Below are positions 1-64,000 of a DNA stretch of 64,000 nucleotides, piece after piece. The notes beneath the pieces are model-generated. The model made no database searches, was not told the DNA's origin, and was given only the letters and a program-made list of their open reading frames with translations. Both the position numbers and the translations under genes were made by a program. Every line of letters begins with the position of its first letter. The first letter of the stretch is position 1. Location of the stretch: positions 123,356 through 187,355 of the IMG/VR virus record IMGVR_UViG_3300030099_006944, one strand, 5' to 3'. This DNA is from a virus.

Positions 1-62
1 AAAGAACCATCGAGGAATACGAGAAAGAAAAGAAAGCAATGGATAAAGCTAAACGCAAATAG
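1..62 (+). CDS. 3' end of an upstream gene (partial)
   Basis: An open frame runs from the window edge to TAG at 60-62 and encodes a highly charged Lys/Glu tail ending MDKAKRK. It is followed at once by a clear intrinsic terminator, so it is most likely the last gene of an upstream transcription unit. Its position before the tape measure gene would suit a small tail or chaperone gene, but too little is visible to name it. Confidence 0.5.
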   Translation, partial: RTIEEYEKEKKAMDKAKRK

Positions 63-66
63 AATG

Positions 67-90
67 TGCCCATTAATTGGGCATTTTTTA
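67..90 (+). terminator. Intrinsic terminator before the tail genes
   Basis: The inverted repeat TGCCCA (67-72) and TGGGCA (78-83) with a 5-nt loop is followed by a run of six T. It separates the partial upstream gene from the tape measure gene. No class 1 promoter is seen between it and 124, so the tail genes may use a different (late) promoter or read-through. Confidence 0.85.
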
Positions 91-123
91 TTGTGAACTA
101 ATTAAATGTAAAGAGGATTATAT

Positions 124-2730
124 ATGTTCGGACCAAAGATATTCATGGATCCAACCGAAGGTGGTGGAGGTGGCCCCAACGAGGGAAACAAAAAACTTAC
201 CGGCGCCGAAAAAGATCTGGCGGAAGGGATAGCGAGACAAAAAGAGCTAAAAGACCTCGTTGAAAAAGCAAAAAAAACGCAACAAGAAATCTTGCAAGAA
301 AAAAAAGCCGAACAAGTGATCATGTCGGATATGATCGCAGCTTCTCAAACCCAATTGGAAATTGACAAAATGCGAAGAGAAGATGCCACTAAAAAATTAA
401 TGGAAGAATTGGCAGGTCTGAGAGAGATCACTGACGAGAAAGAACAACAAGAACACCTAGAAAAGAGGTTAAGTGAAATCGCTGGTAAACGTGTCGAATT
501 AGGTGAGGATTTCATAGATATATTAAAGGACGATGAAAAGTTTACTAAAAAAATAGCAGAATTAACAGAAGCTGCTGAAAAATCCGAGGAAAAAAGAAAG
601 AAAACAATAGAAACCACAAGTCAACTTCACAACAAGATTGCTAAGAAATTGGGAATTAGCACCAAGTATAGCGATAATATGGTTGTGAGTCTACTAAAAG
701 GGAATGTTAATTTAAGTGACATGTTAGGTACTGTTTTGAGTTTCAAGAATGTTTTGAATAATGTAGTTGGTACAGCAGCCAAAATGGCTCTCGAAATTGA
801 TGACACCGCAAAGGCTCTTGGTAAGGCCACCGGCATGGGAAATCAGTTTCAAGGTCAAATATTGGCCGTGCACAGCAACACAATAGCCATGGGCGCATCA
901 ATTCAAGATGCCAGTAATGCTACTAAAAGTTTAATCGAGAATTTCTCTGCTTTTAATCCAAATGCTGACGCCGCAAATGAACATATGGCAACGAACATTG
1001 TTTTGTTAGAAAAAATTGGTGTTAACGGTGCCGACGCGGCAAAATCGATGGATTTTTTCACAAGATCAATGGGTATGTCTGCCAAAGCCGCAACAGACAT
1101 GACCAGAAACATTGCCATGATGGGCAAGAACATGGGAGTGACTGCCTCTAAGATGATTTCTGATTTTCAATCTGTATCTGGTGACATTGCAATGTACGGA
1201 GCCAGAATGGAAGGTGTGTTCCAAAATTTAGCAGCCCAAGCAAAAGCAACCGGTATGTCCATGAGTTCTTTGGTTAACTTAGGTAAGCAATTTGATACAT
1301 TTGACAAAGCAGCCGACACCACAGCAAAGTTAAATGCGGTCTTAGGCACTAGCTTATCGACGATTGATATGATGAATATGTCATATGACGAAAGAATAAA
1401 GTATCTCCAACAAGAACTTCGAAGTGTTGGGGCAAATATGGACTCTATGGATCCATATACAAAGATGTATATCGCACAATCTTTGGGAGTTAAAGATGTA
1501 GCAGAAGCGCAACGTCTACTAAACATGTCTCAAAAGGAAATGGACCAAAACAGAAGATTACAAGAAGCAGCCAACACAAGACAAGAAAAATTAAAAGAAT
1601 TGACAACAGAACTTGTTCCTGTTATGCAACAAATGAAAATTGCTTTCTCTCAAATTGCTGTTGCTGTATCTCCGGTGGTTGAATTATTCATTGGTTTACT
1701 TACAATGATCACTGACCTAAATACAGCGCTCGGTGGAGCACTTGTCCCAACCTTGATAGGCTTTGTGGCAGTCAAGAAAGCTTTGGCGGGAATTACAGCG
1801 CTGTATACTGGTTGGCAACAGTTATCTTTAATCGCAACAGGAGAAACAACATTAGCAAAAATGGCAGAACAAGGAGTTACTGCATCCGCGATCACTACAA
1901 AATATGCCGATGCTGTTGCTTCACAAGCCCAAGCAGGATCCACGACTCTTTTGGGGATAGCAACACGAAACGCTGGTCGAGCCATGGCGAAGTTTGCTCT
2001 CTTACTAATGGGGGTTGCTTTGGCTTTCCATTATTCTCAGAGTCCACCTTTGTATTTAATTGCTGGTGTTATGGCCATTGGGGTGTTTCTCTTGGCAAGA
2101 TCATTGAATACAATGGGGCCTGCTGCAATAAAAGGCGCGGCGGTACTTATGTTGGTCGCTTTGGCAATGGGGATCATGTTTGGGTCAATGACCATGCTAA
2201 TCCAATCGATCGTGCTTCTATTTGACACATTGGTCGGTAGTCTTTTTCAGATTCCGTTAGTGGTTGTTGGTATATACTCAATAGCCGGCGCAATTGCTGT
2301 TCTTGCTGCCACTTCGATCGCTGCTCTCGTTCCGATTTTGGCAATTTTTTCTACTATGTCTGTAATGGGCGCGGCTCTCCTAGGAGTCACAGCGATGGCT
2401 GGTACCGCTGTTTTAGGTGGAATCGGTGAAAGTCTTATGGCCATGGGAACCGGAATGGAAAAGTTTTCAAATGGCTTGACTCAGGTGTCAAAATTAGCAA
2501 CGCAAATGTCTGCTGCTGTGGGTGATGGATTCATGGCTATAACCAGCGATGGTGCTGGTGCCAGTGCTGTAATAGGTACCGGAGATATAATGAAAAACTT
2601 TGTTGATGGCAAGATAACTGTGGATGTCAATATACCAGAGATAAAGATGCCAGAAACCACGGTTAATGTTTATATCGATGGCAAGAAAATGGAAGGTATC
2701 ATCAAGAAAGTTGTGTCGAGGGCTGGATAA
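124..2730 (+). CDS. Tail tape measure protein
   Basis: 868 aa. Residues about 15-170 are strongly charged Lys/Glu/Gln heptad-like coiled coil. A Met/Ala-rich middle and several long hydrophobic segments follow between about residues 555 and 810, and the C-terminus is polar (VDVNIPEIKMPETTVNVYIDGKKME). That plan, together with its place directly before baseplate genes, is typical of tape measure proteins, which fill the tail tube and set tail length. The length is modest for the family. A GAGG lies 8 nt before the ATG. The stop overlaps the next start (TAATG). Function is from architecture, not from a conserved motif. Confidence 0.75.
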   Translation: MFGPKIFMDPTEGGGGGPNEGNKKLTGAEKDLAEGIARQKELKDLVEKAKKTQQEILQEKKAEQVIMSDMIAASQTQLEIDKMRREDATKKLMEELAGLREITDEKEQQEHLEKRLSEIAGKRVELGEDFIDILKDDEKFTKKIAELTEAAEKSEEKRKKTIETTSQLHNKIAKKLGISTKYSDNMVVSLLKGNVNLSDMLGTVLSFKNVLNNVVGTAAKMALEIDDTAKALGKATGMGNQFQGQILAVHSNTIAMGASIQDASNATKSLIENFSAFNPNADAANEHMATNIVLLEKIGVNGADAAKSMDFFTRSMGMSAKAATDMTRNIAMMGKNMGVTASKMISDFQSVSGDIAMYGARMEGVFQNLAAQAKATGMSMSSLVNLGKQFDTFDKAADTTAKLNAVLGTSLSTIDMMNMSYDERIKYLQQELRSVGANMDSMDPYTKMYIAQSLGVKDVAEAQRLLNMSQKEMDQNRRLQEAANTRQEKLKELTTELVPVMQQMKIAFSQIAVAVSPVVELFIGLLTMITDLNTALGGALVPTLIGFVAVKKALAGITALYTGWQQLSLIATGETTLAKMAEQGVTASAITTKYADAVASQAQAGSTTLLGIATRNAGRAMAKFALLLMGVALAFHYSQSPPLYLIAGVMAIGVFLLARSLNTMGPAAIKGAAVLMLVALAMGIMFGSMTMLIQSIVLLFDTLVGSLFQIPLVVVGIYSIAGAIAVLAATSIAALVPILAIFSTMSVMGAALLGVTAMAGTAVLGGIGESLMAMGTGMEKFSNGLTQVSKLATQMSAAVGDGFMAITSDGAGASAVIGTGDIMKNFVDGKITVDVNIPEIKMPETTVNVYIDGKKMEGIIKKVVSRAG

Positions 2731-4283
2731 TGACATTTTGGAACACCTATAAGCCAACAGGCAACCAAGGTAGTGAAGCTATGTCTTATAATTATGCTAG
2801 CCGGATCTACATAGGCTCTGCTATATCAAAAAGATACATAGAGTTGCCGGCATTTATCCGAGACTTAAAATATGCATTAAACAAAAACATAGAGACAATT
2901 GACGAAAAGGACAAAACCGGAGCTAGGTACATAGAGAAGGCTAGTGCTGTATCTATGACCTTATCAATTGATGTTCCAGCCGCGAGTGCTCTTGAAGCGA
3001 AGTCAAACTTAGCTAGGGTTAGTGAAATAATGAGGATGATATCTCCCAGCGGAGGGTTTACCACGATTACTTCGGCAGAGGGTGTATCCGAAACTGTTTC
3101 ACAGGCAGCGACGGCTCCAAAAATATATATACTTTGTTCAAATTTGATATCATTTGGAAGAAAAGATGTTGTTGACTTAATTAGTAATTTTTCCGAACTC
3201 AAAACAAATGGGCTACCCGGATATATAAAAGACTTCGATTACACTCCGGATATTGAAGCAGGATTTTTTATAGATGAAGATTTTCGAGCACCTAGAAACA
3301 TAAAAGTCGACATAACCTTGTCAGTTGATGCCTTGCCGCGAGACATAATCGACTCTGACGCATTAAAAGCCCTTCCGGCAGAGACTTCTGCTGTCGAGGA
3401 CGAAGTGTATGTAATTAGAGGATTCTCGATCACCGGTGAATTTATGCCCGGAGATGGTGGTGGGTGGCCTTTTGGTATATCTATCAAGGATTCTAGACAA
3501 TCTGGTGCTGAATATAACTATAAGACTCTTAATAGTCATAAAACAGATTATGCAACCAATGCAAGTTCTTTTTTCATGATTGGAAACAATGAAAAGGAAC
3601 AGCGAGGAAAATTCAACTCTAAATGGAGTAAAACTCAAATCGACCTGCAAACGAATGCCGTAGGATATGGCACACCAGTGTACTGTTTGTTCAAAATGTT
3701 CTTAGAGGACTTCAAATTCTCCAAAAAAACCTCACTAGAACCAAGAGAAGTGAACAATACTGACGTCGGGCAAGCATATTTTAATTACAGCGATAGTAAT
3801 TCAGAGGTCGATATCAAATTTTCAATCATTGCAGACGATTTGGAACAAGCGAAGAAAAATTGCGGGAAAATACAAATACTTTTTAGACTTTTATTAACCG
3901 AAAATGAACTTGATGGTGGAAATTGGTCTAACTATGCTGATATTTTTAGAGTTCTTTATTCTCCTAGTCTATTAGAGAGGCACGATTCAACCAAAGAGAT
4001 AAATAATGATCCAAATACTTTATGGGAAAATGGAATAGGTTGCAAGGTCAATGGAATCTCTGTTGATAATCACAATGATTTAGGGTATTTTATAGAAAAA
4101 GATGGAGCAATTAAGAAATACTATCCCAAAGGATTTAAAATCTCCATCACGGCTGCTATCACCGGTCGAGAAGCCTCTCCTCACTTGTACGCAGGTCGAC
4201 CCGGAAACTATAAATCTGATGGTGCGACACTAATCAGAGATGATATCACAGGGATTATAAATTTCCCGTTTAAATTTAAATAA
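2730..4283 (+). CDS. Baseplate or tail-tube-associated structural protein
   Basis: 517 aa, translationally coupled to the tape measure gene by a TAATG overlap. No catalytic motif is seen. It is rich in beta-prone polar stretches and starts with an IYIGSAISKRYIELPAF segment. Its place between the tape measure and the gp53-like gene corresponds to baseplate or tube-cap genes (such as gp48/gp54) in T4-type order. The internal Met at codon 17, a reasonable alternative start, gives MSYNYASRIYIG. The role is inferred from position. Confidence 0.55.
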   Translation: MTFWNTYKPTGNQGSEAMSYNYASRIYIGSAISKRYIELPAFIRDLKYALNKNIETIDEKDKTGARYIEKASAVSMTLSIDVPAASALEAKSNLARVSEIMRMISPSGGFTTITSAEGVSETVSQAATAPKIYILCSNLISFGRKDVVDLISNFSELKTNGLPGYIKDFDYTPDIEAGFFIDEDFRAPRNIKVDITLSVDALPRDIIDSDALKALPAETSAVEDEVYVIRGFSITGEFMPGDGGGWPFGISIKDSRQSGAEYNYKTLNSHKTDYATNASSFFMIGNNEKEQRGKFNSKWSKTQIDLQTNAVGYGTPVYCLFKMFLEDFKFSKKTSLEPREVNNTDVGQAYFNYSDSNSEVDIKFSIIADDLEQAKKNCGKIQILFRLLLTENELDGGNWSNYADIFRVLYSPSLLERHDSTKEINNDPNTLWENGIGCKVNGISVDNHNDLGYFIEKDGAIKKYYPKGFKISITAAITGREASPHLYAGRPGNYKSDGATLIRDDITGIINFPFKFK

Positions 4284-4296
4284 GGACAAAAAACAC

Positions 4297-4623
4297 ATGC
4301 CGATATTCAGAAACAACAGAACCGGAATCAATAAAAATCCACTATACGATGAACTATTGGAGAAAAGAGGGTTACCCAAGATAGAGCATTTCCGAACAAT
4401 GCCTTTCTCTGGTTTGGATACAGACACTATAATGGTCAGTGAATATATTTGGCGAGCAGGTGATTCGTTGCAAAAACTATCTAGAACCTTTTATAGAACC
4501 TATGAGTATTGGTGGGTGATCGGTTTTGTTAACAAGAAGCCCACCGATGCACATTATAAACTCGGAGACACAGTTTATATTCCCACCGATCCTTCTTATA
4601 TTGCTGATAACATTGGGAGTTAA
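4297..4623 (+). CDS. Baseplate wedge protein with LysM-like domain (gp53-like)
   Basis: 108 aa. Residues about 48-98 hold a LysM-like stretch (EYIWRAGDSLQKLSRTFYR, then YEYWWVIGFVNKKPTD and LGDTVYIP). The YWWVI..N.KPTD signature recurs in T4 gp53-type wedge proteins, which help assemble the six wedges of the baseplate. It sits two bases before the next structural gene. A conventional SD is weak (AAGGACAAAAAACACATG). Confidence 0.7.
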   Translation: MPIFRNNRTGINKNPLYDELLEKRGLPKIEHFRTMPFSGLDTDTIMVSEYIWRAGDSLQKLSRTFYRTYEYWWVIGFVNKKPTDAHYKLGDTVYIPTDPSYIADNIGS

Positions 4624-4625
4624 AA

Positions 4626-7600
4626 ATGTCAACTAACGAAGAAATAGTAAAAAAACTACTTGAGCTTTATTTTCAAAATAAGGAAGGGGAAAACACAAAC
4701 ACTTACATTGATCGCATTAAAAACCTTAAACCTGCTGATAGAACCGCCTTGTTTGACCGTGGGGTTGGCGTGATCGACCTTTCGGGATTGGGGGACTCTA
4801 TCACTGAGCAAAGAAAAGCACGAGCAGAAATGCTTAGTCAATACTGGGAGAGTAGAGGGATTGAAGCCAGCGGTTGGCCATGGGATGTCGTGGTAAGTTT
4901 TATTCAAGACGGCGATCATGCACTGTATCCGAAGGGCTCAGGAAAGAAAGGTCAATTTACACAAGAGGAGTACGTTGCAGCAGCCCGGGCTGGTGTGTTA
5001 AAGGCATCGGAACAAGCAAGCAAGGATGGGGGCGCTCTGGATGTTTGGAACTTTTATGAGGTATGGAGAACCGAAGGAGGGGGTGGAAAGCAATCGGCTC
5101 ACTTTCAGAGAAAAGTCAACAAGAAGAGTTTAGCTGGGCAGACCACATCTACAACCACTACTGGTTCGGGTCCAAAAACGAAACTGTGGTCGTTATATCA
5201 CAGAATTGTTGAAGGGGGTATACACTTCTTTAAGGATGAAACAAGTGATGGTGAGCCACTGTGGGGTTTCGATGGAAGAGATATGAGTGCCCGGACGGAT
5301 ATTAGTGGTATAAGAAGCAAGAACTGGGCCCCGGGGAAGCCCGGTCCATTCTTTCTGGCTCTCACAGAGGATAATGCAATCGGAGAGAAAGGTGATAATT
5401 TTTTGGGTTTCCAAACTGGAGAAAATCTATCGAGTATCGCTAGCATTGATGGAGATGGGATTGAAGATAGCAAAGTCGAGGAAGGTGATTATTCTGACTA
5501 TTCTCAATGCTTGATTTTGGCTTCTTATTTAAAATCTCCAAAGATGGAGATTAATTATTTCGCAAAACAAGGATTACTAGCAAAACAAGGTGACCCAACA
5601 GCTTATTGGAGCGACAGGATTATACCTCTGTGGCTTGAAGATCCAGATAAGTTTATAAATTACAGTATTATGCCTCCAACTTATTCTGATTTTTTCAAGA
5701 ACTTGCAAATCGATCCTCAAACGGGTAACTTCTTGAAGATCAATGAAGAATATAGACCCGCTATTGATCCAATGGCGTATTCCAAGATGGTGTTAAAGAC
5801 GTCTTTGAAATATATATATACTGAATACAATTCTGATAATACTCCAACAATCATCGATGTCCCCATAAGAAACAACTCGGTTGAAACATTACAGGGTGAT
5901 TATTTTAAATTAAGAATTGCGAATGATATTTCTTCACGGGTCGTTAGTGATGATGATGCCATGGTTATTAAAGAGTCCGGAGGCATATTCAATTCACTAC
6001 AAGACATAAAAGACTTCATAAGTAGCGTGAAAAACGCAGCTAACACCGGGGAAAACAATAATTTTTATCACCTAGAAAACGTGGATATTAAATTTGATGG
6101 TACCAATCCATCTACTGCTAGGAAAGATGTGCAGGTCTCGTTGAAATTTATTTGCGATTCTTTTCACACTTTTAGTACATATGAGATTTCCGACAAGGGA
6201 CTGCTGGGTAAAGATTTCAAAGGTAATTCAAAGAAAATTACATTAGCAGATCTGGTTTCTTTACCTACTACTGGTAAAACAATCAACGATTCTGAGCCCG
6301 GAGGGTTTATTAAAAATCAGTTTAGTCCCAACTACAATCGACTACAATTATCGATAAGCCACTTCAACTTAGTACAAGAGAGAGTATCAAAAGAAGAATC
6401 AACAACAGAGAGTGATGATAACTTTGGAGGTAGAGGAGTAGGTACACAAGGTCATCGCGGTACCACAGGTAACAACAGTGCTGGTGGGGACACAATAAGT
6501 TTCAAAAAAGTTAGCGAAAATGAATGGATTAAAACATCAAAAGCTGACGGTAACGATATGATATTGGATCTTTCCGTTATTGATCACACGATTGAAAGAG
6601 ATCCGGCAACCGGTTTTATCACTTTTACTGTAAATTATCGCGGTTATTTTGATTCTATGTTAACCACTCCTGCTTGTGATGCTTTAGCTGACAAACGAAT
6701 CAATGACAGGCGCAGCCAAAGAGATAAGCTATTAAGAAATGCAGCCAGAATAGGTTGCACCAGAAACGAAATAAAAGAAATAATGGACAAAAACCAAGCA
6801 ACCGCTCAGTTGGAAAAAGATCGCGCCATGGCATCTATAATTGAGCGATTGGCAACAAGAGGGAGACTATATGTTACAGATATCCCAACTAGTCATTTAA
6901 AGAGTTTTGTGCAGACAGGTCACCTAAACAAAACTGCTAGGGAATCTGTTGATATCATCATTGATATAGAATCACCCGTCGGTGGTGGTACTAGTATTGC
7001 GCAACTCCTAGGAGAAAGCGATATCGATCGAGCCGAATCAGAAGACATAGAACTTCAAGATAGAAACTGGGGTGGTGATGTTGCGGCCGGATTTGATGCT
7101 GCTTGGGACAAATATGTCACGGGCGAAGGCTCAGAAGGCTTTTCCGATGCGTATGGCGCTAGTGATATATATCAAAAATACAGAGACGGTCGTTCTTGGA
7201 GGACATGGTCTTTTTTCTTAGGTGATCTTTTGGATGTTATTTCGGATAGTATATACGAGGAAGGAACCAGCGTACACCACAAGCAATACAAAGCAATGAA
7301 TTTGAAATTTATGGCTTCTACATTTGCGATACCGGATTTTTTTAGCGAAGTCGGCGAGGATCATGATGATATATTGAGAAACATTCTCTCGGTACCTATT
7401 TCTTTGGATTTTTTCAAAAAATGGTTTAATGAAAACGTAACCAATAAAGATCTATTGTTTTACCCTATGGGCACCATGATTAAAGATTTAGTCGAACGCG
7501 TGATATCAGGTCTTCTATATGAAACATGTTTATCAAGCCCAACCGATACTCCCCCTATATTTAGAATTGGGTATTTTACGGATTGTAGAAAACGATATAA

Positions 7601-9071
7601 TCTAATGAGAACTTATAAGTTCCAAAGACGATCTACCGCAGTGGGTCAGTGGTCTCCATGGCTAGATTGGAAAACCGCTAGTCTTTTTAGTTACAACAGA
7701 GACAAAGCCTTGTTTCATATGGATTCAAGTGTGGAGACCAAAGACAGAAAAAACTATTGTGTTATATATTGTATGAAATCAATGGTTATGAATCGAAAAC
7801 TGACTCAGAACATTTACAACGATGAAGACAGTTTTGAGAACTTTGTACCAGTCATCTGTTATGGTACAAACAACATCGGGGCTAATTATCTATCAGATGT
7901 AAAATTTAGTAAAACTAGTACACCCGGTCTTCGCGAGGCCAGATATTTTGGTAGTGCCAATGGTGGACTAAGTCTTTTGTCAAATGTTTATGATTTGTCT
8001 TTTAGTTTTAGTAAAATGGCTGCTAATACATTCTTTTATCCGGGCTCTGTTTTTGATTTTCGGCTGCTGGATAAGGGGATGGGTAGTCCTCATGACAAAA
8101 AGTCACTAGCATATCATATGGGCTTCGGAGGGTATCATATGGTCAAGTCAGTAAATTATAATTTAAATGTACATGCCAGTGACTATCAAATAACTGTCGA
8201 TTCTAAATTTATTGGCACCAAACAACCAGAAGATCCTTGGAGAAACTTTCCAAACGCCTCTGCTATTGAAGCCGCCGTCGATGCAAAATGCGATGATCTT
8301 ATAATAAAATCAGAAAGGGTATTTGCACTTGAACAAGAACAAAGGAATGCAGATGAGGCATACAATTCAATAAGTTCTGATGGTGTTATCACCATCGAGG
8401 ATATAGAAGACGATGCAGAAAGAGCCACACTGGCTAGTGAAGAACAAGAACTGTTGGATAACCAAATTGAAGCTTGGTGGGCCGAGAACAAGGATTCGGT
8501 CATGGAAGCGGTTAAGGCGAGGATAGCCAGCAACAAGGAAACTGCTGTAAAGAACGCTTGGGCCAGGAAGGAAAACCTTCGTTGGGGTCTAGACGAGTAT
8601 TCCGGAAAGGATCTGTTAAATTCGACGGATAAACCTTTTGCAAAGGATAACGGCCTAGATGATGACCCTGATTACTACTACTACACAGGGTATACCGATG
8701 CTGGTATAGAGGAGTGGTTAACTACCGGGACCTTAGGTGACCCGGACGAAACCGGAACGAGAGCTTTTAATCCTCCGATAACGGACTTAACTTCAAATGA
8801 TCCAAACAGCATTGGACAATACCTAATAAAATCAACCGCGATACTTTATTGTCATGATGATCATTATGTGCCTTTTGTGAGAGTTCAATACCGAAATGGT
8901 TTTAAATATTACACCTACAAGCCAACTGGTGCTAGCACCGCGGCTCAGGTTGCGTACAACATGAGTAGATACGGAGCTGATGCATCTAAGTATACGAGCG
9001 AAATCATAGAGTTCAAGCCATACATTGACAGTACCACTTACCGCTGGTCAACTGAGTTCGATTATGGATAA
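4626..9071 (+). CDS. Very large baseplate/tail structural protein
   Basis: 1481 aa, the largest gene in the window. It follows the gp53-like gene directly, so a baseplate hub or wedge role is the natural reading. The N-terminal region (about 40-160) has a helical, LysM/adaptor-like look. A Gly/Ser/Asn-rich linker lies near residues 590-625. The C-terminal 250 residues are very acidic (EDIEDDAERATLASEEQELL) with a Tyr-rich DDDPDYYYYTGYTD motif. There is no recognisable lysozyme or protease motif. It could be several fused tail domains; profile searches would be needed to split it. Confidence 0.55.
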   Translation: MSTNEEIVKKLLELYFQNKEGENTNTYIDRIKNLKPADRTALFDRGVGVIDLSGLGDSITEQRKARAEMLSQYWESRGIEASGWPWDVVVSFIQDGDHALYPKGSGKKGQFTQEEYVAAARAGVLKASEQASKDGGALDVWNFYEVWRTEGGGGKQSAHFQRKVNKKSLAGQTTSTTTTGSGPKTKLWSLYHRIVEGGIHFFKDETSDGEPLWGFDGRDMSARTDISGIRSKNWAPGKPGPFFLALTEDNAIGEKGDNFLGFQTGENLSSIASIDGDGIEDSKVEEGDYSDYSQCLILASYLKSPKMEINYFAKQGLLAKQGDPTAYWSDRIIPLWLEDPDKFINYSIMPPTYSDFFKNLQIDPQTGNFLKINEEYRPAIDPMAYSKMVLKTSLKYIYTEYNSDNTPTIIDVPIRNNSVETLQGDYFKLRIANDISSRVVSDDDAMVIKESGGIFNSLQDIKDFISSVKNAANTGENNNFYHLENVDIKFDGTNPSTARKDVQVSLKFICDSFHTFSTYEISDKGLLGKDFKGNSKKITLADLVSLPTTGKTINDSEPGGFIKNQFSPNYNRLQLSISHFNLVQERVSKEESTTESDDNFGGRGVGTQGHRGTTGNNSAGGDTISFKKVSENEWIKTSKADGNDMILDLSVIDHTIERDPATGFITFTVNYRGYFDSMLTTPACDALADKRINDRRSQRDKLLRNAARIGCTRNEIKEIMDKNQATAQLEKDRAMASIIERLATRGRLYVTDIPTSHLKSFVQTGHLNKTARESVDIIIDIESPVGGGTSIAQLLGESDIDRAESEDIELQDRNWGGDVAAGFDAAWDKYVTGEGSEGFSDAYGASDIYQKYRDGRSWRTWSFFLGDLLDVISDSIYEEGTSVHHKQYKAMNLKFMASTFAIPDFFSEVGEDHDDILRNILSVPISLDFFKKWFNENVTNKDLLFYPMGTMIKDLVERVISGLLYETCLSSPTDTPPIFRIGYFTDCRKRYNLMRTYKFQRRSTAVGQWSPWLDWKTASLFSYNRDKALFHMDSSVETKDRKNYCVIYCMKSMVMNRKLTQNIYNDEDSFENFVPVICYGTNNIGANYLSDVKFSKTSTPGLREARYFGSANGGLSLLSNVYDLSFSFSKMAANTFFYPGSVFDFRLLDKGMGSPHDKKSLAYHMGFGGYHMVKSVNYNLNVHASDYQITVDSKFIGTKQPEDPWRNFPNASAIEAAVDAKCDDLIIKSERVFALEQEQRNADEAYNSISSDGVITIEDIEDDAERATLASEEQELLDNQIEAWWAENKDSVMEAVKARIASNKETAVKNAWARKENLRWGLDEYSGKDLLNSTDKPFAKDNGLDDDPDYYYYTGYTDAGIEEWLTTGTLGDPDETGTRAFNPPITDLTSNDPNSIGQYLIKSTAILYCHDDHYVPFVRVQYRNGFKYYTYKPTGASTAAQVAYNMSRYGADASKYTSEIIEFKPYIDSTTYRWSTEFDYG

Positions 9072-9082
9072 GGAGAAAAATT

Positions 9083-10321
9083 GTGTTTAAATCCCAAAAT
9101 GAAATCACATCTACTAAACGAAAGATGCAACAAACAGCACGATGGAAATTGTATTCTCAAAAACCCTCGGTTGCTACAAAAGATCTAAACCTCATCGAAT
9201 ATCAATATTACGGATTAATAGATACAGAAAATTATTCAGTAGTTCCAGATGAAATAATGATGAGAGAAATAAAATCTCATGCACCAGAATCTCGTAATTT
9301 GGTTTTTAACTTCGTAGCAGACGCCTTTGAGGCTCTACAAAATCATTTATCAAAAGCAGTTCTTCGAGGCCAAATAGATCAGGAAGGTCCGTTTGGCAAC
9401 TTAAAAGCCTTCAAAGCATATACACCCCCTAAAAACAGATACGAAAAACATATCTCAAATATATTATACAAATTGAATACCACACAAATTCCAAAAGTAA
9501 CCGGCATTAATAATATAACATCTTATAATGACTATGTCAATTGTTTTTTTGATATAATTAACAAAAGCGAAAAGGATAGTGCAATAACACTAAGCAAGTT
9601 TAATAAATCATACTATTCCAGTATTTTAGACACCGGGCTGGCTATCAGTTACCATGATGTGCCGATGAATGATAAAAAACAAAAGTTCAATAAAATTTTA
9701 ACCAAATCTAGATTTAACTATTTCAGAGATATATGTAAAAACTTTGGGTTTTCTACGGTCTTTGATAACCCAAACATATTAGTTTTTGACGTTGCCAGTC
9801 CAGCAGCAAAGAAATATTTGGAAGCATATAGTATTTTTAATATACCATCTATATTTGCAAATTACTATATCAAGACTTATATATATGATATAGAATATAT
9901 TAATAATTATATTAATTTATATTATAATAAATATGTTAGCATGTATCCTTTAACTATAGAAACAGAAGTACACTGTAATAAAACATTTCAAAAAAGAATT
10001 ACTAGACAAAAGATAGATCTATCATACAAGATACCAATAGATATCATGATAGAAAAATATGTCATGATTCGCAACAGAGAAGAAGGCTCCCCATTCAGCG
10101 AAGGAAAAACAAAAAGGATTGTAAAAAAGGCAATTTATTTTCAAAAATCATTTGACAAAACCAAAGCACTAAGTTATATTAGTAGAGAGTTCAAAGATCA
10201 GGTATGGAACAAAAATTTTGGATATCATGATCGCCTTGAAAAAGAGCGTCAAAATAATTCCTTTGAGTCTGCCGCATTTGAACCAGATACAACACCCTCA
10301 TCAGGAGGGTCAGGATACTAG
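9083..10321 (+). CDS. Unknown virion-associated protein
   Basis: 412 aa, GTG start with AAGGAG 8 nt upstream. It lies between the tail genes and a DNA polymerase gene. The middle (about 250-310) is very rich in Tyr, Ile and Asn, unlike its neighbours. The C-terminus is a flexible Pro/Ser/Gly tail ending GGSGY. I recognise no catalytic motif. The gene could be the last structural gene of the tail block; it could also be an accessory subunit for the polymerase 8 nt downstream, but nothing in the sequence supports that directly. Confidence 0.45.
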   Translation: MFKSQNEITSTKRKMQQTARWKLYSQKPSVATKDLNLIEYQYYGLIDTENYSVVPDEIMMREIKSHAPESRNLVFNFVADAFEALQNHLSKAVLRGQIDQEGPFGNLKAFKAYTPPKNRYEKHISNILYKLNTTQIPKVTGINNITSYNDYVNCFFDIINKSEKDSAITLSKFNKSYYSSILDTGLAISYHDVPMNDKKQKFNKILTKSRFNYFRDICKNFGFSTVFDNPNILVFDVASPAAKKYLEAYSIFNIPSIFANYYIKTYIYDIEYINNYINLYYNKYVSMYPLTIETEVHCNKTFQKRITRQKIDLSYKIPIDIMIEKYVMIRNREEGSPFSEGKTKRIVKKAIYFQKSFDKTKALSYISREFKDQVWNKNFGYHDRLEKERQNNSFESAAFEPDTTPSSGGSGY

Positions 10322-10329
10322 GAGGACAC

Positions 10330-11532
10330 ATGGTATTCCAATTAATGGACGACAAAAAAGACTGCATAGGAGTATATACAAATGGACAATTTATTTACGA
10401 TCGGATCCCCACAAACTTGGATAGCACTTGGGCTTATTCTGAACACCTTAGAGATCGTCACGTTCAGTATGCTTATTTATGGACTCAGGGATCTAAGATA
10501 TCAGATATCTGCCCTGAACACTTGCTTGCAAGATGGACAGCAGCAGACAAAAAAATAAAATCTCACTTCAAATCACTGTATGTTTCGAAGATAAATTTGG
10601 GAGATATATGCTTTTTCGACATTGTTCCAAACAAGCAATTAGAGCATTATTTCCAGACTAAGAATGAAATCTGCGATTGGGTTTTTGCAAATGTTGACAA
10701 GCCAACACACTACGGGTTGCTCCACGACAGTTATATAACAATACAAAATATTTCAAAACACGTATTGAACATCAATAAGCACAAACTTTTTAAATATTCT
10801 AATTATGATGCCAAAGCAAAGAGTTTATGGAAGTGGATACAAGATAATCCACGACCAATTGTGAATTATGACTTGTTTGGTTCAAAAACCGGTCGACTTA
10901 CAACGAAAGTAGGAAGTTTCCCCATCATGAATCTTAAAACAGAAATAAAAGATGTTGTTGAACCCAATTGGGATTGCTTTTTGGAATTAGATTTCAATGC
11001 AGCAGAGATAAGAACTATGATATCCCTAATGGGACAAAAACAACCACAGGAGGATATACATGAGTGGAACATCAAAAACATATTTAAAGAAGATATCAGC
11101 AGAGCACAAGCAAAACAAAAGTTTTTCGCATGGCTCTACAACTCGGAAAACAAAACTATCGATTCTGAATTCTATAGCAAAGACGCTCTCGTCGAAAAGT
11201 TTTATTGCGAAGAACAAGAAGAAATACAGACCCCGTTTGGTAGAAGGACAGCTTGTGATAGATTTCACGCTCTCAACTATCTCCTTCAATCCGCTTCCTC
11301 CGATAACTGTCTGGACCGGGTCAACAAAATCGAAAAATTCTTAACAGACAGGAGAAGTTATGTCGCCTTTACTATACACGATTGCGTTATTATTGACCTT
11401 CACAGGGATGATCGCCATCTTATTCCTCAACTAAAACAAATTTTCGAAGATACGAAGCTAGGTTCTTTCCCGTCTTCATGTCATATTGGCAAAAACTTAG
11501 GCAATATGAAGGAATTTGTATGGAAAAATTAG
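10330..11532 (+). CDS. Compact family A DNA polymerase (PolA-like, no exonuclease domain)
   Basis: 400 aa, less than half the length of PolI. Palm and fingers motifs are readable. FGSKTGRLTTK corresponds to the TGRL template-binding motif. Motif A is LDFNAAEIRTM, with the metal-binding Asp near residue 221. The O-helix is SRAQAKQKFFAWLY, with R258, K262, F266 and Y270 at the spacing of E. coli R754/K758/F762/Y766. Motif C is FTIHDCVII, with Asp near residue 351. The usual HDE is HDC here. No 3'-5' exonuclease motifs are visible in the roughly 150 preceding residues. An active polymerase is likely, but a specialised gap-filling or primer-processing role is possible since a DnaE polymerase is encoded at 37.1 kb. 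Confidence 0.8.
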   Translation: MVFQLMDDKKDCIGVYTNGQFIYDRIPTNLDSTWAYSEHLRDRHVQYAYLWTQGSKISDICPEHLLARWTAADKKIKSHFKSLYVSKINLGDICFFDIVPNKQLEHYFQTKNEICDWVFANVDKPTHYGLLHDSYITIQNISKHVLNINKHKLFKYSNYDAKAKSLWKWIQDNPRPIVNYDLFGSKTGRLTTKVGSFPIMNLKTEIKDVVEPNWDCFLELDFNAAEIRTMISLMGQKQPQEDIHEWNIKNIFKEDISRAQAKQKFFAWLYNSENKTIDSEFYSKDALVEKFYCEEQEEIQTPFGRRTACDRFHALNYLLQSASSDNCLDRVNKIEKFLTDRRSYVAFTIHDCVIIDLHRDDRHLIPQLKQIFEDTKLGSFPSSCHIGKNLGNMKEFVWKN

Positions 11533-11729
11533 AAGAAGGTGATATAATCGTAACACTACCGAAGGTTGAAAGAATTCAGGCAATCATAGGCAGACTTGAA
11601 AGAGGAATGATTGGTGTTGTAGTTGAGACGAACCCTAGATTCAATAATGTACAGGTTTATGGAGTACTAGTAAATGGGGAAATATATTATCTTTTTGCAG
11701 ATGAAATTCAAAAAGTGGAGGAGACATGA
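11520..11729 (+). CDS. Small GDLV-family (SH3-like) protein
   Basis: 69 aa, starting inside the end of the polymerase gene (ATG at 11520, AGGA upstream). MEKLEEGDIIV followed by GMIGVVVE and V.VYGVLVNGE is the pattern of the GDLV paralogues expanded after 52.6 kb: a GDLV turn, a hydrophobic G(I/V)V strand and a W/Y..DG strand. I read this as a small beta-barrel of KOW/SH3 type; function unknown. Confidence 0.7.
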   Translation: MEKLEEGDIIVTLPKVERIQAIIGRLERGMIGVVVETNPRFNNVQVYGVLVNGEIYYLFADEIQKVEET

Positions 11730-11923
11730 AAGTTGGAGACTTGGTCATGACCAAGCAGTGTGTTTGGTATTACGGATCGGAGGCTAGGACAAAGCGTATG
11801 GGAATAGTTTTAGAAATTATTAGATCACCCTTAACAGGAACCATAGTACATTGCTGGTTTTCAGAAATTGGATACTACCAGATTAATGTTGAGGGAATTG
11901 AACTATTGGAGGAAAATTGTTAA
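11726..11923 (+). CDS. Small GDLV-family protein
   Basis: 65 aa beginning MKVGDLVMTKQ, then MGIVLEI and a C-terminal VEGIELLEE. ATGA overlap with the preceding paralogue. The end of this gene (CTATTGGAGGAAAATTG) provides the SD for the TTG start of the next gene, the same coding-SD economy as in the array after 53.7 kb. Confidence 0.75.
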   Translation: MKVGDLVMTKQCVWYYGSEARTKRMGIVLEIIRSPLTGTIVHCWFSEIGYYQINVEGIELLEENC

Positions 11924-12729
11924 TAGTAGGACTTGGAGAAGCAGGAACGAATATTGCTTCGTTATTTAAACAACATGAACAGTATCATGTAGAGATCTTA
12001 GATGAGGGAAAGGGCATTAAAAAATGCGCAACAGTTGAAGAGTATGATTCAATCAATTATAAACCTCGCAAGAAAGCTATCAAATCGGCCTCTGAGGGCA
12101 TTCTGTTCGTCTGTGGTAGTGGTAAGGTGTCTGCTGCTGCGTTGCGCGTTCTAGAAGGTCTTAGGCACGTTGATATGAAGGTTGTTTATGTTGTTCCGGA
12201 TTTAGAATACTCATCACGTGATGAAAAAATAAGACATCGTGTACACTACAATATTTTACAAGAGTTTTGTAGGTCTGGATTGATATCTGAAATGATAATA
12301 TTTGAAAACAAATGCTTGTTGGAAATTGCTGGCCATGGAACGATATACAAATATTACGAGAAAGCAAATTATTTAATTTATTCTGCAATTCATACCTTAA
12401 ATTATTGCGCGCATACGAAGCCTGAGTTTGGTTCACTTCACACTCCAAAACAAATCAGTCGAATTTGTACCCTAGGTTATGGCGAAATAGAAGAAAATGA
12501 TGAAAAAATGTTTTTTTCCCTTGACAACATAACGGAAACAAGTTATATTATTAATATAAATGAGGATGATTTAGCTAACGACATTGATCTCCTACCAAAC
12601 ATTAAAGCAATGGTTGGAGAAAACAAACAACTTGAACGCGAAACTTCATTTGCGATTTGGTCCACAACTGAGGATACAAATTATTATTACACAAAACATT
12701 ACACACACTTTATTCAAGAAAAAACTTGA
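11917..12729 (+). CDS. Divergent tubulin/FtsZ-superfamily-like protein
   Basis: 270 aa, TTG start with GGAGG 4 nt upstream. The N-terminus MLIVGLGEAGTNIASLF matches the first beta-strand and Gly loop of FtsZ/tubulin (GxGGxGxN). Residues about 62-75 (ILFVCGSGKVSAAALRVLEGL) sit where FtsZ has GGGTGTGAAPVIA. The next part (KVVYVVPDLEYSSRDEKIRHRVHYNILQEF...ISEMIIFENKCLLE) follows the FtsZ pattern of a strand, an F.FEG..R region, a helix and a DS.I.I.N..L strand. The phosphate-binding T4 loop is degenerate (CGSG). Known phage tubulins (PhuZ) centre DNA in jumbo-phage nuclei; whether this one polymerises is unknown. This is inference from pattern only. Confidence 0.5.
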   Translation: MLIVGLGEAGTNIASLFKQHEQYHVEILDEGKGIKKCATVEEYDSINYKPRKKAIKSASEGILFVCGSGKVSAAALRVLEGLRHVDMKVVYVVPDLEYSSRDEKIRHRVHYNILQEFCRSGLISEMIIFENKCLLEIAGHGTIYKYYEKANYLIYSAIHTLNYCAHTKPEFGSLHTPKQISRICTLGYGEIEENDEKMFFSLDNITETSYIININEDDLANDIDLLPNIKAMVGENKQLERETSFAIWSTTEDTNYYYTKHYTHFIQEKT

Positions 12730-12754
12730 CAACATAACCATAACAGGTTATATT
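12726..12754 (+). promoter_or_regulatory. Class 1 promoter (copy a of a duplicated pair)
   Basis: TTGACA at 12726-12731, 17-bp spacer, TATATT at 12749-12754 preceded by GT. The spacer holds the palindrome ATAACC-ataaca-GGTTAT. The -35 overlaps the end of the tubulin-like gene. It drives the small lipoprotein gene at 12783. Confidence 0.85.
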
Positions 12755-12782
12755 ATTATATAATACAAAGCAAGGAGATAAA

Positions 12783-12875
12783 ATGCTTAGTTTAATGTTG
12801 CTCACCATTATTGGTTGCGGCGAAAAAGAAGATGATACAGCAGAGGCTGTCGTCGAAAACTCTTCCGAGAGTTAA
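12783..12875 (+). CDS. Tiny lipoprotein (30 aa)
   Basis: MLSLMLLTIIGCGEKEDD followed by an acidic tail. A short hydrophobic stretch ends in the lipobox-like TIIGC, after which the mature peptide would be about 19 residues starting at Cys12. AAGGAG lies upstream and the gene has its own consensus promoter. Such small envelope peptides in phages can act in superinfection exclusion or lysis, but nothing here shows which. Confidence 0.55.
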   Translation: MLSLMLLTIIGCGEKEDDTAEAVVENSSES

Positions 12876-12891
12876 AAAATAAAAAAAATAT

Positions 12892-12920
12892 TTGACAACA
12901 TAACCATAACAGGTTATATT
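12892..12920 (+). promoter_or_regulatory. Class 1 promoter (copy b of a duplicated pair)
   Basis: TTGACA at 12892-12897, 17-bp spacer, TATATT at 12915-12920. 36 nt (12892-12927) are identical to 12726-12761, including the spacer palindrome. It drives the gene at 12949. Confidence 0.85.
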
Positions 12921-12948
12921 ATTATATGTTCAACAAAAAGGAGTTATT

Positions 12949-13197
12949 ATGAGCATTACACAACAATTTCCAGTATATACTGGCACATTCACCACACAAA
13001 AAGGTGAAAAACGTACGATGAACTTTATCAAAGTTTCAGATCTTCCGACATCCTTCACTAGTGTTTCTAGTCGTGCACGAAAATTGCAACCGGGTTTTGA
13101 AACAGTCTATGATGTAGATAAAAGTCAGTATAGAACTTTCAATTATAACTCATTGATTGGGTCTGTACAGATGTCACATCGTACAATTACAATTTAA
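12949..13197 (+). CDS. Conserved-looking small protein of unknown function
   Basis: 82 aa with good AAGGAG SD, its own promoter and its own terminator, which argues for high expression as a single gene. The sequence is beta-rich and polar (MNFIKVSDLP, FETVYDVDKSQYRTFNYNSLIG). No motif is recognised. Confidence 0.65.
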   Translation: MSITQQFPVYTGTFTTQKGEKRTMNFIKVSDLPTSFTSVSSRARKLQPGFETVYDVDKSQYRTFNYNSLIGSVQMSHRTITI

Positions 13198-13219
13198 GGG
13201 TAGTCCCTTGGGTTTTTTG
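13196..13219 (+). terminator. Intrinsic terminator
   Basis: AAGGG (13196-13200), TAGT loop, CCCTT (13205-13209), then GGG and a T run. It overlaps the stop codon of the preceding gene. A second T-rich stretch follows at 13221-13230. Confidence 0.7.
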
Positions 13220-13255
13220 TCTGTTTTTTTCCTCAAAAAAACTTTCACTTTTTTC

Positions 13256-13284
13256 TTGACAAAGTTTAAAATATATGTTATATT
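13256..13284 (+). promoter_or_regulatory. Class 1 promoter of the SSB gene
   Basis: TTGACA at 13256-13261, 17-bp spacer, TATATT at 13279-13284 with GT before it. Start of transcription would fall near 13291, giving an unusually long leader of about 85 nt. Confidence 0.85.
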
Positions 13285-13321
13285 ATAAATATAAGCTAAG
13301 TCTTAAAACACAAAAAATCTA

Positions 13322-13345
13322 ACGGTAAGGTTGAAACCCTGCCGT
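13322..13345 (+). promoter_or_regulatory. Leader hairpin of the SSB mRNA, possible autoregulatory site
   Basis: ACGGTAAGG (13322-13330) can pair with CCCTGCCGT (13337-13345) around a TTGAAA loop, with one wobble and one mismatch. It ends about 20 nt before the SD. T4 gp32 represses its own mRNA through a structured leader; a similar role here is inference. Confidence 0.45.
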
Positions 13346-13374
13346 ATATGATAGCAACAAAAGGAGAACTAATC

Positions 13375-14145
13375 ATGGCTATTAATATCGAAGCGATGCG
13401 AGCCAAACTTAACGCATCTAAAAATGGCAACAAAGGTCAAACAAACAATACGAAATGGCGACCAACTCAAGGAGACCAAACCATTCGTATACTTCCTACA
13501 GAAGATGGTGACCCGTTTAAGGAATTTCACTTTCATTATAATGTAGGCAAAAATCCCGGAATTCTATGCCCAAAGAAAAACCACGGAGAGGATTGTCCAA
13601 TCTGTGAGTTCGCATCTACATTGTGGAGACAAGGTGTTGAAAATGACGACACAGCTCTTAAGAATGAAGCTAAAAAACTTTTTGTTCGTAAGCGTTATTA
13701 CTCTCCAATCATTGTACGTGGCAAAGAATCCGAAGGAGTAAAAGTTTGGTCTTATGGAAAGCAAGCCTATGAAACCCTTCTAGGGTATGTTCTGGATCCC
13801 GATTATGGTGATATCACAGATTCCGAAACCGGTACTGATATTGTTCTTAATTATGATGTTCCGGGTACCCCCGGCTCTTTCCCTAAGACTACCCTAAAAC
13901 CCCGTCGACGTCCGAGCGTTTTGTGTGATGATGCTATTAGCGATTGTGATGCATTGCTCGACTCAGTCCCAGATATTGGTGGTCTTTTTGATAGAAAAAC
14001 TACTGAGGATATTCAAGCTCTGCTAGATGATTTCCTGTCTACCGACACGTCCTCCGAAAGTAGATCTAGTGAAACTACAAAGTATAATACATCATCCACC
14101 TCGGACGTCGATAAGGAGTTCCAAAAATTCATGAACGATGAGTAA
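13375..14145 (+). CDS. Single-stranded DNA-binding protein, T4 gp32-like
   Basis: 256 aa from the ATG at 13375 (AAGGAG 9 nt upstream). Start MAINIEAMRAKLNA. The zinc-binding core is visible in order: FHYNVGKNPGILCPKKNHGEDCPICEF, with H/C ligands as in gp32 (Cys-x3-His-x-Asp-Cys-x2-Cys type), then the OB-fold region. A Ser/Thr/Asp-rich acidic tail ends FQKFMNDE, typical of the partner-binding C-terminus of SSBs. It coats ssDNA and organises replication and recombination with UvsX and the helicase encoded just downstream. Confidence 0.88.
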   Translation: MAINIEAMRAKLNASKNGNKGQTNNTKWRPTQGDQTIRILPTEDGDPFKEFHFHYNVGKNPGILCPKKNHGEDCPICEFASTLWRQGVENDDTALKNEAKKLFVRKRYYSPIIVRGKESEGVKVWSYGKQAYETLLGYVLDPDYGDITDSETGTDIVLNYDVPGTPGSFPKTTLKPRRRPSVLCDDAISDCDALLDSVPDIGGLFDRKTTEDIQALLDDFLSTDTSSESRSSETTKYNTSSTSDVDKEFQKFMNDE

Positions 14146-14173
14146 GTCGTAGTCCTCCTGTGTTGAAGGGTTT

Positions 14174-14210
14174 ACCGCCCACCCTAGAATAAAAGTGGCG
14201 GTTTCTTTTA
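14174..14210 (+). terminator. Intrinsic terminator after the SSB gene
   Basis: ACCGCC-c-AC (14174-14182) pairs with GTGGCGGT (14195-14202), a bulged 8-bp stem, followed by TTCTTTT. Confidence 0.75.
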
Positions 14211-14221
14211 AACAAAGCAGC

Positions 14222-14244
14222 GGGGGAAGGCTTAAAGATCCCCC
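14222..14244 (+). other. GGGGGA/TCCCCC hairpin in the leader of the FKBP gene
   Basis: GGGGGA (14222-14227) and TCCCCC (14239-14244) form a strong stem without a T run. It lies before the SD of the FKBP gene. No promoter of either class is visible between the SSB terminator and this gene, so the hairpin may act as an RNA processing or stability element on read-through transcripts. Confidence 0.4.
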
Positions 14245-14264
14245 TTATATAAAAGGAGAGTGAA

Positions 14265-14756
14265 ATGACTTATAATTATAATCCCAAGCCCAAAAATATT
14301 GTCACTGTACACTATGTTGGTACCTTGGATGATGGTCAAGAGTTTGATAATTCTCACAAAAGAGGTGAGCCGTTAACATTCACGATAGGTAGTGGACAAA
14401 TGATCCCGGGTTTCGAAGCGAATGTTATAGGAATGAAAAAAGGAGAGAGTAAAAATTTTACGCTATCTCCGGATGAAGCATATGGACAAGTCAGAGAAAA
14501 CCTATTTCAGACTTTTCAGAGAACTCAGTTTCCACCAGATTTTGAGATACAAGTGGGGTCGATGATAAACGTCCCAACCAACGATGGCCAAATATTTCCT
14601 GCAACCATTAATTTTGCTGATGAAGAAAATGTGGTATTGGATTTTAATCACCCAATGGCTGGAAAAAACTTGAACTTCGATATTGAAGTTATTAATATTA
14701 TAAACGAAAAAGGAGAAACACTTGGGGAAGTTGATACAAATGAAGAAACCGGGTAA
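14265..14756 (+). CDS. FKBP-type peptidyl-prolyl isomerase (SlyD-like)
   Basis: 163 aa. VTVHYVGTLDDGQEFDNSHKRGEPLTF, then GSGQMIPGFEANVIGMKKGE and FTLSPDEAYGQ are the classic FKBP strands of the SlyD type, with the insert-in-flap domain about residues 75-125. It catalyses cis-trans isomerisation of X-Pro bonds and is often a folding chaperone. The C-terminus runs into the uvsX start (ATG at 14740 lies inside it). A phage-encoded FKBP is unusual and fits the other folding factors in this window. Confidence 0.9.
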   Translation: MTYNYNPKPKNIVTVHYVGTLDDGQEFDNSHKRGEPLTFTIGSGQMIPGFEANVIGMKKGESKNFTLSPDEAYGQVRENLFQTFQRTQFPPDFEIQVGSMINVPTNDGQIFPATINFADEENVVLDFNHPMAGKNLNFDIEVINIINEKGETLGEVDTNEETG

Positions 14757-15834
14757 AATTGACATTTCAGCGATGAAAAAATTTGTTAACAAACAAGTTG
14801 GAATAGATATCGCACACGATCTCCGTCAGGATAATCCTACGGAAGTTAAAACTTGGATCCCTACTGGATCTAGGTGGCTTGACTCTATAACTTGTAGAGG
14901 AAGGTATGGTGGTATTCCCGTTGGGAAGATTACCGAGATTGCTGGTTTAAGCTCAGCCGGCAAATCTTTTATGGCTGTTCAGATAGCCGCCAATGCTCAG
15001 AAGATGGGTCACACTGTGGTCTACTTCGATGCTGAAAGCGCTATCGATCCACAGTTTCTTACAACTGCGGGAGTCAATACGGATGAACTTCTGTATATTC
15101 AGGCTCTTTCTGTGGAGAAAGTTCTCGAAACAATTGAGGACTTAATGGGAGAATATCCTGAAACTCAATTCCTTTTCATTTGGGATAGCATTGCTGCTAC
15201 TTCTTCTGAAAAAGAAATAGAATCAGACTTCAACCCTCAATCCACTATGGCAGTCAAGCCTCGCATTTTTGCTAAGGCTTTTCCGAAACTTACAATCCCT
15301 CTTGCCAATCAACAGTGTACGTTGATCTTGATTAATCAATTAAAGACCAACATCACTAGTAATGTAGCCGAAGCAATGACAACCCCATTTATTGCTCCCG
15401 GTGGTAAGGCGATTGAATATTTCTGCTCCCAGCGTATTTGGTTAACAAAGCGAAAGGCAAAAGCAGGATATGTCACAGACCAATCTGGTTTGCGAATTGG
15501 TTCGGAAGTAAAGGTCAAGATTGAAAAATCTAGATTTGGAACGGAAGGAAGAACTTGTGGGTTCAAAATCCTGTGGGGTGGCGAGGCACGAATTCAAGAT
15601 GAAGAATCGTGGCTTGAAGCCCTGCGTTTATCCCAATCAGACCGTTTTCGGGTAGGAGGTGGATGGTACTACCTTACCGACTCTAAGGGTAAGGAGATAA
15701 AATTCCGATCCTCCTCTTGGTTGGATAAACTAAAAGATCAAAAATTTAAGTCTCTGGTCTTTGAAATTATGGATGAAGAGATAATTAAGAAGTTCGATAC
15801 TGAAGGCAAGAATTTCAATGTCGACAAAGAATAG
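14740..15834 (+). CDS. uvsX: UvsX/RecA-type recombinase
   Basis: 364 aa from ATG 14740 (GGGGAAG 9 nt upstream; an in-frame TTG at 14722 is an alternative). Walker A is GLSSAGKS (about 69-76). VVYFDAESAIDPQF is the RecA nucleotide-sensing segment. FLFIWDSIAA is Walker B, and LILINQLKTNITSN corresponds to loop L2/Q-switch. The length and the short N-terminus are closer to UvsX than to bacterial RecA. It promotes strand exchange with the SSB encoded upstream. Confidence 0.9.
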   Translation: MKKPGKIDISAMKKFVNKQVGIDIAHDLRQDNPTEVKTWIPTGSRWLDSITCRGRYGGIPVGKITEIAGLSSAGKSFMAVQIAANAQKMGHTVVYFDAESAIDPQFLTTAGVNTDELLYIQALSVEKVLETIEDLMGEYPETQFLFIWDSIAATSSEKEIESDFNPQSTMAVKPRIFAKAFPKLTIPLANQQCTLILINQLKTNITSNVAEAMTTPFIAPGGKAIEYFCSQRIWLTKRKAKAGYVTDQSGLRIGSEVKVKIEKSRFGTEGRTCGFKILWGGEARIQDEESWLEALRLSQSDRFRVGGGWYYLTDSKGKEIKFRSSSWLDKLKDQKFKSLVFEIMDEEIIKKFDTEGKNFNVDKE

Positions 15835-15867
15835 TGATTTGATACATCATTGTTTTTCTCCATGTAG

Positions 15868-15899
15868 CCCTCACCTTGTAATACAGGTGAGGGTTTTTT
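15868..15899 (+). terminator. Strong intrinsic terminator after uvsX
   Basis: CCCTCACCT (15868-15876) pairs perfectly with AGGTGAGGG (15885-15893), followed by six T. Confidence 0.92.
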
Positions 15900-15909
15900 A
15901 TTTATTTAC

Positions 15910-15938
15910 TTGACAAACTAAACACAACAGGTTATATT
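15910..15938 (+). promoter_or_regulatory. Class 1 promoter
   Basis: TTGACA at 15910-15915, 17 bp, TATATT at 15933-15938, followed by a CGGAGGA SD. It drives the small gene at 15962 and the exonuclease. Confidence 0.85.
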
Positions 15939-15961
15939 ATTAATATAATACGGAGGACAGT

Positions 15962-16114
15962 ATGAAAAAAATATTAATTAAACACGAAGGTATTCAATTT
16001 TACGGATATCTAGTCGAGGACAAGAAAACAAAGTTTATTGCTCTCAATGAATCAAAAGTAGTAACTTGGCATTACCCTAAGGTAGCGTACTCGTACACAA
16101 TCGTGGAGGGGTAA
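15962..16114 (+). CDS. Small unknown protein (50 aa)
   Basis: MKKILIKHEGIQFYGYLVEDKK... ending YSYTIVEG. GGAGG SD 5 nt upstream. The stop overlaps the exonuclease start (TAATG), and the terminal codons (GTGGAGGGG) supply the SD of that gene. Beta-rich; resembles the GDLV family in size and in its C-terminal coding-SD, but it lacks the GDLV turn. Confidence 0.6.
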   Translation: MKKILIKHEGIQFYGYLVEDKKTKFIALNESKVVTWHYPKVAYSYTIVEG

Positions 16115-17064
16115 TGAATAAAGTTATGTTTATCGATGGACTGAATATGTTTATCCGCAGCTACATCGTAAACCCAACTTTGGATAAGCATGGCAACCCC
16201 ATAGGCGGTTGTATAGGTTTCTTAAAATCCTTGCAAAAGGTTACTAGGAAATTTCAACCTGACGAAGTAATAGTTGCTTGGGATGGTCACGAAGGTTCAC
16301 AGCGCAAAAGAGCTTTGAACAAACAGTATAAAGAGGGTCGAGGCCCGATAAGGTTTAACCGTAGGTTAATTGAGTTGTCACCAGAAGAACAAACAAAAAA
16401 CAAAGCCTATCAACTTATTAGGCTGATGGAGTACTTAAATGAATTACCAGTCATTCAAATCACTATCGACTTTGTTGAGGCCGATGATGTTATCGCTTAT
16501 GGAGCACGGCACCCTTATTACGGAGGGTGGAATAAAATCATTGTTTCTTCCGATAAAGACTTCTTTCAACTCTGCGATAAGCAGACATCTATCTATCGAC
16601 CTATCCAAGATAAAGTGGTTACACAGCAAAGCATTCTTGATGAGTTTAAAATTCATCCCAATAATTTTGCCGTTGCTCGTGCAATTGCAGGAGACACGAG
16701 CGATAACCTTCCCGGTGTGCCTGGGGTTGGGCTTAAAACAATTGCAAAGCGCTTTCCTTTCTTGGCTTTCGAAGAAGAATCAGACTGCCAAAAGATTGTT
16801 ACAAATTGTGCAATGCAAACAAAAAAGCTTAAATTACACGAAAACATTATCAAGTCTGCTGATTTGGTAAAAAACAATTATAGAATCATGCAACTGTATT
16901 CACCAAACATCAGACCGGTGAATAGAATTTTTATTGACAATACGATAATCCAGTTTGAACCTGAGTTTTCAAAACTAAATTTTACGAAAATGCTGTTTGA
17001 AGATGACTGCGGCTATATCAAATTTGATGAACTAACTATGGTCATGAAAAAAATAAAAAGATAA
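16114..17064 (+). CDS. 5'-3' exonuclease / RNase H (FEN family)
   Basis: 316 aa. FIDGLNMFIR carries the first metal-binding Asp. VIVAWDGHEGSQRKRALNKQYKEGR is the PIN-like helical arch entry. VEADDVIAY and IIVSSDKDFFQL hold the acidic cluster. GDTSDNLPGVPGVGLKTIAKRF is the H3TH helix-hairpin-helix. This is the T4 Rnh/T5 flap nuclease arrangement; it would remove RNA primers during lagging-strand synthesis. Its location between uvsX and the helicase supports that. Confidence 0.9.
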   Translation: MNKVMFIDGLNMFIRSYIVNPTLDKHGNPIGGCIGFLKSLQKVTRKFQPDEVIVAWDGHEGSQRKRALNKQYKEGRGPIRFNRRLIELSPEEQTKNKAYQLIRLMEYLNELPVIQITIDFVEADDVIAYGARHPYYGGWNKIIVSSDKDFFQLCDKQTSIYRPIQDKVVTQQSILDEFKIHPNNFAVARAIAGDTSDNLPGVPGVGLKTIAKRFPFLAFEEESDCQKIVTNCAMQTKKLKLHENIIKSADLVKNNYRIMQLYSPNIRPVNRIFIDNTIIQFEPEFSKLNFTKMLFEDDCGYIKFDELTMVMKKIKR

Positions 17065-17073
17065 AAAACAAAA

Positions 17074-17101
17074 TTGACAAATGAAAATTATATGTTATAA
17101 T
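17074..17101 (+). promoter_or_regulatory. Class 1 promoter of the helicase-RNR operon
   Basis: TTGACA at 17074-17079 and TATAAT at 17096-17101, 16-bp spacing. GT precedes the -10 as in the others. GGAGG follows at about 17113. Confidence 0.8.
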
Positions 17102-17122
17102 TAATAACACATTGGAGGACAA

Positions 17123-18478
17123 ATGTATAATAATGATCAAGACACTTTCTCACGTTTTGGGAAAAAATTTCAAGAAAATATGTGCCAACTTATGTTGGAA
17201 GACCGGCCATTTTATGACCAAATCTCAGAAGTTATAGATATCAATTTCTTTGAAAAAAAATATCTGCAAATATTTATAGAAACACTGATGAAGCATAGAG
17301 AGAAATACTCTACTCATCCAAATTTTGAGGTAATGATGTCTCTATTGAGAACTGAATTGAACCACCATGATAGAGCAACCGCCAAAGCAGTAAGGGATTT
17401 TTTTGCTAGAATAAAATCTTCGGATGGTATCGAAGAAGCCGCTTGGATAAAAGATAAGGCTATCGATTTCTGTCGAAAACAAGTGCTCAAAGCAGCAATG
17501 CTCAAATCAGTTAAATTATTGAAGTCCTCCTCGTTTGACGAGATTGAAAAAGTTATTCAGGACGCTTTGAAGCTAGGTACAGATAATAATTTCGGACACG
17601 AGTATCACAAGGATGCCCTTGCAAGATTCGAGATCGTCAATCGTAACCCAATCACAACTGGTTGGGATCGTATGGATGAAATATGCAAAGGAGGCCTAGG
17701 AAAAAATGAACTTGGCGTTGTTATTGCTCCTACTGGCGCTGGAAAGTCAATGGTTCTTGTCCACCTCGCCACAGAAGCACTCAAAAAAGGAAAAACAGTA
17801 GTGTATTACACACTGGAACTTAAAGACACGGTAGTAGGAAGTAGGTTTGACTCTTGCTTGACCGGAATTCCTCTCAATGAACTGAGGGATCGAAAAGAAG
17901 AGGTCTTGGATAAGATTGAAAACGTCGACGGCTCTTTGATAATCAAAGAATATCCAACCAAGTCCGCTTCGGTTCAGACAATCAAAAATCACATTGAGAA
18001 ATTGAAAAAGAGAGGCATAGAACCAGATATTGTGTTGGTTGATTATGCTGATCTACTTAGACCACCTCGCGTTTCTGGTGAAAAACGTCATGAGTTAGAG
18101 GAAATTTATGAAAACCTCAGAGCCATTGCTCAGATTTATGAAATACCAGTCTGGACCGCCTCACAAACAAACCGCGGAGGCTTGAATGCTGAGGTCATAA
18201 CAATGGAAGCTATCTCGGAGGCATTCAACAAATGTTTTGTAGCCGATTTTATCTTTTCGTTGTCAAGAACTGTCCAAGACAAACAGGCGAACAAAGGAAG
18301 AGTCTTTATCGCCAAAAATAGAAATGGCCCTGACGGCATGGTGTTCCAATCGTTCGTAGATTGGTCAGATGTCACAATTAAAATATTAGATAGGGATGAA
18401 GATGTCGATGCTATGCAATCTACCGCGGAAGCTCTGACTCTTCTTAAAAAGAAATATCAAGAAATATCAGCGAAATAG
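17123..18478 (+). CDS. Replicative DNA helicase, DnaB/gp41 type
   Basis: 451 aa. Residues about 1-160 are a helical N-terminal domain. The RecA-like motor starts with PITTGWDRMDEICKGGLGKNELGVV. Walker A is APTGAGKS (about 202-209). VVYYTLEL carries the catalytic Glu, and DIVLVDYADLLRP is Walker B. VWTASQTNRGG is motif H3 with Gln and Arg finger-like residues. It unwinds DNA 5'-3' at the fork. No separate primase gene is visible in this window. Confidence 0.9.
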   Translation: MYNNDQDTFSRFGKKFQENMCQLMLEDRPFYDQISEVIDINFFEKKYLQIFIETLMKHREKYSTHPNFEVMMSLLRTELNHHDRATAKAVRDFFARIKSSDGIEEAAWIKDKAIDFCRKQVLKAAMLKSVKLLKSSSFDEIEKVIQDALKLGTDNNFGHEYHKDALARFEIVNRNPITTGWDRMDEICKGGLGKNELGVVIAPTGAGKSMVLVHLATEALKKGKTVVYYTLELKDTVVGSRFDSCLTGIPLNELRDRKEEVLDKIENVDGSLIIKEYPTKSASVQTIKNHIEKLKKRGIEPDIVLVDYADLLRPPRVSGEKRHELEEIYENLRAIAQIYEIPVWTASQTNRGGLNAEVITMEAISEAFNKCFVADFIFSLSRTVQDKQANKGRVFIAKNRNGPDGMVFQSFVDWSDVTIKILDRDEDVDAMQSTAEALTLLKKKYQEISAK

Positions 18479-18488
18479 GAGAGCAAGT

Positions 18489-20342
18489 ATGGAACTAGAA
18501 AAAAAAATCTTGTCGGACATAACTGTGCATATGAAATATGCTCGGTACTTGGAAGACGAAAACCGTAGAGAAAACTGGAACGAATTAGTAACGAGGAACA
18601 TGAATATGCACCTCAAAAAATTCCCTAGTTTAGAAAGAGAAATAAAAAATGCTTATCAATATGTTTTTGATAAGAAAGTGCTACCTTCAATGAGAAGCAT
18701 GCAATTTGGAGGAAAACCTATCGAGGTCTCCCCAAATCGTATATTCAATTGTGCTTTCGCTCCTGTCGATAATTATCATGTTTTTTCTGAAATCATGTTT
18801 CTCCTCCTAGGAGGCACAGGCGTAGGGTTTTCAGTACAAAAACATCACGTCAATAAACTACCAGAGATCAGAAGACCTTCAAATAGAAGCCGTAGGTTTT
18901 TAGTTGGAGATTCAATTGAAGGTTGGGCAGATTCTGTAAAAGCATTAATCCAATCCTACTTCAAAGGCACTTCAAAGTTGCGTTTTGATTTTAGCGACAT
19001 CCGTCCAAAGGGCGCAAGACTAGTTACATCAGGTGGAAAAGCTCCCGGACCACAACCACTCAAAGAGTGTTTAGTAAAAATAGAAGGAATATTAGATGAA
19101 AAAGACGACGGAGAACAACTTACACCCATTGAAGTTCATGATATCATCTGCTATATTGCGGATGCAGTTCTTGCGGGAGGTATTCGTAGGGCTGCCCTTA
19201 TATCTTTATTCTCTGCTGACGACGAAGAAATGCTGTCAGCAAAAACTGGAAACTGGTGGGAACTCAATCCACAACGTGGCCGTGCTAACAATTCTGCTGT
19301 CCTTATGCGGCATCGTATTGACCGTAGCACTTTTATGTCTATATGGGATCGAGTACGTGAATCAGGTAGTGGAGAGCCGGGATTCTATTTCTCCAACGAC
19401 AAAGATTGGGGAACAAATCCCTGTTGTGAAATAGGTTTAAGACCATATCAGTTTTGTAATTTAACAGAAGTAAATGTCAGTGACGTTTCAACCCAAGAAC
19501 AACTAGAAGAAAGAGTTCGCGCTGCGACCTTCATAGGTACCCTTCAAGCGTCTTACACGGACTTCCACTACCTAAGACCTATCTGGAAGCGAAACACGGA
19601 AAAGGATGCCCTTATCGGCGTTTCTATGACCGGTATTGCATCCGGCGGTGTTCTCAAACTGGATATGCAAGAGGCCTCCTTGATTGTCAAAAGAGAAAAC
19701 AGAAGAATAGCCTTTCAGATTGGGATAAAACCAGCAGCCAGAACCACATGTGTTAAGCCGGCTGGTACAACATCGCTAACCCTAGGTACATCCAGTGGTA
19801 TTCATGCATGGCACAACGACTATTATATACGTAGAATTCGTGTGGGAAAAAACGAATCAATATATTCATACTTGGTTAATAACATTCCAGAATTAGTGGA
19901 AGATGATAAGTTCCGCCCTCATGATACAGCAATCATCATGATACCTCAGAAAGCACCACAAGGCTCCATAACGCGTCATGAAAGCGCTTTGGATTTATTA
20001 AGAAGGGTAAAGACCATAAGTGATACTTGGATCCAAGGAGGGCACCAAAATGGACACAATACTCATAATGTTTCGGCCACTGTTACTATAAAACCTGACG
20101 AATGGAAATGTGTTGGAGAGTGGATGTGGTTGAATCGTAAATGCTATAACGGATTATCTGTCTTACCTCACTCAGATCACACTTATGTACAGGCGCCTTT
20201 CGAGGATTGCACCCGAGAAGAGTACGAAAATTTACTTCCAAAGCTAAAAAGTATTAACTTGGATCTAATTATAGAAGAGCAGGACGAAACAAATTTATCC
20301 GGTGAACTAGCATGTGCCGGTGGATCTTGCGAACTATTTTAG
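18489..20342 (+). CDS. nrdJ: Adenosylcobalamin-dependent ribonucleotide reductase (class II, monomeric)
   Basis: 617 aa. PSMRSMQFGG, then NRIFNCAFAP with the first redox Cys near residue 88. LGGTGVGFSVQ, GGIRRAALISLF and NPCCEIGLRPYQFCNL (thiyl-radical Cys and catalytic Glu, near residue 310) follow. VKPAGTTSLTLGTSSGIHAWH and the C-terminal CAGGSCELF re-reduction Cys pair complete the set. This is the pattern of monomeric RTPR-type enzymes, which need B12 and no small subunit or oxygen. It is somewhat shorter than the Lactobacillus enzyme. It makes dNTPs for phage synthesis; a B12 supply in the host is implied. Confidence 0.92.
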   Translation: MELEKKILSDITVHMKYARYLEDENRRENWNELVTRNMNMHLKKFPSLEREIKNAYQYVFDKKVLPSMRSMQFGGKPIEVSPNRIFNCAFAPVDNYHVFSEIMFLLLGGTGVGFSVQKHHVNKLPEIRRPSNRSRRFLVGDSIEGWADSVKALIQSYFKGTSKLRFDFSDIRPKGARLVTSGGKAPGPQPLKECLVKIEGILDEKDDGEQLTPIEVHDIICYIADAVLAGGIRRAALISLFSADDEEMLSAKTGNWWELNPQRGRANNSAVLMRHRIDRSTFMSIWDRVRESGSGEPGFYFSNDKDWGTNPCCEIGLRPYQFCNLTEVNVSDVSTQEQLEERVRAATFIGTLQASYTDFHYLRPIWKRNTEKDALIGVSMTGIASGGVLKLDMQEASLIVKRENRRIAFQIGIKPAARTTCVKPAGTTSLTLGTSSGIHAWHNDYYIRRIRVGKNESIYSYLVNNIPELVEDDKFRPHDTAIIMIPQKAPQGSITRHESALDLLRRVKTISDTWIQGGHQNGHNTHNVSATVTIKPDEWKCVGEWMWLNRKCYNGLSVLPHSDHTYVQAPFEDCTREEYENLLPKLKSINLDLIIEEQDETNLSGELACAGGSCELF

Positions 20343-20351
20343 GAGAATAAA

Positions 20352-20540
20352 ATGAGAGAACGTTTGGAAATAATTATAGAAGAACTCCGTGCTGCAATGG
20401 CCGATGTTGATAAAGTCGAATCTGGAACCTATGGGTACAAAGCGGCTGCACCTAGGGCTCGCAAAGCAGCTCTTACGGCTATTAAAGAACTTAAAGAGTT
20501 GAGAGTTGAAATCCAAGAAAAAAAGAATTCTCACAATTAA
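20352..20540 (+). CDS. HC1-like (histone H1-like) small protein
   Basis: 62 aa. MRERLEIIIEELRAAMADVDKVESG.YGYKAAAPRARKAALTAIKELKELRVEIQEKK resembles the helical N-terminal domain of the chlamydial histone-like protein Hc1, in particular the KAAAPRARKA.......LK.LR.EIQ run. It lacks the long Lys-rich tail. It may bind DNA or act as a small packing factor. AGGAGAATAAA lies before the ATG, 9 nt after nrdJ, so it is in the nrdJ operon. Confidence 0.6.
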   Translation: MRERLEIIIEELRAAMADVDKVESGTYGYKAAAPRARKAALTAIKELKELRVEIQEKKNSHN

Positions 20541-20543
20541 TAC

Positions 20544-20572
20544 TTGACAAACGCCTTTTAATGTGTTATATT
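20544..20572 (+). promoter_or_regulatory. Class 1 promoter of the GroES operon
   Basis: TTGACA at 20544-20549, 17 bp, TATATT at 20567-20572 with GT before it. The left arm of a long inverted repeat lies in the spacer. Confidence 0.88.
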
Positions 20573-20596
20573 ATTTAATATGTTAAAAGGCGTTTG
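20548..20596. promoter_or_regulatory. 14-bp inverted repeat flanking the -10 of the GroES promoter
   Basis: CAAACGCCTTTTAA (20548-20561) and its exact complement TTAAAAGGCGTTTG (20583-20596) are separated by 21 bp holding the -10 and start site. Only the right arm would be in the transcript, so the repeat looks like a DNA operator rather than an RNA hairpin. An ATG inside the region (20580) is not the likely start of groES. Confidence 0.7.
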
Positions 20597-20618
20597 CTAT
20601 ATTTACAGCGGAGGTAAT

Positions 20619-20894
20619 ATGTATTTAGAGCCACATAATCGTCACCTTTTGGTGCACCCCTTAGATGATAAGGAAGAGAAAAAAGGCTTTGTCCTTCCGG
20701 AGGGTTACAAGACTCCCCAAACACCACATGTTATATGTGACGTTCTAGGAAAAGCAGAAGATTGCAAGGTAACAGTGAACATAGGAGATCGAATTGTAGT
20801 AGAAAGAACTATGTTGCACGAGATAAAAGCAATGGGAGAAACTAATTATCTAGTGCTAGAAAATTATGTTTATGGGAGACTACAAGATGAATAA
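20619..20894 (+). CDS. GroES-like co-chaperonin
   Basis: 91 aa from ATG 20619, with GCGGAGG at the right distance; the longer in-frame ATG at 20580 lies in the operator and lacks an SD. MYLEPHNRHLLVHPLDDKEEKKGFVLPEGYKTPQTPHVICDVLGKAEDCKVTVNIGDRIVVE...NYLVLENYVYGRL follows the GroES fold. It shows the RPL.DR-like first strand, a mobile loop region (about 20-33), a GDRIVV core and a final E..I.G.L strand. It should cap GroEL; a GroEL gene is at 46419. Confidence 0.82.
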   Translation: MYLEPHNRHLLVHPLDDKEEKKGFVLPEGYKTPQTPHVICDVLGKAEDCKVTVNIGDRIVVERTMLHEIKAMGETNYLVLENYVYGRLQDE

Positions 20895-21714
20895 GAAACA
20901 ACTAAAAGAAATGATCAAACAGGTTATACTTGAAAACAGAAAGAAATCTGTTCTCTTGGAGACCCCTCAATTACATGAAGCAACTTTTGCAAAAGCAGCA
21001 GATTATATAGACAACAAGAAACTACCATTCTTTATTGTGTCTGCTTTTCGTGGAGAACGCGGAACAAAATACAGTAGAAAAAACATATCAGCCGCTGGTG
21101 ATGTTAAAGATTTCTTAAAATCTAAGGGATTGTCATATACCATAGTGGATGGTGGCTATACTGAGAAAAAGAGAGACAAAATAACGAAAGAACCACTTAA
21201 AAACCCTGAAACAGGTGATCCGGTTTACAGTGTTGAGGAAGAAGAGAGTTATTTGGTGTTTGGGGATGTACCTCATTACGGAGACACATCAGCAGCAGTT
21301 ACCGATGTACAAGAACTTTTTGAGATTGCCAAAGAAGCCTGTCTTATTGATCCTGAGAATCCCCAAGAAACTTTCAGTTTCGGATATCCAGTCGATATAA
21401 TAGAACCGGGTTCAAAAGAACCTGTTCGCGAAATGCGCATAGCTTTATATGAAAACGATGCTCCGAGTTATGCACGGGAACATATGTTTACCGAATGGGG
21501 TGGTCCTTGGAATTCTTTCGCAAAGATGATGAGTGATGTTGGAGCTTACACTAAGATCAGAGGCACAAAAGGTGCTTTCGCTGAAGAAAAACTTGAAGAA
21601 GCTAGGAACATGAAAGTCAACAGTGTCATGGATGGATACAAAAAACAACATTATGTTGATTACTGGACAAAAATGAAGGCCCGATGGGATCACGAAAACA
21701 AAAAGAGGTCTTAA
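20887..21714 (+). CDS. Unknown protein with virion-targeting-like N-terminus
   Basis: 275 aa, ATGA-type overlap with groES. The N-terminus MNKKQLKEMIKQVILENRKK matches the amphipathic x-Leu-x-x-Leu-Ile-x-x-Val-Leu/Ile motif also found at 30520 and 44556. In T4-type phages similar short N-terminal peptides target internal proteins to the prohead and are cleaved. The rest (FFIVSAFRGERGTKYSRKNISAAGDVKDFLKSKGLSYTIVDGGY) resembles an alpha/beta domain seen in phage proteins of unknown role. Confidence 0.6.
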   Translation: MNKKQLKEMIKQVILENRKKSVLLETPQLHEATFAKAADYIDNKKLPFFIVSAFRGERGTKYSRKNISAAGDVKDFLKSKGLSYTIVDGGYTEKKRDKITKEPLKNPETGDPVYSVEEEESYLVFGDVPHYGDTSAAVTDVQELFEIAKEACLIDPENPQETFSFGYPVDIIEPGSKEPVREMRIALYENDAPSYAREHMFTEWGGPWNSFAKMMSDVGAYTKIRGTKGAFAEEKLEEARNMKVNSVMDGYKKQHYVDYWTKMKARWDHENKKRS

Positions 21715-22428
21715 ATGTCGTACGAGAATTCAATTAATCTATACGGAGATGGTATAGGTAAAGTTCAATATATTGACCATATGGGCACTGATCTCACAAT
21801 CGTGAACAGTGCTCGTGTTTCATTTGGAGTAGAAAAGGAGGAACTAGATGATAGAGATAAGAAGCTTGTTAATTACCTTGTTAAACACAGACACACGAGT
21901 ACGTTCGAGCACAATGTGGTTACCTTTAAGTTTGTCGTTCCTCTTTTTGTGCGCTCTCAACATATGCGACACAGGACTTGGAGTTACAACGAGATTTCCA
22001 GAAGATATACAGATAAAGATCTTGCTTTTTATTGCCCAATGTCATTCCGTACTCAGCATAAGTCCAACAGGCAGTCTTCTAACAAGGATAGAATAGACCC
22101 AATACTATTTCCGGACTTATCTGATCCTAAATTTGGATTGACTTGTTCGGACTACCTCAGGCAACACACAAAAAGATCAGTGGAATTATTTAATCATTTG
22201 ATGACTGCGGGAGTGTGCAGAGAACAAGCACGAATGGTGTTGCCACAAAATATGTATACAGAATATTATGGTACCTGTAACTTAAACAACCTATTGAAGT
22301 TCATAGACCTCAGAACCCATGAGGGTGCTCAACAAGAGATACAGAACGTGGCGAAAGCATGCTTGATGATAGCATCAGATCTTTGGCCGGAAGCTGTTGG
22401 GGCGTATAGGAACCTAAGATGTGTTTAA
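21715..22428 (+). CDS. thyX: FAD-dependent thymidylate synthase ThyX
   Basis: 237 aa. The diagnostic motif RHRTWSYNEISRRY (residues 85-98) is complete and HRHTSTFEHNVVTF precedes it. CREQARMVLPQNMYTEYYGTCNLNNLLKFIDLR carries the catalytic Arg and Ser-equivalent region. It makes dTMP from dUMP with FAD/NADPH and methylene-THF. With nrdJ and dut it forms a self-sufficient dTTP pathway. The stop overlaps the next start. Confidence 0.95.
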   Translation: MSYENSINLYGDGIGKVQYIDHMGTDLTIVNSARVSFGVEKEELDDRDKKLVNYLVKHRHTSTFEHNVVTFKFVVPLFVRSQHMRHRTWSYNEISRRYTDKDLAFYCPMSFRTQHKSNRQSSNKDRIDPILFPDLSDPKFGLTCSDYLRQHTKRSVELFNHLMTAGVCREQARMVLPQNMYTEYYGTCNLNNLLKFIDLRTHEGAQQEIQNVAKACLMIASDLWPEAVGAYRNLRCV

Positions 22429-22666
22429 GAAAGGGGACCTGTTCAAGTTCAACCAGTGCGGAACAGATTTGTTCTGTCATATATCGGGTTCCGTAGCCCT
22501 GATTGTTACTGATCCCGTGAAGATGTATGAATATGATTTTCATGAAATACCTGAGAAAAGAGAATATTATGTATACGATATAATAGTTTGTGGGCAACTA
22601 TTTATGGAGATCCCGGAAGAGTTTTTAAAAAGGATAGCGTTAAATGATGAAGAAGATACTAAATGA
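22421..22666 (+). CDS. Small GDLV-family-like protein
   Basis: 81 aa, starting inside thyX at the ATG in GATGTGTTTAAGAAAG. MFKKGDLFKFNQ then GSVALIVTDPVKM and YYVYDIIVCGQLF follow the GDLV pattern, a longer and more divergent member. Function unknown. Confidence 0.6.
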   Translation: MFKKGDLFKFNQCGTDLFCHISGSVALIVTDPVKMYEYDFHEIPEKREYYVYDIIVCGQLFMEIPEEFLKRIALNDEEDTK

Positions 22667-23165
22667 ATGGAAAAAATATTTGAAAGAAGGAACAGAATTT
22701 AATTACGAAGCCTTCATTAAAGAGTTTAATGAAATAATTGGTAATTCCGTTTCTTATGATTCGTCCTTTTTCCGACTAGTACAAAAGAAGTACAATCCGT
22801 CTTCTCTAGAATCACTATCAGGACTGAAGCCTAGGAAAAAAAATAAAATCATCGGCCAACTTAATGCTGGCATGACTTACACTTGGCTGGAATATGTTGG
22901 TATACAAGGGGTGAAATTTGTAATTGAATACAAAGTCTCCAAATATCTGAGTGAAGCGAAACCTGAAAATGTTGAATACCTGAAAAATAATTTTGAACAA
23001 TTTTTCGAGATTTTGGCCCAATCATCTGCAACAAGACCAGATATAGAGTTTAACACTAGACATGTGGCTCTTGCTGGCCAATTAGGAGATTGGTGGATAG
23101 CCAATGATGGCTTGGAAATGTTTAAAGATGTGTTCGCAGCAAAACTAAACATATCAGAGGTGTAA
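22644..23165 (+). CDS. Unknown protein with MKKILNEWKKYLKE leader
   Basis: 173 aa (ATG 22644 or 22647). The first 15 residues, M(M)KKILNEWKKYLKEG, are an amphipathic leader of a type common at the start of marine phage proteins; a second form, MKEVMNHWRGFIN, starts the gene at 25484. The rest is a helical domain of unknown role. It overlaps the preceding gene by 23 nt. Confidence 0.6.
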   Translation: MMKKILNEWKKYLKEGTEFNYEAFIKEFNEIIGNSVSYDSSFFRLVQKKYNPSSLESLSGLKPRKKNKIIGQLNAGMTYTWLEYVGIQGVKFVIEYKVSKYLSEAKPENVEYLKNNFEQFFEILAQSSATRPDIEFNTRHVALAGQLGDWWIANDGLEMFKDVFAAKLNISEV

Positions 23166-23963
23166 GTGCAGGAAATAAATTTATATTATAATAATTTAAA
23201 CATCGGAAGAACTCTAACTTGCCTTCTGCATTCTTTTAAAACAGAGACTCCTTGTATATTAACGCGGCCAACCCCACCATTTAAGTTTGACGAACATATA
23301 TCACAATACGATTTTACTTTTCTAGGTATTGAGGGGTCAAACCCACAGCAGGCTTGGGACAGGTTGTGTTTTTTGTTAAGCATGTCTGGACTCTTGTTGT
23401 TCCCAAATAATATTTCTAATGCACGAATGAACGAGAACATAGTTGATATTGTGACCAACAACAACCAGAGAATAAAAATTGAATGTGAAAATATTAATGT
23501 ATTTGATAATGACGAAACCGGCTGGTATTATGTATATGATTATTTTGATTGGAAATCAGGGTCCCTACATGATCTTGAATTGATCAATGATAATGACGAT
23601 AATTTTATAAAAAAAATTATTTTCTACTCCTCTGAGAGAGAACGTGTTAACAATAATGTCAAAGATTTAGTCGGTGTTTCATATTTAAGGGAGGACGAAC
23701 TTGAAAATCTTGAATCGTCATCTGTCTATTCTAGGCTTAAAGTTTTAAGAATGATGAAGGAAGCCGGAATAAAAGGTAGAATAACTGGCTATAACAAAAA
23801 GGGCATTGGCTCCTATACCGCTCCTGTTATTGAATTTAACAGAAGAATTGTAAAGCCGGATTTCAAGCCAACGATATCACTGAAAGAAGTATATGATATG
23901 CCAACAGAACAAGGGTACACATGGAAGTTACTAGAGAAGATAATACAAAGTACTTCCATTTAG
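23166..23963 (+). CDS. Unknown protein
   Basis: 265 aa, GTG start directly after the previous stop. An N-terminal alpha/beta part with the segment YDFTFLGIEGSNPQQAWDRLCFLLSMSGLLLFPNN would fit a dinucleotide-handling or oxidoreductase-like fold, but no motif is decisive. The C-terminal 70 residues (VYSRLKVLRMMKEAGIKGRITGYNKKGIGSYTAP) are basic. It overlaps the nucleotidyltransferase gene by 43 nt, so the two are probably co-translated. Confidence 0.55.
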   Translation: MQEINLYYNNLNIGRTLTCLLHSFKTETPCILTRPTPPFKFDEHISQYDFTFLGIEGSNPQQAWDRLCFLLSMSGLLLFPNNISNARMNENIVDIVTNNNQRIKIECENINVFDNDETGWYYVYDYFDWKSGSLHDLELINDNDDNFIKKIIFYSSERERVNNNVKDLVGVSYLREDELENLESSSVYSRLKVLRMMKEAGIKGRITGYNKKGIGSYTAPVIEFNRRIVKPDFKPTISLKEVYDMPTEQGYTWKLLEKIIQSTSI

Positions 23964-24838
23964 CTGGCATCGTTCCAGTTGCGGGACAATCTCTGGACTT
24001 TGATCAACCTTGGCCTGACTGCATGATGCCAATTGCTCCTGATTTTAGTTTGTTGGAAGCCGCTGTTGCTGAGTGTGCTTGGGCCGGCTGTGATACAATT
24101 TGGATAATTTGCAACGATAATATAGCAGCTCTAATAAAAAAGAAAATTGGAGATTTCGTCGGTGATCCCGTGTGGGCTTATCGTAAATTCGATAAGTATC
24201 CCAACGAAAGTAAGCGTCAAATACCTGTTTATTATGTTCCGGTGCATCCAAAAGACAGAGACAAGAGGGATTGCCTAGCTTGGAGTGTCTTGCATGGGTC
24301 TTTAACAGCATTCAAAGTATCAGACGAGTTGTCTAAGTGGGTTATACCAAACAAATATTATGTTAGCTTCCCTTATGGTTATTTTCCAGCCTATCAACTT
24401 CGAGAATATAGAAAAATTATTTCGTCCTCAAAGAACGTGTATATAACATCTGACGACAAGTCAATGAAAGATAATTATTATTGCTCTTTTTCTTTTGGAA
24501 AGGACGAATTTATAGAATTTAGAAGGATAATCAGATCTGGTACAGGCCGTTGGAGACCCGGAGTTGACTATAAAGAGTATGACGCTTTACCAATTGAAGA
24601 AAGATGGTCAGCTAGGTTTTTTGAATTAGAACAAGTGTTTGAGCCATTTGACACCGATCGAGCACAAAAAATACCAGTTGAAAATTTTTATAATATTGGC
24701 TCTTGGAAACAGTATAAACTCTTTATGTCCGAGAATCTCGATAATGAAATAAAAAGGCCATCAAAAACAATTTTGTTAAATCAAGCTTACAAACCGATTG
24801 GGAAAAACTACTTAGAGGGTGATGCGGAAGAAACTTAA
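23921..24838 (+). CDS. Putative nucleotidyltransferase (GT-A fold)
   Basis: 305 aa. LAGIVPVAGQ...QPWPDCMMPIAPDFSLLEAAVAECAWAGCDTIWIICNDN mirrors the first 90 residues of sugar-nucleotide transferases (GIVPAAG..., P..M.PI, LE.A..E...AG...I.I..). The usual GxGTR loop is replaced by GQSLDFDQ, so the enzyme is divergent and its substrate cannot be named. VHPKDRDKRDCLAWSVLHG could supply the metal-binding region. Confidence 0.6.
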   Translation: MEVTREDNTKYFHLAGIVPVAGQSLDFDQPWPDCMMPIAPDFSLLEAAVAECAWAGCDTIWIICNDNIAALIKKKIGDFVGDPVWAYRKFDKYPNESKRQIPVYYVPVHPKDRDKRDCLAWSVLHGSLTAFKVSDELSKWVIPNKYYVSFPYGYFPAYQLREYRKIISSSKNVYITSDDKSMKDNYYCSFSFGKDEFIEFRRIIRSGTGRWRPGVDYKEYDALPIEERWSARFFELEQVFEPFDTDRAQKIPVENFYNIGSWKQYKLFMSENLDNEIKRPSKTILLNQAYKPIGKNYLEGDAEET

Positions 24839-25427
24839 ATTTAAAAAATTATTAAATCATTATCGATCTCTCCAATATGAAGAAGAATACGTCAAAGAGG
24901 TTCTAAAAGAAGCTCATATTGAATTTGACGAATATTATAGGGAATTTTGTAGAATATATCTTGTCAACATAGAGAGGTTGGAAAAAAAGAAAAATGATAG
25001 ACTCAAAGCAGCCTACGAACAGAGTGAAAAACCATCCATGAAAGGCGTTGACGAAAAATTGAGAGCAAAAGATTATGATCATAAAAATGTTTTCAAGCAA
25101 ATAGCCAGAAAACTCCATCCAGACAAATTAAGTGAGGACGATCCGAGACTTAAGGAATTTGAAGATGATTTCAAAACTGCTGCCGCCGGCATCAATGACG
25201 GAAACTGGGGTGACTTGTTTAATATTGCAGAGAAACACGATATTGACATCAAGGATTATGACACAGTTAATGAATCAATTAAGGATTCAATCAAAGTTCT
25301 AGTTAAAAAAATAACAGAATTAAAAAATCAATATTCTTACATGTTTTACGAGTGTGAAGATGACAAGAACTGTAAAGATAATATAATAAAAAACTTTTTA
25401 AGACAAGTATTTGGACATAATTTATAA
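24822..25427 (+). CDS. J-domain (DnaJ-like) protein
   Basis: 201 aa from ATG 24822 (GTG 24819 is adjacent). A helical N-terminal part is followed by YDHKNVFKQIARKLHPDKLSEDDPRLKEFEDDFKTAAAGINDGNWGDLFNIAEKHDI, with the invariant HPD at about residue 105. The J-domain sits in the middle rather than at the N-terminus and the G/F and zinc domains are absent, so it is a specialised J-protein that could direct host DnaK to a phage target. It starts inside the end of the previous gene. Confidence 0.8.
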   Translation: MRKKLKFKKLLNHYRSLQYEEEYVKEVLKEAHIEFDEYYREFCRIYLVNIERLEKKKNDRLKAAYEQSEKPSMKGVDEKLRAKDYDHKNVFKQIARKLHPDKLSEDDPRLKEFEDDFKTAAAGINDGNWGDLFNIAEKHDIDIKDYDTVNESIKDSIKVLVKKITELKNQYSYMFYECEDDKNCKDNIIKNFLRQVFGHNL

Positions 25428-25434
25428 TTTATAC

Positions 25435-25463
25435 TTGACAAATGATACTAATTAGGTTATCTT
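25435..25463 (+). promoter_or_regulatory. Class 1 promoter
   Basis: TTGACA at 25435-25440, 17 bp, TATCTT at 25458-25463, GT before the -10. The spacer contains the 8-bp palindrome CTAATTAG. Confidence 0.8.
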
Positions 25464-25483
25464 ATATATGTGAGGATAAAAAT

Positions 25484-26434
25484 ATGAAAGAAGTTATGAA
25501 TCATTGGCGAGGCTTTATCAACCCAGATTTGAGCCCAATTATAAAAAAGAGACTGGAAGAGGCTCTCACCCGACGTCAGTTTTTAGCCGGCACTGCTGCT
25601 GTTGCTTTACTTTATGCGATCATGAATAGTGATTATTTTAAGGCATTAACTGATCAACAGCAAGATGAATTAATTCAGGCTTCACCAGAGGAGTTAGCCT
25701 CATTGGGCCTTGAAGACCCTGCTTATATTAAAGCTGTTCGTGAATACGAGAGGGAAGAGACTGAATCCCCACGTGATAAGTATGAAGGTCTAAGTTCACG
25801 GGAAATTAAAGATCTGCAATTCTCTACGATTGGAAAGCTAATGATAGCACCAACAAAACTACCAGATGATAGAGAATGGCGCCTAGCACCCACATCACAA
25901 AGCCAAGTCAGTGGTTATTATGCTTATGCAACAGAGTTGGATTTGGATCTTATAGCAGAAACAAACCCAGAGATAACAAAAGCCATGGATCTCGCATACG
26001 ATTTTTATAAGGGGTTTGGTCTAACTAGATTGATGAAGTATGTATATGGACAACCGGAGTTTTTTAGCTATACTACAATGGAAAAAGCGAACGAAGGTCA
26101 GTTGTTTGACACCATTGAAACCGAGGCTACACAAACCAACTACTTGACCGGCAAGACAGAAAACATAAAAGTTAGGAAACTTCCATTAGCTTGGACAGTA
26201 GCTAATCGAGTGCTTATAGACCAAGTTTCTTTTTTAGAATCGGAACTGCAAGAAGCAAAGACAGATGAAGAGATCGATGCTGTTCTAGAAAGGTATGGCG
26301 TAGGTACAGAATATGGTAGTGGTTATTCAAAAACATCGAAATATGATGTGGTTAAAAAATTAAAAAGAATTGCCGGCAATTCTTTGAGTAGAATTGAAGA
26401 TGACAGCAGGGTTGTTGGAAAACATAGTAATTAA
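25484..26434 (+). CDS. Unknown protein with phage leader and Tat-like twin-arginine segment
   Basis: 316 aa from ATG 25484 (GAGGATAAAA upstream). MKEVMNHWRGFINPDLSP is the same leader type as at 22644. It is followed at residues 33-50 by TRRQFLAGTAAVALLYA, which reads as a twin-arginine signal (RRxFL plus a hydrophobic stretch) if the leader is removed. The remainder is polar and helical with no known catalytic motif. It could be a virion protein whose cleaved form is exported or membrane-inserted. Confidence 0.6.
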   Translation: MKEVMNHWRGFINPDLSPIIKKRLEEALTRRQFLAGTAAVALLYAIMNSDYFKALTDQQQDELIQASPEELASLGLEDPAYIKAVREYEREETESPRDKYEGLSSREIKDLQFSTIGKLMIAPTKLPDDREWRLAPTSQSQVSGYYAYATELDLDLIAETNPEITKAMDLAYDFYKGFGLTRLMKYVYGQPEFFSYTTMEKANEGQLFDTIETEATQTNYLTGKTENIKVRKLPLAWTVANRVLIDQVSFLESELQEAKTDEEIDAVLERYGVGTEYGSGYSKTSKYDVVKKLKRIAGNSLSRIEDDSRVVGKHSN

Positions 26435-26445
26435 TTGGAGGAAAA

Positions 26446-26625
26446 ATGTTAAGAATTGTGAACGTTATTTTATTTATATCAGTGGTCTTGGGTATATATC
26501 TCACCACAGAGGTTGATGATAAATCAGAAAAACAAGAAGTGGTTGAAATCTATCCGGGTGATACCGCTGATGAGTATGAAAAAATAAAGGAGATTTTAGG
26601 GTCCGAAAAGGCTTCGACGGAGTAG
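26446..26625 (+). CDS. Small single-pass membrane protein
   Basis: 59 aa, TTGGAGGAAAAATG start. An N-terminal hydrophobic helix (LRIVNVILFISVVLGIYL) is followed by an acidic tail. The last nine codons lie inside the tmRNA 5' end, so expression of the protein and maturation of the tmRNA are in conflict on the same transcript. Confidence 0.6.
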   Translation: MLRIVNVILFISVVLGIYLTTEVDDKSEKQEVVEIYPGDTADEYEKIKEILGSEKASTE

Positions 26626-26930
26626 AATCAAGGGGAGAGTGCATGCAGGGAAGATACGCCCTTAACAGTTCAAGTTTTATAAACGCAAACAATAATTTGT
26701 ATTTCGAAGAAGCCCTAGCGGCTTAATCGGGTGGCTGCTCCGAGCCATCTATCCAAGAGGAGCAAAACAACAGGACAGTTGTAAAAATCAAAACAACTCA
26801 ACGCAACAGGACGGTAAGCGTTGTTTTATGACCGTCTATCTTTCTGGTTGGAGAAATAATCAGATAAGCATGTGAACGACTCAAACTAAGACTATTGCGG
26901 ACGCGGGTTCAACTCCCGCCGGATCCACCA
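26599..26930 (+). ncRNA. ssrA: tmRNA (transfer-messenger RNA)
   Basis: 332 nt. The 5' end GGGTCCGAAAAGGCTTCGACGG and 3' end GGGTTCAACTCCCGCC GGATCCACCA are canonical; GGGTCCG pairs with CGGATCC as a 7-bp acceptor (one G-U) and CCA is encoded. The mRNA part begins at GCA 26685 and encodes the tag ANNNLYFEEALAA with TAA at 26724-26726; the ALAA end is the classical degradation signal. It rescues stalled ribosomes and tags the nascent chain for ClpXP-type proteolysis. ClpS and ClpP genes are in the same window. Confidence 0.95.
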
Positions 26931-26936
26931 AACATT

Positions 26937-27008
26937 GCGGGTGTGGCTCAGTGGTAGAGCATCGCGTTGCCAACGCGAGGGTCGTGGGTTCGAATCCCAT
27001 CACCCGCT
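26937..27008 (+). tRNA. tRNA-Gly (GCC)
   Basis: 72 nt. GCGGGTG pairs with CACCCGC in the acceptor. The D-arm GGCTCAGTGGTAGAGC, anticodon loop TTGCCAA (GCC at 26969-26971) and T-arm GTGGGTTCGAATCCCAT are complete; the discriminator is T and CCA is not encoded, unlike the tmRNA 6 nt upstream. Confidence 0.97.
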
Positions 27009-27030
27009 TATTTTTAACTTGGAGGAAAAA

Positions 27031-27195
27031 ATGAAATATTTAAACAGTAAATGGTTTACATTCTTTTGTGTATGCCTTAATTTTTATTTTGCCGTGCAAT
27101 CCTTTTTCTTAGGAAATTGGCTTGTGTTTGGCATATGCAGCTTGTTTGCAGCAATCTGTGGTTATAGTTTTTGGTACCAAATGGAGGAAAAATGA
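27031..27195 (+). CDS. Small membrane protein
   Basis: 54 aa from ATG 27031 (TTGGAGGAAAAA). MKYLNSKWFTFFCVCLNFYFAVQSFFLGNWLVFGICSLFAAICGYSFWYQ has two hydrophobic helices around an FLGNW turn. Its last codons (ATGGAGGAAAAATGA) carry the SD and start of the next gene. Confidence 0.65.
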   Translation: MKYLNSKWFTFFCVCLNFYFAVQSFFLGNWLVFGICSLFAAICGYSFWYQMEEK

Positions 27196-28073
27196 AATAT
27201 CTATTACCTTTTTTATTAGCTTGCACGGAAGTGTCTATTAACAAAATACCAACAGATCCTGTTGATACATCGAAACCCATAGCGGATACCACAGAACCTT
27301 CACAGCCGGCCTCTGAGCCCTCTGTGGAGCCTATGGAAGGTATCGGAGGGTATGTACACTACTATCTTCGTCAAGTGGCTTGTCCGGCTTGTATGGGCGA
27401 ATCAAATGAGATTACGGTTGAGTTTGATGCAAGGTTTCACGATAGAACTTTTGATACCTACACAAGGCACATTCCCGAACAAGGTCAGTGCACCCAAAGT
27501 ATAACTCAGATATGGCCAAACTTACCCCTAATAGATATGGGATCAGAAATAAAAGCCAGAGCTAACAATTCGACTATTCATGCGTACCGAACAAGCCAAA
27601 ATAATTATTTTTATGCTTGGTATACAGATGCCTCTTATATAAGAGACACTGTACACTCTATATCTCGCGAGGATAACTATGAATTTGCAGAGTTCACATC
27701 GTTTCATGGTTTCGATTACATTGAGCCTTATGAGTTACGCTTTGTAGATCCTTCGTATGCTTTTGCTGCTCCGATATACCGTTCTGGTGCGACTTTCTGG
27801 TGGGCTCCCTATGGTACCAACACTACCTTTACAATAACGCTAGCAGTATATACTCCTGACGGCTCATCGTTGTTAGGTTATGTTGCCTGTTCAGGTGGTG
27901 ACTCTGGCATGATGACCGTTCCCGGACAATATTTGTCCTCTTATCCCTATGGGGCTCTTGTCGCTGTGCATATGGCTCGGCACAAAGTTGAGCTAGTACC
28001 ATGGGAAGAACAAAACACTTTCCTTGAAACACATATGGAGTGGGAAGTAATAGGAACAGGACATATAGAATGA
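27192..28073 (+). CDS. Secreted lipoprotein of unknown function
   Basis: 293 aa from ATG 27192. MKYLLPFLLAC is a very short lipoprotein signal (LLAC, Cys11), followed by a Thr/Pro/Ser-rich linker to about residue 50 and a beta-rich extracellular-type domain. GGYVHYYLRQVACPACMGES gives a Cys pair, and TPDGSSLLGYVACSGG another. The ending PWEEQNTFLETHMEWEVIGTGHI is polar. An envelope-anchored phage product could alter the host surface. Confidence 0.7.
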   Translation: MKYLLPFLLACTEVSINKIPTDPVDTSKPIADTTEPSQPASEPSVEPMEGIGGYVHYYLRQVACPACMGESNEITVEFDARFHDRTFDTYTRHIPEQGQCTQSITQIWPNLPLIDMGSEIKARANNSTIHAYRTSQNNYFYAWYTDASYIRDTVHSISREDNYEFAEFTSFHGFDYIEPYELRFVDPSYAFAAPIYRSGATFWWAPYGTNTTFTITLAVYTPDGSSLLGYVACSGGDSGMMTVPGQYLSSYPYGALVAVHMARHKVELVPWEEQNTFLETHMEWEVIGTGHIE

Positions 28074-28372
28074 CAAAGAAGCAAAAAGACATATTAATAA
28101 AAGATAGACAGAAGATCGGAAGACCAAAGAAATACAAAGTTGTTTTCTACAATGACGACTATACTCCTATGTTCTTGGTCACTTCGATATTGATAGAAGT
28201 ATTTAATAAAGGATTACCCGAAGCACAATCGATTATGATGAGGGTACACAAACAAGGAAAAGGAGTAGCAGGTGTCTATTCAAAAGAAATCGCACAAACA
28301 AAAGTTGAAACAACAAAAATGTATGCAAGAGAAGCAGGATACCCGCTCCACGCCGAAGCAGAACCAGAGTAG
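28070..28372 (+). CDS. clpS: ClpS adaptor (N-end rule)
   Basis: 100 aa, ATGA overlap with the lipoprotein gene. RPKKYKVVFYNDDYTPMFLVTSILIEVFNKGLPEAQSIMMRVHKQGKGVAGVYSKEIAQTKVETTKMYAREAGYPLHAEAEPE aligns throughout with ClpS, including NDDYTPM and the binding-pocket His of VHKQGKGVAG. ClpS delivers N-degron substrates to ClpAP and modulates ClpA. The N-terminal extension is Lys-rich. Confidence 0.93.
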   Translation: MTKKQKDILIKDRQKIGRPKKYKVVFYNDDYTPMFLVTSILIEVFNKGLPEAQSIMMRVHKQGKGVAGVYSKEIAQTKVETTKMYAREAGYPLHAEAEPE

Positions 28373-28424
28373 TTGCCCCTGTTGTGAATGTGATCCATGT
28401 GATTGCGGTTGGGGGTCTTATTAG
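28323..28424 (+). CDS. Possible Cys-rich peptide overlapping clpS
   Basis: 33 aa in another frame: MQEKQDTRSTPKQNQSS then CPCCECDPCDCGWGSY and stop. Half of it lies inside clpS and no good SD is seen. Six Cys in twelve residues (CPCCECDPCDC) past the clpS stop, with no stop in that frame until the TTG start of the next gene, is unlikely by chance. It may be an independent metal-binding peptide or a frameshifted tail of ClpS. Confidence 0.35.
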   Translation: MQEKQDTRSTPKQNQSSCPCCECDPCDCGWGSY

Positions 28425-28673
28425 TTGTTATCTTCTTACCCTTTTGACGTTGACTATGAGGTTGGTGACCTAGTGATGCTAGCCCACCCAGTTGAATTCA
28501 TGGGGGACTTCGTCGACCGAGGCGAGGTAGGAATAATAGTTAAATTATACGATCGTACATATGGATCACATATCATATATGATTGTAGAATTCTTCTGGG
28601 CTGCGGGAGCCATTTGGACTGTTGGTTTTCTGAGTTGATCAATGTAACAAGGTTGTCAAATGGCAATCTTTAA
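28425..28673 (+). CDS. Small GDLV-family protein
   Basis: 82 aa, TTG start directly after the Cys-rich frame. YEVGDLVMLAHPVEFMGDFVDRGEVGIIVKLY...CWFSELINV shows the family pattern with a longer first loop. First of three consecutive paralogues. Start uncertain. Confidence 0.65.
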   Translation: MLSSYPFDVDYEVGDLVMLAHPVEFMGDFVDRGEVGIIVKLYDRTYGSHIIYDCRILLGCGSHLDCWFSELINVTRLSNGNL

Positions 28674-28887
28674 AGAAAAATTTGATGTAGGAGACTTAGT
28701 TATACTTAACACCTCATTCCCTAGTGTTTTGAAAAATCAACTGGGGATTATTATTCAAATCGGAGTAAACACGGTATATCAGTTAGAAGAAAACATACAG
28801 GAAAATTGGTATGTCGCGCAGTTTGGCTCAATCAGATTAATAGTTAGTGTTGATATGATTATAAAAGTTGAAACAAAAAATGAGTGA
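28660..28887 (+). CDS. Small GDLV-family protein
   Basis: 75 aa. MAIFKEKFDVGDLVILNTSFPSVLKNQLGIIIQIG...WYVAQFGSIRLIVSVDMI. Overlaps its neighbours on both sides by 8-14 nt. Confidence 0.7.
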   Translation: MAIFKEKFDVGDLVILNTSFPSVLKNQLGIIIQIGVNTVYQLEENIQENWYVAQFGSIRLIVSVDMIIKVETKNE

Positions 28888-29107
28888 CATAAACATCGGC
28901 GATTTGGTTCGCTTAAAGAAGGAGCATGACCCAGAGGGCAAGATAGGAATAGTCACAGACATTAGCCCAAGATATTCTCACCTAGTTTCACATGGAAAGA
29001 CAAAGGTTATAAGAATATATTGGCCAACCATCGATACAATCGATTGGGAATATGATTTTTTTCTAGAAAAAATTGACCCAAAGGACTTGACAGAAGATAA
29101 AGAATAG
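28880..29107 (+). CDS. Small GDLV-family protein
   Basis: 75 aa from ATG 28880. MSDINIGDLVRLKKEHDPEGKIGIVTDISPR...IRIYWPTIDTIDWEYDFFLEKID. The end of the gene contains the -35 of the next promoter. Confidence 0.72.
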   Translation: MSDINIGDLVRLKKEHDPEGKIGIVTDISPRYSHLVSHGKTKVIRIYWPTIDTIDWEYDFFLEKIDPKDLTEDKE

Positions 29108-29115
29108 GTTATATT
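29087..29115 (+). promoter_or_regulatory. Class 1 promoter
   Basis: TTGACA at 29087-29092, inside the end of the preceding gene, 17 bp, TATATT at 29110-29115, GT before the -10, then TTGGAGG. Confidence 0.82.
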
Positions 29116-29134
29116 ATATAAAATTGGAGGATAA

Positions 29135-30217
29135 ATGATTTTTATATGGAACTATGCCTTTAGGCATTTAATGAAAAAATATTGGGGAAACAGGTACAGA
29201 TCGATACCAGTTTTCCATATGGAACTGGCAGGAGATATGCTGGGTAATTTTAGACATGATAAGAATGGTTTCAACACTATTTGTTTAGCCAACAACCAAG
29301 GACTTACAGATAGGCAATTGATGGGTGTTCTATTGCACGAAATGTGCCACCACGTTGCTTATGAGAAGCATGGAATGGATATTGATGCTCATGGGGCCGA
29401 ATGGGAAACCGAGATGAAATTTGTAGGGTTTGAATATCCCATAGACCAAGACACAGATGGCACAGAATTCTTTTCCGAAGAAGAGTATCAAGAGATACTT
29501 CGGTTATTACCCGGAGAACAAGAGACCTTTGAGTGGACTGACTCTTTGACTTTTATGAAAAAAATGGAAAAGAATTGTGTTGACTTAGTTTTAACCGACC
29601 CGCCATATATCATAAGTAAACCTTCGGGATTCAAAAGTGTTAAAGAAGGAGTGGAGCGTTTTGCTGTGTCGACCGAACATGGAGAATGGGACAAAGAGGA
29701 AAATTTTTCTCTGAAAGATTTGCGAGATTCCGTAAAAGAGTATTATCGTGTATTAAAGAAGCACGGTACTGCTATTGTCTTTTGCGATCTCTGGAAGATC
29801 ACAGACGTAAAGCGTATAATGGAAGAAGTAGGCTTTAAGCAAATTCGCTTCATAGAGTGGCTCAAAACAAATCCGGTCCCTCTCAATTCGAGCAGGAACT
29901 ATCTTACAAACGCCAGAGAGGTCGCTCTCCTAGGCGTAAAGGTCAGCAAGCCCACGTTTCATTCGAGCTATGATAATGGGATTTATCAATTACCGATTTG
30001 CCACGAGAAAGGTAGGTTTCACCCAACACAAAAGCCTCTTATGCTGATGCAACTGTTAATAGAAAAACATAGTAACCCGGGAGACGTGGTATTGGACACA
30101 TTCGCCGGAGCAGCGACCACGCTGCTCGCCGCCAAAAATTTAGGCCGTGGATTCCTTGGTTGTGAACTTGACGAAGAATTCTTTGTTAAAGCAGAGAAAC
30201 GACTCTTCGATCTCTAA
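29135..30217 (+). CDS. SprT-like metalloprotease domain fused to a DNA methyltransferase
   Basis: 360 aa. Residues 1-125 are SprT-like: LMGVLLHEMCHHVAYEKHG with zinc motif HExxH (H68, E69, H72) and a third ligand in AHGAEW (H86). Residues 130-360 are an amino-methyltransferase of beta order: VDLVLTDPPYII (DPPY 155-158), then GRFHPTQKPLMLM, and finally the AdoMet motif VVLDTFAGAATTLLAA. The target is an adenine N6 or cytosine N4. SprT proteases act on DNA-bound proteins, so the fusion could clear a protein from DNA and methylate the site. A frameshift joining two genes is not needed, since the frame is continuous. Confidence 0.85.
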   Translation: MIFIWNYAFRHLMKKYWGNRYRSIPVFHMELAGDMLGNFRHDKNGFNTICLANNQGLTDRQLMGVLLHEMCHHVAYEKHGMDIDAHGAEWETEMKFVGFEYPIDQDTDGTEFFSEEEYQEILRLLPGEQETFEWTDSLTFMKKMEKNCVDLVLTDPPYIISKPSGFKSVKEGVERFAVSTEHGEWDKEENFSLKDLRDSVKEYYRVLKKHGTAIVFCDLWKITDVKRIMEEVGFKQIRFIEWLKTNPVPLNSSRNYLTNAREVALLGVKVSKPTFHSSYDNGIYQLPICHEKGRFHPTQKPLMLMQLLIEKHSNPGDVVLDTFAGAATTLLAAKNLGRGFLGCELDEEFFVKAEKRLFDL

Positions 30218-30247
30218 TTATTAAAGCAATATTAGGAGGGATTATGA

Positions 30248-30523
30248 ATGGAGGCGATAATTGAGGGCTTGGCCCAATATGGACCATTGGGTCTTTGGAC
30301 TGCATCTTTGCTTTGGATGAACTGGCAGCAACGCAAAGATCAAAAAGAAGATGAAGAAAGAGCAGCCGATCGATTGCGGTATTACCAAGAAAACATCATA
30401 ACAAGACTTGAAAATCAAGAAAAAATGCTCGAAAGGGCACTAATTAAGTTGGACGACGGTCTTAGTGCTATGCGTGAAAAATATGCCGAAGATCGTATAA
30501 TGCGAATGAAGGGTGACAAATGA
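30248..30523 (+). CDS. Membrane-anchored coiled-coil protein, holin-like candidate
   Basis: 91 aa from ATG 30248 (AGGAGG upstream; an ATG at 30244 in another frame stops after 6 codons). MEAIIEGLAQYGPLGLWTASLLWMNWQQ is one membrane helix, followed by a highly charged helix (RKDQKEDEERAADRLRYYQENIITRLENQEKMLERAL). This topology is shared by BhlA/UviB-type holins and some spanin-like proteins, but lysis function is inferred only. Confidence 0.5.
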   Translation: MEAIIEGLAQYGPLGLWTASLLWMNWQQRKDQKEDEERAADRLRYYQENIITRLENQEKMLERALIKLDDGLSAMREKYAEDRIMRMKGDK

Positions 30524-32097
30524 AAAAAAAGACATTATATAAATTAATCGAACAAGTCTTAAATGAGGCTGAAATTAAAGAACTAATGGCATCGGCAGAC
30601 CCAGATTATATTGCGCAAGCTGTCGACATTGCCGTTATGCTTGGAGACGAAGAAAAACAACAAGTCATTGATGGATTTTTGCAGTTAAAGGCAGAAGATT
30701 TTTTATACAGTGCACACACCTTAATGGAAGAAGACGATGAATTCTCAGTAAGGCAGATGATGCCGATTTACGATACAGTCAAATACACACTCCTTAGTGT
30801 CTTTAGAAAACGCAGAATGCCTACTATCACTAGAAACCAAGACGCGTCACCATGGCTGTTGGAGCAAGCTTATTTGTTTCTGAATAGACTACATCAGAAA
30901 AAAGCGGCAGACAGAGACATGCTGTATTTAGCAAAAAACCCAGCAACACCAGTTAAAGTATTGAATAGATTGAAAACATACTGGATGGCCGAGGTTAGAA
31001 AATCTGCCGAGAATAACTTATCATCACGTGATCCATTAGAAGAAAAAAAGAAGCGCAAGAAGAAAGAAAAGACCAAGAAGGATGCTTGCTATCATAAGGT
31101 GAAGTCGCGTTATGATGTTTGGCCGTCTGCTTATGCTTCCGGCGCTCTTGTTAAATGTCGCAAAGTCGGAGCAAAGAATTGGGGTAACTCAAAGAAAGAA
31201 TCTTTGGGCGAAGCAGAAATTACCGACGACGAAAAAGAAGAACTGAAAGATATTTCAAAGCAACTAAAAGGCGCCGTTAAGGCTCACGGTAAGCAGGCAA
31301 AGACAATTGACAAAGCAATTAAAAAAGAAGGCAAGAAAAACTGCGGCTGCGGTCAAGATCCCTGTAAGACATATGGTATTCAAGAACAAAAAACTGAGGA
31401 ACTTGAAGAGCGATGCCAAAAGGGATATAAGACCCACGACACGCAAAAAACAAAAGAAATGTTTGGAAGAACATATCGTAATTGTGTAAAAGCCGAAGAG
31501 GGCCAACTAGACGAAGAGGGATTGAAGGCTTGGTTTGATGATGCCGATGGTGATGGACAAAGCGGCTGGGAGCAAATTGGCGGTAAATACGATGGTAAAC
31601 CGTGTGCCAAGCAGCCCGGACAAAAAACCAAGCCAAAATGTGCATCCCCAGAAAAAGCAGCATCAATGACCAAAAAAGAAAGAGATAGTGCTGCTAGAAG
31701 AAAAAGAAAAAAAGATCCGAATCCAAATCGCAAAGGTAAAGCAAAAAACGTTAACACAGACCCAAAGAAAGAATCTCTATATAGAATCATCGAAGCGGTC
31801 ATCGAAGAAATGAATAACGAACTTGCCGAGGCGGAACTGGAAGAAAAGAAAAATTCAAAGTGCACCAAGGCTACAAAGAAAGCATCATCCACCCGCAAAG
31901 GAAAGAAGTGGATGAAGTGTGTAAAGAGCGACAGTGGTGGATACAAAAGAATTCACTGGGGACAAAAGGGCGTAAGAGTTACCGGTAAATCTGGTAACAC
32001 AAAAAGAAAGAAATCATTTAAGGCTAGACACAATTGTTCCAAGGCAAAATCGAATACACCACAAGGCCAAGCGTGTAAAGATTGGGCGGAAGAATAA
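30520..32097 (+). CDS. Mosaic Lys/Cys-rich virion-type protein
   Basis: 525 aa, ATGA overlap. It starts with the leader MKKKTLYKLIEQVLNEAE, and a second leader-like copy (KESLYRIIEAVIEEMNNEL) occurs internally at about 423. Between and after them are separate basic Cys modules: DACYHKVKSRYDVWPSAYAS..VKCRKVGAKNWG (about 192-225), CGCGQDPCKTYG, CQKGYKTHDTQ...YRNCVK, WFDDADGDGQSGWEQIGGKYDGKPCA and KKWMKCVKSDSGGYKRIHWG. Such modules occur in varied order in marine phage proteins. I read it as a polyprotein-like internal virion protein possibly cut by a prohead protease. Confidence 0.6.
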   Translation: MKKKTLYKLIEQVLNEAEIKELMASADPDYIAQAVDIAVMLGDEEKQQVIDGFLQLKAEDFLYSAHTLMEEDDEFSVRQMMPIYDTVKYTLLSVFRKRRMPTITRNQDASPWLLEQAYLFLNRLHQKKAADRDMLYLAKNPATPVKVLNRLKTYWMAEVRKSAENNLSSRDPLEEKKKRKKKEKTKKDACYHKVKSRYDVWPSAYASGALVKCRKVGAKNWGNSKKESLGEAEITDDEKEELKDISKQLKGAVKAHGKQAKTIDKAIKKEGKKNCGCGQDPCKTYGIQEQKTEELEERCQKGYKTHDTQKTKEMFGRTYRNCVKAEEGQLDEEGLKAWFDDADGDGQSGWEQIGGKYDGKPCAKQPGQKTKPKCASPEKAASMTKKERDSAARRKRKKDPNPNRKGKAKNVNTDPKKESLYRIIEAVIEEMNNELAEAELEEKKNSKCTKATKKASSTRKGKKWMKCVKSDSGGYKRIHWGQKGVRVTGKSGNTKRKKSFKARHNCSKAKSNTPQGQACKDWAEE

Positions 32098-32115
32098 AAA
32101 ACTTCACCAAAAAAC

Positions 32116-32144
32116 TTGACAAACATCCTCCAACCAGTTATATT
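32116..32144 (+). promoter_or_regulatory. Class 1 promoter of the UV endonuclease gene
   Basis: TTGACA at 32116-32121, 17 bp, TATATT at 32139-32144, GT before the -10. Confidence 0.85.
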
Positions 32145-32176
32145 ATATACATAACACAAACACATTGGAGGACACA

Positions 32177-33118
32177 ATGACTAACTATCGACTAGGCTAT
32201 GCCTGTATAAACATGACGCTTGGTGCGCAAAAGCCCAAGGTTACAACTAACCGCTCTATGATCAAGCGAACTTTCAAAGAGAAAGGTATCGCTTATGCTT
32301 CTGAGCTAGCTCTGCAAAATGTCAAGGACTTGAAGTCAATCCTTGAATGGAATTTGAAGAATGACATCACGTTCTTTCGCATGTCATCAGATATCTTCCC
32401 ATGGGCTTCCGAGTATCAACTCGAAGACCTACCTGACTTTACTGAGATCGAAGAGATTTTATTTGAATGTGGTCTGTTTGCCGAAGAACACAACATGCGC
32501 CTCACAACGCATCCCGGCCCATTCAACAAACTTTGCTCACCAAACGAGCAAGTGGTGCTAAACACCATCCGTGATCTAGAAATTCACGGTAAACTAATGG
32601 ACTTGTTGTGCCAACCACGCACACCAAAAGCCAAAATCAACATTCACGTTGGAGGTGCATACAATGATAAACCTATGGCCCTTGGCAATTTTTGCCGGAA
32701 CTTCGCTAAGTTATCAGATGCTGTACGGTCTCGACTGACTGTAGAGAACGACGACAAAGAGTCGCTATATTCAACCCAAGAGTTGTACGATGGTATATTC
32801 AAAAAGATAGGCATCCCCATTGTACATGACTACCACCATCATCATTTTTGTACTGGTGGTTTGTCTCAACTGGATGCCGTTGAATTGGCTCTCTCTACGT
32901 GGGGTGATGTTCGCCCTGTTGTTCATTACAGTCAGTCACGTTCCGTGGAGCACAACGACCCCAAGATCAGAGCCAATGCTCACTCAGACTCTTACTGGAC
33001 TCCGATTGATACCTTTGGTTTTGATATGGACGTGATGCTAGAATGTAAACACAAGGAGCTAGGTCTATTCAAAATGCGAGAATTAATGGCGGAAAATTTA
33101 CAATTAGCAGCGAAATAA
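32177..33118 (+). CDS. UV-damage endonuclease (UvdE/UVDE)
   Basis: 313 aa from ATG 32177 (GGAGGACACA). LGYACINMTLG, then ILEWNLKNDITFFRMSSDIFPW, FAEEHNMRLTTHPGPFN, KINIHVGGAYNDKPMALGNF, RLTVENDDKE, IPIVHDYHHHHF and VVHYSQSR are in the order of the TIM-barrel UVDE family and hold the metal-binding Glu and His residues. It nicks 5' to UV photoproducts, without light, and starts excision repair of phage DNA. Single-gene transcription unit. Confidence 0.95.
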   Translation: MTNYRLGYACINMTLGAQKPKVTTNRSMIKRTFKEKGIAYASELALQNVKDLKSILEWNLKNDITFFRMSSDIFPWASEYQLEDLPDFTEIEEILFECGLFAEEHNMRLTTHPGPFNKLCSPNEQVVLNTIRDLEIHGKLMDLLCQPRTPKAKINIHVGGAYNDKPMALGNFCRNFAKLSDAVRSRLTVENDDKESLYSTQELYDGIFKKIGIPIVHDYHHHHFCTGGLSQLDAVELALSTWGDVRPVVHYSQSRSVEHNDPKIRANAHSDSYWTPIDTFGFDMDVMLECKHKELGLFKMRELMAENLQLAAK

Positions 33119-33120
33119 AC

Positions 33121-33149
33121 TTGACAAACTAAGCATAACAGGTTATGTT
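33121..33149 (+). promoter_or_regulatory. Class 1 promoter of the nuclease-like/methyltransferase pair
   Basis: TTGACA at 33121-33126, directly after the preceding stop, 17 bp, TATGTT at 33144-33149. Confidence 0.8.
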
Positions 33150-33176
33150 ATATATAACACAAACATGGAGGACAAC

Positions 33177-33770
33177 ATGGATTATATAAAACCATTTAAA
33201 GAAGCACGTAAAGTGGAACTGCAATTAAACGAAGAAGGTAAGTCTGGGAACCGCTCTTCACAAAGGACAGATGTTCTCAATGATTATACCATTGAGCTAA
33301 TCAAAAAACACATCCCAGAGAACAACTTGAATCAGTGGAGATTTGAAACCGAGGAAAACATAGATTGTTCTCGCGGTGACACTTTTTCAATTGACGTCCT
33401 GTGCTATCACAACGATCAATTGAAGTGTTTGCTTCTGTTGAAGGCTATCGGCAGTTCCTATAATAAAAATAGGCACAACTACGCAAACACTGTTGAAGGT
33501 GAGTGTGCACGAATCTTTGATTACGAAGAGAGAGAAGATGGTTTATCTGTTATTTTCATCGACTGGATTCCCAACAAGGTCCCAGCAGGAACCAAAATGG
33601 AAACTCCAAATATTCCCGATTTAACAAAATCAGAGAAAAGGTGGAATAGTTTTTTAGCCGACAGAGATTCGTCTGTTTCTTTCTGCAAAGTTAGATTTGA
33701 TTTGGGGACATACAAAAACATATCCGGTGCTGATAAGTTAAAAGAATCTTTGGTTAGGAGTTTTTCATGA
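33177..33770 (+). CDS. Unknown protein, candidate restriction-endonuclease-like partner
   Basis: 197 aa from ATG 33177. The core DTFSIDVLCYHNDQLKCLLLLKAIGSSYNKNRHNYANTVEGECARIF has the look of a PD-(D/E)xK nuclease sheet (Asp on one strand, Lys on the next, then a KNR..NY..T..GE helix), but the canonical Glu before the Lys is missing. It overlaps the downstream methyltransferase by 4 nt, the arrangement of a type II R-M pair. The assignment is weak and rests mostly on context. Confidence 0.45.
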   Translation: MDYIKPFKEARKVELQLNEEGKSGNRSSQRTDVLNDYTIELIKKHIPENNLNQWRFETEENIDCSRGDTFSIDVLCYHNDQLKCLLLLKAIGSSYNKNRHNYANTVEGECARIFDYEEREDGLSVIFIDWIPNKVPAGTKMETPNIPDLTKSEKRWNSFLADRDSSVSFCKVRFDLGTYKNISGADKLKESLVRSFS

Positions 33771-35188
33771 AAGAATTATATGAATATGAAGATCTTTTAG
33801 ACAAAGACAAAAAGAAGAAGATGGGAATCACTTATACTCCCGAAAAAATTGTGCATTATATTAATGAAGCATGCTTAAAAGCGTGGACCGGCAAAAATCC
33901 CCCAAAAGTTGTTGATTTTAGCGCCGGAACAGGCGTTTTTTTGGTAGATATGGCTAAAAAGATAAGCGAGAGATACAACATTTCTCTTGGTGAAGTGTAT
34001 AGGCAATATATATTTGCAAATGATTTGGACGTAGAAGCAGTAAATCTGTTTAGTTCTACCACTGGCTGTAAAAACATAACCACCGTTGATGGACTAGGTT
34101 TCGATTTATCAGAATATGATATAATCATTGGTAACCCACCATATGTAAAGATACAGAATCTTTCCAAAGAAGATCAGACAAGAATAAGAAATTTTTCTTG
34201 GTGCAAAACTGGAAATACCGATCTTTATATTGCTTTTTGCGAAATGATGTGTACGTCTGGTAAGATTTTTGGTTTTATTTGCCCGAACAGTTGGCAAAAG
34301 ACCGCAACAGGACAAGAAATGCGTAATTGGTTCTTGAATTCAAAAATTATTTCTACATTTGTTGACTTCCGACACAAGAAAGTCTTCGATGTCTCAGCGT
34401 ACACTAGTATACTGTTGTCCGATTCTATCAAAAAGGAATCTTATGTGTTTCAAACGGATTTGGACTCTGACACGGAAACAAAAAAATTTGATGAAGTAAC
34501 AGCAGATGACTTCTTTTTGTATACAACCGAGAACACCTTTATAAAACAGAACAAAGAGAAGAGTAATTTATTGTTCGATAAGTGCTCAATGAAAGTGGGT
34601 ATAGCAACACTGGCTGATGGTGTGTATTTCCTCAAAGATTGTAAAATTTCCGGGAAACTTGTGTTGTTCGGCGAAGAGAAGATAGAAAAAGCCGTGGTTA
34701 AACATTGCTATAAGGCTTCTAAATTAGTCAGATATGATGATGACACTCATGACATGATTATATATCCATATGACAACAAGAAGAGTCTTATACCTGAAAG
34801 AACCATGAAGAAAAAATACCCATTAGCGTATAAATATCTAGAAAAACACAAGGAAAAACTATTACAACGTGATGCAGGAAAGTTCAAAAAGAAGTGCAAC
34901 GAAGGTAAAGCGGTCTGGTATGAATACGGAAGAACACAGGGCTTGGGATTGAAATCCAAAAAGATTTTGATATCTCCCATAATGTGTAAAAAATATTTTA
35001 TGTCGATTGATGATGGTCTCTTTATGTCTGGTTATTGCTTAGAGGTCAAAAAAGACTCTGATTATGAAGATGTACTAGCTGCAATTCAGCAAGAAGATTT
35101 TAAAAAATGGGTGCACCTATTTGGATCCCCAAAGAGCGGCGGATATTATTCCTTGAACAAAGCCGCATTGAAAAAATATCGTTATTAA
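33767..35188 (+). CDS. N6-adenine DNA methyltransferase (gamma class, TaqI/Eco57I-like)
   Basis: 473 aa. GITYTPEKIVHYI is motif X. VVDFSAGTGVFLVDMA is the AdoMet-binding motif I. YDIIIGNPPYVKIQ is catalytic motif IV (NPPY 123-126). FGFICPNSWQ, STFVDFRHKKVFD and VWYEYGRTQGL match the later conserved and target-recognition regions. It would methylate adenine in a specific site, either to protect phage DNA or as half of an R-M pair with the upstream gene. Confidence 0.88.
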   Translation: MKELYEYEDLLDKDKKKKMGITYTPEKIVHYINEACLKAWTGKNPPKVVDFSAGTGVFLVDMAKKISERYNISLGEVYRQYIFANDLDVEAVNLFSSTTGCKNITTVDGLGFDLSEYDIIIGNPPYVKIQNLSKEDQTRIRNFSWCKTGNTDLYIAFCEMMCTSGKIFGFICPNSWQKTATGQEMRNWFLNSKIISTFVDFRHKKVFDVSAYTSILLSDSIKKESYVFQTDLDSDTETKKFDEVTADDFFLYTTENTFIKQNKEKSNLLFDKCSMKVGIATLADGVYFLKDCKISGKLVLFGEEKIEKAVVKHCYKASKLVRYDDDTHDMIIYPYDNKKSLIPERTMKKKYPLAYKYLEKHKEKLLQRDAGKFKKKCNEGKAVWYEYGRTQGLGLKSKKILISPIMCKKYFMSIDDGLFMSGYCLEVKKDSDYEDVLAAIQQEDFKKWVHLFGSPKSGGYYSLNKAALKKYRY

Positions 35189-35189
35189 C

Positions 35190-35218
35190 TTGACAAACTA
35201 AACATAACACGTTATATT
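35190..35218 (+). promoter_or_regulatory. Class 1 promoter of the GHKL ATPase gene
   Basis: TTGACA at 35190-35195, starting 1 nt after the stop, 17 bp, TATATT at 35213-35218, then TTGGAGG. Confidence 0.85.
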
Positions 35219-35253
35219 ATAGATATAAAATAAAAAAGACATTGGAGGAAAAT

Positions 35254-37008
35254 ATGTCAAAAGGATATAAAATACAAATGAACGATGCTGCAGCAGTGTC
35301 ACAAGTGATCAATCACCTTAGCACAGGTATACCAAAAGAAATGGCCCTGAGGGAACTTGTGATCAATGGAATTGAAGCATGTGGTAGAAATACGGCAGAA
35401 TCTGACCAACATTGTGTCTTGGTTGTTAAAGATCATCAGCTCAACAACAAACTATCTGTTATAAACACTGGCGGTGACTTTTTGAGCCAAAAAGTTTTTC
35501 AAGATAATTTAGCAACTTTAGGTAAAACTGGAAATTTAGTTGGCGAAGACTATGTTTTGGATAATAATAAGGGAATCGGTGCGAAAATTTCATATTTACC
35601 AAAGGCAAGACTTGGACTACTTTATAGATCAGTCGAGAAGGGTGAAGAAGAAGGTATATTTGCGCGAATGTGCGATAATGGTAATGGAATTTATCACCTA
35701 CCAACTTTTGAATGTGAATACACTGGAGACCAAACTTCTTGGCCAATATGCGACTCTTTTTCTGAATATAGAAGCAACTCAACCACCACAGAAGTTGTAA
35801 CAATGGGAGACAATATAGATCAGGACACTTGGTTAGATTTTGACCAAACTTGTTCCCTAAGAAAGGCAAGTACAGATGGTGGTACTGGATACGGTGTCTT
35901 CAGGTATTTAACCCATAGATTATGGACTCAACCGCAAGCACCAGTTAAAGTTGGCATATATGAAAAGTCCACCGGCGATTTATCTAGATTGGCAACAGTG
36001 AACGGTCTTAAATCGTTTATGATCAAAAAGGGTTGTAAACAATATGGCACAGTCAATTTTAAATACAATGATAAGATAGATATCGTAGCACACTGGAGTA
36101 TTATTAAAGATGCAAAAGATTCGGGATATTCATCTAATTGGTCAGCGTCTGGCTATACTGGAATTGCTTGGAAAGGAGAGGTTTACTCTGACTTTAAACA
36201 ACATCATTTATCAGTCAAGAAAGATTTAAATGATTGTGGTGTTATAATAAAATATAACAAAGTTCTTATTATTTTTGAAATAAGAGATGATGTTCAATTA
36301 AACACCAATTCCGGTAGAACCGAACTTTTTGATGGTGATAGCAAAATAGACAAAACTTTGTTGCATGATTTGTTTAGAGAAAACTTTCCACAAAAATTGA
36401 GAGAATGGCAAGAAGAAAATCAACTGAAAGATGAAAACTCCGAAGATCTAATGAAGCAAATCGCTAAAGATATGAAAGGGCTTGGTTTTGGTTCGTCTAA
36501 AAAAGGGACTGTCTCCACGCAAAGTCCACTGAAGATTGCCAGGACATCTAATCACAAAAGTATTCCTGCTTTAAAATCAGCCGCAGTAAAAAGCAAATCA
36601 ATGAAAAAAATAAATTCTGCTACGAATTTAAGAAACTATAAGCCAATCCCTCATCGTGAAATTGCCGATGAAAATGCTCCGTTGATTGAATTTCATTATA
36701 GAGATTATGTGCTACTTTTAAACACTGGATCTTCTGTTTATCAGAATAGAAGAAAAAGGATCTTAAATCAACTAGGGGAAAGTTGTCTAGTAAATGCTAC
36801 CTTGGAATTTCAAATAAAAAGGAAGATGGTAGTCAATGCAATCTATACTATTTTTGAAACAAGTAGCAATTACGCAGACTCGACTTTAGAAGAGAGGAAA
36901 GAAAAGTGGCTCCCCCAAAATCTTGAAGCCAACTGGAATGATTCGACTGAAAAAGAAATTTTGAAAATCATTAAAAGAAAAAATGACGAGCGGAAAAAAG
37001 CCGCTTAA
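35254..37008 (+). CDS. GHKL (HSP90/gyrase B/MORC-like) ATPase
   Basis: 584 aa from ATG 35254. MALRELVINGIEAC is the N-box (E..xN..(E/D)A), LSVINTGGDF stands for the G1 box (with N for the usual D), and LDNNKGIGAKISYLP is a G2-type lid (GIGAK). RTEL-like SGRTEL and a C-terminal charged region (SSKKG...KIARTSNHKSIPALKSAAVKSKSMKK) follow. The family includes chaperones, topoisomerases, MutL and defence ATPases. Its place next to two methyltransferase genes suggests a DNA-linked role. Own promoter; no partner gene overlaps. Confidence 0.75.
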   Translation: MSKGYKIQMNDAAAVSQVINHLSTGIPKEMALRELVINGIEACGRNTAESDQHCVLVVKDHQLNNKLSVINTGGDFLSQKVFQDNLATLGKTGNLVGEDYVLDNNKGIGAKISYLPKARLGLLYRSVEKGEEEGIFARMCDNGNGIYHLPTFECEYTGDQTSWPICDSFSEYRSNSTTTEVVTMGDNIDQDTWLDFDQTCSLRKASTDGGTGYGVFRYLTHRLWTQPQAPVKVGIYEKSTGDLSRLATVNGLKSFMIKKGCKQYGTVNFKYNDKIDIVAHWSIIKDAKDSGYSSNWSASGYTGIAWKGEVYSDFKQHHLSVKKDLNDCGVIIKYNKVLIIFEIRDDVQLNTNSGRTELFDGDSKIDKTLLHDLFRENFPQKLREWQEENQLKDENSEDLMKQIAKDMKGLGFGSSKKGTVSTQSPLKIARTSNHKSIPALKSAAVKSKSMKKINSATNLRNYKPIPHREIADENAPLIEFHYRDYVLLLNTGSSVYQNRRKRILNQLGESCLVNATLEFQIKRKMVVNAIYTIFETSSNYADSTLEERKEKWLPQNLEANWNDSTEKEILKIIKRKNDERKKAA

Positions 37009-37032
37009 AAACAAAAAACTTAACATTGCCCC

Positions 37033-37061
37033 TTGACAAATGTCTTGGGGCGTGTTATATT
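37033..37061 (+). promoter_or_regulatory. Class 1 promoter of dnaE with palindrome over the -35
   Basis: TTGACA at 37033-37038, 17 bp, TATATT at 37056-37061. The -35 lies inside an imperfect 24-bp palindrome, GCCCC-tt-GACA-aa-TGTC-tt-GGGGC (37028-37051), a probable operator. Confidence 0.85.
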
Positions 37062-37097
37062 ATATACATAATAAACAACAACAATCATGGAGGACAC

Positions 37098-40000
37098 ATG
37101 AATAAGATAGATTTTGTTGGGCTACACGCTCATTCTGGGGTTGGATCCCCTTTCGATGGATTTGGATATCCACAAGACCATATGGACTTTGCTTACAATA
37201 ACGGAAGCAGAGCCCTAGCACTAACAGACCACGGAAACATGAATGGTCTGGCTTACCAAGTTCTTCACGCCAAACGAATGAAGAAGGAAGGTAAAGACTT
37301 CAAGCCTATCTTTGGTGTTGAAGCGTATTTTATTGAGTCTGTTGCTGACTGGAAGGTAAAACTCGAAGAACACAGAGCGGACAAAGATAAGTCTAAAAAC
37401 ATTGACGACGCTCGCTCCGGAACAACCGTTGAGAACGAAGCGGAGTCCAAGTCTGCATCCAAATCAGAACTAAATCGTAAGAGACACATTGTTCTTCTTG
37501 CAATGAATCAGGAAGGCTTAAATAATATTTTTAAGTTGGTTTCGGAATCTTATCACGGAGATAACTTTTATCGTAAGCCTCGTATTGATTTTGATATGTT
37601 AAAGAAGTATAACGAAGGCATCATTGCCCTTTCTGCTTGTCTTGGTGGTATCTATGCTGGTTGTTATTGGGAGAACCGCGAAGAGGGCTCTGAGGCTGTT
37701 CTTGACTGTATGAGAACCATGACCAACAAAATGCTTGATATATTCGGTGATCGTTGGTATGGTGAGTTACAGTGGAATGCTGTACCCGAACAACATGAGC
37801 TAAACAATTATGTTATTCAAATGCATAAAGAATTTGACATACCTTTGGTGTCGACATGTGACTCTCATTATCCAACGCCTGACGCTTGGAACGATAGAGA
37901 ACTATATAAGAAAATAGGCTGGCTTGGCAAAGGAAAGCCAGAATGGATGTCTGATGAACTACCTGAAAGCGTGGATGAGATTGGCTATGAACTGTATCCA
38001 AAGAACGGCGAACAAATGTGGTCCGATTATAAAAGATACAGCAACATTGTACATACCGACATTTCTTATGATGATGAAATTGTTCGCCGATCTATGTTGG
38101 AGACGGTCAATATTGCTTTTGAAAGGATTGATAATTTTCTCCCTGATAACACTGTACGCTTGCCTGATTTTGTCGTACCTGCTGGCCATCATCCTGCAGA
38201 ATACTTGGCTCAATTATCCTTCGAGGGCCTATTTAAAATTTTGGAATTACGTTCTATCGAACGAGGGTCAGCCACTTGGGTGGAGTACACCGATCGACTG
38301 AAACACGAACTCGATGTTATCTCGGATAGAGGGTTCTCAAAATATTTCTTGACTATGAAGTCAATCACGGATAAGACAAATGAAGTACAACTCTCAGGGC
38401 CCGGACGAGGATCAGCAGCAGGATCGCTGGTCGCTTATGCACTGGGCATTACACAAGTGGATCCAATTAAGTATGGTTTATTATTCTCACGTTTTCTCCG
38501 CGCCGACGCAACGGATTATCCTGATATTGATTATGATGTATCCGATCCTATGGTGCTTAAAGAAATTCTTATTGATGAGTGGGGTTCTAATACCGTAGTT
38601 CCTATTTCTAACTTCAATACGTTACAGTTAAGATCTTTGATCAAAGATATTTCAAAGTTCTATGATATTCCGTTTACTGAGGTCAATAAAGTTACAAACA
38701 CAATGATGAATGAAGCCACACCTCTGGCTAAGAAGAAGCATGGAATACGTGCTGGTGTGTACACGCCTACATTTGAGGAAGTCTGTGAATTCTCTGAGAC
38801 TCTTCAAGCATTCTTCTTAGAATACCCGAAGGTCAAATCTCATGTTGAAGGGTTGATGGGACAAATCCGTTCCACTTCTCGTCACGCCGGAGGTGTGGTT
38901 ATCGGAGAAGAGTTGGATAAATATATGCCACTTATAGCTTCCAAAGGTGTCCGTCAGACTCCTTGGTCGGAAGGGATGAATGTACGTCAACTTGAACCGA
39001 TGGGTTTCATTAAGTTTGATATTCTTGGTCTTGCTACATTGAGAATGATGGAGGAAGCAATTGAGCGTATCTTACAAAACCATCATGGAATTAAGTCCCC
39101 AACTTTCGAAGATATCAAAAAATATTACGACGAAAACCTACACCCAGATGTAATTAATCTAAATGATCAAGACGTTTATAAGAACATATTTCAAGCCGGC
39201 AAGTGGATGGGTATCTTCCAGTTCACAGAAAAAGGTGCACAATCACTTTCGAAGAGGGCGCAACCGAAGTCAATTATTGATATATCTGCGATTACTTCTA
39301 TTTATCGTCCCGGGCCTTTATCTGCTGGTGTGGATAAGGCATATGTGGACGCTGTTAGAGACCCTCTACTAGTAAAGTATGAAAATGAAATAGTCGAAGA
39401 GATCACCAGAGAAACTAGCGGCTTTCTTATATTTCAAGAACAAATTGCTCTTCTTGCCCACAAACTTGGCAAAGACATTAATCTTGATGATGCTAATTTG
39501 CTCCGCAAGTTGTTGACCAAAAAAGGTCTCGATGCCGCCAAGCAAGCTAAGAAAGAAGAAATAATGACAAAGTTTGTTCGTGGTTGTGTCGAGAAGAACA
39601 TTTCTCGCGATGTAGCTATGGATATGTGGCAAAAGTTTGAATATTTCTCTGGCTATGGTTTCAATAAATCACATGCTGTTGCTTATTCTTTGATATCCTA
39701 TCAGACTGCTTGGTTGGCTACATACTACAATGCGGAGTGGGCTTGTGCTTTCTTGGACAAGGAACCAGAGTCTCGTAAAGAAGCAGCGATTAATATTGCT
39801 AAATCTTGGGGTTATACAATCAAGTCATTGAACATCAACACGTCCGGACGTAAATGGTCTAGTGTTGGTAAAAATACTCTTGTTGCGCCTTTAACAACTA
39901 TTAAAGGTCTCGGTGATGCAGCCATTGATGAGATCATTGAGAAGCGCCCATTTACGTCCGTAGAGCATCTTTTGTTTGATGGAGGTGTGGTAGCACGAAA

Positions 40001-40553
40001 ACTCAATAAGAAGTCCTTAGATGCCCTTTGTAGAGCCTCTGCGATGGATGATTTGATGGATGATAGGTTCTTTGGGGATAAACATTTCTGGTCTGCTGTT
40101 GTGGTAGATAAACCCAAGAGTAAGAAGAAATTAAATGAGAATATTGAGACTTATAAACAAGAAGGGTCTTTCTCAACATCCGAGAGAATTCAGAACATTC
40201 AAACCTTAACCGGTATATATCCGATCAACATGGTTATGACAAATCGTGCACGAAAGATATTAAAGGAGTTTGTTGTTCCGCCGATATCAGAGTTCGATTC
40301 CGATCTGGGTGTTGCTTGGTGTATACCGACTAAAATTAGCAAAAAGAAAAGCAAAAATGGCAAATGGTTTTATACTATCGACACCATTGACTCGAACTCT
40401 GTCATGACAAAGATTCGCTGTTGGGGAGTTGATCCGGATAAGGACTTTATTTACCTTAACAAACCCTATGTCATCAAGAAACCAAGCTACAATGAAACTT
40501 GGGGATTCTCAACTTATGGTCGCGTCGATAAAAAATGGATGATGATCAGTTAA
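37098..40553 (+). CDS. dnaE: DNA polymerase III alpha subunit (DnaE type)
   Basis: 1151 aa from ATG 37098 (GGAGGACAC). An N-terminal PHP domain (FVGLHAHSGVGSPFDG, ALTDHGNMNGL, IFGVEAYF) is followed by the palm motif SGPGRGSAAGSLVAYALGITQVDP...FSRFLRADATDYPDIDYDVSD with the catalytic Asp pair. TSRHAGGVVIG, IYRPGPLSAG, SGFLIFQEQI and FNKSHAVAYSLISYQTAWLATYY follow, then helix-hairpin-helix IKGLGDAAIDEIIEKRPF and an OB-like C-terminus. It is a full replicative polymerase. Encoding DnaE beside a family A polymerase is rare for a phage. Confidence 0.95.
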   Translation: MNKIDFVGLHAHSGVGSPFDGFGYPQDHMDFAYNNGSRALALTDHGNMNGLAYQVLHAKRMKKEGKDFKPIFGVEAYFIESVADWKVKLEEHRADKDKSKNIDDARSGTTVENEAESKSASKSELNRKRHIVLLAMNQEGLNNIFKLVSESYHGDNFYRKPRIDFDMLKKYNEGIIALSACLGGIYAGCYWENREEGSEAVLDCMRTMTNKMLDIFGDRWYGELQWNAVPEQHELNNYVIQMHKEFDIPLVSTCDSHYPTPDAWNDRELYKKIGWLGKGKPEWMSDELPESVDEIGYELYPKNGEQMWSDYKRYSNIVHTDISYDDEIVRRSMLETVNIAFERIDNFLPDNTVRLPDFVVPAGHHPAEYLAQLSFEGLFKILELRSIERGSATWVEYTDRLKHELDVISDRGFSKYFLTMKSITDKTNEVQLSGPGRGSAAGSLVAYALGITQVDPIKYGLLFSRFLRADATDYPDIDYDVSDPMVLKEILIDEWGSNTVVPISNFNTLQLRSLIKDISKFYDIPFTEVNKVTNTMMNEATPLAKKKHGIRAGVYTPTFEEVCEFSETLQAFFLEYPKVKSHVEGLMGQIRSTSRHAGGVVIGEELDKYMPLIASKGVRQTPWSEGMNVRQLEPMGFIKFDILGLATLRMMEEAIERILQNHHGIKSPTFEDIKKYYDENLHPDVINLNDQDVYKNIFQAGKWMGIFQFTEKGAQSLSKRAQPKSIIDISAITSIYRPGPLSAGVDKAYVDAVRDPLLVKYENEIVEEITRETSGFLIFQEQIALLAHKLGKDINLDDANLLRKLLTKKGLDAAKQAKKEEIMTKFVRGCVEKNISRDVAMDMWQKFEYFSGYGFNKSHAVAYSLISYQTAWLATYYNAEWACAFLDKEPESRKEAAINIAKSWGYTIKSLNINTSGRKWSSVGKNTLVAPLTTIKGLGDAAIDEIIEKRPFTSVEHLLFDGGVVARKLNKKSLDALCRASAMDDLMDDRFFGDKHFWSAVVVDKPKSKKKLNENIETYKQEGSFSTSERIQNIQTLTGIYPINMVMTNRARKILKEFVVPPISEFDSDLGVAWCIPTKISKKKSKNGKWFYTIDTIDSNSVMTKIRCWGVDPDKDFIYLNKPYVIKKPSYNETWGFSTYGRVDKKWMMIS

Positions 40554-40557
40554 AAAC

Positions 40558-40586
40558 TTGACAAACAATTGTCAATATGTTACATT
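40558..40586 (+). promoter_or_regulatory. Class 1 promoter with TTGACAA/TTGTCAA palindrome
   Basis: TTGACA at 40558-40563, 17 bp, TACATT at 40581-40586. The -35 forms the left half of a perfect 7-bp inverted repeat, TTGACAA-acaa-TTGTCAA (40558-40575), a probable operator. Confidence 0.8.
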
Positions 40587-40606
40587 ATATTATATTGGAG
40601 GAAAAA

Positions 40607-40825
40607 ATGAGAATAATATCAATAACAGACAAATATGGGGGAGAAAGATTGATCAACCCCAATCAAATAACACAAATATGGGATGACCGCGGCCCTAGCA
40701 CAGGTAGCAAGGAGGTGATAATAACTCTTTCTTGCGGAAGCCACATTAGAACACAATTTACAACAATCGATCATGCTCTCGATTATATACAAAGAGCATC
40801 AAGTCATTCACTAGTAGGAGGATAA
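40607..40825 (+). CDS. Small beta-rich protein, INPxQI family
   Basis: 72 aa from ATG 40607. MRIISITDKYGGERLINPNQITQIWDDRG...VIITLSCGSHIRTQF..IDHALDYIQ. A similar plan (NP..I..I, a strand pair, a short C-terminal helix) appears at 48793 and 63230 and in FlbD-type small proteins. Function unknown. Confidence 0.65.
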   Translation: MRIISITDKYGGERLINPNQITQIWDDRGPSTGSKEVIITLSCGSHIRTQFTTIDHALDYIQRASSHSLVGG

Positions 40826-40826
40826 T

Positions 40827-41126
40827 ATGACTAAATTTGAATTTGTAACAAACAACACCGCTGCAATCGTAGAAGAATACGAAGAAGCAGCGTTTAAAAC
40901 AAAAGAGCAACACATGGCTGATTATATCAAATCAATGAAAGCCTTGGAAGATGCTATGGAGCCGTACAAAGAACAAAAGCGAGAGCTTAAAACAGAGTAC
41001 ATCGATAGCGGCTGGTTAACAAAAGAAGATATTTCTTTAACAGTTCGAGCTTATCGACTACTTAAAAACGATGTTGATATCGAGGCGCTTCTTGATATTT
41101 ATGATAATTTAAAAGGAGATAAGTAA
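40827..41126 (+). CDS. Unknown helical protein
   Basis: 99 aa, 1 nt after the previous gene, with GTAGGAGGATAAT SD encoded by its end. MTKFEFVTNNTAAIVEEYEEAAFKTKEQHMADYIKSMKALEDAMEPYKEQKRELK is a charged coiled coil. It overlaps dut by one base (TAATG). Confidence 0.6.
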   Translation: MTKFEFVTNNTAAIVEEYEEAAFKTKEQHMADYIKSMKALEDAMEPYKEQKRELKTEYIDSGWLTKEDISLTVRAYRLLKNDVDIEALLDIYDNLKGDK

Positions 41127-41587
41127 TGTTAATTGACTATTTCAAATTAAGAGATAGTGCATTGGATCCCGTCCGAGCTAACCCCTCGGATGCGGGTTTG
41201 GATGTTTTCTATTGTCCTTCGGACGAAAGAGACAGTGTTTTAATACAACCCGGAGAATCTATTGTTCTAGAAACCGGATTGAAGTTTGGTGTGCCACATG
41301 GTTTTATGTTGGAAGTCAAAAATAGATCATCAGTGGCATCTAAGAGACGATTGGTTGTTGGGGCATGCGTTATAGACCCGGGTTACAACGGCGAACTGTA
41401 TGTAAACTTGGTAAATGTAGGAAACAGTGCTCAGTTAATCGAGAGTGGTACGAAAATTGCACAAGTGATTATGGTACCTGTTATTCATTTTCGTGCACGA
41501 AAGATAATGACTGACTCGTTGTATGATAATCCTATTTGTGTTTCTAACAGAGGAACAAGCGGCTTTGGTTCAACGGGGACTAATTAA
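41126..41587 (+). CDS. dut: dUTPase
   Basis: 153 aa. All five trimeric dUTPase motifs are visible: ANPSDAGLDVFY, EVKNRSSVA, VVGACVIDPGYNGELYVNLVN, SGTKIAQVIMVPV and the C-terminal P-loop-like NRGTSGFGSTG. It hydrolyses dUTP to dUMP, feeding ThyX and keeping uracil out of DNA. Confidence 0.96.
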   Translation: MLIDYFKLRDSALDPVRANPSDAGLDVFYCPSDERDSVLIQPGESIVLETGLKFGVPHGFMLEVKNRSSVASKRRLVVGACVIDPGYNGELYVNLVNVGNSAQLIESGTKIAQVIMVPVIHFRARKIMTDSLYDNPICVSNRGTSGFGSTGTN

Positions 41588-41591
41588 AATA

Positions 41592-41924
41592 ATGCCCAAT
41601 AAATACGCGAAAGACACGAAGAAGTTCACATTTTATGCGAAGGATGATTTGCATGCAAAATTTAAGATACGCATGCAACACCACACCTTAACACAATCAG
41701 AATTTCTTCGCGCCTGCGTTCAAGCCGTTGTTGATCAGGATCCAACAATGGAATCCTTTATTGATGAATATAAGGAAAAGAACGGAAAGCAAAGTAAAAA
41801 GCAAAGATCCAAAATCAAAAAAGATCAAGAAGACTCGAAGGACTTGCTAGATTCTTTGGGTTTCGGTGATGGAGACATTGATTCCATCTTTGATCTAATA
41901 GCGAAAGAACACCCAGAAATTTAA
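41592..41924 (+). CDS. Ribbon-helix-helix protein, possible regulator
   Basis: 110 aa from ATG 41592, 5 nt after dut (no strong SD, so probably coupled). KKFTFYAKDDLHAKFKIRMQHHTLTQSEFLRACVQAVVDQDPTM has the strand-helix-helix pattern of MetJ/Arc-type dimers; the C-terminal half is Lys-rich then acidic (LLDSLGFGDGDIDSIFDLIAKE). It is a candidate for the regulator that binds one of the operator palindromes described here. Confidence 0.6.
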   Translation: MPNKYAKDTKKFTFYAKDDLHAKFKIRMQHHTLTQSEFLRACVQAVVDQDPTMESFIDEYKEKNGKQSKKQRSKIKKDQEDSKDLLDSLGFGDGDIDSIFDLIAKEHPEI

Positions 41925-41991
41925 TAATTTATGAATTTTTCTGTTTTTGGTGTCTATTTAGTTTGAAATAAAGTCTTAAGGAGAGATAATT

Positions 41992-42549
41992 ATGGCTAAA
42001 AAATTATTGAGCGAAGCACAGGTTCGCAGATTTGCAAAGTTGGCTAACCTTTCGCCAATGAACGAAATGAAAATGGAAGAAGAGGAAACCGTAGAAGAAG
42101 GTATGTATGCCGAAGAGGAAGAGGATATGGCTGATGAAGAAGCCCCTCCTGCCGAAGAAGAGCCTGCGCCTGAACTGGATGCCGAAGAACCAATGGAAGA
42201 GCCAATGGATGATATGGGTGGCGAAGATTTAGAATTAACTGATGATGAAGCCCAAGCCATTATTGATCTCGGAAAGAAACTTGAAGCAGCTATGCCTGCC
42301 GGTGGCGAAGAAGAAATGGAAATGGATGCTGTTGAACCAGCAGAAGAACCAGCCCCAGAAATGGAAATGGGTGATGAAGAAGAAATCATGGAAGCTCTTC
42401 GTGGTATCAACTATATCCCCGGAAAAAAAGAAATCGTTGAAGAAGTTGCTCGCAGAGTTGCAAAGCGTTTACTTAAAGCAAAACGTGCACAAAAAGAACT
42501 CAATGAAGCACTAGGCAATGGTTCTGTTCGTCGTCAAACCAAGAAATAA
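41992..42549 (+). CDS. Highly acidic protein with phage leader
   Basis: 185 aa. MAKKLLSEAQVRRFAKLANLSPMNEM is a leader seen in many marine phage proteins. Residues 27-135 are almost only Glu, Asp, Met, Pro and Ala. The C-terminus is basic and helical (KKEIVEEVARRVAKRLLKAKRAQKELNEAL). This plan suits a scaffold or internal head protein. AAGGAGAGA SD. Confidence 0.65.
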   Translation: MAKKLLSEAQVRRFAKLANLSPMNEMKMEEEETVEEGMYAEEEEDMADEEAPPAEEEPAPELDAEEPMEEPMDDMGGEDLELTDDEAQAIIDLGKKLEAAMPAGGEEEMEMDAVEPAEEPAPEMEMGDEEEIMEALRGINYIPGKKEIVEEVARRVAKRLLKAKRAQKELNEALGNGSVRRQTKK

Positions 42550-42550
42550 T

Positions 42551-42579
42551 TTGACAAATATTAGTTAATGTGTTATAAT
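42551..42579 (+). promoter_or_regulatory. Class 1 promoter of the ClpP/endolysin operon
   Basis: TTGACA at 42551-42556, 17 bp, consensus TATAAT at 42574-42579, GT before it. Confidence 0.88.
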
Positions 42580-42581
42580 TA

Positions 42582-42606
42582 GGAGAGGAGACCCCTCTCC
42601 TTTTTT
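42582..42606 (+). terminator. Terminator placed across the transcription start
   Basis: GGAGAGG (42582-42588) pairs with CCTCTCC (42594-42600), then six T. The start from the promoter above would fall near 42586, so transcripts begun there lack most of the 5' arm and escape, while read-through from upstream would be stopped. Confidence 0.8.
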
Positions 42607-42618
42607 ATTGGAGGATAA

Positions 42619-43002
42619 ATGTTAGAATATATTATCGGATTCACCTGTGGAGTGGTATTGTTTTATTTTTTGTCATATGTAATGGCATTAGGTCACTCTA
42701 TTAGCGTCCTAAAACAAACACAAAGAAGTTGTGCTGCTCTCTTTGTTGTTAGTGAACAGGGATTACATGAGGTTTTACACCTCAAATATTTGGCCATGGA
42801 AGAATCCGGCAGGTCTGAACAAAATATAACAGCACAAAAGTACATTGATCAAATGAGTATCGATAGCATTCGTAAAACAATCATGAGAAATTATGTTAGG
42901 GTCTTTCCGGAAAGCTATAAAAATGTTATGGAATATTCAACTTGGGAAGAAATGGAAGCGTATGTTAATACGGCCTTAAAACAAGGCGAAGATATATCAT
43001 GA
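42619..43002 (+). CDS. N-terminally membrane-anchored protein
   Basis: 127 aa, TTGGAGGATAA SD. MLEYIIGFTCGVVLFYFLSYVMAL is one membrane helix; the rest is a soluble helical domain (SCAALFVVSEQGLHEVLHLKYLAMEESGR). Unknown role; it is first in the operon with ClpP and the endolysin. Confidence 0.65.
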   Translation: MLEYIIGFTCGVVLFYFLSYVMALGHSISVLKQTQRSCAALFVVSEQGLHEVLHLKYLAMEESGRSEQNITAQKYIDQMSIDSIRKTIMRNYVRVFPESYKNVMEYSTWEEMEAYVNTALKQGEDIS

Positions 43003-43012
43003 GGATTAATCA

Positions 43013-43654
43013 ATGGAATTTGAAAAGAAAAGCAAAAAGAAAGCTAAAAAAGAAGAGCCACAACCGGCTGAGGAAAAACAAGAACTAACAGCAGAAGAAT
43101 TACTGGGCGCCCTTCAAGGTAACAATCCCGAACAAAGAAGTATTATGTTGGTCGGTGAGATAGATGAAGAGAAGGCTGCTGATCTTATTTCTGCTCTCTT
43201 GGTGTTGTCCCAACAAAAAGCACCCGGTCAGGAAAAGGCAGACGATATTAAAATATATGTCTCGACCTATGGAGGATCAGCAGATGAAATGTTTAGTATC
43301 TATGACGTCATGAGTTATTGTAAACAATTCTGCGATATCGAAACAATAGGGTTGGGAAAAGTAATGTCAGCCGGTACACTTATCTTGGCTTCCGGCACCA
43401 AAGGAAAGAGAAAGATTGGAAAACACTGCAGAGTGATGATTCATTCAGTTAATGGTGGTTCAATTGGTGAGTTACACAACTTACAGAACGAAATGGAACA
43501 AATGAAAGGTCTGCAAGATAATTACATACAGTGTCTCTCAACAGAAACAGAAATGACAAAAAGACAAATCCAGTCACTAATTAATAGAAAGGTAAACGTT
43601 TATCTTTCGGCTAGTGAAGCCATAGAGAAAGGTCTAGCAGATGAGGTGTTATAG
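43013..43654 (+). CDS. clpP: ClpP-type protease with altered third catalytic residue
   Basis: 213 aa. A Lys/Glu-rich N-terminal extension (1-40) replaces the usual propeptide. IKIYVSTYGGSADEMFSIYDVM is the oxyanion region, IGLGKVMSAGTLILASGTKGKR the nucleophile Ser119 and VMIHSVNGGS the His144. In the place of the ClpP Asp (ERDRFLSA in E. coli) it has RKVNVYLSA, that is Asn195. It is otherwise complete. It may be active with a Ser-His-Asn arrangement or depend on host partners. It is located with the endolysin, and in other phages ClpP-like proteins act as prohead proteases. Confidence 0.85.
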   Translation: MEFEKKSKKKAKKEEPQPAEEKQELTAEELLGALQGNNPEQRSIMLVGEIDEEKAADLISALLVLSQQKAPGQEKADDIKIYVSTYGGSADEMFSIYDVMSYCKQFCDIETIGLGKVMSAGTLILASGTKGKRKIGKHCRVMIHSVNGGSIGELHNLQNEMEQMKGLQDNYIQCLSTETEMTKRQIQSLINRKVNVYLSASEAIEKGLADEVL

Positions 43655-44553
43655 TGGGTATAGAAGACAAAATATTTTATAATGAAGGTTCGGCAGCTAA
43701 ATTGGGATGGGATCCCAAGTGGTTTGGTTGCAAGAAATTCAGTGAAAAATTGGTAGCTGCAATTGAAAAATTTCAGAAAGAACATGGGTTAACAGCGGAT
43801 GGCTGCTGTGGGCCTACAACTTATAGAAGAATTTATAACGATAGAGTTGCGAACATTGAAGACCACTCTCCAATGTCACATAAGGATAATACCGAGTCTT
43901 TTCTTATATACAATAGCGACTACATTCCAATCGAATGGCCGAAGGTAAAGTTGTTTTTTGAAGGCGGTGGTTTAAAACTTCGAGGAGGATACAAACATCT
44001 CAACTATAAACGTGATCCAAAGTTTTTTGTATGTCACTGGGATGTTTGTCTTTCCTCTGAGATTTGTTATAAGGTGCTTTCAAAGCGTGGAATCAGTGTA
44101 CATTTTTCAATTGATAATGATGGAACAATATATCAGTTTATGGACATGAATGACGTGGCGTATCATGCCGGCGGAAAAGTTTGGAATGATCGCTCGATTG
44201 GTGTTGAGATCTCCAATGCTTTCTACCCAAAGTATCAGAACTGGTATGAGAAGAGGGACTATGGAAAGAGACCGGTTGTTAAGAATGCTTATGTTCATGG
44301 TAAGAAACTAGAAGAGCATTTGGGTTTTTATCCTGTTCAATTAGAGGCATTGAAAGCGTTGATGAAAGCCGTCCATAAAGCCACGGGAATACCCCTTCAA
44401 GCTCCCCTTGATCGTTCGGGCAAGACCAACACTAAGGTGAGCAAGAAAGCCGCTGAGGGCCGCTTTGAAGGCTTTATAAGCCACTATCATCTGACCAAGC
44501 GAAAGATTGATTGCGCTGGTTTGGACATTAAGAAACTATTAGAGGAATTATAG
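43654..44553 (+). CDS. Endolysin: N-acetylmuramoyl-L-alanine amidase with peptidoglycan-binding domain
   Basis: 299 aa, GTG start overlapping the clpP stop. Residues about 25-70 are a peptidoglycan-binding type 1 domain (LVAAIEKFQKEHGLTADGCCGPTTYRRI). The amidase_2 domain follows: FFVCHWDVCLSSE (zinc His near 128), ISVHFSIDNDGTIYQFMDMNDVAYHAGG, NDRSIGVEISNA and the C-terminal GFISHYHLTKRKIDCAG. It cleaves the peptide from the glycan of the host wall at lysis; there is no signal peptide, so it needs a holin. Confidence 0.92.
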   Translation: MGIEDKIFYNEGSAAKLGWDPKWFGCKKFSEKLVAAIEKFQKEHGLTADGCCGPTTYRRIYNDRVANIEDHSPMSHKDNTESFLIYNSDYIPIEWPKVKLFFEGGGLKLRGGYKHLNYKRDPKFFVCHWDVCLSSEICYKVLSKRGISVHFSIDNDGTIYQFMDMNDVAYHAGGKVWNDRSIGVEISNAFYPKYQNWYEKRDYGKRPVVKNAYVHGKKLEEHLGFYPVQLEALKALMKAVHKATGIPLQAPLDRSGKTNTKVSKKAAEGRFEGFISHYHLTKRKIDCAGLDIKKLLEEL

Positions 44554-44555
44554 AA

Positions 44556-46364
44556 ATGAAACAGAGCGATTTAGATAAATTGATTGAGCAGGTGATTGCG
44601 GAGAAGACAGTTATTGACTTAACAAATCGCTTGCCAAGTAGCGGTGTCGATAATGAAGACGAAGACGAAGATGTCAGAAATGCACTTGACTTACCGGATC
44701 GAACAAAAGTAAAAAGACCCGAAAAAACAGGGGATGATGAATATAAATATTCAGCTTCCAGTGTAAATAGAGATATGGGCTTCAATCAGAATACACTCAG
44801 CAAGAAACAAATAAAATATATCGCGGGCTTGAAGGACGACGACGGTGAGCCGGACGGGGCCAAAAGAAAAGGTCATTTCATCACCGATGACGATTTTAAA
44901 ATTCTGTTTTCCAAGACAGACACTGCTGCTGTGGAAGTGGTAAAAACACTCTTTACAAAAGTTTTCAAATTAGATGGAACCGGCGGAATAGGCACCAAAC
45001 CAGAAGAGACGTTGGGCAAATTGATCAATCTTTATATAGGCTCAAAAATGCAAAAAGATCTTGATCCGAATTATCAGCAGTTAAAAGATTGGGTACCCGG
45101 AGAGAGAGTAGATCTGCTAGCACCGGTGGTACAAGCGGCGCTTAAAAAAGTTGGCAAGGTACCCGAGGAATTTGGCTGGGGGATGTTTCCTAATCCTATG
45201 AAGGGTTCGGAAGTCGCTCCGGGAACAAAAGGAGAAGATACTGTTGATAGATTTCAAAAGGTCGGAAGTGAACAAGTTAATTTGGACCCAATGTTGGCTG
45301 GTATTTTTAAAGAATTTGAGGGTGGCTCGATTAATGATCGTTTTAAGCAACTAGAAGAATTCGCTTCGATCTTCAAGGGAGAGACTGATGAAACTTCAAT
45401 CCAAGCCGGTCTGCAAAGTTGGATGTCAAAAAATAAGAAAAATCAATTTCAACTCATGAATTATGCTTACGCTGTGGCAATGATAGCGGATGAATCCAAG
45501 AAACAATCGTCCTCCAATGCAGGTGCTTTCTTAGAAGGTTATTTAAATTATTTTATAGGCGCACCATCCGTTGGTGGCTTGTCTGCTGCAACAGATAATA
45601 TCGCAAAACTACTTAACAGCGGTGCATTAGTGTACACTAGTGCTAAGTTTTATACCGGAGGTACAAAAGTACCACAAGATGGCCTCAACCTTGCCAAAGA
45701 AGCTGAAAATCAAAGTGTTTATTACATCATAGCCTCGAAACAAGCTGAGACTGGTGGTGATGTAAAGGGAGCATCATATGATAAAATAGATTTCCACATG
45801 GTGGAGATTATTTCCAACAACAAGGCCACAAATAAAAAAAACCCATGGGGATTATCGCAAGTTAATTTAGGTCCGAACCTCAGACAACAAGGAACTCCGC
45901 TGGTTGTTAGAAAAGGCACCGGAAGTAACGAATCAAAAGCTATCATAAGTTATAAAAATAAAGATCCCATGTTTACAATTTATACACTGCCGGCAAAACT
46001 AGCAGGTGAAATAATCGAAAACAAACAAACATTTGATAATATTTTTATAAAATCAGTCAGAAATTCTACCGAAGAGGCTCTTGCGGTCGTTAAGTCTATT
46101 TCGGCAAATTTAAGTAGTATCCAAGAATTAGATTATAAAACTAAAAAATTATCCGGAGATGTTGGAACAAATTCAGCCGGTCAGGCCTTACTAAAAAACA
46201 AAACTGCGATTATGGCTCGCTTCGCTCAACTACAAGGTGATCTTAAAAGCGGCTATGATACTATTTTTGCGGCAGTCGAAGAAGACACCGGTCCGGTAAG
46301 TGAGTCTAATTTGTCGCTAGACAGCCTAATCGAAGCAATTATTAAACAAAAGTTGCTAAAATAA
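44556..46364 (+). CDS. Large internal-virion-like protein
   Basis: 602 aa. The leader MKQSDLDKLIEQVIAEKTV matches those at 20887 and 30520, and a second copy sits at the C-terminus (SLDSLIEAIIKQKLLK). In between is a mostly helical protein with an EF-like acidic patch (DNEDEDEDVRNALDLPD) and Gly/Lys-rich segments, without known catalytic motifs. Terminal leader copies fit a packaged protein trimmed by a prohead protease, but no direct evidence exists. Confidence 0.55.
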   Translation: MKQSDLDKLIEQVIAEKTVIDLTNRLPSSGVDNEDEDEDVRNALDLPDRTKVKRPEKTGDDEYKYSASSVNRDMGFNQNTLSKKQIKYIAGLKDDDGEPDGAKRKGHFITDDDFKILFSKTDTAAVEVVKTLFTKVFKLDGTGGIGTKPEETLGKLINLYIGSKMQKDLDPNYQQLKDWVPGERVDLLAPVVQAALKKVGKVPEEFGWGMFPNPMKGSEVAPGTKGEDTVDRFQKVGSEQVNLDPMLAGIFKEFEGGSINDRFKQLEEFASIFKGETDETSIQAGLQSWMSKNKKNQFQLMNYAYAVAMIADESKKQSSSNAGAFLEGYLNYFIGAPSVGGLSAATDNIAKLLNSGALVYTSAKFYTGGTKVPQDGLNLAKEAENQSVYYIIASKQAETGGDVKGASYDKIDFHMVEIISNNKATNKKNPWGLSQVNLGPNLRQQGTPLVVRKGTGSNESKAIISYKNKDPMFTIYTLPAKLAGEIIENKQTFDNIFIKSVRNSTEEALAVVKSISANLSSIQELDYKTKKLSGDVGTNSAGQALLKNKTAIMARFAQLQGDLKSGYDTIFAAVEEDTGPVSESNLSLDSLIEAIIKQKLLK

Positions 46365-46365
46365 C

Positions 46366-46394
46366 TTGACAAACCTCTCACAAGAGGTTATATT
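46366..46394 (+). promoter_or_regulatory. Class 1 promoter of groEL with spacer operator
   Basis: TTGACA at 46366-46371, 17 bp, TATATT at 46389-46394. The spacer is filled by a perfect inverted repeat, AACCTCT-caca-AGAGGTT (46372-46389), a strong operator candidate. It is not the CIRCE sequence. Confidence 0.88.
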
Positions 46395-46418
46395 ATAAAT
46401 ATAATATTCGGAGGTAGA

Positions 46419-47987
46419 ATGAAATATTATAATCAAGGGTTTGCCCTCAACCAAAAAATTATTGAGGGTGTAGACATCCTTGCTAATAATGTTGCAACCA
46501 CTCTCGGTCCACGAGGGAGGAATGTAGCATTGTATCACAAGGAACAAAATGTACCAGTTATTACCAAGGATGGTGTAACGGTAGCAAAATTTATTACACT
46601 TGAAGACCCGTTCCAAAATCTTGGAGCTCAGGTCATCAAACAAGCAGCAGAGCGATCTGTTGCTGACGCTGGTGACGGTACCACTACGGCAACCGTTCTA
46701 GCCAGAGCAATCCTTAAAGGATCGCAACGTTATTTGTCATCGGGTGTTTCCCCTGTGGAACTCAAACGAGGCATTGACAAGGCAGTTACGGCTGTCACAG
46801 AACGTCTTTCTGATATGTCTAGACCAATTCAGACTGAGGAAGACATTCGCCATATTGCTACGATCTCAGCAAACAATGATAGATCCATCGGTACTCTAAT
46901 CGCGACAGCAGTCGACAGAGCAGGTAAAGATGGGTCGGTCTTAGTCGAAGAGGCTCGTAGTCTTACTACCTCCCTTGACTTGATCGAAGGGTTCAGATTT
47001 GATTCTGGGTATGTTTCTAATACGTTTATTAATAACCAAAGAACAGGCACAGTTGATTACGAGAACCCTTTGATTCTTGTCACTGATGAGAAGGTAGAAC
47101 ACGTTGAGCAGATCATGCCAACGCTTGAAGTTTGTGCTAGGGACAATCGTCCTTTGCTACTTATTTCAAATGATATTGAAGGTCAAGCACTAGCTGCTTT
47201 GATAGCCAATGCTGTACGTGGTACAATGAAAGTTTCAGCAGTCAAGGCACCCAAGTATGGCGAGGAAAGACGGAGTATCATGAAAGATCTTTGTGCTTCT
47301 ATTGGAGCTACTTTTATTACGAGAGAACAAGGTTTAACTCTGAAAGATGTTAAATTGACTCACTTCGGTCAATGTAAAAAAATCAGTCTTACCAAAGGTT
47401 GGACAACTATCGTTGGCGGTAAAGGAAACCCAGAGGACGTTGAAACTCGTATTGAAGCTGTGAAGAATGAAATCCAACAGACAGATAACCTTTCTGAGTG
47501 TGAAAGATTACAGGAGCGGATCACAAGACTTGCTTCCGGTGTTGCTGTCATTAAAGTCGGAGCAGCCACTGAGGTTGAAATGCTAGAAAAGAAACATCGG
47601 ATTGATGATGCTTTGGAAGCAGTAAGATCAGCCCAAGAAGAAGGTATCATTCCGGGCGGTGGTGTAGCGCTCCTCAGAGCCGCCACAGAGCTTTTTGTTG
47701 AAACAGAAAATGAAGAACAGTCCCTAGGTGCACAAGTGGTTTTACAAGCCTGTGAGGCTCCTCTAAGACAGATGGCGATTAATGCTGGTGAGTCTGAGGA
47801 TATCGTAATACAAAATGTTAAGAGCGAGACTGGTGATACCGGTTATGATTTTCTTAATAGGGTAATGGTAAGTACTTATGAAAAAGGTATTATCGACCCA
47901 TGTAAGGTTACAAAGTGCGCTTTGCAGAACGCTGCGAGCGCTGCTGGAACTTTACTTACAACATCGCATGCGATTGTTGATTGTTGA
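46419..47987 (+). CDS. groEL: GroEL-type chaperonin
   Basis: 522 aa, CGGAGG SD. VATTLGPRGRNV, TKDGVTVAKFI (Asp51), DAGDGTTTATVLAR (residues 83-96), the apical GFRFDSGYVSNTF, HRIDDALEAVRSAQEEGIIPGGGVALL with the catalytic Asp, and GIIDPCKVTKCALQNAASAAG are all present. The C-terminus ends HAIVDC without the usual Gly-Gly-Met tail. It folds proteins in a cage with ATP; the phage also encodes a GroES-like lid at 20619. Phage GroEL is known from a few large phages, usually without its own GroES. Confidence 0.96.
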   Translation: MKYYNQGFALNQKIIEGVDILANNVATTLGPRGRNVALYHKEQNVPVITKDGVTVAKFITLEDPFQNLGAQVIKQAAERSVADAGDGTTTATVLARAILKGSQRYLSSGVSPVELKRGIDKAVTAVTERLSDMSRPIQTEEDIRHIATISANNDRSIGTLIATAVDRAGKDGSVLVEEARSLTTSLDLIEGFRFDSGYVSNTFINNQRTGTVDYENPLILVTDEKVEHVEQIMPTLEVCARDNRPLLLISNDIEGQALAALIANAVRGTMKVSAVKAPKYGEERRSIMKDLCASIGATFITREQGLTLKDVKLTHFGQCKKISLTKGWTTIVGGKGNPEDVETRIEAVKNEIQQTDNLSECERLQERITRLASGVAVIKVGAATEVEMLEKKHRIDDALEAVRSAQEEGIIPGGGVALLRAATELFVETENEEQSLGAQVVLQACEAPLRQMAINAGESEDIVIQNVKSETGDTGYDFLNRVMVSTYEKGIIDPCKVTKCALQNAASAAGTLLTTSHAIVDC

Positions 47988-48019
47988 GACTAATTAGGCA
48001 GTACGGAGGATCATGAAAC

Positions 48020-48280
48020 ATGAGTGAAAACGAGCATCAAGATTTAAAAGACGCAATCGTAGACTTAGCACATCAGATTCAGCGAATGGCTGACAAGCAA
48101 GATGAAATGATTGACGATGTAAAAAAAATCAAGGAAGCAATTTATAATCCGGATCAAGGATTATATGCCAGAATTCGTGATCTTGAACAGTGGCAGCAAG
48201 GAGTGGCAAAATTTATTTGGACTGTCGGAATTGCTGTCACGGGCCTAATTATACAAGCAATATATATTAATATGTTTTAA
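48020..48280 (+). CDS. C-terminally anchored coiled-coil protein (XhlA-like, holin candidate)
   Basis: 86 aa. HQDLKDAIVDLAHQIQRMADKQDEMIDDVKKIKEAI is a coiled coil; the C-terminal KFIWTVGIAVTGLIIQAIYINMF is a membrane helix. This is the topology of XhlA-type haemolysin/holin partners. The gene at 30248 has the reverse order. Lysis role is inferred. Confidence 0.55.
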   Translation: MSENEHQDLKDAIVDLAHQIQRMADKQDEMIDDVKKIKEAIYNPDQGLYARIRDLEQWQQGVAKFIWTVGIAVTGLIIQAIYINMF

Positions 48281-48295
48281 TTACTTGGAGGTAAC

Positions 48296-48640
48296 ATGAG
48301 AGTTAGAATCTCTTACGGTGTGGAAATAGAAAATGTCCCATCAACAGTTTCTGATCTGCTCTGGGACTCAATAGAGTCACTAGAAAAGACAGTAGAAAGT
48401 TTAAAAAAGGTCATAGAAGACCTAGAAGATATCGAACGCAACGGAGAAAGGGTTTCCGAATCCATTGATAAATGCCGGCAAGACTTATCAAAAATAGACC
48501 TAACAGCGTCCGATTGCCAATCAATCATAACAGGATTGGTTAATTATTACAACGGAGAAGAAGATGTATCAGATAGGAGACCTGTTGTGGATCCCGGCGG
48601 GAACATTGCTAATGAGACCACGAGTACTGGGGAGGGATGA
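48296..48640 (+). CDS. Unknown coiled-coil protein
   Basis: 114 aa, TTGGAGGTAAC SD. SLEKTVESLKKVIEDLEDIERNGERVSESIDKCRQDLSKI is a long heptad repeat; the last 30 residues are disordered and overlap the next gene by 77 nt, a large overlap for this genome, so the C-terminus may be less constrained. Confidence 0.6.
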   Translation: MRVRISYGVEIENVPSTVSDLLWDSIESLEKTVESLKKVIEDLEDIERNGERVSESIDKCRQDLSKIDLTASDCQSIITGLVNYYNGEEDVSDRRPVVDPGGNIANETTSTGEG

Positions 48641-48800
48641 TCTCTTTTCCAATTTCAAAAAGACTGACCACCCATGCTTAGGATTGTTCATTGAGCATGT
48701 AGGTGGTGACTACTGTAATATTAATGTCGAAGGACAAGAATGGTCAGTGCAAACTAGACAAATTAGACACAACGTATCATTGGAGGATTGCTATGGTTAA
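48564..48800 (+). CDS. Small GDLV-family protein
   Basis: 78 aa, MYQIGDLLWIPAGTLL then HPCLGLFIEHVGGDYCNINVEGQEWSV. CGGAGAAG before the ATG. Its end (TTGGAGGATTG) gives the SD for the next gene. Confidence 0.65.
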   Translation: MYQIGDLLWIPAGTLLMRPRVLGRDDLFSNFKKTDHPCLGLFIEHVGGDYCNINVEGQEWSVQTRQIRHNVSLEDCYG

Positions 48801-49068
48801 ATTAATAGAAATAAAAAAATCAATAAGAGGAAGCTCGACAGCACTGAGTGAACTGTACGTGAACCCTGATCATATTGTATCAGTGTCGGAAGATATAATC
48901 GCTAATGAAACGTTGCTTCATGAAGCCAAGAACCTAGGTTTGGTTGAGGGAGTGAGGTTTAGTAAGGTTGTTATCTCCGAAGGTAATCACCCTAGGACAT
49001 TAACAATTGTTGGTTCACCAACAGAAATATATAATAAAATCCGAAAAAGACAAGTTTTGAGAGGCTAA
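48793..49068 (+). CDS. Small beta-rich protein, VNPxHI family
   Basis: 91 aa from ATG 48793. LIEIKKSIRGSSTALSELYVNPDHIVSVSED...PRTLTIVGSPTEIYNKI. Same plan as the proteins at 40607 and 63230. Unknown role. Confidence 0.6.
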   Translation: MVKLIEIKKSIRGSSTALSELYVNPDHIVSVSEDIIANETLLHEAKNLGLVEGVRFSKVVISEGNHPRTLTIVGSPTEIYNKIRKRQVLRG

Positions 49069-49353
49069 ATGATATATTATAAAATTATTTGTTGGAACGA
49101 GTGTCCCTTCTGCCTTAAGGCAAAAATGGAAATGATAGAGAGAAAACTGCCATTCGAATACTGCTCTGTGGATCATAGCAACAGAATGTTAGATTATTAT
49201 AAATCTATTTATAAACATGGGACTGTACCTATGATTGTAAAAATCAGTGAAACAGGCGAAGAAAAATTTATTGGAGGGTATACCGATCTTATCAAGTACT
49301 TCACCAAAAAAGATATTGAAGCAGAAATTTGCGCTACTGGTCGAGAGGGTTGA
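49069..49353 (+). CDS. Glutaredoxin
   Basis: 94 aa, directly after the previous stop. YYKIICWNECPFCLKAKMEMIERKLPFEY has the CPFC redox site, HGTVPMIVKI the cis-Pro loop and FIGGYTDLIKYF the GSH-binding end. It reduces disulphides, for example of ribonucleotide reductase (nrdJ at 18489). Confidence 0.92.
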   Translation: MIYYKIICWNECPFCLKAKMEMIERKLPFEYCSVDHSNRMLDYYKSIYKHGTVPMIVKISETGEEKFIGGYTDLIKYFTKKDIEAEICATGREG

Positions 49354-49372
49354 ATATGACTTCGAGGTTAGT

Positions 49373-49699
49373 GTGGAATTTATAAACGGGCTTAATTCAT
49401 ATTGGGTACCAACTCCGAAAGATGAAATTGAAGAACTTGGAATAACTGGGATAATTGACATTGGAGATGACCAATCAGATTTTGAAAAACTTGTATCTTT
49501 GGTGCACGAGATTGGACATGTTCTTTTTAATGATAGCAACAAGTTAAAAGAGCATAGGAGAATTTTACTATTTGAAGAGGCGCTAGCATGGCATATGGGA
49601 TATGACTATGCATTGTCTGTGGGAGTAGAAATAAATTTAAAAGAATACTCAGAGCGAGTAGAAAAAGCATTGCAATTATATATAAAGGAGTCGAAATGA
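49373..49699 (+). CDS. HExxH zinc metallopeptidase-like protein
   Basis: About 108 aa. The frame opens at a GTG (49247) inside the glutaredoxin gene; the only start with an SD is GTG 49373 (GAGG 5 nt upstream), and TTG 49316 is another option. LVSLVHEIGHVLFNDS is HEIGH, and LFEEALAWHMGYDYA supplies the third Glu ligand, as in ImmA/IrrE-like gluzincins. Possibly cleaves a repressor or host factor. Start uncertain, motif clear. Confidence 0.65.
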   Translation: MEFINGLNSYWVPTPKDEIEELGITGIIDIGDDQSDFEKLVSLVHEIGHVLFNDSNKLKEHRRILLFEEALAWHMGYDYALSVGVEINLKEYSERVEKALQLYIKESK

Positions 49700-50043
49700 T
49701 TGTTAATAAACCATGGGGACACGAGAATATCTGGGCCTTAACTGAAAAGTATGTTGGAAAAATACTTTACATAAAAAAAGATAAGAGGCTATCGTTACAG
49801 TTTCATAAAGTTAAAGAGGAGACAATAATGGTCTTAGAGGGAGTGATGGAGTTGGTTTTAGAAGAAGGATCACGAAGGGAAGAAAATAGAATCATAATGC
49901 ATCCCGGCGATACATATCACATTTCACCGATGACAGTACATCGGTTCTGTGCCTCCCAAGGCACTGATGTTAAGTTGGTCGAAGTTTCAACAACAGAGAT
50001 ACATGACGTAGTTCGTCTTGATGACGATCATGGGAGATCGTAA
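49696..50043 (+). CDS. Cupin (mannose-6-phosphate isomerase type)
   Basis: 115 aa, ATGA overlap. VNKPWGHENIWALTEKYVGKILYIKKDKRLSLQFHKVKEETIMVLEGVMEL is the cupin motif 1 with QxH...E; HPGDTYHISPMTVHRFCA is motif 2 with the last His. It resembles the C-terminal isomerase half of ManC-type proteins, but substrate cannot be set. With the nucleotidyltransferase at 23921 it hints at sugar metabolism. Confidence 0.75.
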   Translation: MIVNKPWGHENIWALTEKYVGKILYIKKDKRLSLQFHKVKEETIMVLEGVMELVLEEGSRREENRIIMHPGDTYHISPMTVHRFCASQGTDVKLVEVSTTEIHDVVRLDDDHGRS

Positions 50044-50612
50044 TGTTTTGGTTATTATTTGGAGCACTGTTGACACACGCTGAACAGCCAGAGATAAAAA
50101 AGGACATATATGTAGCTCCTCCAACTATTCATGATGAAGCTCTGAGGGAGTTTCAACCTTACCTTAATAGTCTTTTGGTATCTTCTGCTCAATCAAACAA
50201 ACATTGGGTTCGGAGGACACACAAGGCTAAAAAAGTTAATATCCATGATAAACACACAATCGAATCCGTTATGGATACTGTTTGTGATTATGATAAACCA
50301 CTGAAATGTGGATCAGAAAATATGCACTGGGTGCTGGTTACTGATATATTTGTTACACCAAACTTTGCAACCGTTGTTGTAAAGATGTACGACGAAAATA
50401 CAGAACTCATAGCTAGTGCTTCAAAATCCTCTTATTCTGTTGAGAAGTGCAAAGACCAGACGACAGTCACAACTATAAAGAGTCCGGGTCGACCAGCAAC
50501 AGAAATTACAGAAAAAAAACCTGACTTGTGCACAATTGTCAATCCGAAAATTTTATCGAAAGATTTAAAACAAGTGATCACAATACTGTTTGCGAGTATA
50601 CATCCTGCCTGA
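50043..50612 (+). CDS. Secreted protein of unknown function
   Basis: 189 aa. MFWLLFGALLTHA is a signal peptide (cleavage before EQPEIK). The mature part has Cys pairs (VCDYDKPLKCGS; EKCKDQ...DLCTIV) and would be periplasmic. It overlaps the cupin gene by one base (TAATG) and ends within the terminator stem. Confidence 0.65.
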   Translation: MFWLLFGALLTHAEQPEIKKDIYVAPPTIHDEALREFQPYLNSLLVSSAQSNKHWVRRTHKAKKVNIHDKHTIESVMDTVCDYDKPLKCGSENMHWVLVTDIFVTPNFATVVVKMYDENTELIASASKSSYSVEKCKDQTTVTTIKSPGRPATEITEKKPDLCTIVNPKILSKDLKQVITILFASIHPA

Positions 50613-50647
50613 ACACCCAGTAATCCCGGGGCCTGTTCAGGTTTTTT
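50608..50647 (+). terminator. Strong intrinsic terminator
   Basis: CCTGAACA (50608-50615) pairs with TGTTCAGG (50634-50641), followed by six T and more T-rich sequence. It closes the operon that begins at groEL. Confidence 0.88.
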
Positions 50648-50684
50648 GTTTTTTGATCCCTAGTTAATATAGGGGGGGACAAAA

Positions 50685-51398
50685 ATGATTAAAGGATTAT
50701 TATTTTTTATGTTAATGTGCACACCTCCGGCCAATGCACATTTTAATATTGATTTAAGGCCGGAATATGACGATAGTTACACAGCGGAATTGGACCCTTA
50801 TGCTCCTCGGGGTCTTAAAGTGTCGTACCTTTCATCCGTAGCAATCCAGATTCTAGAAGATGGGATGCCAGTTGGCTCAGGGTCTGGTAATTATTTTAAA
50901 TTAGGAAAGGATAGGTTCATCCTGACAGCGGCTCATGTTGTTGAGGGACAAGACGAAATTTTAATAGTTGAAAAAAGTTTCTCCGTGACTGTCGCGAAGA
51001 TTTTGTATGTAGATTCAAACTATGATATAGCCGTACTGATTCCGGAAGAGAGGCTTCGTTATACTAAGCCCATCCCATTCCGCAGAGACATAAACAATCA
51101 AATGGGAGAAAAAGTTTATCATTGTGGGCACCCTGCTCGTGAGGGCTGGCACATATCAGAAGGTATTTTGACCGGCACACATCAAGATTCGTTACTAGTT
51201 AATACGTTCGCTTGGCCCGGCTCATCTGGTTCGGTTCTTTTTGACGAATCAGGAAGAGTTCTCGGGATTATCTCTGCTCTTAGAGTAGATGGTCCATTTG
51301 GAATTCCTGATCTAGTTGAGCACATTGTGTTAGCTGGGAATATAAAAATGCTAGATCAGAAAACCTTAAAGGAATTGTTAAAGGATGCCAGATTTTAA
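50685..51398 (+). CDS. Secreted trypsin-like serine protease
   Basis: 237 aa. MIKGLLFFMLMCTPPANA is a signal peptide. The triad is readable: FILTAAHVVEG (His84), DSNYDIAVL (Asp114) and WPGSSGSVLFDESG (Ser181), in the order and spacing of S1-family (DegP-like) proteases. There is no PDZ domain. It would act in the periplasm or outside. GGGGGGACAAAA precedes the ATG. No promoter is visible between the terminator and this gene. Confidence 0.85.
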   Translation: MIKGLLFFMLMCTPPANAHFNIDLRPEYDDSYTAELDPYAPRGLKVSYLSSVAIQILEDGMPVGSGSGNYFKLGKDRFILTAAHVVEGQDEILIVEKSFSVTVAKILYVDSNYDIAVLIPEERLRYTKPIPFRRDINNQMGEKVYHCGHPAREGWHISEGILTGTHQDSLLVNTFAWPGSSGSVLFDESGRVLGIISALRVDGPFGIPDLVEHIVLAGNIKMLDQKTLKELLKDARF

Positions 51399-51633
51399 AA
51401 ACAATATTGCCAAAACTTTTCCAATTGGAACATTAATAAAAGATGGTGAAAAGATAGGGATAATATATAGAGAAATAAAATCTGGTACTTGGACAGATCA
51501 ACCTCTGTTCAATTGGAGAGTTAATTATGAAATATTTTATGACGATGGGACAGTGTGTGTGATGGGATCGGACACAATAGAAAGACTTATCGATGCTGGA
51601 AAAATCGAACTAATTCAGGAGGATAAAGACTAA
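51385..51633 (+). CDS. Small GDLV-like protein
   Basis: 82 aa, overlapping the protease end by 14 nt. FPIGTLIKDGEKIGIIYREIK...VNYEIFYDDGTVCVMGSDTIERLIDAGKIELIQED. Matches the paralogue plan with a YDDG strand; GTLI in place of GDLV. Confidence 0.62.
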   Translation: MPDFKNNIAKTFPIGTLIKDGEKIGIIYREIKSGTWTDQPLFNWRVNYEIFYDDGTVCVMGSDTIERLIDAGKIELIQEDKD

Positions 51634-51884
51634 TGCCCTTCTACTCTCTTGGGGACCTACTACCCTACTACCCTACTCCCCCCTTCCTCGAAATTGATCA
51701 CATAATCATAGCGTTGTGGGATCGACACTTAGAGCTTGAATTAGCTTCTCCCTTCGATAAGGTACGCACTGAACAACACTTGGAAGTCACTGCTGCTGTC
51801 ATTGAGTTTTGGGAAGAAAAACTAGAAGAGATTAATAACTATGAAGTGCAGCAAAGGCGATCTGATCGCGATAAGAACGATTGA
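51633..51884 (+). CDS. Unknown small protein
   Basis: 83 aa. MPFYSLGDLLPYYPTPPFLEIDHIIIALWDRHLELE...TAAVIEFWEEKLEEINNY. Not convincingly of the GDLV plan: after the N-terminus it is a helical hairpin. SD CAGGAGG encoded in the previous gene. Confidence 0.55.
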   Translation: MPFYSLGDLLPYYPTPPFLEIDHIIIALWDRHLELELASPFDKVRTEQHLEVTAAVIEFWEEKLEEINNYEVQQRRSDRDKND

Positions 51885-52155
51885 AGACCGTAGGGTTTCT
51901 GCTGTTGTGGTGTCCTTATACAACCGCGGACAGTTCCTGTATTGTTATATCTTGGAAACTGACACGTATCGCTTGGTTTATGAAGGAGAGGTTGAGTTTG
52001 TGATCACAAATGATTTCGGAACAGACATGAAAATGGATCATGATATATATAATTTAGACTATTCCTTCTATGAAGCATGCTCGGAGCTATTCGCTTACTC
52101 TCCTTTTTACGGATCTTTGCTTGACGAGGAAGATCTTAGTGAAGAAGACGAATAG
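51841..52155 (+). CDS. GDLV-like protein with acidic tail
   Basis: 104 aa. MKCSKGDLIAIRTIEDRRVSAVVVSLYNRGQFLYCYILETDTYRLVYEGEVEFVI is the GDLV plan, extended by a Tyr/Asp/Glu tail ending DEEDLSEEDE. It starts within the previous gene (44-nt overlap) and is the last gene before the noncoding region. Confidence 0.62.
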   Translation: MKCSKGDLIAIRTIEDRRVSAVVVSLYNRGQFLYCYILETDTYRLVYEGEVEFVITNDFGTDMKMDHDIYNLDYSFYEACSELFAYSPFYGSLLDEEDLSEEDE

Positions 52156-52591
52156 TGTCAAAAAAATGTCAAATGTTCGTCAAATGTCAAGTGTCAAAAA
52201 GTTGTCAAATTTCTCGATTTGTCCCATAGTTCGGGCTTTGTAGAGATCTCTTGACATTTTTTTGACAAAAAACTTTACATAACTATACACTTCGCTGTAA
52301 AAAAACTTTACATAACTCCAAAAAACTTAACATAACTCGTAAAAAACTTTACATAACTATGGAGTTGCTGTAAAAATAAAATCACGGAAAACTCCCATGA
52401 TATGGTAATATAACACGTTTCCACACATTTGTCAAACATTTTCTTGACATTCTCTTGACAAAAAACTTTACATAACTATACCAATATGTAAAGGAAATGC
52501 AAAAACTTTACATAACTATACACATGCGCGATACCTTTTATTACCACATGCGAGGCGGTCAAAAAATGTCCGAAAAAGGAACAGAAAAGAT
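52156..52591. other. Noncoding AT-rich region with iterons and TTGACA motifs, candidate origin or control region
   Basis: The largest gene-free stretch of the window (to 52650). Its left 60 bp carry repeated TGTCAA (52156, 52167, 52185, 52192, 52203), i.e. TTGACA on the other strand; more TTGACA and TGTCAA lie at about 52250-52265 and 52433-52461. In the middle are six iteron-like repeats. No ORF of note fits in either direction. Confidence 0.6.
52271..52517 (+). repeat. Six copies of AACTTTACATAACT (iteron-like)
   Basis: Cores at 52271-52284, 52304-52317, 52324-52337 (one mismatch), 52345-52358, 52464-52477 and 52504-52517, nearly all preceded by four A. Spacings of 33, 20, 21, 119 and 40 bp; three of the five are close to whole helical turns. 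Same orientation throughout. Confidence 0.85.
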
Positions 52592-52620
52592 TTGACAACT
52601 GAACCACAACGGGATACAAT
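52592..52620 (+). promoter_or_regulatory. Class 2 promoter, first of the series (no GGACA palindrome)
   Basis: TTGACA at 52592-52597, 17 bp, TACAAT at 52615-52620 preceded by GA, then TATAACCC. The usual abutting palindrome is absent; TGTCC and GGAACA lie nearby (52568-52582) in inverse order. Confidence 0.78.
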
Positions 52621-52650
52621 ATAGTATAACCCTAAAATCAGGAGGACAAA

Positions 52651-52896
52651 ATGATAGAAGGATTATTGTACAGTTGCCGCTGGCGAACGAACCAGTGGAA
52701 CTATGATAACAACTCATGGGATCGTGGTTGGGATATGCTTATATTTATAGGAGTAGAGACAATCAATCGTGATGATGGAGTTGTGATAAATAACTATCGT
52801 TTCCACGATATAATCAATAACAAAAGCATCCTGATGGACAAAGGTCTTATCAGGCATTGCAAAGAAATCAAAGGAGATAGCCATGAGTGCGATTAA
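52651..52896 (+). CDS. Unknown small protein
   Basis: 81 aa, CAGGAGGACAAA SD. Trp/Asn-rich start (SCRWRTNQWNYDNNSWDRGWDMLIF), no motif recognised. First gene of operon A (52.6-53.35 kb). Confidence 0.65.
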   Translation: MIEGLLYSCRWRTNQWNYDNNSWDRGWDMLIFIGVETINRDDGVVINNYRFHDIINNKSILMDKGLIRHCKEIKGDSHECD

Positions 52897-53140
52897 AAAA
52901 ATGAACCAAGAACTTAAAAAAATATTAGGCAGAGAACCAACGATCCACGAACAGATCGACATTCTTATATTGAAATCTATCAAAGATAGAGTACTAGAAC
53001 TCCAGCTAACATACCAGATAAACCCGAATGAAGAGTTGCAAGAGCAATATGAACGAGCAGTGCGCTGCATGCAAGAAGTACAGGATCGAAATCCCGAAAT
53101 CTTCGGAGGGATAGATAGCGATGGAGGTGACTATGAATAA
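52883..53140 (+). CDS. Unknown helical protein
   Basis: 85 aa. MSAIKKMNQELKKILGREPTIHEQIDILILKSIKDRVLELQLTYQINPNEELQEQYERAV, charged helices. Overlaps both neighbours. Confidence 0.6.
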   Translation: MSAIKKMNQELKKILGREPTIHEQIDILILKSIKDRVLELQLTYQINPNEELQEQYERAVRCMQEVQDRNPEIFGGIDSDGGDYE

Positions 53141-53351
53141 CTTTAAGATCGGAGACTTTGTAAAAAGCGACACGGATGATTTGTTCATCGGGCTTATCGT
53201 AAGTGAAAATTACAAAGGCTTTGAGGTTGCTTGGGACGATGGGGACTTCACCTATGGTGAGGGCAAAGGTACAATGTTTCTCCATGAGATGAAGCCGAGC
53301 GATTGGACACCAGCACTCTACAAAGCATTTTCGGACTTTTTTTGTCCTTGA
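53133..53351 (+). CDS. Small GDLV-family protein
   Basis: 72 aa from ATG 53133. MNNFKIGDFVKSDTDDLFIGLIVSENYKGFEVAWDDGDFTY: GD(F/L)V, G.IV and V.WDDG strands in family order. Its last codons contain the operator of the next unit. Confidence 0.72.
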   Translation: MNNFKIGDFVKSDTDDLFIGLIVSENYKGFEVAWDDGDFTYGEGKGTMFLHEMKPSDWTPALYKAFSDFFCP

Positions 53352-53375
53352 TTTATTTTAACAACGTGATACAAT
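53333..53375 (+). promoter_or_regulatory. Class 2 operator and promoter, unit B
   Basis: GGACTTTTTTTGTCC at 53333-53347 abuts TTGATT (53348-53353); 16 bp; TACAAT at 53370-53375 with GA before it; TATAACCCAAAC follows. Confidence 0.78.
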
Positions 53376-53408
53376 TATAGTATAACCCAAACGACCTAGG
53401 AGGTCAAC

Positions 53409-53750
53409 ATGAAAAACATAAAAGAATGTATTCACTGCGGTGAAGAGTTTAGTTTACACTGCCCTAAAAAGCGACGAGTAGGTGGCAAGATCAACGAGTG
53501 TCCCGATTGCGTCGAGGAGCTGGGTCTTGAAATCAAGAGTAGAGTTCGTGCCTTCACTACTGGTGATGGTAAAATGTCTGCTATGCAGATCCTGCGCTTC
53601 GAGAATGAAGATGATGCTGACGCTTACGGCAAGACTTGGGAAGCCAACCGTGGCTGGAACAACCAACGTCGTGGCGGTCTTAACAACGTGGCTTTCTCCA
53701 AGGTTGGAGAGAACATCGGCAACTCTAATCACAAGGGGAAAGCATCATGA
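53409..53750 (+). CDS. Zinc-ribbon-like small protein
   Basis: 113 aa. ECIHCGEEFSLHCPKKRRVGGKINECPDCVEEL has a CxxC...CxxC pair for zinc at residues 7-36. The C-terminal half is basic and Gly/Asn-rich (WNNQRRGGLNNVAFSKVGENIGNSNHKGKAS), suiting nucleic-acid binding. Leads unit B, ahead of six tandem GDLV genes. Confidence 0.68.
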   Translation: MKNIKECIHCGEEFSLHCPKKRRVGGKINECPDCVEELGLEIKSRVRAFTTGDGKMSAMQILRFENEDDADAYGKTWEANRGWNNQRRGGLNNVAFSKVGENIGNSNHKGKAS

Positions 53751-53905
53751 AATCAGGAGACTTGGTAATGACCAAAAGCACAAAAGAAATAGGTATCGTT
53801 GTCAGTGCATCTTCGACACACTGTGCAGTCTTTATTCACAAGAACAGGACGAAGAAAGTGAACCTAACATTCCGTATCCATAAGGATCTATTGGAGGTAA
53901 TATGA
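53747..53905 (+). CDS. GDLV-array protein 1 of unit B
   Basis: 52 aa: MKSGDLVMTKSTKEIGIVVSASSTHCAVF...HKDLLEVI. ATGA overlaps on both sides. The final LLEVI codons, TTGGAGGTAATATGA, form the SD and start of the next gene. Confidence 0.72.
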   Translation: MKSGDLVMTKSTKEIGIVVSASSTHCAVFIHKNRTKKVNLTFRIHKDLLEVI

Positions 53906-54042
53906 AAGTAGGTGATTTAGTTTATTATGGCTACGACAAGTCTGTCGGTGTTGTCATAGAAGTTAAGGAAAATGGAGATTGCCGTTGTGTTTTCGATGGG
54001 ATAATCTATCTATGCGCCCAGCAATCATTGGAGGTAATATGA
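53902..54042 (+). CDS. GDLV-array protein 2 of unit B
   Basis: 46 aa, the shortest member: MKVGDLVYYGYDKSVGVVIEVKENGDCRCVFDGIIYLCAQQSLEVI. ATGA overlap; coding SD for the next gene. Confidence 0.7.
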   Translation: MKVGDLVYYGYDKSVGVVIEVKENGDCRCVFDGIIYLCAQQSLEVI

Positions 54043-54236
54043 AAACAGGTGACTTGGTATCTTGGTCTTTATCTTGGGTCGTGAGTTGTTCGGACGTTAA
54101 TAAAGAAATGTATCGTAACCAACTCGGTTTCATACTACGCAAGTCAGAAGATATAACAAACTGCTGGTTTGTGCTCTGGGATGATGGAAAAACAAGTGAA
54201 GTGCATAAAGATTATTTGGAGGTAATATGCGAATAG
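54039..54236 (+). CDS. GDLV-array protein 3 of unit B
   Basis: 65 aa from ATG 54039: MKTGDLVSWSLSWVV...QLGFILRKSEDITNCWFVLWDDGKTSEVHKDYLEVICE. The full plan including W.DDG and LEVI is visible. Confidence 0.75.
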   Translation: MKTGDLVSWSLSWVVSCSDVNKEMYRNQLGFILRKSEDITNCWFVLWDDGKTSEVHKDYLEVICE

Positions 54237-54382
54237 GTGATCTAGTTAGGCATAAGGAACACCATGGTTACATGGGAATAGTAGTGGAACTCGGCTTTCG
54301 AGACATGCTTGTTGCTTGGCACGATGGAGAGTTATCTTGGACTTACAAAAGTCAGATGGAGGTGATAAATGAAAGTGGGTGA
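54227..54382 (+). CDS. GDLV-array protein 4 of unit B
   Basis: 51 aa: MRIGDLVRHKEHHGYMGIVVELGFRDMLVAWHDGELSWTYKSQMEVINESG. Starts inside the previous gene and ends inside the next. Confidence 0.72.
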   Translation: MRIGDLVRHKEHHGYMGIVVELGFRDMLVAWHDGELSWTYKSQMEVINESG

Positions 54383-54575
54383 TTTAGTTATGTGGATACA
54401 ACAAGACCACCATCATGGAATGATTGGGGTTATCGTAGATATAGAAACACCAGAGAGCAACCCAGCATTTAACAGAACCATGTATGATGTTCTGTGGGCT
54501 GATGGTGTTGTAGGGTTTGAACTCTACGCTAGCGAACTTATGGTGGTGGAAGATGAAGAAATCTCCACAGTTTGA
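54369..54575 (+). CDS. GDLV-array protein 5 of unit B
   Basis: 68 aa: MKVGDLVMWIQQDHHHGMIGVIVDIE...YDVLWADGVVGFELYASELMVVEDEEI. GGAGG 8 nt before the ATG. Confidence 0.75.
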   Translation: MKVGDLVMWIQQDHHHGMIGVIVDIETPESNPAFNRTMYDVLWADGVVGFELYASELMVVEDEEISTV

Positions 54576-54750
54576 GATCGGTGATCTCGTCGAGTTCAGA
54601 TATGACCTTTTATATCAACAGTTGGTCGGTATCGTTACCTATTACTATATGTACAACGGGCATTTGTGGTACAAAGTTCAATGGGCTAATGGCAAAGAAC
54701 AGGATATAGCCGAGATAGAGCTAAAAAAAGTAAAAACGGACAAAAAATGA
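54553..54750 (+). CDS. GDLV-array protein 6 of unit B
   Basis: 65 aa from ATG 54553 (GGAAG upstream): MKKSPQFEIGDLVEFRYDLLYQQLVGIVTYYYMYNGHLWYKVQWANGKEQDIAEIELKKV. Its 3' end carries the operator of unit C. Confidence 0.72.
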   Translation: MKKSPQFEIGDLVEFRYDLLYQQLVGIVTYYYMYNGHLWYKVQWANGKEQDIAEIELKKVKTDKK

Positions 54751-54780
54751 CCTTGCTTTTTCAGCAGGGTATGATACATT
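54738..54780 (+). promoter_or_regulatory. Class 2 operator and promoter, unit C
   Basis: GGACAAAAAATGACC at 54738-54752 (one arm mismatch) abuts TTGCTT (54753-54758); 16 bp; TACATT at 54775-54780 with GA before it. Confidence 0.76.
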
Positions 54781-54811
54781 ATTAGTATAACCAACAAACA
54801 GGAGGTGTCCA

Positions 54812-55183
54812 ATGGGATACAGATCAGACGTTGCAATAGCAATACACAAAGACTTACAAGGTGATTTCCTCACCTTCCTCAACACAGAAGAACTCATGGC
54901 TGAAATCTTCGGAGATGACTCTTACTTTAGTTTAGACAAGGACTACAAAGGCGAAGGGCACTGGCTCTTTACAGCCGAGGACATCAAGTGGTACGCAACT
55001 TGGGATGAGTTCGCAGACATTCAGATGTTCGAGAAGTTTATGGACGCTATGGAAGAGGAAGAAGAGAAAAGAGAGAAGTATCGTTTCATCCGCATTGGCG
55101 AAGAACTCGAAGATATAGAGTATCGTGGCGATTGGTACGAAAGTGAGATCCATGTCAAGCGTGAAATACAAGTGGGGTGGTAA
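54812..55183 (+). CDS. Unknown protein, MGYRSDVAIAI family
   Basis: 123 aa, CAGGAGGTGTCC SD. The start MGYRSDVAIAIHKD is a recurrent opening of phage and plasmid proteins of unknown function; the rest is Trp/Tyr/Glu-rich (WLFTAEDIKWYATWDEFADIQMFEKFMDAMEEEEEK). Leads unit C. Confidence 0.7.
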   Translation: MGYRSDVAIAIHKDLQGDFLTFLNTEELMAEIFGDDSYFSLDKDYKGEGHWLFTAEDIKWYATWDEFADIQMFEKFMDAMEEEEEKREKYRFIRIGEELEDIEYRGDWYESEIHVKREIQVGW

Positions 55184-55185
55184 TC

Positions 55186-55344
55186 ATGAATGTAGGTGAT
55201 TTAGTAAGATACAAAGATGATGATGACATCGGTGTTATCATGTGGATTGGTACAACCAAACTTAGTTATTATATTCAGTGGGCTGACGGCACAGATGGCT
55301 TCCACATAGCAAGCGAATTCGAGGTGATAAATGAAAGTGGGTGA
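55186..55344 (+). CDS. GDLV-array protein 1 of unit C
   Basis: 52 aa: MNVGDLVRYKDDDDIGVIMWIGTTKLSYYIQWADGTDGFHIASEFEVINESG. 2 nt after the previous gene; the C-terminal EFEVI codons give the next SD. Confidence 0.74.
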   Translation: MNVGDLVRYKDDDDIGVIMWIGTTKLSYYIQWADGTDGFHIASEFEVINESG

Positions 55345-55495
55345 TTTAGTAAGTCCCAAGCACACAAAGTGGCTATTTGGTATTGTCGTTAGGCAACCAA
55401 TGGAACACGGAGTACTATGGATGATCCAGTGGAGCAATGAAAAGCGTAGTTTGGAACGAAAAGAGAACTTGGAGGTGATACATGGAAGTAGGTGA
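55331..55495 (+). CDS. GDLV-array protein 2 of unit C
   Basis: 54 aa: MKVGDLVSPKHTKWLFGIVVRQPMEHGVLWMIQWSNEKRSLERKENLEVIHGSR. It overlaps both neighbours by 14 nt, so the GAGGTGATA(A/C)ATG junction has been duplicated with it. Confidence 0.74.
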   Translation: MKVGDLVSPKHTKWLFGIVVRQPMEHGVLWMIQWSNEKRSLERKENLEVIHGSR

Positions 55496-55631
55496 TTTAA
55501 TTAAGAGGCGTAATAATGGAGACTTGGCGATAGTTCTCAAAATCTCCAAGCGGAGAGTGAAGATAATGCGTCTTTCCTGTGGAAACACCCAGTGCGTCTG
55601 GGATTATGAATATGAGGTGATAAATGGCTAA
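55482..55631 (+). CDS. GDLV-array protein 3 of unit C
   Basis: 49 aa: MEVGDLIKRRNNGDLAIVLKISKRRVKIMRLSCGNTQCVWDYEYEVING. Basic middle; the W.DG strand has become VWDYEY. Confidence 0.7.
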   Translation: MEVGDLIKRRNNGDLAIVLKISKRRVKIMRLSCGNTQCVWDYEYEVING

Positions 55632-55923
55632 CATATATTGGAACAAAGAGAAAGCCCCGTTTGACGAGGCAGAAGAAAAAATAAAACCCTTGGTGATAGA
55701 GTGTACGGATAGTGCCTTCTTCATTAAGAAACATTCGGGAGACTGCGGTACTACCATGAATGTATATGCGGAGACTGATGATCCAGAAGTCTCCTCATGG
55801 CATACTCGCCTCCCAGCCCAGTTCATGGGCTGGCGTGTGTTGATGTACAACTGCCCCACGGGCTACATAAAAGCGTTTCTTGACGTTAAGAAGGAGGATA
55901 ACGATGATGTTTCAGGTTGGTGA
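55624..55923 (+). CDS. Unknown small protein
   Basis: 99 aa: MANIYWNKEKAPFDEAEEKIKPLVIECTDSAFFIKKHSGDCGTTMNVYAETDD. Not of the GDLV plan. Its start uses the GAGGTGATAAATG junction of the preceding paralogue. Confidence 0.62.
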   Translation: MANIYWNKEKAPFDEAEEKIKPLVIECTDSAFFIKKHSGDCGTTMNVYAETDDPEVSSWHTRLPAQFMGWRVLMYNCPTGYIKAFLDVKKEDNDDVSGW

Positions 55924-56101
55924 TTTAGTAAGGATTAAGTATGGCTTCACAGACAGCGACAGCAATGAGTTCGATTGGATAGGCATGATACTCTCCTACC
56001 GTGGCAAGAGTGGGCTAGACAACGAGGACGAGTGGATAGTGCAGTGGGCACATGCTGCACATGAAGCAGTCGAATACGGCTACTACTTGGAGGTAATATG
56101 A
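55904..56101 (+). CDS. GDLV-array protein 4 of unit C
   Basis: 65 aa (ATG 55904 or 55907, AAGGAGG upstream): MMFQVGDLVRIKYGFTDSDSNEFDWIGMILSYRGK...WIVQWAHAAHEAVEYGYYLEVI. Ends with the LEVI coding-SD. Confidence 0.73.
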   Translation: MMFQVGDLVRIKYGFTDSDSNEFDWIGMILSYRGKSGLDNEDEWIVQWAHAAHEAVEYGYYLEVI

Positions 56102-56247
56102 AAGTAGGTGATTTGGTCAGAATGACCCAGTATCACTACTGGGGTCTGGGTATAGTGGTGGCTCTCGATGAAGATGTAGCCGCATTTATCCGTTGGGCTG
56201 ATGGTCGCGGCGGGGGGAGATACATAGAAGATTTGGAGAAACTATGA
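56098..56247 (+). CDS. GDLV-array protein 5 of unit C
   Basis: 49 aa: MKVGDLVRMTQYHYWGLGIVVALDEDVAAFIRWADGRGGGRYIEDLEKL. ATGA overlaps on both sides. Confidence 0.74.
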   Translation: MKVGDLVRMTQYHYWGLGIVVALDEDVAAFIRWADGRGGGRYIEDLEKL

Positions 56248-56519
56248 TTAAAATAAACAGAAATAAAAAAGCCATTCAGATCGGGGAACTGGTCATTGTA
56301 AAGAAATGGGTAACAAACAAGGGCTATGTTTATTCCGACAGGATTGGAATAGTCATGGCTGATGAAGGTGTCGATGAACTCGGGCAAGAACAATGGGGTC
56401 GTTGGCACGTAGCGTTGGAGAATGGAGATTACATTGGCTGTTCGTCCAACGAGATCGAAGTAATACAGGAGGTGGACGATGGATCTGATAGAACTACAGC
56501 TCTCAGTGAGAACCATTGA
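56244..56519 (+). CDS. GDLV-array protein 6 of unit C (GELV variant)
   Basis: 91 aa: MIKINRNKKAIQIGELVIVKKWVTNKGYVYSDRIGIVMADEGVDELGQEQWGRWHVALENGDYIGCSSNEIEVIQEVDDG. Family plan with N- and C-terminal extensions; overlaps the next gene by 41 nt. Confidence 0.7.
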   Translation: MIKINRNKKAIQIGELVIVKKWVTNKGYVYSDRIGIVMADEGVDELGQEQWGRWHVALENGDYIGCSSNEIEVIQEVDDGSDRTTALSENH

Positions 56520-56685
56520 TATATTGCAAAAGGTTGGCGTTTGGCATGTTGAGGACATCTTAGAGAAAATGAAGACAGACCCCACCAGTATGACACTAGC
56601 CTTGGCTAAAATAAATGCAAAAGACTTCGCCGAGATTACGGGGGAGATAGGAAAACGGACAAAAGTTGTCCTCGACAATCCTTGA
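56479..56685 (+). CDS. RNA polymerase alpha C-terminal-domain-like protein
   Basis: 68 aa, CAGGAGGTGG SD. MDLIELQLSVRTIDILQKVGVWHVEDILEKMKTDPTSMTLALAKINAKDFAEITGEIGKRTKVVLDNP follows the alpha-CTD pattern IEELxLSVRxxNxLKxxGIxTVxDLL...L..I.N.G.KSLxEI, with an insertion near residue 33. The alpha-CTD binds UP elements, CRP and other activators. A free copy could compete with or replace the host domain at the class 2 promoters; only the motif is seen. It ends in the operator of unit D. Confidence 0.6.
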   Translation: MDLIELQLSVRTIDILQKVGVWHVEDILEKMKTDPTSMTLALAKINAKDFAEITGEIGKRTKVVLDNP

Positions 56686-56699
56686 AAACAGGATACATT
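56657..56699 (+). promoter_or_regulatory. Class 2 operator and promoter, unit D
   Basis: GGACAAAAGTTGTCC at 56657-56671 abuts TCGACA (56672-56677); 16 bp; TACATT at 56694-56699 with GA before it; CATAACCCAAAC follows. Confidence 0.8.
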
Positions 56700-56731
56700 A
56701 TTAACATAACCCAAACGACTTGGAGGTCGAA

Positions 56732-57703
56732 ATGAAAATATACGAAGATCGCGATAGCAATAAACGAACAACTCATTGCCCTACCTGTGGCAATGAAGGT
56801 CACATGTGGATGACTTGCCCTGTTCCAGCCAAAATGATGGAGTTAAAGAAACAAGGCAAAGAGCCTGACATAAGCCTGTTTTCCACTTGGTATCAGGGTT
56901 CTTACTCCCGTAGGGATACTAATGGTAAACTTGTTTATCACGACCGCATTTTTAGCCAAATGAGATCAGCCTACGACAAACAACAACGTCGGATAGAGTA
57001 CAGAAAAGAAAAGAAAGCCCGTAAAGAACGGCTCTACGGCAAACCTGCAAAGCGTAAAGTTTCTTGTGGGTTCTGCGGAGAGACTGGGCATAACCGTAGG
57101 CACTGTGATCTAATGGTCAACTTTGTTGATGATCTCGAACGAGCCTCTCAGAACTATCGCAAGCAGTTCTACGAGCGTTTTGTCAAAGGTATGGGCTTCG
57201 CCGAAGGTGCTCTACTCAGCTTAAGTGCAAGTCATTTCATGATTAACAACCGATGGATAGAAGATTGGTCTGGTATTGGAGTTATCACTAGAATAAGTTG
57301 GGAAGATGTTAACATGGGTCTAACTATGAATAGTTGGGATTACAAATCCACTTTGGAAGTGGACTGCCTTATCGATGGAGAAACCTATACAATAAAAAAT
57401 CCCTTTTCCCACCTAAGCGACAAAGCACTCAACGGCGATGTAGCTGATCTGTTCAGCAGCGGTAGCAGATGGGGTGCTCGAATAGACAGCGTACTAGCAC
57501 CTAGCGAGAACATTCCTTCGGAAGAATGGTTTAACGATGGTTACACCGAGTGTTGGGAGTGGATAGCAAAGAACAAATCTTTGTCAGATGTTTCAGCCTA
57601 CCTATCTCCCCTGATAGCCAAGTGGCATCCATCCCGTAGAGGTCGCAATGCAGGAAAGTTGAACTACCGATTGTCCCAGTATGGCTATAAAAGACCAAAG
57701 TAG
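56732..57703 (+). CDS. Double CCHC zinc-knuckle protein (paralogue 1)
   Basis: 323 aa from ATG 56732 (TTGGAGGTCGAA). Two CCHC knuckles: CPTCGNEGHMWMTC near residues 16-29 and CGFCGETGHNRRHC near 110-123, with a Lys/Arg-rich linker. The C-terminal 190 residues (FVDDLERASQNYRKQFYERFVKGMGFAEGALLSL...WGARIDSVLAP.E...EWFNDGYTE) match those of the protein at 58842. CCHC knuckles bind single-stranded RNA or DNA. The unit holds this gene alone. Confidence 0.8.
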   Translation: MKIYEDRDSNKRTTHCPTCGNEGHMWMTCPVPAKMMELKKQGKEPDISLFSTWYQGSYSRRDTNGKLVYHDRIFSQMRSAYDKQQRRIEYRKEKKARKERLYGKPAKRKVSCGFCGETGHNRRHCDLMVNFVDDLERASQNYRKQFYERFVKGMGFAEGALLSLSASHFMINNRWIEDWSGIGVITRISWEDVNMGLTMNSWDYKSTLEVDCLIDGETYTIKNPFSHLSDKALNGDVADLFSSGSRWGARIDSVLAPSENIPSEEWFNDGYTECWEWIAKNKSLSDVSAYLSPLIAKWHPSRRGRNAGKLNYRLSQYGYKRPK

Positions 57704-57745
57704 GACATTTTCTGTCCTTGCTTTTTCCGAATACCATGATACATT
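57703..57745 (+). promoter_or_regulatory. Class 2 operator and promoter, unit E
   Basis: GGACATTTTCTGTCC at 57703-57717 (overlapping the previous stop) abuts TTGCTT (57718-57723); 16 bp; TACATT at 57740-57745 with GA before it; TATAACCCAAAC follows. Confidence 0.8.
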
Positions 57746-57775
57746 TATAGTATAACCCAAACAGCGGAGGACAAA

Positions 57776-58003
57776 ATGCTGGTAGAAGTTGGAGATATGA
57801 TATATTGGTTAGATGGTGCTGGTGAAACCGACATAGGGTGGGTAGTTTCTGTGGAAAGACGTAGTCCCCTCGGATACGGCGAACTAGAAAACCTCATTCA
57901 TATAAGGTGGTTATTCAAGGAAGAACGCAAGAAGCGCATCTGGGAACAAACTATTAAGGAAAACAGTTTTATAACACTAATAAAAGGAGGTCAGCATGGC
58001 TGA
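57776..58003 (+). CDS. GDLV-family protein (GDMI variant)
   Basis: 75 aa: MLVEVGDMIYWLDGAGETDIGWVVSVERRSPLGYGELENLIHIRWLFKEERKKRIWEQTI. GCGGAGGACAAA SD. First gene of unit E. Confidence 0.7.
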   Translation: MLVEVGDMIYWLDGAGETDIGWVVSVERRSPLGYGELENLIHIRWLFKEERKKRIWEQTIKENSFITLIKGGQHG

Positions 58004-58277
58004 ACCAATGGACAAAATAGAAGTAATAATGAAAACTGCCAAAATGCTGGCAGATGAAAACCGCGGAGAATGGTCAGGTGATGTTCATGAGTTTGCCACA
58101 GCAAGCGCATATATCACCTCTGACGAGCGTTTGTGGCTGACGAGCCATGATGTTAAGGTGTTCCACAAAGAACTCAAAGATGGGGCTTTTGTGAGCGAAT
58201 ATGCCTATGTTTCAGCCTCATATGCAGATGGGCAACCTCTGCTAGTCGTAACAGATGTAGACACAGGGAAGGTGTAG
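57996..58277 (+). CDS. Unknown protein
   Basis: 93 aa, AAAAGGAGGTCAGC SD. MAEPMDKIEVIMKTAKMLADENRGEWSGDVHEFATASAYITSDERLWLTSHDVKVFHKELKDG, no motif recognised. Confidence 0.62.
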   Translation: MAEPMDKIEVIMKTAKMLADENRGEWSGDVHEFATASAYITSDERLWLTSHDVKVFHKELKDGAFVSEYAYVSASYADGQPLLVVTDVDTGKV

Positions 58278-58278
58278 C

Positions 58279-58485
58279 ATGTACAGATACAAAATAGGGG
58301 AACTGGTCGAACTGTCTGCGGCTGGTCGGAAAAGAGATCACAACGACAAGGTTTATGACATGATAGGAATGGTTCTCAGGATAGACAACATGGAAAAATA
58401 CCCCTACATTATCCAGTGGTTCGGAAATGTTCCATATGGAACATTTCCGATGAAAGAATATGAGATCAAACGGGTTCGAGGATAG
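58279..58485 (+). CDS. GDLV-family protein (GELV variant, pair member 1)
   Basis: 68 aa: MYRYKIGELVELSAAGRKRDHNDKVYDMIGMVLRIDNMEKYPYIIQWFGNVPYGTFPMKEYEIKRVRG. Very close to the protein at 60354 (GELVELS.AGRK...MIG/WGMV, Y.IQW, FPM..YEIKR.RG), a duplication between units E and G. Confidence 0.74.
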   Translation: MYRYKIGELVELSAAGRKRDHNDKVYDMIGMVLRIDNMEKYPYIIQWFGNVPYGTFPMKEYEIKRVRG

Positions 58486-58502
58486 CGAGTGAATAGCAAA
58501 GC

Positions 58503-58545
58503 GGACATTTTTTGTCCTCGACAAATCGTCGGAACGTGATACATT
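58503..58545 (+). promoter_or_regulatory. Class 2 operator and promoter, unit F
   Basis: Perfect GGACATTTTTTGTCC at 58503-58517 abuts TCGACA (58518-58523); 16 bp; TACATT at 58540-58545 with GA before it; CATAACCCAAAA follows. Confidence 0.82.
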
Positions 58546-58576
58546 ACTAACATAACCCAAAACAACGGAGGCAACA

Positions 58577-58840
58577 ATGCCAAAACGTAAACCAAAAATG
58601 ACTGATTTAGAGGCTACAATGATAGCTGAAGGCGCACAGGAAGCAGAAAGCGATGAGCAATACATAGCCGCTTGGCAACATCTTATAGACACGGGACTTG
58701 CATGGTCTTTGCAAGGTTTCTTCGGTCGCACCGCTTCTGTTATGATACAGAACGGCTTGTGTTACATGCCTATCAAGAAGCAACCTAAAAAGCCAAAGTC
58801 CACAGGTGGACAAACCCCTAGAACTCCAGAGGAAAAGTAA
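58577..58840 (+). CDS. Unknown protein, MTDLEATMIAEG family
   Basis: 87 aa, ACGGAGGCAAC SD. KMTDLEATMIAEGAQEAESDEQYIAAWQHLIDTGLAWSLQGFFGRTASVMIQNGLC is a helical domain of a kind recurrent in phages, unknown in function; the tail is Lys/Pro-rich. Confidence 0.68.
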   Translation: MPKRKPKMTDLEATMIAEGAQEAESDEQYIAAWQHLIDTGLAWSLQGFFGRTASVMIQNGLCYMPIKKQPKKPKSTGGQTPRTPEEK

Positions 58841-58841
58841 A

Positions 58842-59738
58842 ATGAATATATATAACAACGATGGAAAATCATCCAGCAGACGAAAATCAAAATGTTCCTA
58901 CTGCCGAGCAGAAGGGCACAACGCAACCGAGTGTCCCCGTGTAGCCGAGGACTATGCTTGGTTCTCCCAGTCCCCTCCCGTGATACCCATAGGGGTAAGT
59001 AAGTCTACTGCTACCTGCCAATGGTACAGCAACCCGAAGTATTGGGGAGAGTGGTATCAAAAGTGCATTGACGCTCATGCAAAGCAAGAAGCCGCTAAAA
59101 AGAAAATCAAGTCCTCTCCTGCTGGGAGTGCTAGGTCAGCCCCCAAGTGTGGGTTCTGTGGCTCGATACACCACAACCGCCGCAACTGTGATGCTATGAC
59201 AGACTACACAGCCGATGCTATAGCTGCTAATCGAAACTGGCGAAGGGCTTTCTATGAAAAGTTTGTACAAGAAATGGGTATCTCCGAAGGAGCGTTGTTG
59301 AATGTTGCACAAAAGCAAGGATATGGCAACCCCGACAAAGAGACAATCGCTGTCGTTACAGCAGTCAACTGGGATGAACTGTCGTTATTCTGTGGTTCTC
59401 CTAACACCAGCGGATACTGCTATCGTGACGAGAACTACAAGCAGTATCTCAAAGTCACTGTTCAAATAGGGAGCGACACTCATACCTTGAACTTTGAGAA
59501 AGGCATTGATCACCGTATATCCAACAAAACCAAGAGGAACTTGGTCAAGTTCTCGGGACAACGATACGGCTGGGGCAATCCGCATTTCATATCAGTACTC
59601 TCAGCAGCACCAACTCCCCTTGGTGCGGAGTGGATAAATGAAGGGCATGCCAAGGCTATGGAGTTCTTAACGAAAAAACGCTCCAAAGCAAAACTCGATG
59701 AAGCTGATGTGACCGACCTTATCAAACTATGGCTGTAA
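58842..59738 (+). CDS. Double CCHC zinc-knuckle protein (paralogue 2)
   Basis: 298 aa from ATG 58842 (GAGGAAAAGTAAA). CSYCRAEGHNATEC (residues about 18-31) and CGFCGSIHHNRRNC (about 104-117), then ADAIAANRNWRRAFYEKFVQEMGISEGALLNV...WGNPHFISVLSAAPTPLGAEWINEGHAKA. Same architecture as the gene at 56732 with clear divergence, so an old duplication. Probable nucleic-acid binding. Confidence 0.8.
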   Translation: MNIYNNDGKSSSRRKSKCSYCRAEGHNATECPRVAEDYAWFSQSPPVIPIGVSKSTATCQWYSNPKYWGEWYQKCIDAHAKQEAAKKKIKSSPAGSARSAPKCGFCGSIHHNRRNCDAMTDYTADAIAANRNWRRAFYEKFVQEMGISEGALLNVAQKQGYGNPDKETIAVVTAVNWDELSLFCGSPNTSGYCYRDENYKQYLKVTVQIGSDTHTLNFEKGIDHRISNKTKRNLVKFSGQRYGWGNPHFISVLSAAPTPLGAEWINEGHAKAMEFLTKKRSKAKLDEADVTDLIKLWL

Positions 59739-59742
59739 AATC

Positions 59743-59785
59743 GGTCATTTTCTGTCCTCGACAAATCTTCAAATCGTGATACATT
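59743..59785 (+). promoter_or_regulatory. Class 2 operator and promoter, unit G
   Basis: GGTCATTTTCTGTCC at 59743-59757 abuts TCGACA (59758-59763); 16 bp; TACATT at 59780-59785 with GA before it; TATAACCCAAAC follows. Confidence 0.8.
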
Positions 59786-59816
59786 ACTAATATAACCCAA
59801 ACAACAGGAGGCTCTT

Positions 59817-60014
59817 ATGGACTACCAAACTCGAAATGGAGAACAGGCTGGTGACCTTGTTCACTGGACTGACTACACCGCTAACTACTTTGAAGATCCT
59901 CAGGATTACATTGGAATTATCCTAGACTACTCCCCTAGAGAGGACATGTTCATTGTTCTCTGTGAAGGAAAGCAGTGCTCTTGGCTTGCTTGGCAATGTG
60001 AGGTGGTGTCATGA
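59817..60014 (+). CDS. GDLV-array protein 1 of unit G
   Basis: 65 aa: MDYQTRNGEQAGDLVHWTDYTANYFEDPQDYIGIILDYSPREDMFIVLCEGKQCSWLAWQCEVVS. N-terminal extension before GDLV. Ends with an ATGA overlap. Confidence 0.7.
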   Translation: MDYQTRNGEQAGDLVHWTDYTANYFEDPQDYIGIILDYSPREDMFIVLCEGKQCSWLAWQCEVVS

Positions 60015-60172
60015 AGATAGGCGATTTAGTAAAAGGCAAGAAGAACGAAATACTCGGCTATGTAACGAACAATCGGATCTCTTATGGGGAAAAATGGGTC
60101 GTAGTCTATTGGCTCAAAGTAGAACTCCAATCAATACAGCATATCGACGACTTGGAGGTAATATGCAAATAG
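60011..60172 (+). CDS. GDLV-array protein 2 of unit G
   Basis: 53 aa: MKIGDLVKGKKNEILGYVTNNRISYGEKWVVVYWLKVELQSIQHIDDLEVICK. LEVI coding-SD for the next gene. Confidence 0.73.
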   Translation: MKIGDLVKGKKNEILGYVTNNRISYGEKWVVVYWLKVELQSIQHIDDLEVICK

Positions 60173-60366
60173 GTGATTTAGTAGATGATGGGTTTGGTTG
60201 CTTCGGTGTAATCACTGCGCTTGGATGGATTTTTCCTGAGAGTGTAAGCGGAAAGATCGCGGCTTATCATGTCCACTTCCCAACAGATCCCGCCCTCAAC
60301 GGGTGGTATGAATACAATGACTTAAAACTTATTTCCCGAACTGTGGAGGAAACATGCAAAAAATAA
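60163..60366 (+). CDS. GDLV-array protein 3 of unit G
   Basis: 67 aa from ATG 60163: MQIGDLVDDGFGCFGVITALGWIFPESVSGKIAAYHVHFPTDPALNGWYEYNDLKLISRTVEETCKK. Family plan with a longer central loop. Confidence 0.73.
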   Translation: MQIGDLVDDGFGCFGVITALGWIFPESVSGKIAAYHVHFPTDPALNGWYEYNDLKLISRTVEETCKK

Positions 60367-60569
60367 AAAATGGAGAACTGGTCGAACTTTCTTCAGCTGG
60401 TCGAAAAATGAAACAGAACGATGAGGTGGTAGGGCTGTGGGGCATGGTCATGGAATACGACAGTACAAATCGACACCCTTATAGAATACAGTGGTATAAA
60501 GCCGATGGAACTACAAAGAAGTTCCCTATGGCTCGATATGAAATCAAAAGATTTAGAGGTGTGAAATGA
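60354..60569 (+). CDS. GDLV-family protein (GELV variant, pair member 2)
   Basis: 71 aa: MQKIKNGELVELSSAGRKMKQNDEVVGLWGMVMEYDSTNRHPYRIQWYKADGTTKKFPMARYEIKRFRGVK. Closest relative of the protein at 58279. Confidence 0.74.
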   Translation: MQKIKNGELVELSSAGRKMKQNDEVVGLWGMVMEYDSTNRHPYRIQWYKADGTTKKFPMARYEIKRFRGVK

Positions 60570-60742
60570 AGGTTGGAGATTTAGTGAGATATGGTGGAAG
60601 CAAAGATTGCTTGGGGATTGTCACGAGGGTCGTAACATCAAAAGCAGTTGACAGAAGCGCATGCGCTGTACGCTGGGCGAATGGAGTGACAAGTCACCAT
60701 TCAACAAAGTGGCTCATCCCCGTGAAGCCGGAGAACAAATGA
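60566..60742 (+). CDS. GDLV-array protein 5 of unit G
   Basis: 58 aa: MKVGDLVRYGGSKDCLGIVTRVVTSKAVDRSACAVRWANGVTSHHSTKWLIPVKPENK. ATGA overlap at the start; last gene of the unit. Confidence 0.74.
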   Translation: MKVGDLVRYGGSKDCLGIVTRVVTSKAVDRSACAVRWANGVTSHHSTKWLIPVKPENK

Positions 60743-60746
60743 AAGC

Positions 60747-60789
60747 GGTCATTTTCTGTCCTTGACTTTTTCTCACAATCGGATAGATT
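60747..60789 (+). promoter_or_regulatory. Class 2 operator and promoter, unit H
   Basis: GGTCATTTTCTGTCC at 60747-60761 abuts TTGACT (60762-60767); 16 bp; TAGATT at 60784-60789 with GA before it; TGTAACCCAAAC follows. Confidence 0.77.
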
Positions 60790-60819
60790 ATTATTGTAAC
60801 CCAAACAAACGGAGGTCTT

Positions 60820-61011
60820 ATGGACTACCAAATCGGCTCAAAACTAAAAGTAAACTTTTCTGGAAAGACAGAGATTGTCTATGTTATAGAAAAGAGTGAT
60901 AACATCTTCGACACAGGCTCTAAGGGATTTGTAGCGTACATCGAGTGTGATGGCTACACTGTTGACTGCTGGGCTTATGACTTTGATATATTGGAGGTTC
61001 TATGCAAGTAG
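60820..61011 (+). CDS. GDLV-like protein of unit H
   Basis: 63 aa: MDYQIGSKLKVNFSGKTEIVYVIEKSDNIFDTGSKGFVAYIECDGYTVDCWAYDFDILEVLCK. IGSKL in place of GDLV, with the LEV coding-SD end. Confidence 0.68.
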   Translation: MDYQIGSKLKVNFSGKTEIVYVIEKSDNIFDTGSKGFVAYIECDGYTVDCWAYDFDILEVLCK

Positions 61012-61187
61012 GGGATTTAGTAAAATGCGCTTTGGATATCTATGGAATAGGTATTGTTATCAAAACTGGGGTGAAAGTAGGCTACAGGCAAAGAATAAAA
61101 GTCCAGTGGCTCAATCCTCCCGAATGGCTCTTGACGAGTGGCGGGAACATAGCCAGCCACTTTCCCAGTAACTTGGAGGCAATATGA
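61002..61187 (+). CDS. GDLV-array protein of unit H
   Basis: 61 aa: MQVGDLVKCALDIYGIGIVIKTGVKVGYRQRIKVQWLNPPEWLLTSGGNIASHFPSNLEAI. Final LEAI codons provide the next SD. Confidence 0.73.
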   Translation: MQVGDLVKCALDIYGIGIVIKTGVKVGYRQRIKVQWLNPPEWLLTSGGNIASHFPSNLEAI

Positions 61188-61405
61188 TTTTTAATGTAAC
61201 AAAGTACGTTTATGTACTCCAAATACGATATAGCGGTAATGAGGACGATGTTTATGTTTTCTCCACAAGAGAAAAGGCAGAAGCAATGGTCTATGAGTTC
61301 TTTGAGCACATCGAAGAACCGAGAATGAAACTCGATGACTTTGAGGAATACTTATTCTCTCAGGACATTGGCTACTTTACTATTGAAAGACAAGAAATAC
61401 AATAA
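61184..61405 (+). CDS. Unknown small protein
   Basis: 73 aa: MIFNVTKYVYVLQIRYSGNEDDVYVFSTREKAEAMVYEFFEHIEEPRMKLDDFEEYLFSQ. A strand-strand-helix plan; YVFSTREKAE is a recurrent phage motif of small unknown proteins. Start at the ATGA of the previous gene. Confidence 0.62.
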   Translation: MIFNVTKYVYVLQIRYSGNEDDVYVFSTREKAEAMVYEFFEHIEEPRMKLDDFEEYLFSQDIGYFTIERQEIQ

Positions 61406-61415
61406 GGAGGCTCTC

Positions 61416-61613
61416 ATGAGCAATCAAATAAAACTAACAATCGATATATCCGATGAACTTTTGAATAAAATAATAACCGTGATAGCCCTGTCTGGTGCTA
61501 CTCCCCCAACCCCGATGGGCGGTGTACCTATGGTAATGCAGAAAAGCCCAGCTAAAGAACCAGAGCGTCCTTCTATGGGCTTCCAGCCTCCAACAAAGGA
61601 AGGTGACAAATGA
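61416..61613 (+). CDS. Unknown small protein with Pro-rich tail
   Basis: 65 aa from ATG 61416 (AAGGAGGCTCTC). MSNQIKLTIDISDELLNKIITVIALSGATPPTPMGGVPMVMQKSPAKEPERPSMGFQPPTKEGDK, one strand-helix unit and a Pro-rich tail. Confidence 0.6.
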   Translation: MSNQIKLTIDISDELLNKIITVIALSGATPPTPMGGVPMVMQKSPAKEPERPSMGFQPPTKEGDK

Positions 61614-61792
61614 CCCCTTTTGAGAAAGCCGCCTACAACGTCAAGCAGTTGGCTATAAGACTGAGCCTGTATCAGTTAATGTTACAGACAGTCGAAGACA
61701 CCAAGGACTTAGATGAAAAAGAGGCTGATTTAGTGTGGGAAGTTATTTTGGCAATGCTGGAAGCCTCCGACCTTGGGGGAGAAATCAACTAG
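61610..61792 (+). CDS. Unknown helical protein
   Basis: 60 aa: MTPFEKAAYNVKQLAIRLSLYQLMLQTVEDTKDLDEKEADLVWEVILAMLEASDLGGEIN. ATGA overlap; two helices. Confidence 0.6.
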   Translation: MTPFEKAAYNVKQLAIRLSLYQLMLQTVEDTKDLDEKEADLVWEVILAMLEASDLGGEIN

Positions 61793-61793
61793 T

Positions 61794-61846
61794 GGACATT
61801 TTTTGACCCTTTTTGACTTGACAAATCAGCTAGAACCTGATAAGCT
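61794..61846 (+). promoter_or_regulatory. Class 2 operator and promoter, unit I (variant spacing)
   Basis: GGACATTTTTTGACC at 61794-61808, then a 9-bp insertion before TTGACA (61818-61823); 17 bp; TAAGCT at 61841-61846 with GA before it; TATAACCCAAAC follows. The one copy in which the palindrome does not abut the -35. Confidence 0.68.
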
Positions 61847-61878
61847 ATAGATATAACCCAAACAGATGGAGGTCGAAA

Positions 61879-62577
61879 ATGACCATTACCGTGAAACAAT
61901 TAGTTAAAGCCGCCGAAAATGCTAACAAACTCGGCAACCTTCGCGATTGCAGTACCCTAGCAGACTTGGCTGGTAGTGTTAAGAAGTGGGGGAAACTCAC
62001 CTCTCGTCAAGCCGAGTTCGCAGCGGCTCTTATCGAGCGCAACTCAAACGAGAAGGCTAGTAAGATTGATGAAGAGCGTGAGAACCACCGTATCAAGTGG
62101 CAAGAGGATGGTGCTTATCGCGAATGGGTTCTGTTCTTGGCTACATTCTTTGCTACTTCTGGACAGACAGCATATCAGCACCATATCCACAACAGGCAGC
62201 GCAATGCTCGTAGGGTTCTCCAAGCCTCCCGTGATGCGGAAGGTGGTGTACCTAGCCTCGATGATTGTAATCGCTTGACCACTTCCAAGTTAGCCCCAAG
62301 ACTTCGAGATACTTTTGAGAAGCCCCTACTCTACTCCGTAGGTGACCTAGTACAGGTTCGTGCTAGTGAGTTGCGCTACGGAGAAAGAGCCAAAGGCTTG
62401 GGAGAGCAAATGGGCTGGATCATAGACACCAACGCTCGCAACGTCCATCGTGTCGCGACTTATAGCAAGACCAAGGGTGGAACTCGGATCTACAAAGTTA
62501 TGTTCCCTTCGGGAGAACAGTACCGAGAAGAACGACAACTTAAACTTGTATCCAGAAAGAACCACAACAAGGAGTAG
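61879..62577 (+). CDS. Protein with C-terminal GDLV domain
   Basis: 232 aa, ATGGAGGTCGAAA SD. Residues 1-70 include CSTLADLAGSVKKWGKLTSRQAEFAAALIERN, a helical motif seen in phage and plasmid proteins that process DNA. Residues about 151-226 (YSVGDLVQVRASELRYGERAKGLGEQMGWIIDT...TRIYKVMFPSGEQYREERQLKLVS) are a full GDLV domain. It is the only long gene in which the domain is fused to another, a clue to function. Confidence 0.7.
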   Translation: MTITVKQLVKAAENANKLGNLRDCSTLADLAGSVKKWGKLTSRQAEFAAALIERNSNEKASKIDEERENHRIKWQEDGAYREWVLFLATFFATSGQTAYQHHIHNRQRNARRVLQASRDAEGGVPSLDDCNRLTTSKLAPRLRDTFEKPLLYSVGDLVQVRASELRYGERAKGLGEQMGWIIDTNARNVHRVATYSKTKGGTRIYKVMFPSGEQYREERQLKLVSRKNHNKE

Positions 62578-62579
62578 CC

Positions 62580-62762
62580 ATGGAAATAGGAACTTTAGTT
62601 ACCCACATCCACGATCAATACGAAGGTATAGGGATAGTGATACATGACGACCAACGAGAATACACAGAGGGCGAGAAATACTCAATGGTTACAGTCCATT
62701 GGCTCGATGGCGTTGGGGTTGGTCTTTACTGGACTGATGAATTGGAGGCAATATGCAATTAG
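62580..62762 (+). CDS. GDLV-like protein of unit I
   Basis: 60 aa: MEIGTLVTHIHDQYEGIGIVIHDDQREYTEGEKYSMVTVHWLDGVGVGLYWTDELEAICN. SD AAGGAGTAGCC; GTLV variant with W.DG and LEAI end. Confidence 0.72.
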   Translation: MEIGTLVTHIHDQYEGIGIVIHDDQREYTEGEKYSMVTVHWLDGVGVGLYWTDELEAICN

Positions 62763-62968
62763 AACTTGGACAGCTTATCATAGACGCACACGAAGGCTAC
62801 CGAGATACAGGCGTAGTTATCGAAATCTACGAAGATTGCTATGGTGACAACATTTACAGCATTTTTTGGGTTTGTCCTCGGGATAGAGGGCACTACACCA
62901 CTACCCTAGCATACACAGAAGAAGAACTCGATATGGAATACTCCCACTGCTTCGAGGTCATACGATAA
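62753..62968 (+). CDS. GDLV-like protein of unit I
   Basis: 71 aa: MQLELGQLIIDAHEGYRDTGVVIEIYEDCYGDNIYSIFWVCPRDRGHYTTTLAYTEEELDMEYSHCFEVIR. GQLI variant; ends F-EVI. Confidence 0.7.
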   Translation: MQLELGQLIIDAHEGYRDTGVVIEIYEDCYGDNIYSIFWVCPRDRGHYTTTLAYTEEELDMEYSHCFEVIR

Positions 62969-62969
62969 C

Positions 62970-63012
62970 GGACATTTTTTGTCCTTGACTTTTCACCACA
63001 AAATGATACATT
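62970..63012 (+). promoter_or_regulatory. Class 2 operator and promoter, unit J
   Basis: Perfect GGACATTTTTTGTCC at 62970-62984 abuts TTGACT (62985-62990); 16 bp; TACATT at 63007-63012 with GA before it; TATAACCGAAAC follows. Confidence 0.82.
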
Positions 63013-63043
63013 ACTTATATAACCGAAACGACTGGAGGACATT

Positions 63044-63220
63044 ATGTCGTACAAATGTAGATCACCCTGCAAATCTTCGAAAAAGAAGAAACAACCCAAA
63101 GAGCGGAACTGGTTGGCAGTTCGCGCATTTCAAAGAAGCGGTGCTGGTGTTCACACCGATAAAAAAAAGAAACGCAATAAACGTGCCTGTCGAGGCAAAG
63201 TCAAGCAACCAAACTATTAG
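63044..63220 (+). CDS. Small, very basic protein
   Basis: 58 aa from ATG 63044 (CTGGAGGACATT), with CxxxC near the start (YKCRSPCKSSKKKK) and a Lys/Arg-rich rest (NWLAVRAFQRSGAGVHTDKKKKRNKRACRGK). A frame of similar length in another phase lacks an SD. It may bind nucleic acid. Confidence 0.65.
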   Translation: MSYKCRSPCKSSKKKKQPKERNWLAVRAFQRSGAGVHTDKKKKRNKRACRGKVKQPNY

Positions 63221-63229
63221 GAGTTAACT

Positions 63230-63514
63230 ATGTTAGCAAATCAACTTATCTCTCTTCTCTCATTTCAGTCTTTCACTCGTGGTTCTCGTAAAGACGATAT
63301 ATCCTTGAACCCTGCCAGTATTCAATATATAACAACTGATAGCCGCCCTGTAAACACCGAAGGTGGTACATTCTATGCGACAGTTATTCATCTTGCGAAT
63401 ACTTCGATCAAAGTAGCCCAAAGCAGAGAGTTCATCGAGTTCCAAGTAAATCGGTCTAGAGAACCTGAGCAAGAATATATTCAGGATAGATCCCAACTCG
63501 CCGCTGCTAAATAA
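63230..63514 (+). CDS. Small beta-rich protein, LNPxSI family
   Basis: 94 aa. KDDISLNPASIQYITTDSRPVNTEGGTFYATVIHLANTSIKVAQSREFIEFQV shares the NP..I, beta-hairpin and terminal helix plan of the proteins at 40607 and 48793. Unknown role. Confidence 0.62.
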   Translation: MLANQLISLLSFQSFTRGSRKDDISLNPASIQYITTDSRPVNTEGGTFYATVIHLANTSIKVAQSREFIEFQVNRSREPEQEYIQDRSQLAAAK

Positions 63515-63518
63515 AAAC

Positions 63519-63561
63519 GGACATTTTTTGTCCTTTACAAATCCCTCCAACGTGATACATT
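63519..63561 (+). promoter_or_regulatory. Class 2 operator and promoter, unit K
   Basis: Perfect GGACATTTTTTGTCC at 63519-63533 abuts TTTACA (63534-63539); 16 bp; TACATT at 63556-63561 with GA before it. Confidence 0.82.
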
Positions 63562-63571
63562 ATAGTTGTGA

Positions 63572-63598
63572 GGGAGAGATAAACACTCTTTCTTTTTT
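63572..63598 (+). terminator. Attenuator-like hairpin in the MoxR leader
   Basis: GGGAGAG (63572-63578) pairs with CTCTTTC (63586-63592) with two wobble pairs, then six T. It lies just after the expected start (about 63568) and before the conserved ATAACCC of the leader. A second hairpin GTCCT-TTCG-AGGAC at 63623-63636 has a UUCG loop. Confidence 0.55.
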
Positions 63599-63656
63599 CA
63601 ATCACTATTTATTATATAACCCGTCCTTTCGAGGACACTTCTAATGGAGGTCAATC

Positions 63657-64000
63657 ATGGCTATTGACTTTAAGACACTCAACTCTGTACTTCCTTTCAT
63701 TCTTGACGCTAAGTTCCCTGTTCTTATCCGTGGTCGGCACGGTATCGGTAAATCCGCTATCGTATATCAGATTGCAAAAGACCGTGGTCTGCCTGTCATT
63801 GAGCGTCGTGCCTCTCAAATGACCGAAGGTGACTTACTTGGTCTACCGAAGGTAGAAGGTAACGTCACAAAGTGGCTTGCTCCCGAATGGTTACACCAAG
63901 CATGCAATGAGCCAGCAATCCTATTCCTCGATGAAGTAGACCGTGCAACTATGGAAGTTCGCCAAGGTATCTTCGAGTTGTGCGACAGCCGGAAGATCGC
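63657..64000 (+). CDS. MoxR-type AAA ATPase (5' part, cut by window end)
   Basis: ATG 63657 with ATGGAGGTCAATC. MAIDFKTLNSVLPFILDAKFPVLIRGRHGIGKSAIVYQIAKDRGLPVIERRASQMTEGDLLGLPKVEGNVTKWLAPEWL then AILFLDEVDRATMEVRQGIFELCDSRKI. Walker A is RGRHGIGKS, Walker B ILFLDEVDR, and the sensor region follows. MoxR ATPases remodel protein complexes, typically with a VWA-domain partner encoded downstream, which the window does not reach. Confidence 0.88.
   Translation, partial: MAIDFKTLNSVLPFILDAKFPVLIRGRHGIGKSAIVYQIAKDRGLPVIERRASQMTEGDLLGLPKVEGNVTKWLAPEWLHQACNEPAILFLDEVDRATMEVRQGIFELCDSRKI

What the first reader, a model, noticed from the sequence alone, without database searches (positions are those of the whole stretch)
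53133..62968. Expanded array of about two dozen tiny GDLV proteins
Between 53.1 and 63.0 kb about 24 genes of 46-91 codons share one plan: start, (K/Q/R)(V/I)GDLV, a hydrophobic G(I/V)V strand, an aromatic W.DG strand and a terminal LEVI. About nine more are scattered at 11.5-11.9, 22.4, 28.4-29.1, 48.6 and 51.4-52.2 kb, and one is fused in the protein at 61879. Loops differ widely while the frame is kept. The pattern suggests a small SH3/KOW-like barrel diversified by tandem duplication. A set of variant small binders could serve as anti-defence proteins, host-factor inhibitors or ribosome/RNA-polymerase ligands.
Basis: partly seen in the sequence, partly recalled or inferred. Interest (0 to 1): 0.88.

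Follow-up and report, generated by a model that had tools for sequence, protein, structure and literature searches.

The report
Shuffled array of mini-barrel phage genes
A large uncultured phage carries about two dozen tiny genes that all encode the same small five-strand barrel, joined by a short universal overlap at which single genes appear to be swapped like cassettes between marine phages, which suggests a shared and constantly reshuffled toolkit for acting on host cells.

Summary
The array is real. A profile HMM finds 24 members at 53.1-63.0 kb on one strand (23 separate, one fused), with almost no signal in reversed sequence. AlphaFold2 gives a confident five-strand SH3-like barrel (pLDDT 94.9), and the divergent fused member ends in the same five strands.

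First, the terminal 'LEVI' is largely not a protein motif: it is the Shine-Dalgarno sequence of the next gene read in frame (TTG GAG GTA ATA TGA). Second, the array did not mainly grow by local tandem duplication.

Among 1560 members from the phage's own record, IMG/VR contigs and four cellular records, about 76% of overlaps between neighbours are exactly 14 nt, with the upstream stop inside the next gene's G-D codons. Near-identical members (90-98%) keep a homologous downstream neighbour in only 32% of pairs, against 86% for other genes. Similarity stops at the junction. Each lineage is under purifying selection (dN/dS 0.17).

Best reading: a hyperplastic region of mini-barrel cassettes, probably early host-directed effectors, shuffled at an overlap that also carries the start signals. 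The anatomy and the shuffling are shown. The targets are inferred.

The parts
53133..53351 (+). member 1 (72 aa, MNNFKIGDFV...)
   Evidence: HMM E 7e-8; 66% identical relative in L223
53747..53905 (+). member 2 (52 aa), ends LEVI, 4-nt ATGA overlap with member 3
   Evidence: HMM E 1e-9; 92% identical relative in L223, where it is followed by a different gene
53902..54042 (+). member 3 (46 aa), ends LEVI, 4-nt overlap
   Evidence: HMM E 4e-12
54039..54236 (+). member 4 (65 aa), ends LEVICE, 10-nt overlap (stop TAG inside the ATA-GGT codons of the next gene)
   Evidence: HMM E 5e-16
54227..54382 (+). member 5 (51 aa), structure predicted; ends MEVINESG, 14-nt overlap (stop TGA inside the GGT-GAT codons of the next gene)
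   Evidence: AF2 pLDDT 94.9, five strands
54369..54575 (+). member 6 (68 aa)
   Evidence: HMM E 4e-18
54553..54750 (+). member 7 (65 aa)
   Evidence: HMM E 1e-14
55186..55344 (+). member 8 (52 aa), 14-nt overlap; its best relative in L223 stands after, not before, that of member 9
   Evidence: HMM E 5e-17
55331..55495 (+). member 9 (54 aa), 14-nt overlap
   Evidence: HMM E 2e-15
55482..55631 (+). member 10 (49 aa), 8-nt overlap with a non-family gene at 55,624
   Evidence: HMM E 5e-12
55907..56101 (+). member 11 (64 aa), 4-nt overlap
   Evidence: HMM E 3e-14
56098..56247 (+). member 12 (49 aa), 4-nt overlap
   Evidence: HMM E 1e-14
56244..56519 (+). member 13 (91 aa)
   Evidence: HMM E 6e-11; 86% identical relative in L223
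57776..58003 (+). member 14 (75 aa)
   Evidence: HMM E 5e-9
58279..58485 (+). member 15 (68 aa), local paralogue of member 19 (51% identity)
59817..60014 (+). member 16 (65 aa), 4-nt overlap
   Evidence: HMM E 2e-9
60011..60172 (+). member 17 (53 aa), LEVICK, 10-nt overlap
   Evidence: HMM E 9e-12
60163..60366 (+). member 18 (67 aa)
   Evidence: HMM E 1e-5; 68% identical relative in L223
60354..60569 (+). member 19 (71 aa), 4-nt overlap
   Evidence: HMM E 1e-11
60566..60742 (+). member 20 (58 aa); no overlapping gene follows, ends LIPVKPENK, not LEVI
61002..61187 (+). member 21 (61 aa), ends LEAI, 4-nt overlap with a non-family gene
61879..62577 (+). member 22: 232-aa protein, helical N-terminal part (residues 5-145) and C-terminal barrel domain (157-225)
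   Evidence: HMM E 6e-10; AF2
62580..62762 (+). member 23 (60 aa), LEAICN, 10-nt overlap
   Evidence: HMM E 5e-14
62753..62968 (+). member 24 (71 aa), last of its run, ends CFEVIR before a promoter element
   Evidence: HMM E 1e-11; 70% identical relative in L223
11520..11923 (+). two outlying members (11,520-11,729 and 11,726-11,923; 4-nt overlap)
   Evidence: HMM
28425..29107 (+). three outlying members (28,425; 28,660; 28,880) with 14-nt and 8-nt overlaps
   Evidence: HMM
53333..53407 (+). stem-loop/promoter element 1 (GGACA-T5-TGTCC, TTGAC-like, about 16 nt, TACATT-like, ATAACCC)
   Evidence: repeat family D1/D2; nhmmer E 7e-17
54738..54812 (+). stem-loop/promoter element 2
   Evidence: nhmmer E 4e-14
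56657..56730 (+). stem-loop/promoter element 3
   Evidence: nhmmer E 3e-16
57703..57773 (+). stem-loop/promoter element 4
   Evidence: nhmmer E 3e-18
58503..58576 (+). stem-loop/promoter element 5
   Evidence: nhmmer E 2e-19
59743..59816 (+). stem-loop/promoter element 6
   Evidence: nhmmer E 8e-20
60747..60819 (+). stem-loop/promoter element 7
   Evidence: nhmmer E 6e-18
61794..61873 (+). stem-loop/promoter element 8
   Evidence: nhmmer E 3e-13
62970..63041 (+). stem-loop/promoter element 9
   Evidence: nhmmer E 3e-19
63517..63582 (+). stem-loop/promoter element 10
   Evidence: nhmmer E 2e-13
54357..54388 (+). example of the universal junction (TGGAGGTGATAAATGAAAGTGGGTGATTTAGT): codons for the end of member 5, its stop, and the Shine-Dalgarno, start and MKVGDLV codons of member 6
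   Evidence: 31-32-nt matches to non-orthologous junctions of L223

Best explanation
This is a hyperplastic region of a distantly T4-like phage (T4-type Gp23 capsid protein and gp32), built from exchangeable cassettes. Each cassette is one gene for a stand-alone 45-90-residue SH3-like barrel. Cassettes are joined by an overlap of about 34 nt that does three jobs: its GGAGG, coding for the last strand (L-E-V-I) of protein n, is the Shine-Dalgarno site of gene n+1; its ATG/GTG starts gene n+1; and the first codons of gene n+1 (M-K-V-G-D) contain, in another frame, the stop of gene n (14-, 10- or 4-nt overlap). Because both ends of every cassette carry this same sequence, any member can follow any other without loss of translation, and recombination at the junctions swaps single genes between phages. 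About 14 stem-loop/promoter elements in the regions read split the array into operons. Shown: fold prediction, junction anatomy, DNA-level constraint, excess shuffling with breakpoints at the junction, purifying selection per lineage. Inferred: that the junctions are the actual crossover sites, that the genes are expressed early, and that the proteins are a diversified set of host-directed binders (host takeover or counter-defence), each with its own target.
For: Fold: AF2 pLDDT 94.9, five strands; same strands in the divergent fused member; Foldseek TM 0.8 at 1.5 A to SPT5 KOW5, also Tudor, PWWP and HERC2. Junction: 637 of about 840 member-member overlaps are 14 nt, 103 are 4 nt, 36 are 10 nt; in the first sample, not selected on the junction, 193 of about 300. 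The G codon is GGT in 98% of 14-nt-overlapped members, against 49% with no upstream overlap and 28% inside the genes. E of 'LEVI': 81% where a family gene overlaps downstream against 35% where none does, and coded GAG in 609/632 against 60/129. Shuffling: pairs at 90-98% identity keep the downstream neighbour 18/56 against 18/21 for large control genes (p 3e-5), and at 75-90% 25/156 against 17/30 for small control genes (p 8e-6). Breakpoints: identity 0.94 just before the stop, 0.28 from +10 on. Selection: dN/dS 0.165 over 149 pairs. Nearest relative L223: 29 members, order rearranged. Virus-specific: the junction pattern occurs in 115 stretches of IMG/VR and 4 of 257 Gb of cellular genomes. 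Promoter elements only in this region of the window. Net charge -8 to +6, median 0, so not one uniform nucleic-acid binder.
Against: No function or target is known and no experiment exists. Foldseek against PDB gives no E below 1e-3, and the fold is generic. The sharp breakpoint at the junction is also what would be seen if exchange happened elsewhere and only junction-preserving products survived. Pairs are not phylogenetically independent, and loci were gathered by pattern, so p-values are only a guide. The promoter elements are consensus matches.
Confidence: 0.62

Rival explanations
1. The array arose and grows mainly by tandem duplication in place, followed by fast divergence.
For: One strand, head-to-tail order; a few clear local paralogues: 58,279/60,354 at 51% and two in L002 at 42%.
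Against: Best hit in another locus 1459 against 49 in the same locus. Close relatives (90-98%) sit in different neighbourhoods. dN/dS 0.165, no burst of divergence between close relatives.
Confidence: 0.12
2. The junction is conserved only for compact, coupled translation. Cassettes are exchanged by long homologous tracts, by the promoter elements (PeSL-like) or illegitimately, and only products with an intact junction survive; the junction is not itself a crossover site.
For: Overlapping genes are common in phages (general knowledge). PeSL-type promoter/terminator elements are credited with shuffling in T4-like phages (cited in PMC4503421) and occur here. The longest exact run between two 14-nt junctions of one locus has a median of only 13 nt.
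Against: Single genes are swapped inside operons between promoter elements. Family genes shuffle more than small neighbouring genes of the same loci. Some non-orthologous junctions share 31-32 nt at 94-100%.
Confidence: 0.3
3. All members are KOW-type nucleic-acid, ribosome or RNA-polymerase ligands with one kind of target (as suggested for the KOW domain of T4 MotB), rather than a library of different binders.
For: The family profile finds KOW domains in the PDB: uL24c E 8e-4, SPT5 0.02, NusG 0.2-0.3; the best-supported Pfam family is KOW, 3 of 115 members, best E 0.002. T4 early protein MotB has a predicted KOW domain and binds DNA (PMC7827196).
Against: Net charge ranges widely. No sequence relation to MotB. 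112 of 115 members miss Pfam KOW at E 0.05. Loops differ in length and content.
Confidence: 0.22

Closest known systems
PeSL promoter/stem-loop cassettes in hyperplastic regions of T4-like phages (Arbiol 2010, Comeau 2014; known here only through citations and text in PMC4503421)
   Same: Distantly T4-like phage, region of many small genes, repeated stem-loop plus promoter elements between short operons, gene shuffling.
   Different: Here single genes move inside operons and the breakpoint is a start/stop overlap within coding sequence, not an intergenic promoter cassette; the moved genes belong to one fold family.
Boundary-sequence shuffling in lambdoid phages (from memory, not tested)
   Same: Short conserved sequences at gene borders as places of exchange.
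   Different: The border lies inside two overlapping reading frames, recurs up to about a dozen times in one genome, and links paralogues of one fold.
KOW / SH3-like barrel domains (uL24, NusG CTD, SPT5)
   Same: Predicted fold, Gly-Asp turn, second-strand Gly, overall strand plan.
   Different: Stand-alone mini-proteins, most without a recognisable KOW motif by Pfam; no known partner.
T4 MotB (early protein with predicted N-terminal KOW domain)
   Same: T4-like phage early protein with a KOW-like domain, a precedent for a host-directed role.
   Different: No sequence similarity; two-domain protein that binds DNA.
phrog_1690 and phrog_9237 (PHROGs, unknown function)
   Same: A few members match weakly (5 and 2 of 115 at E<1e-3).
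   Different: Most members match no PHROG; no array or junction is described there.

Membership tests
SH3-like small barrel fold | five-strand barrel with a short turn before the last strand | tested here: met
   AF2 model strands 6-9, 16-22, 26-31, 36-40, 44-48, pLDDT 94.9; TM 0.80 to SPT5 KOW5 and PHF19 Tudor
KOW family (Pfam PF00467) | sequence match above the Pfam cut-off | tested here: not met
   3 of 115 members match, best E 0.002; the ten window members first scanned gave no match above a cut-off
KOW family (Pfam PF00467) | profile-level relation to solved KOW domains | tested here: inconclusive
   uL24c E 8e-4, SPT5 0.018, NusG 0.19
KOW family (Pfam PF00467) | binding to ribosome, RNA polymerase or nucleic acid | not testable with these tools
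   needs pull-down or binding assay
T4 MotB | sequence homology | tested here: not met
   hhalign probability 0.8%; no T4 ORF of the first 30 kb found by the family HMM at E<0.05
PeSL-type shuffling region | repeated stem-loop plus sigma70-like promoter in a region of small genes | tested here: met
   10 copies at 53.3-63.6 kb and four strong copies at contig 0.8-4.1 kb, none comparable elsewhere in the window
PeSL-type shuffling region | stem-loop acts as terminator and promoter is active early | not testable with these tools
   needs RNA-seq of infection
PeSL-type shuffling region | exchange breakpoints at the promoter elements | tested here: not met
   for the 14-nt-joined pairs examined, breakpoints fall at the coding overlap between genes inside operons

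The most novel reading that the evidence does not exclude
Marine phages share an open pool of mini-barrel effector genes that plug into one another through a universal coding overlap acting at once as ribosome-binding site, start, stop and crossover point, so that arrays of anti-host effectors are re-assembled gene by gene between phages; unrelated small genes are captured by the same junction and can pick up its MKVGDL start (one clear case, L161 near 3,244).
Probability: 0.4. Interest if true: 0.88.

Novelty: new variant of a known kind. Interest (0 to 1): 0.74.

Why it matters
It gives a concrete answer to how phages keep large, fast-changing stocks of tiny 'orphan' genes. One small fold supplies endless variants, and a multi-purpose overlap lets each variant be inserted, removed or re-ordered without breaking its neighbours. 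The family is large (1560 distinct members from about 190 loci examined), largely unnamed in Pfam and PHROGs, and each lineage is under selection, so it is a ready list of candidate host-takeover or counter-defence proteins. It also warns that a conserved terminal motif in overlapping small genes can be a ribosome-binding site rather than a protein motif.

Tried and rejected
Pfam and PHROGs on single members: nothing above cut-off. Cultured-phage collection: no convincing relative by protein or by junction DNA. T4 as control and MotB as relative: negative. Tandem-duplication origin: rejected as the main process. Reading LEVI as a purely protein-level motif: rejected. Neighbouring non-family genes for functional hints: only DUF7417/phrog_3908 and weak zinc-finger or endonuclease VII hits. 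The zinc-knuckle proteins at 56,720 and 58,806 have only a sub-threshold barrel-like stretch and are not counted as members. The N-terminal part of the 61,879 fusion has no relative in Pfam, PHROGs or the PDB by sequence. One structure search was left unused because the fused model is of modest confidence.
Full report
WHAT WAS CHECKED. The window is the last 64 kb of a 187,355-bp virus record from a distantly T4-like phage: T4-type major capsid protein Gp23, gp32-type single-strand binding protein, DNA polymerase III alpha and a chaperonin. An HMM started from 15 members found 24 members between 53,121 and 62,968, all on the + strand, plus five at 11.5 and 28.4-29.1 kb. Further copies lie outside the window, at 3.4-5.6, 21.4-22.0 and 45.0 kb of the record. 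The window's end and the record's start match one continuous stretch of other contigs (L058), so the array probably continues across the contig ends.

FOLD. With 115 relatives aligned, AlphaFold2 gives member 54,227-54,379 a mean pLDDT of 94.9 and five strands. The divergent C-terminal domain of the 61,879 protein shows the same five strands behind a helical part. Foldseek places the canonical model with SPT5 KOW5, PHF19/PHF1 Tudor, PWWP and HERC2 domains (TM about 0.8, E no better than 6e-3) and with unnamed viral proteins (best TM 0.91, 37% identity). A profile search of PDB sequences points the same way: uL24c E 8e-4, SPT5 and eS4 about 0.02-0.07, NusG 0.19. This establishes an SH3/KOW-like barrel, not a function.

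THE JUNCTION. Direct repeats in the array are mostly of two kinds. One is the border between consecutive members. The last codons of one gene, TTG GAG GTA ATA TGA (L-E-V-I-stop), contain the Shine-Dalgarno GGAGG of the next gene, whose ATG overlaps the stop. In the commonest form, consensus TTGGAGGTnATCAGTGAAAGTCGGTGATTTGGT, the upstream protein ends LEVISESR, the downstream gene starts GTG/ATG-AAA-GTC-GGT-GAT, and the upstream stop TGA is inside GGT-GAT: a 14-nt overlap. Among 1560 distinct members from 241 loci searched (own record, IMG/VR, four cellular records), overlaps with the next member are 14 nt in 637 cases, 4 nt in 103 and 10 nt in 36, out of about 840. In the first sample, collected by the MKVGDLV start and not by the junction, 14 nt was already 193 of about 300.

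DNA-LEVEL CONSTRAINT. The Gly codon is GGT in 188 of 192 members overlapped by 14 nt, in 49% of members with no upstream overlap and in 28% of interior glycines. The terminal strand pattern (hydrophobic-x-x-hydrophobic) is present with or without a following gene (93% and 85%), but glutamate at its second place is 81% against 35%, coded GAG in 609/632 against 60/129. So the strand belongs to the fold, while the letters E-V-I belong mostly to the ribosome-binding site of the next gene. The 'terminal LEVI' in the finding is therefore largely a reading of a translation signal.

SHUFFLING. The best match of a member lies in another locus 1459 times and in the same locus 49 times. For pairs of members 90-98% identical between loci, the DNA 40-240 nt downstream is homologous in 18 of 56 pairs. 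For other genes of at least 110 aa in the same loci it is 18 of 21 (p 3e-5), and for small non-family genes 6 of 8. At 75-90% identity the figures are 16%, 38% and 57%. At 60-75% identity the difference largely disappears, because controls too have lost synteny. Aligned at the junction, 72 pairs with different downstream neighbours keep 0.84-0.94 identity up to the stop and fall to the background of 0.28 from position +10. The 57 pairs with different upstream neighbours show the mirror image. The nearest relative found, L223 (a 191,696-bp contig), has 29 members. Best relatives of window members sit in a different order there: those of 55,186 and 55,331 are swapped, that of 53,902 is displaced, and that of 62,753 stands beside that of 60,354; all are joined by the same overlap types. 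Pairs are not independent and loci were collected by pattern, so p-values are only a guide.

CONSTRAINT ON THE PROTEINS. Between close relatives, interior codons give pooled dN/dS 0.165 over 149 pairs, with only one of 118 informative pairs above 1. Different members of one array are mostly below 40% identical, with net charges from -8 to +6 and loops of different length. Each lineage is thus kept for a specific role, and the roles differ. 99.7% of members lie on the majority strand of their locus.

EXPRESSION. The second repeat kind is a block of about 70 nt: a GGACA-TTTTT-TGTCC stem-loop, a TTGAC-like hexamer, about 16 nt, a TACATT-like hexamer and ATAACCC. There are ten copies at 53.3-63.6 kb, four strong copies at contig 0.8-4.1 kb, and none comparable elsewhere in the window. 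They resemble the promoter/stem-loop (PeSL) elements credited with shuffling in T4-like phages (described in PMC4503421; the original papers were not held). Early expression is inferred, not shown.

DISTRIBUTION. The strict 31-nt junction pattern occurs in 115 stretches of IMG/VR; a slightly looser 30-nt form occurs in only 4 stretches of 257 Gb of bacterial and archaeal genomes, all MAGs, in each of which the locus holds 3-7 members. Cultured phages gave no convincing relative. In 36 of 121 member-rich loci a homologue of the DUF2201 metallopeptidase/VWA gene that follows the array in this record is near by.

CAPTURE OF OTHER GENES. Members also overlap non-family genes with the same spacing (28 further cases of 14 nt). 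In one clear case (L161, near 3,244 on the minus strand) a protein unrelated to the barrel starts MKVGDL while three homologues in other loci lack it. This suggests that the junction can be grafted onto other genes, but rests on one example.

HOW IT MOST LIKELY WORKS. Recombination in mixed infections joins cassettes at the repeated junction (inferred; the phage encodes a RecA-like protein at 14,722-15,834, identified by eye). Only joints that keep Shine-Dalgarno, start and stop in register survive. The result is a compact operon of coupled small genes whose products share a frame but present different surfaces. The most likely use is early interference with host proteins, including defences, as for many small early genes of T4. 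T4 MotB, an early protein with a predicted KOW domain that alters H-NS binding, is a precedent in kind (PMC7827196) but is not related by sequence. I put the cassette/junction anatomy at about 0.9, junction-level shuffling at about 0.8, the junction as the physical crossover site at about 0.5, and the effector-library function at about 0.5.

NOVELTY. Hyperplastic regions, overlapping genes and border-sequence exchange are each known. One fold family combined with one coding overlap that serves several purposes and is reused along the array was not found in the papers searched, a limited open-access library. I therefore call it a new variant of a known kind.

Noticed in passing
window 26599-27008: tmRNA gene (tag ANNNLYFEEALAA) followed at once by a tRNA-Gly(gcc).
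   Followed up: no
window 46419-47987: Chaperonin of the GroEL/Cpn60 family (Pfam E 4e-65), with homologous DNA in several other array-bearing contigs.
   Followed up: partly
window 37026-40553: Bacterial-type DNA polymerase III alpha subunit with PHP domain in a phage that also has T4-type gp32 and Gp23.
   Followed up: partly
window 52268-52523: Six copies of AAAAACTTTACATAACTATAC-like repeats in a non-coding stretch just before the array, iteron-like; also seen in L223.
   Followed up: no
window 56720-57703 and 58806-59738: Two paralogous proteins with paired zinc-knuckle motifs inside the array; the first has a weak barrel-like stretch in the middle.
   Followed up: partly
window 63645-64000 and L001 1-2101: AAA ATPase gene running off the window end and apparently continuing at the record start, followed by a DUF2201 metallopeptidase/VWA gene; conserved beside many arrays. 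Implies that the record ends are adjacent.
   Followed up: partly
L240 6658-7862: Three members with a 14-nt junction inside a 2.85-Mb chromosome MAG of a WOR-3 bacterium: prophage, host gene or assembly artefact.
   Followed up: no
L161 about 3244, minus strand: Unrelated small protein whose first residues are MKVGDL although homologues lack them; possible graft of the junction.
   Followed up: partly
BFVD accessions A0A516L.../A0A516M...: About a dozen of the best structural matches come from one block of UniProt accessions, probably one marine virome deposit with many family members.
   Followed up: no
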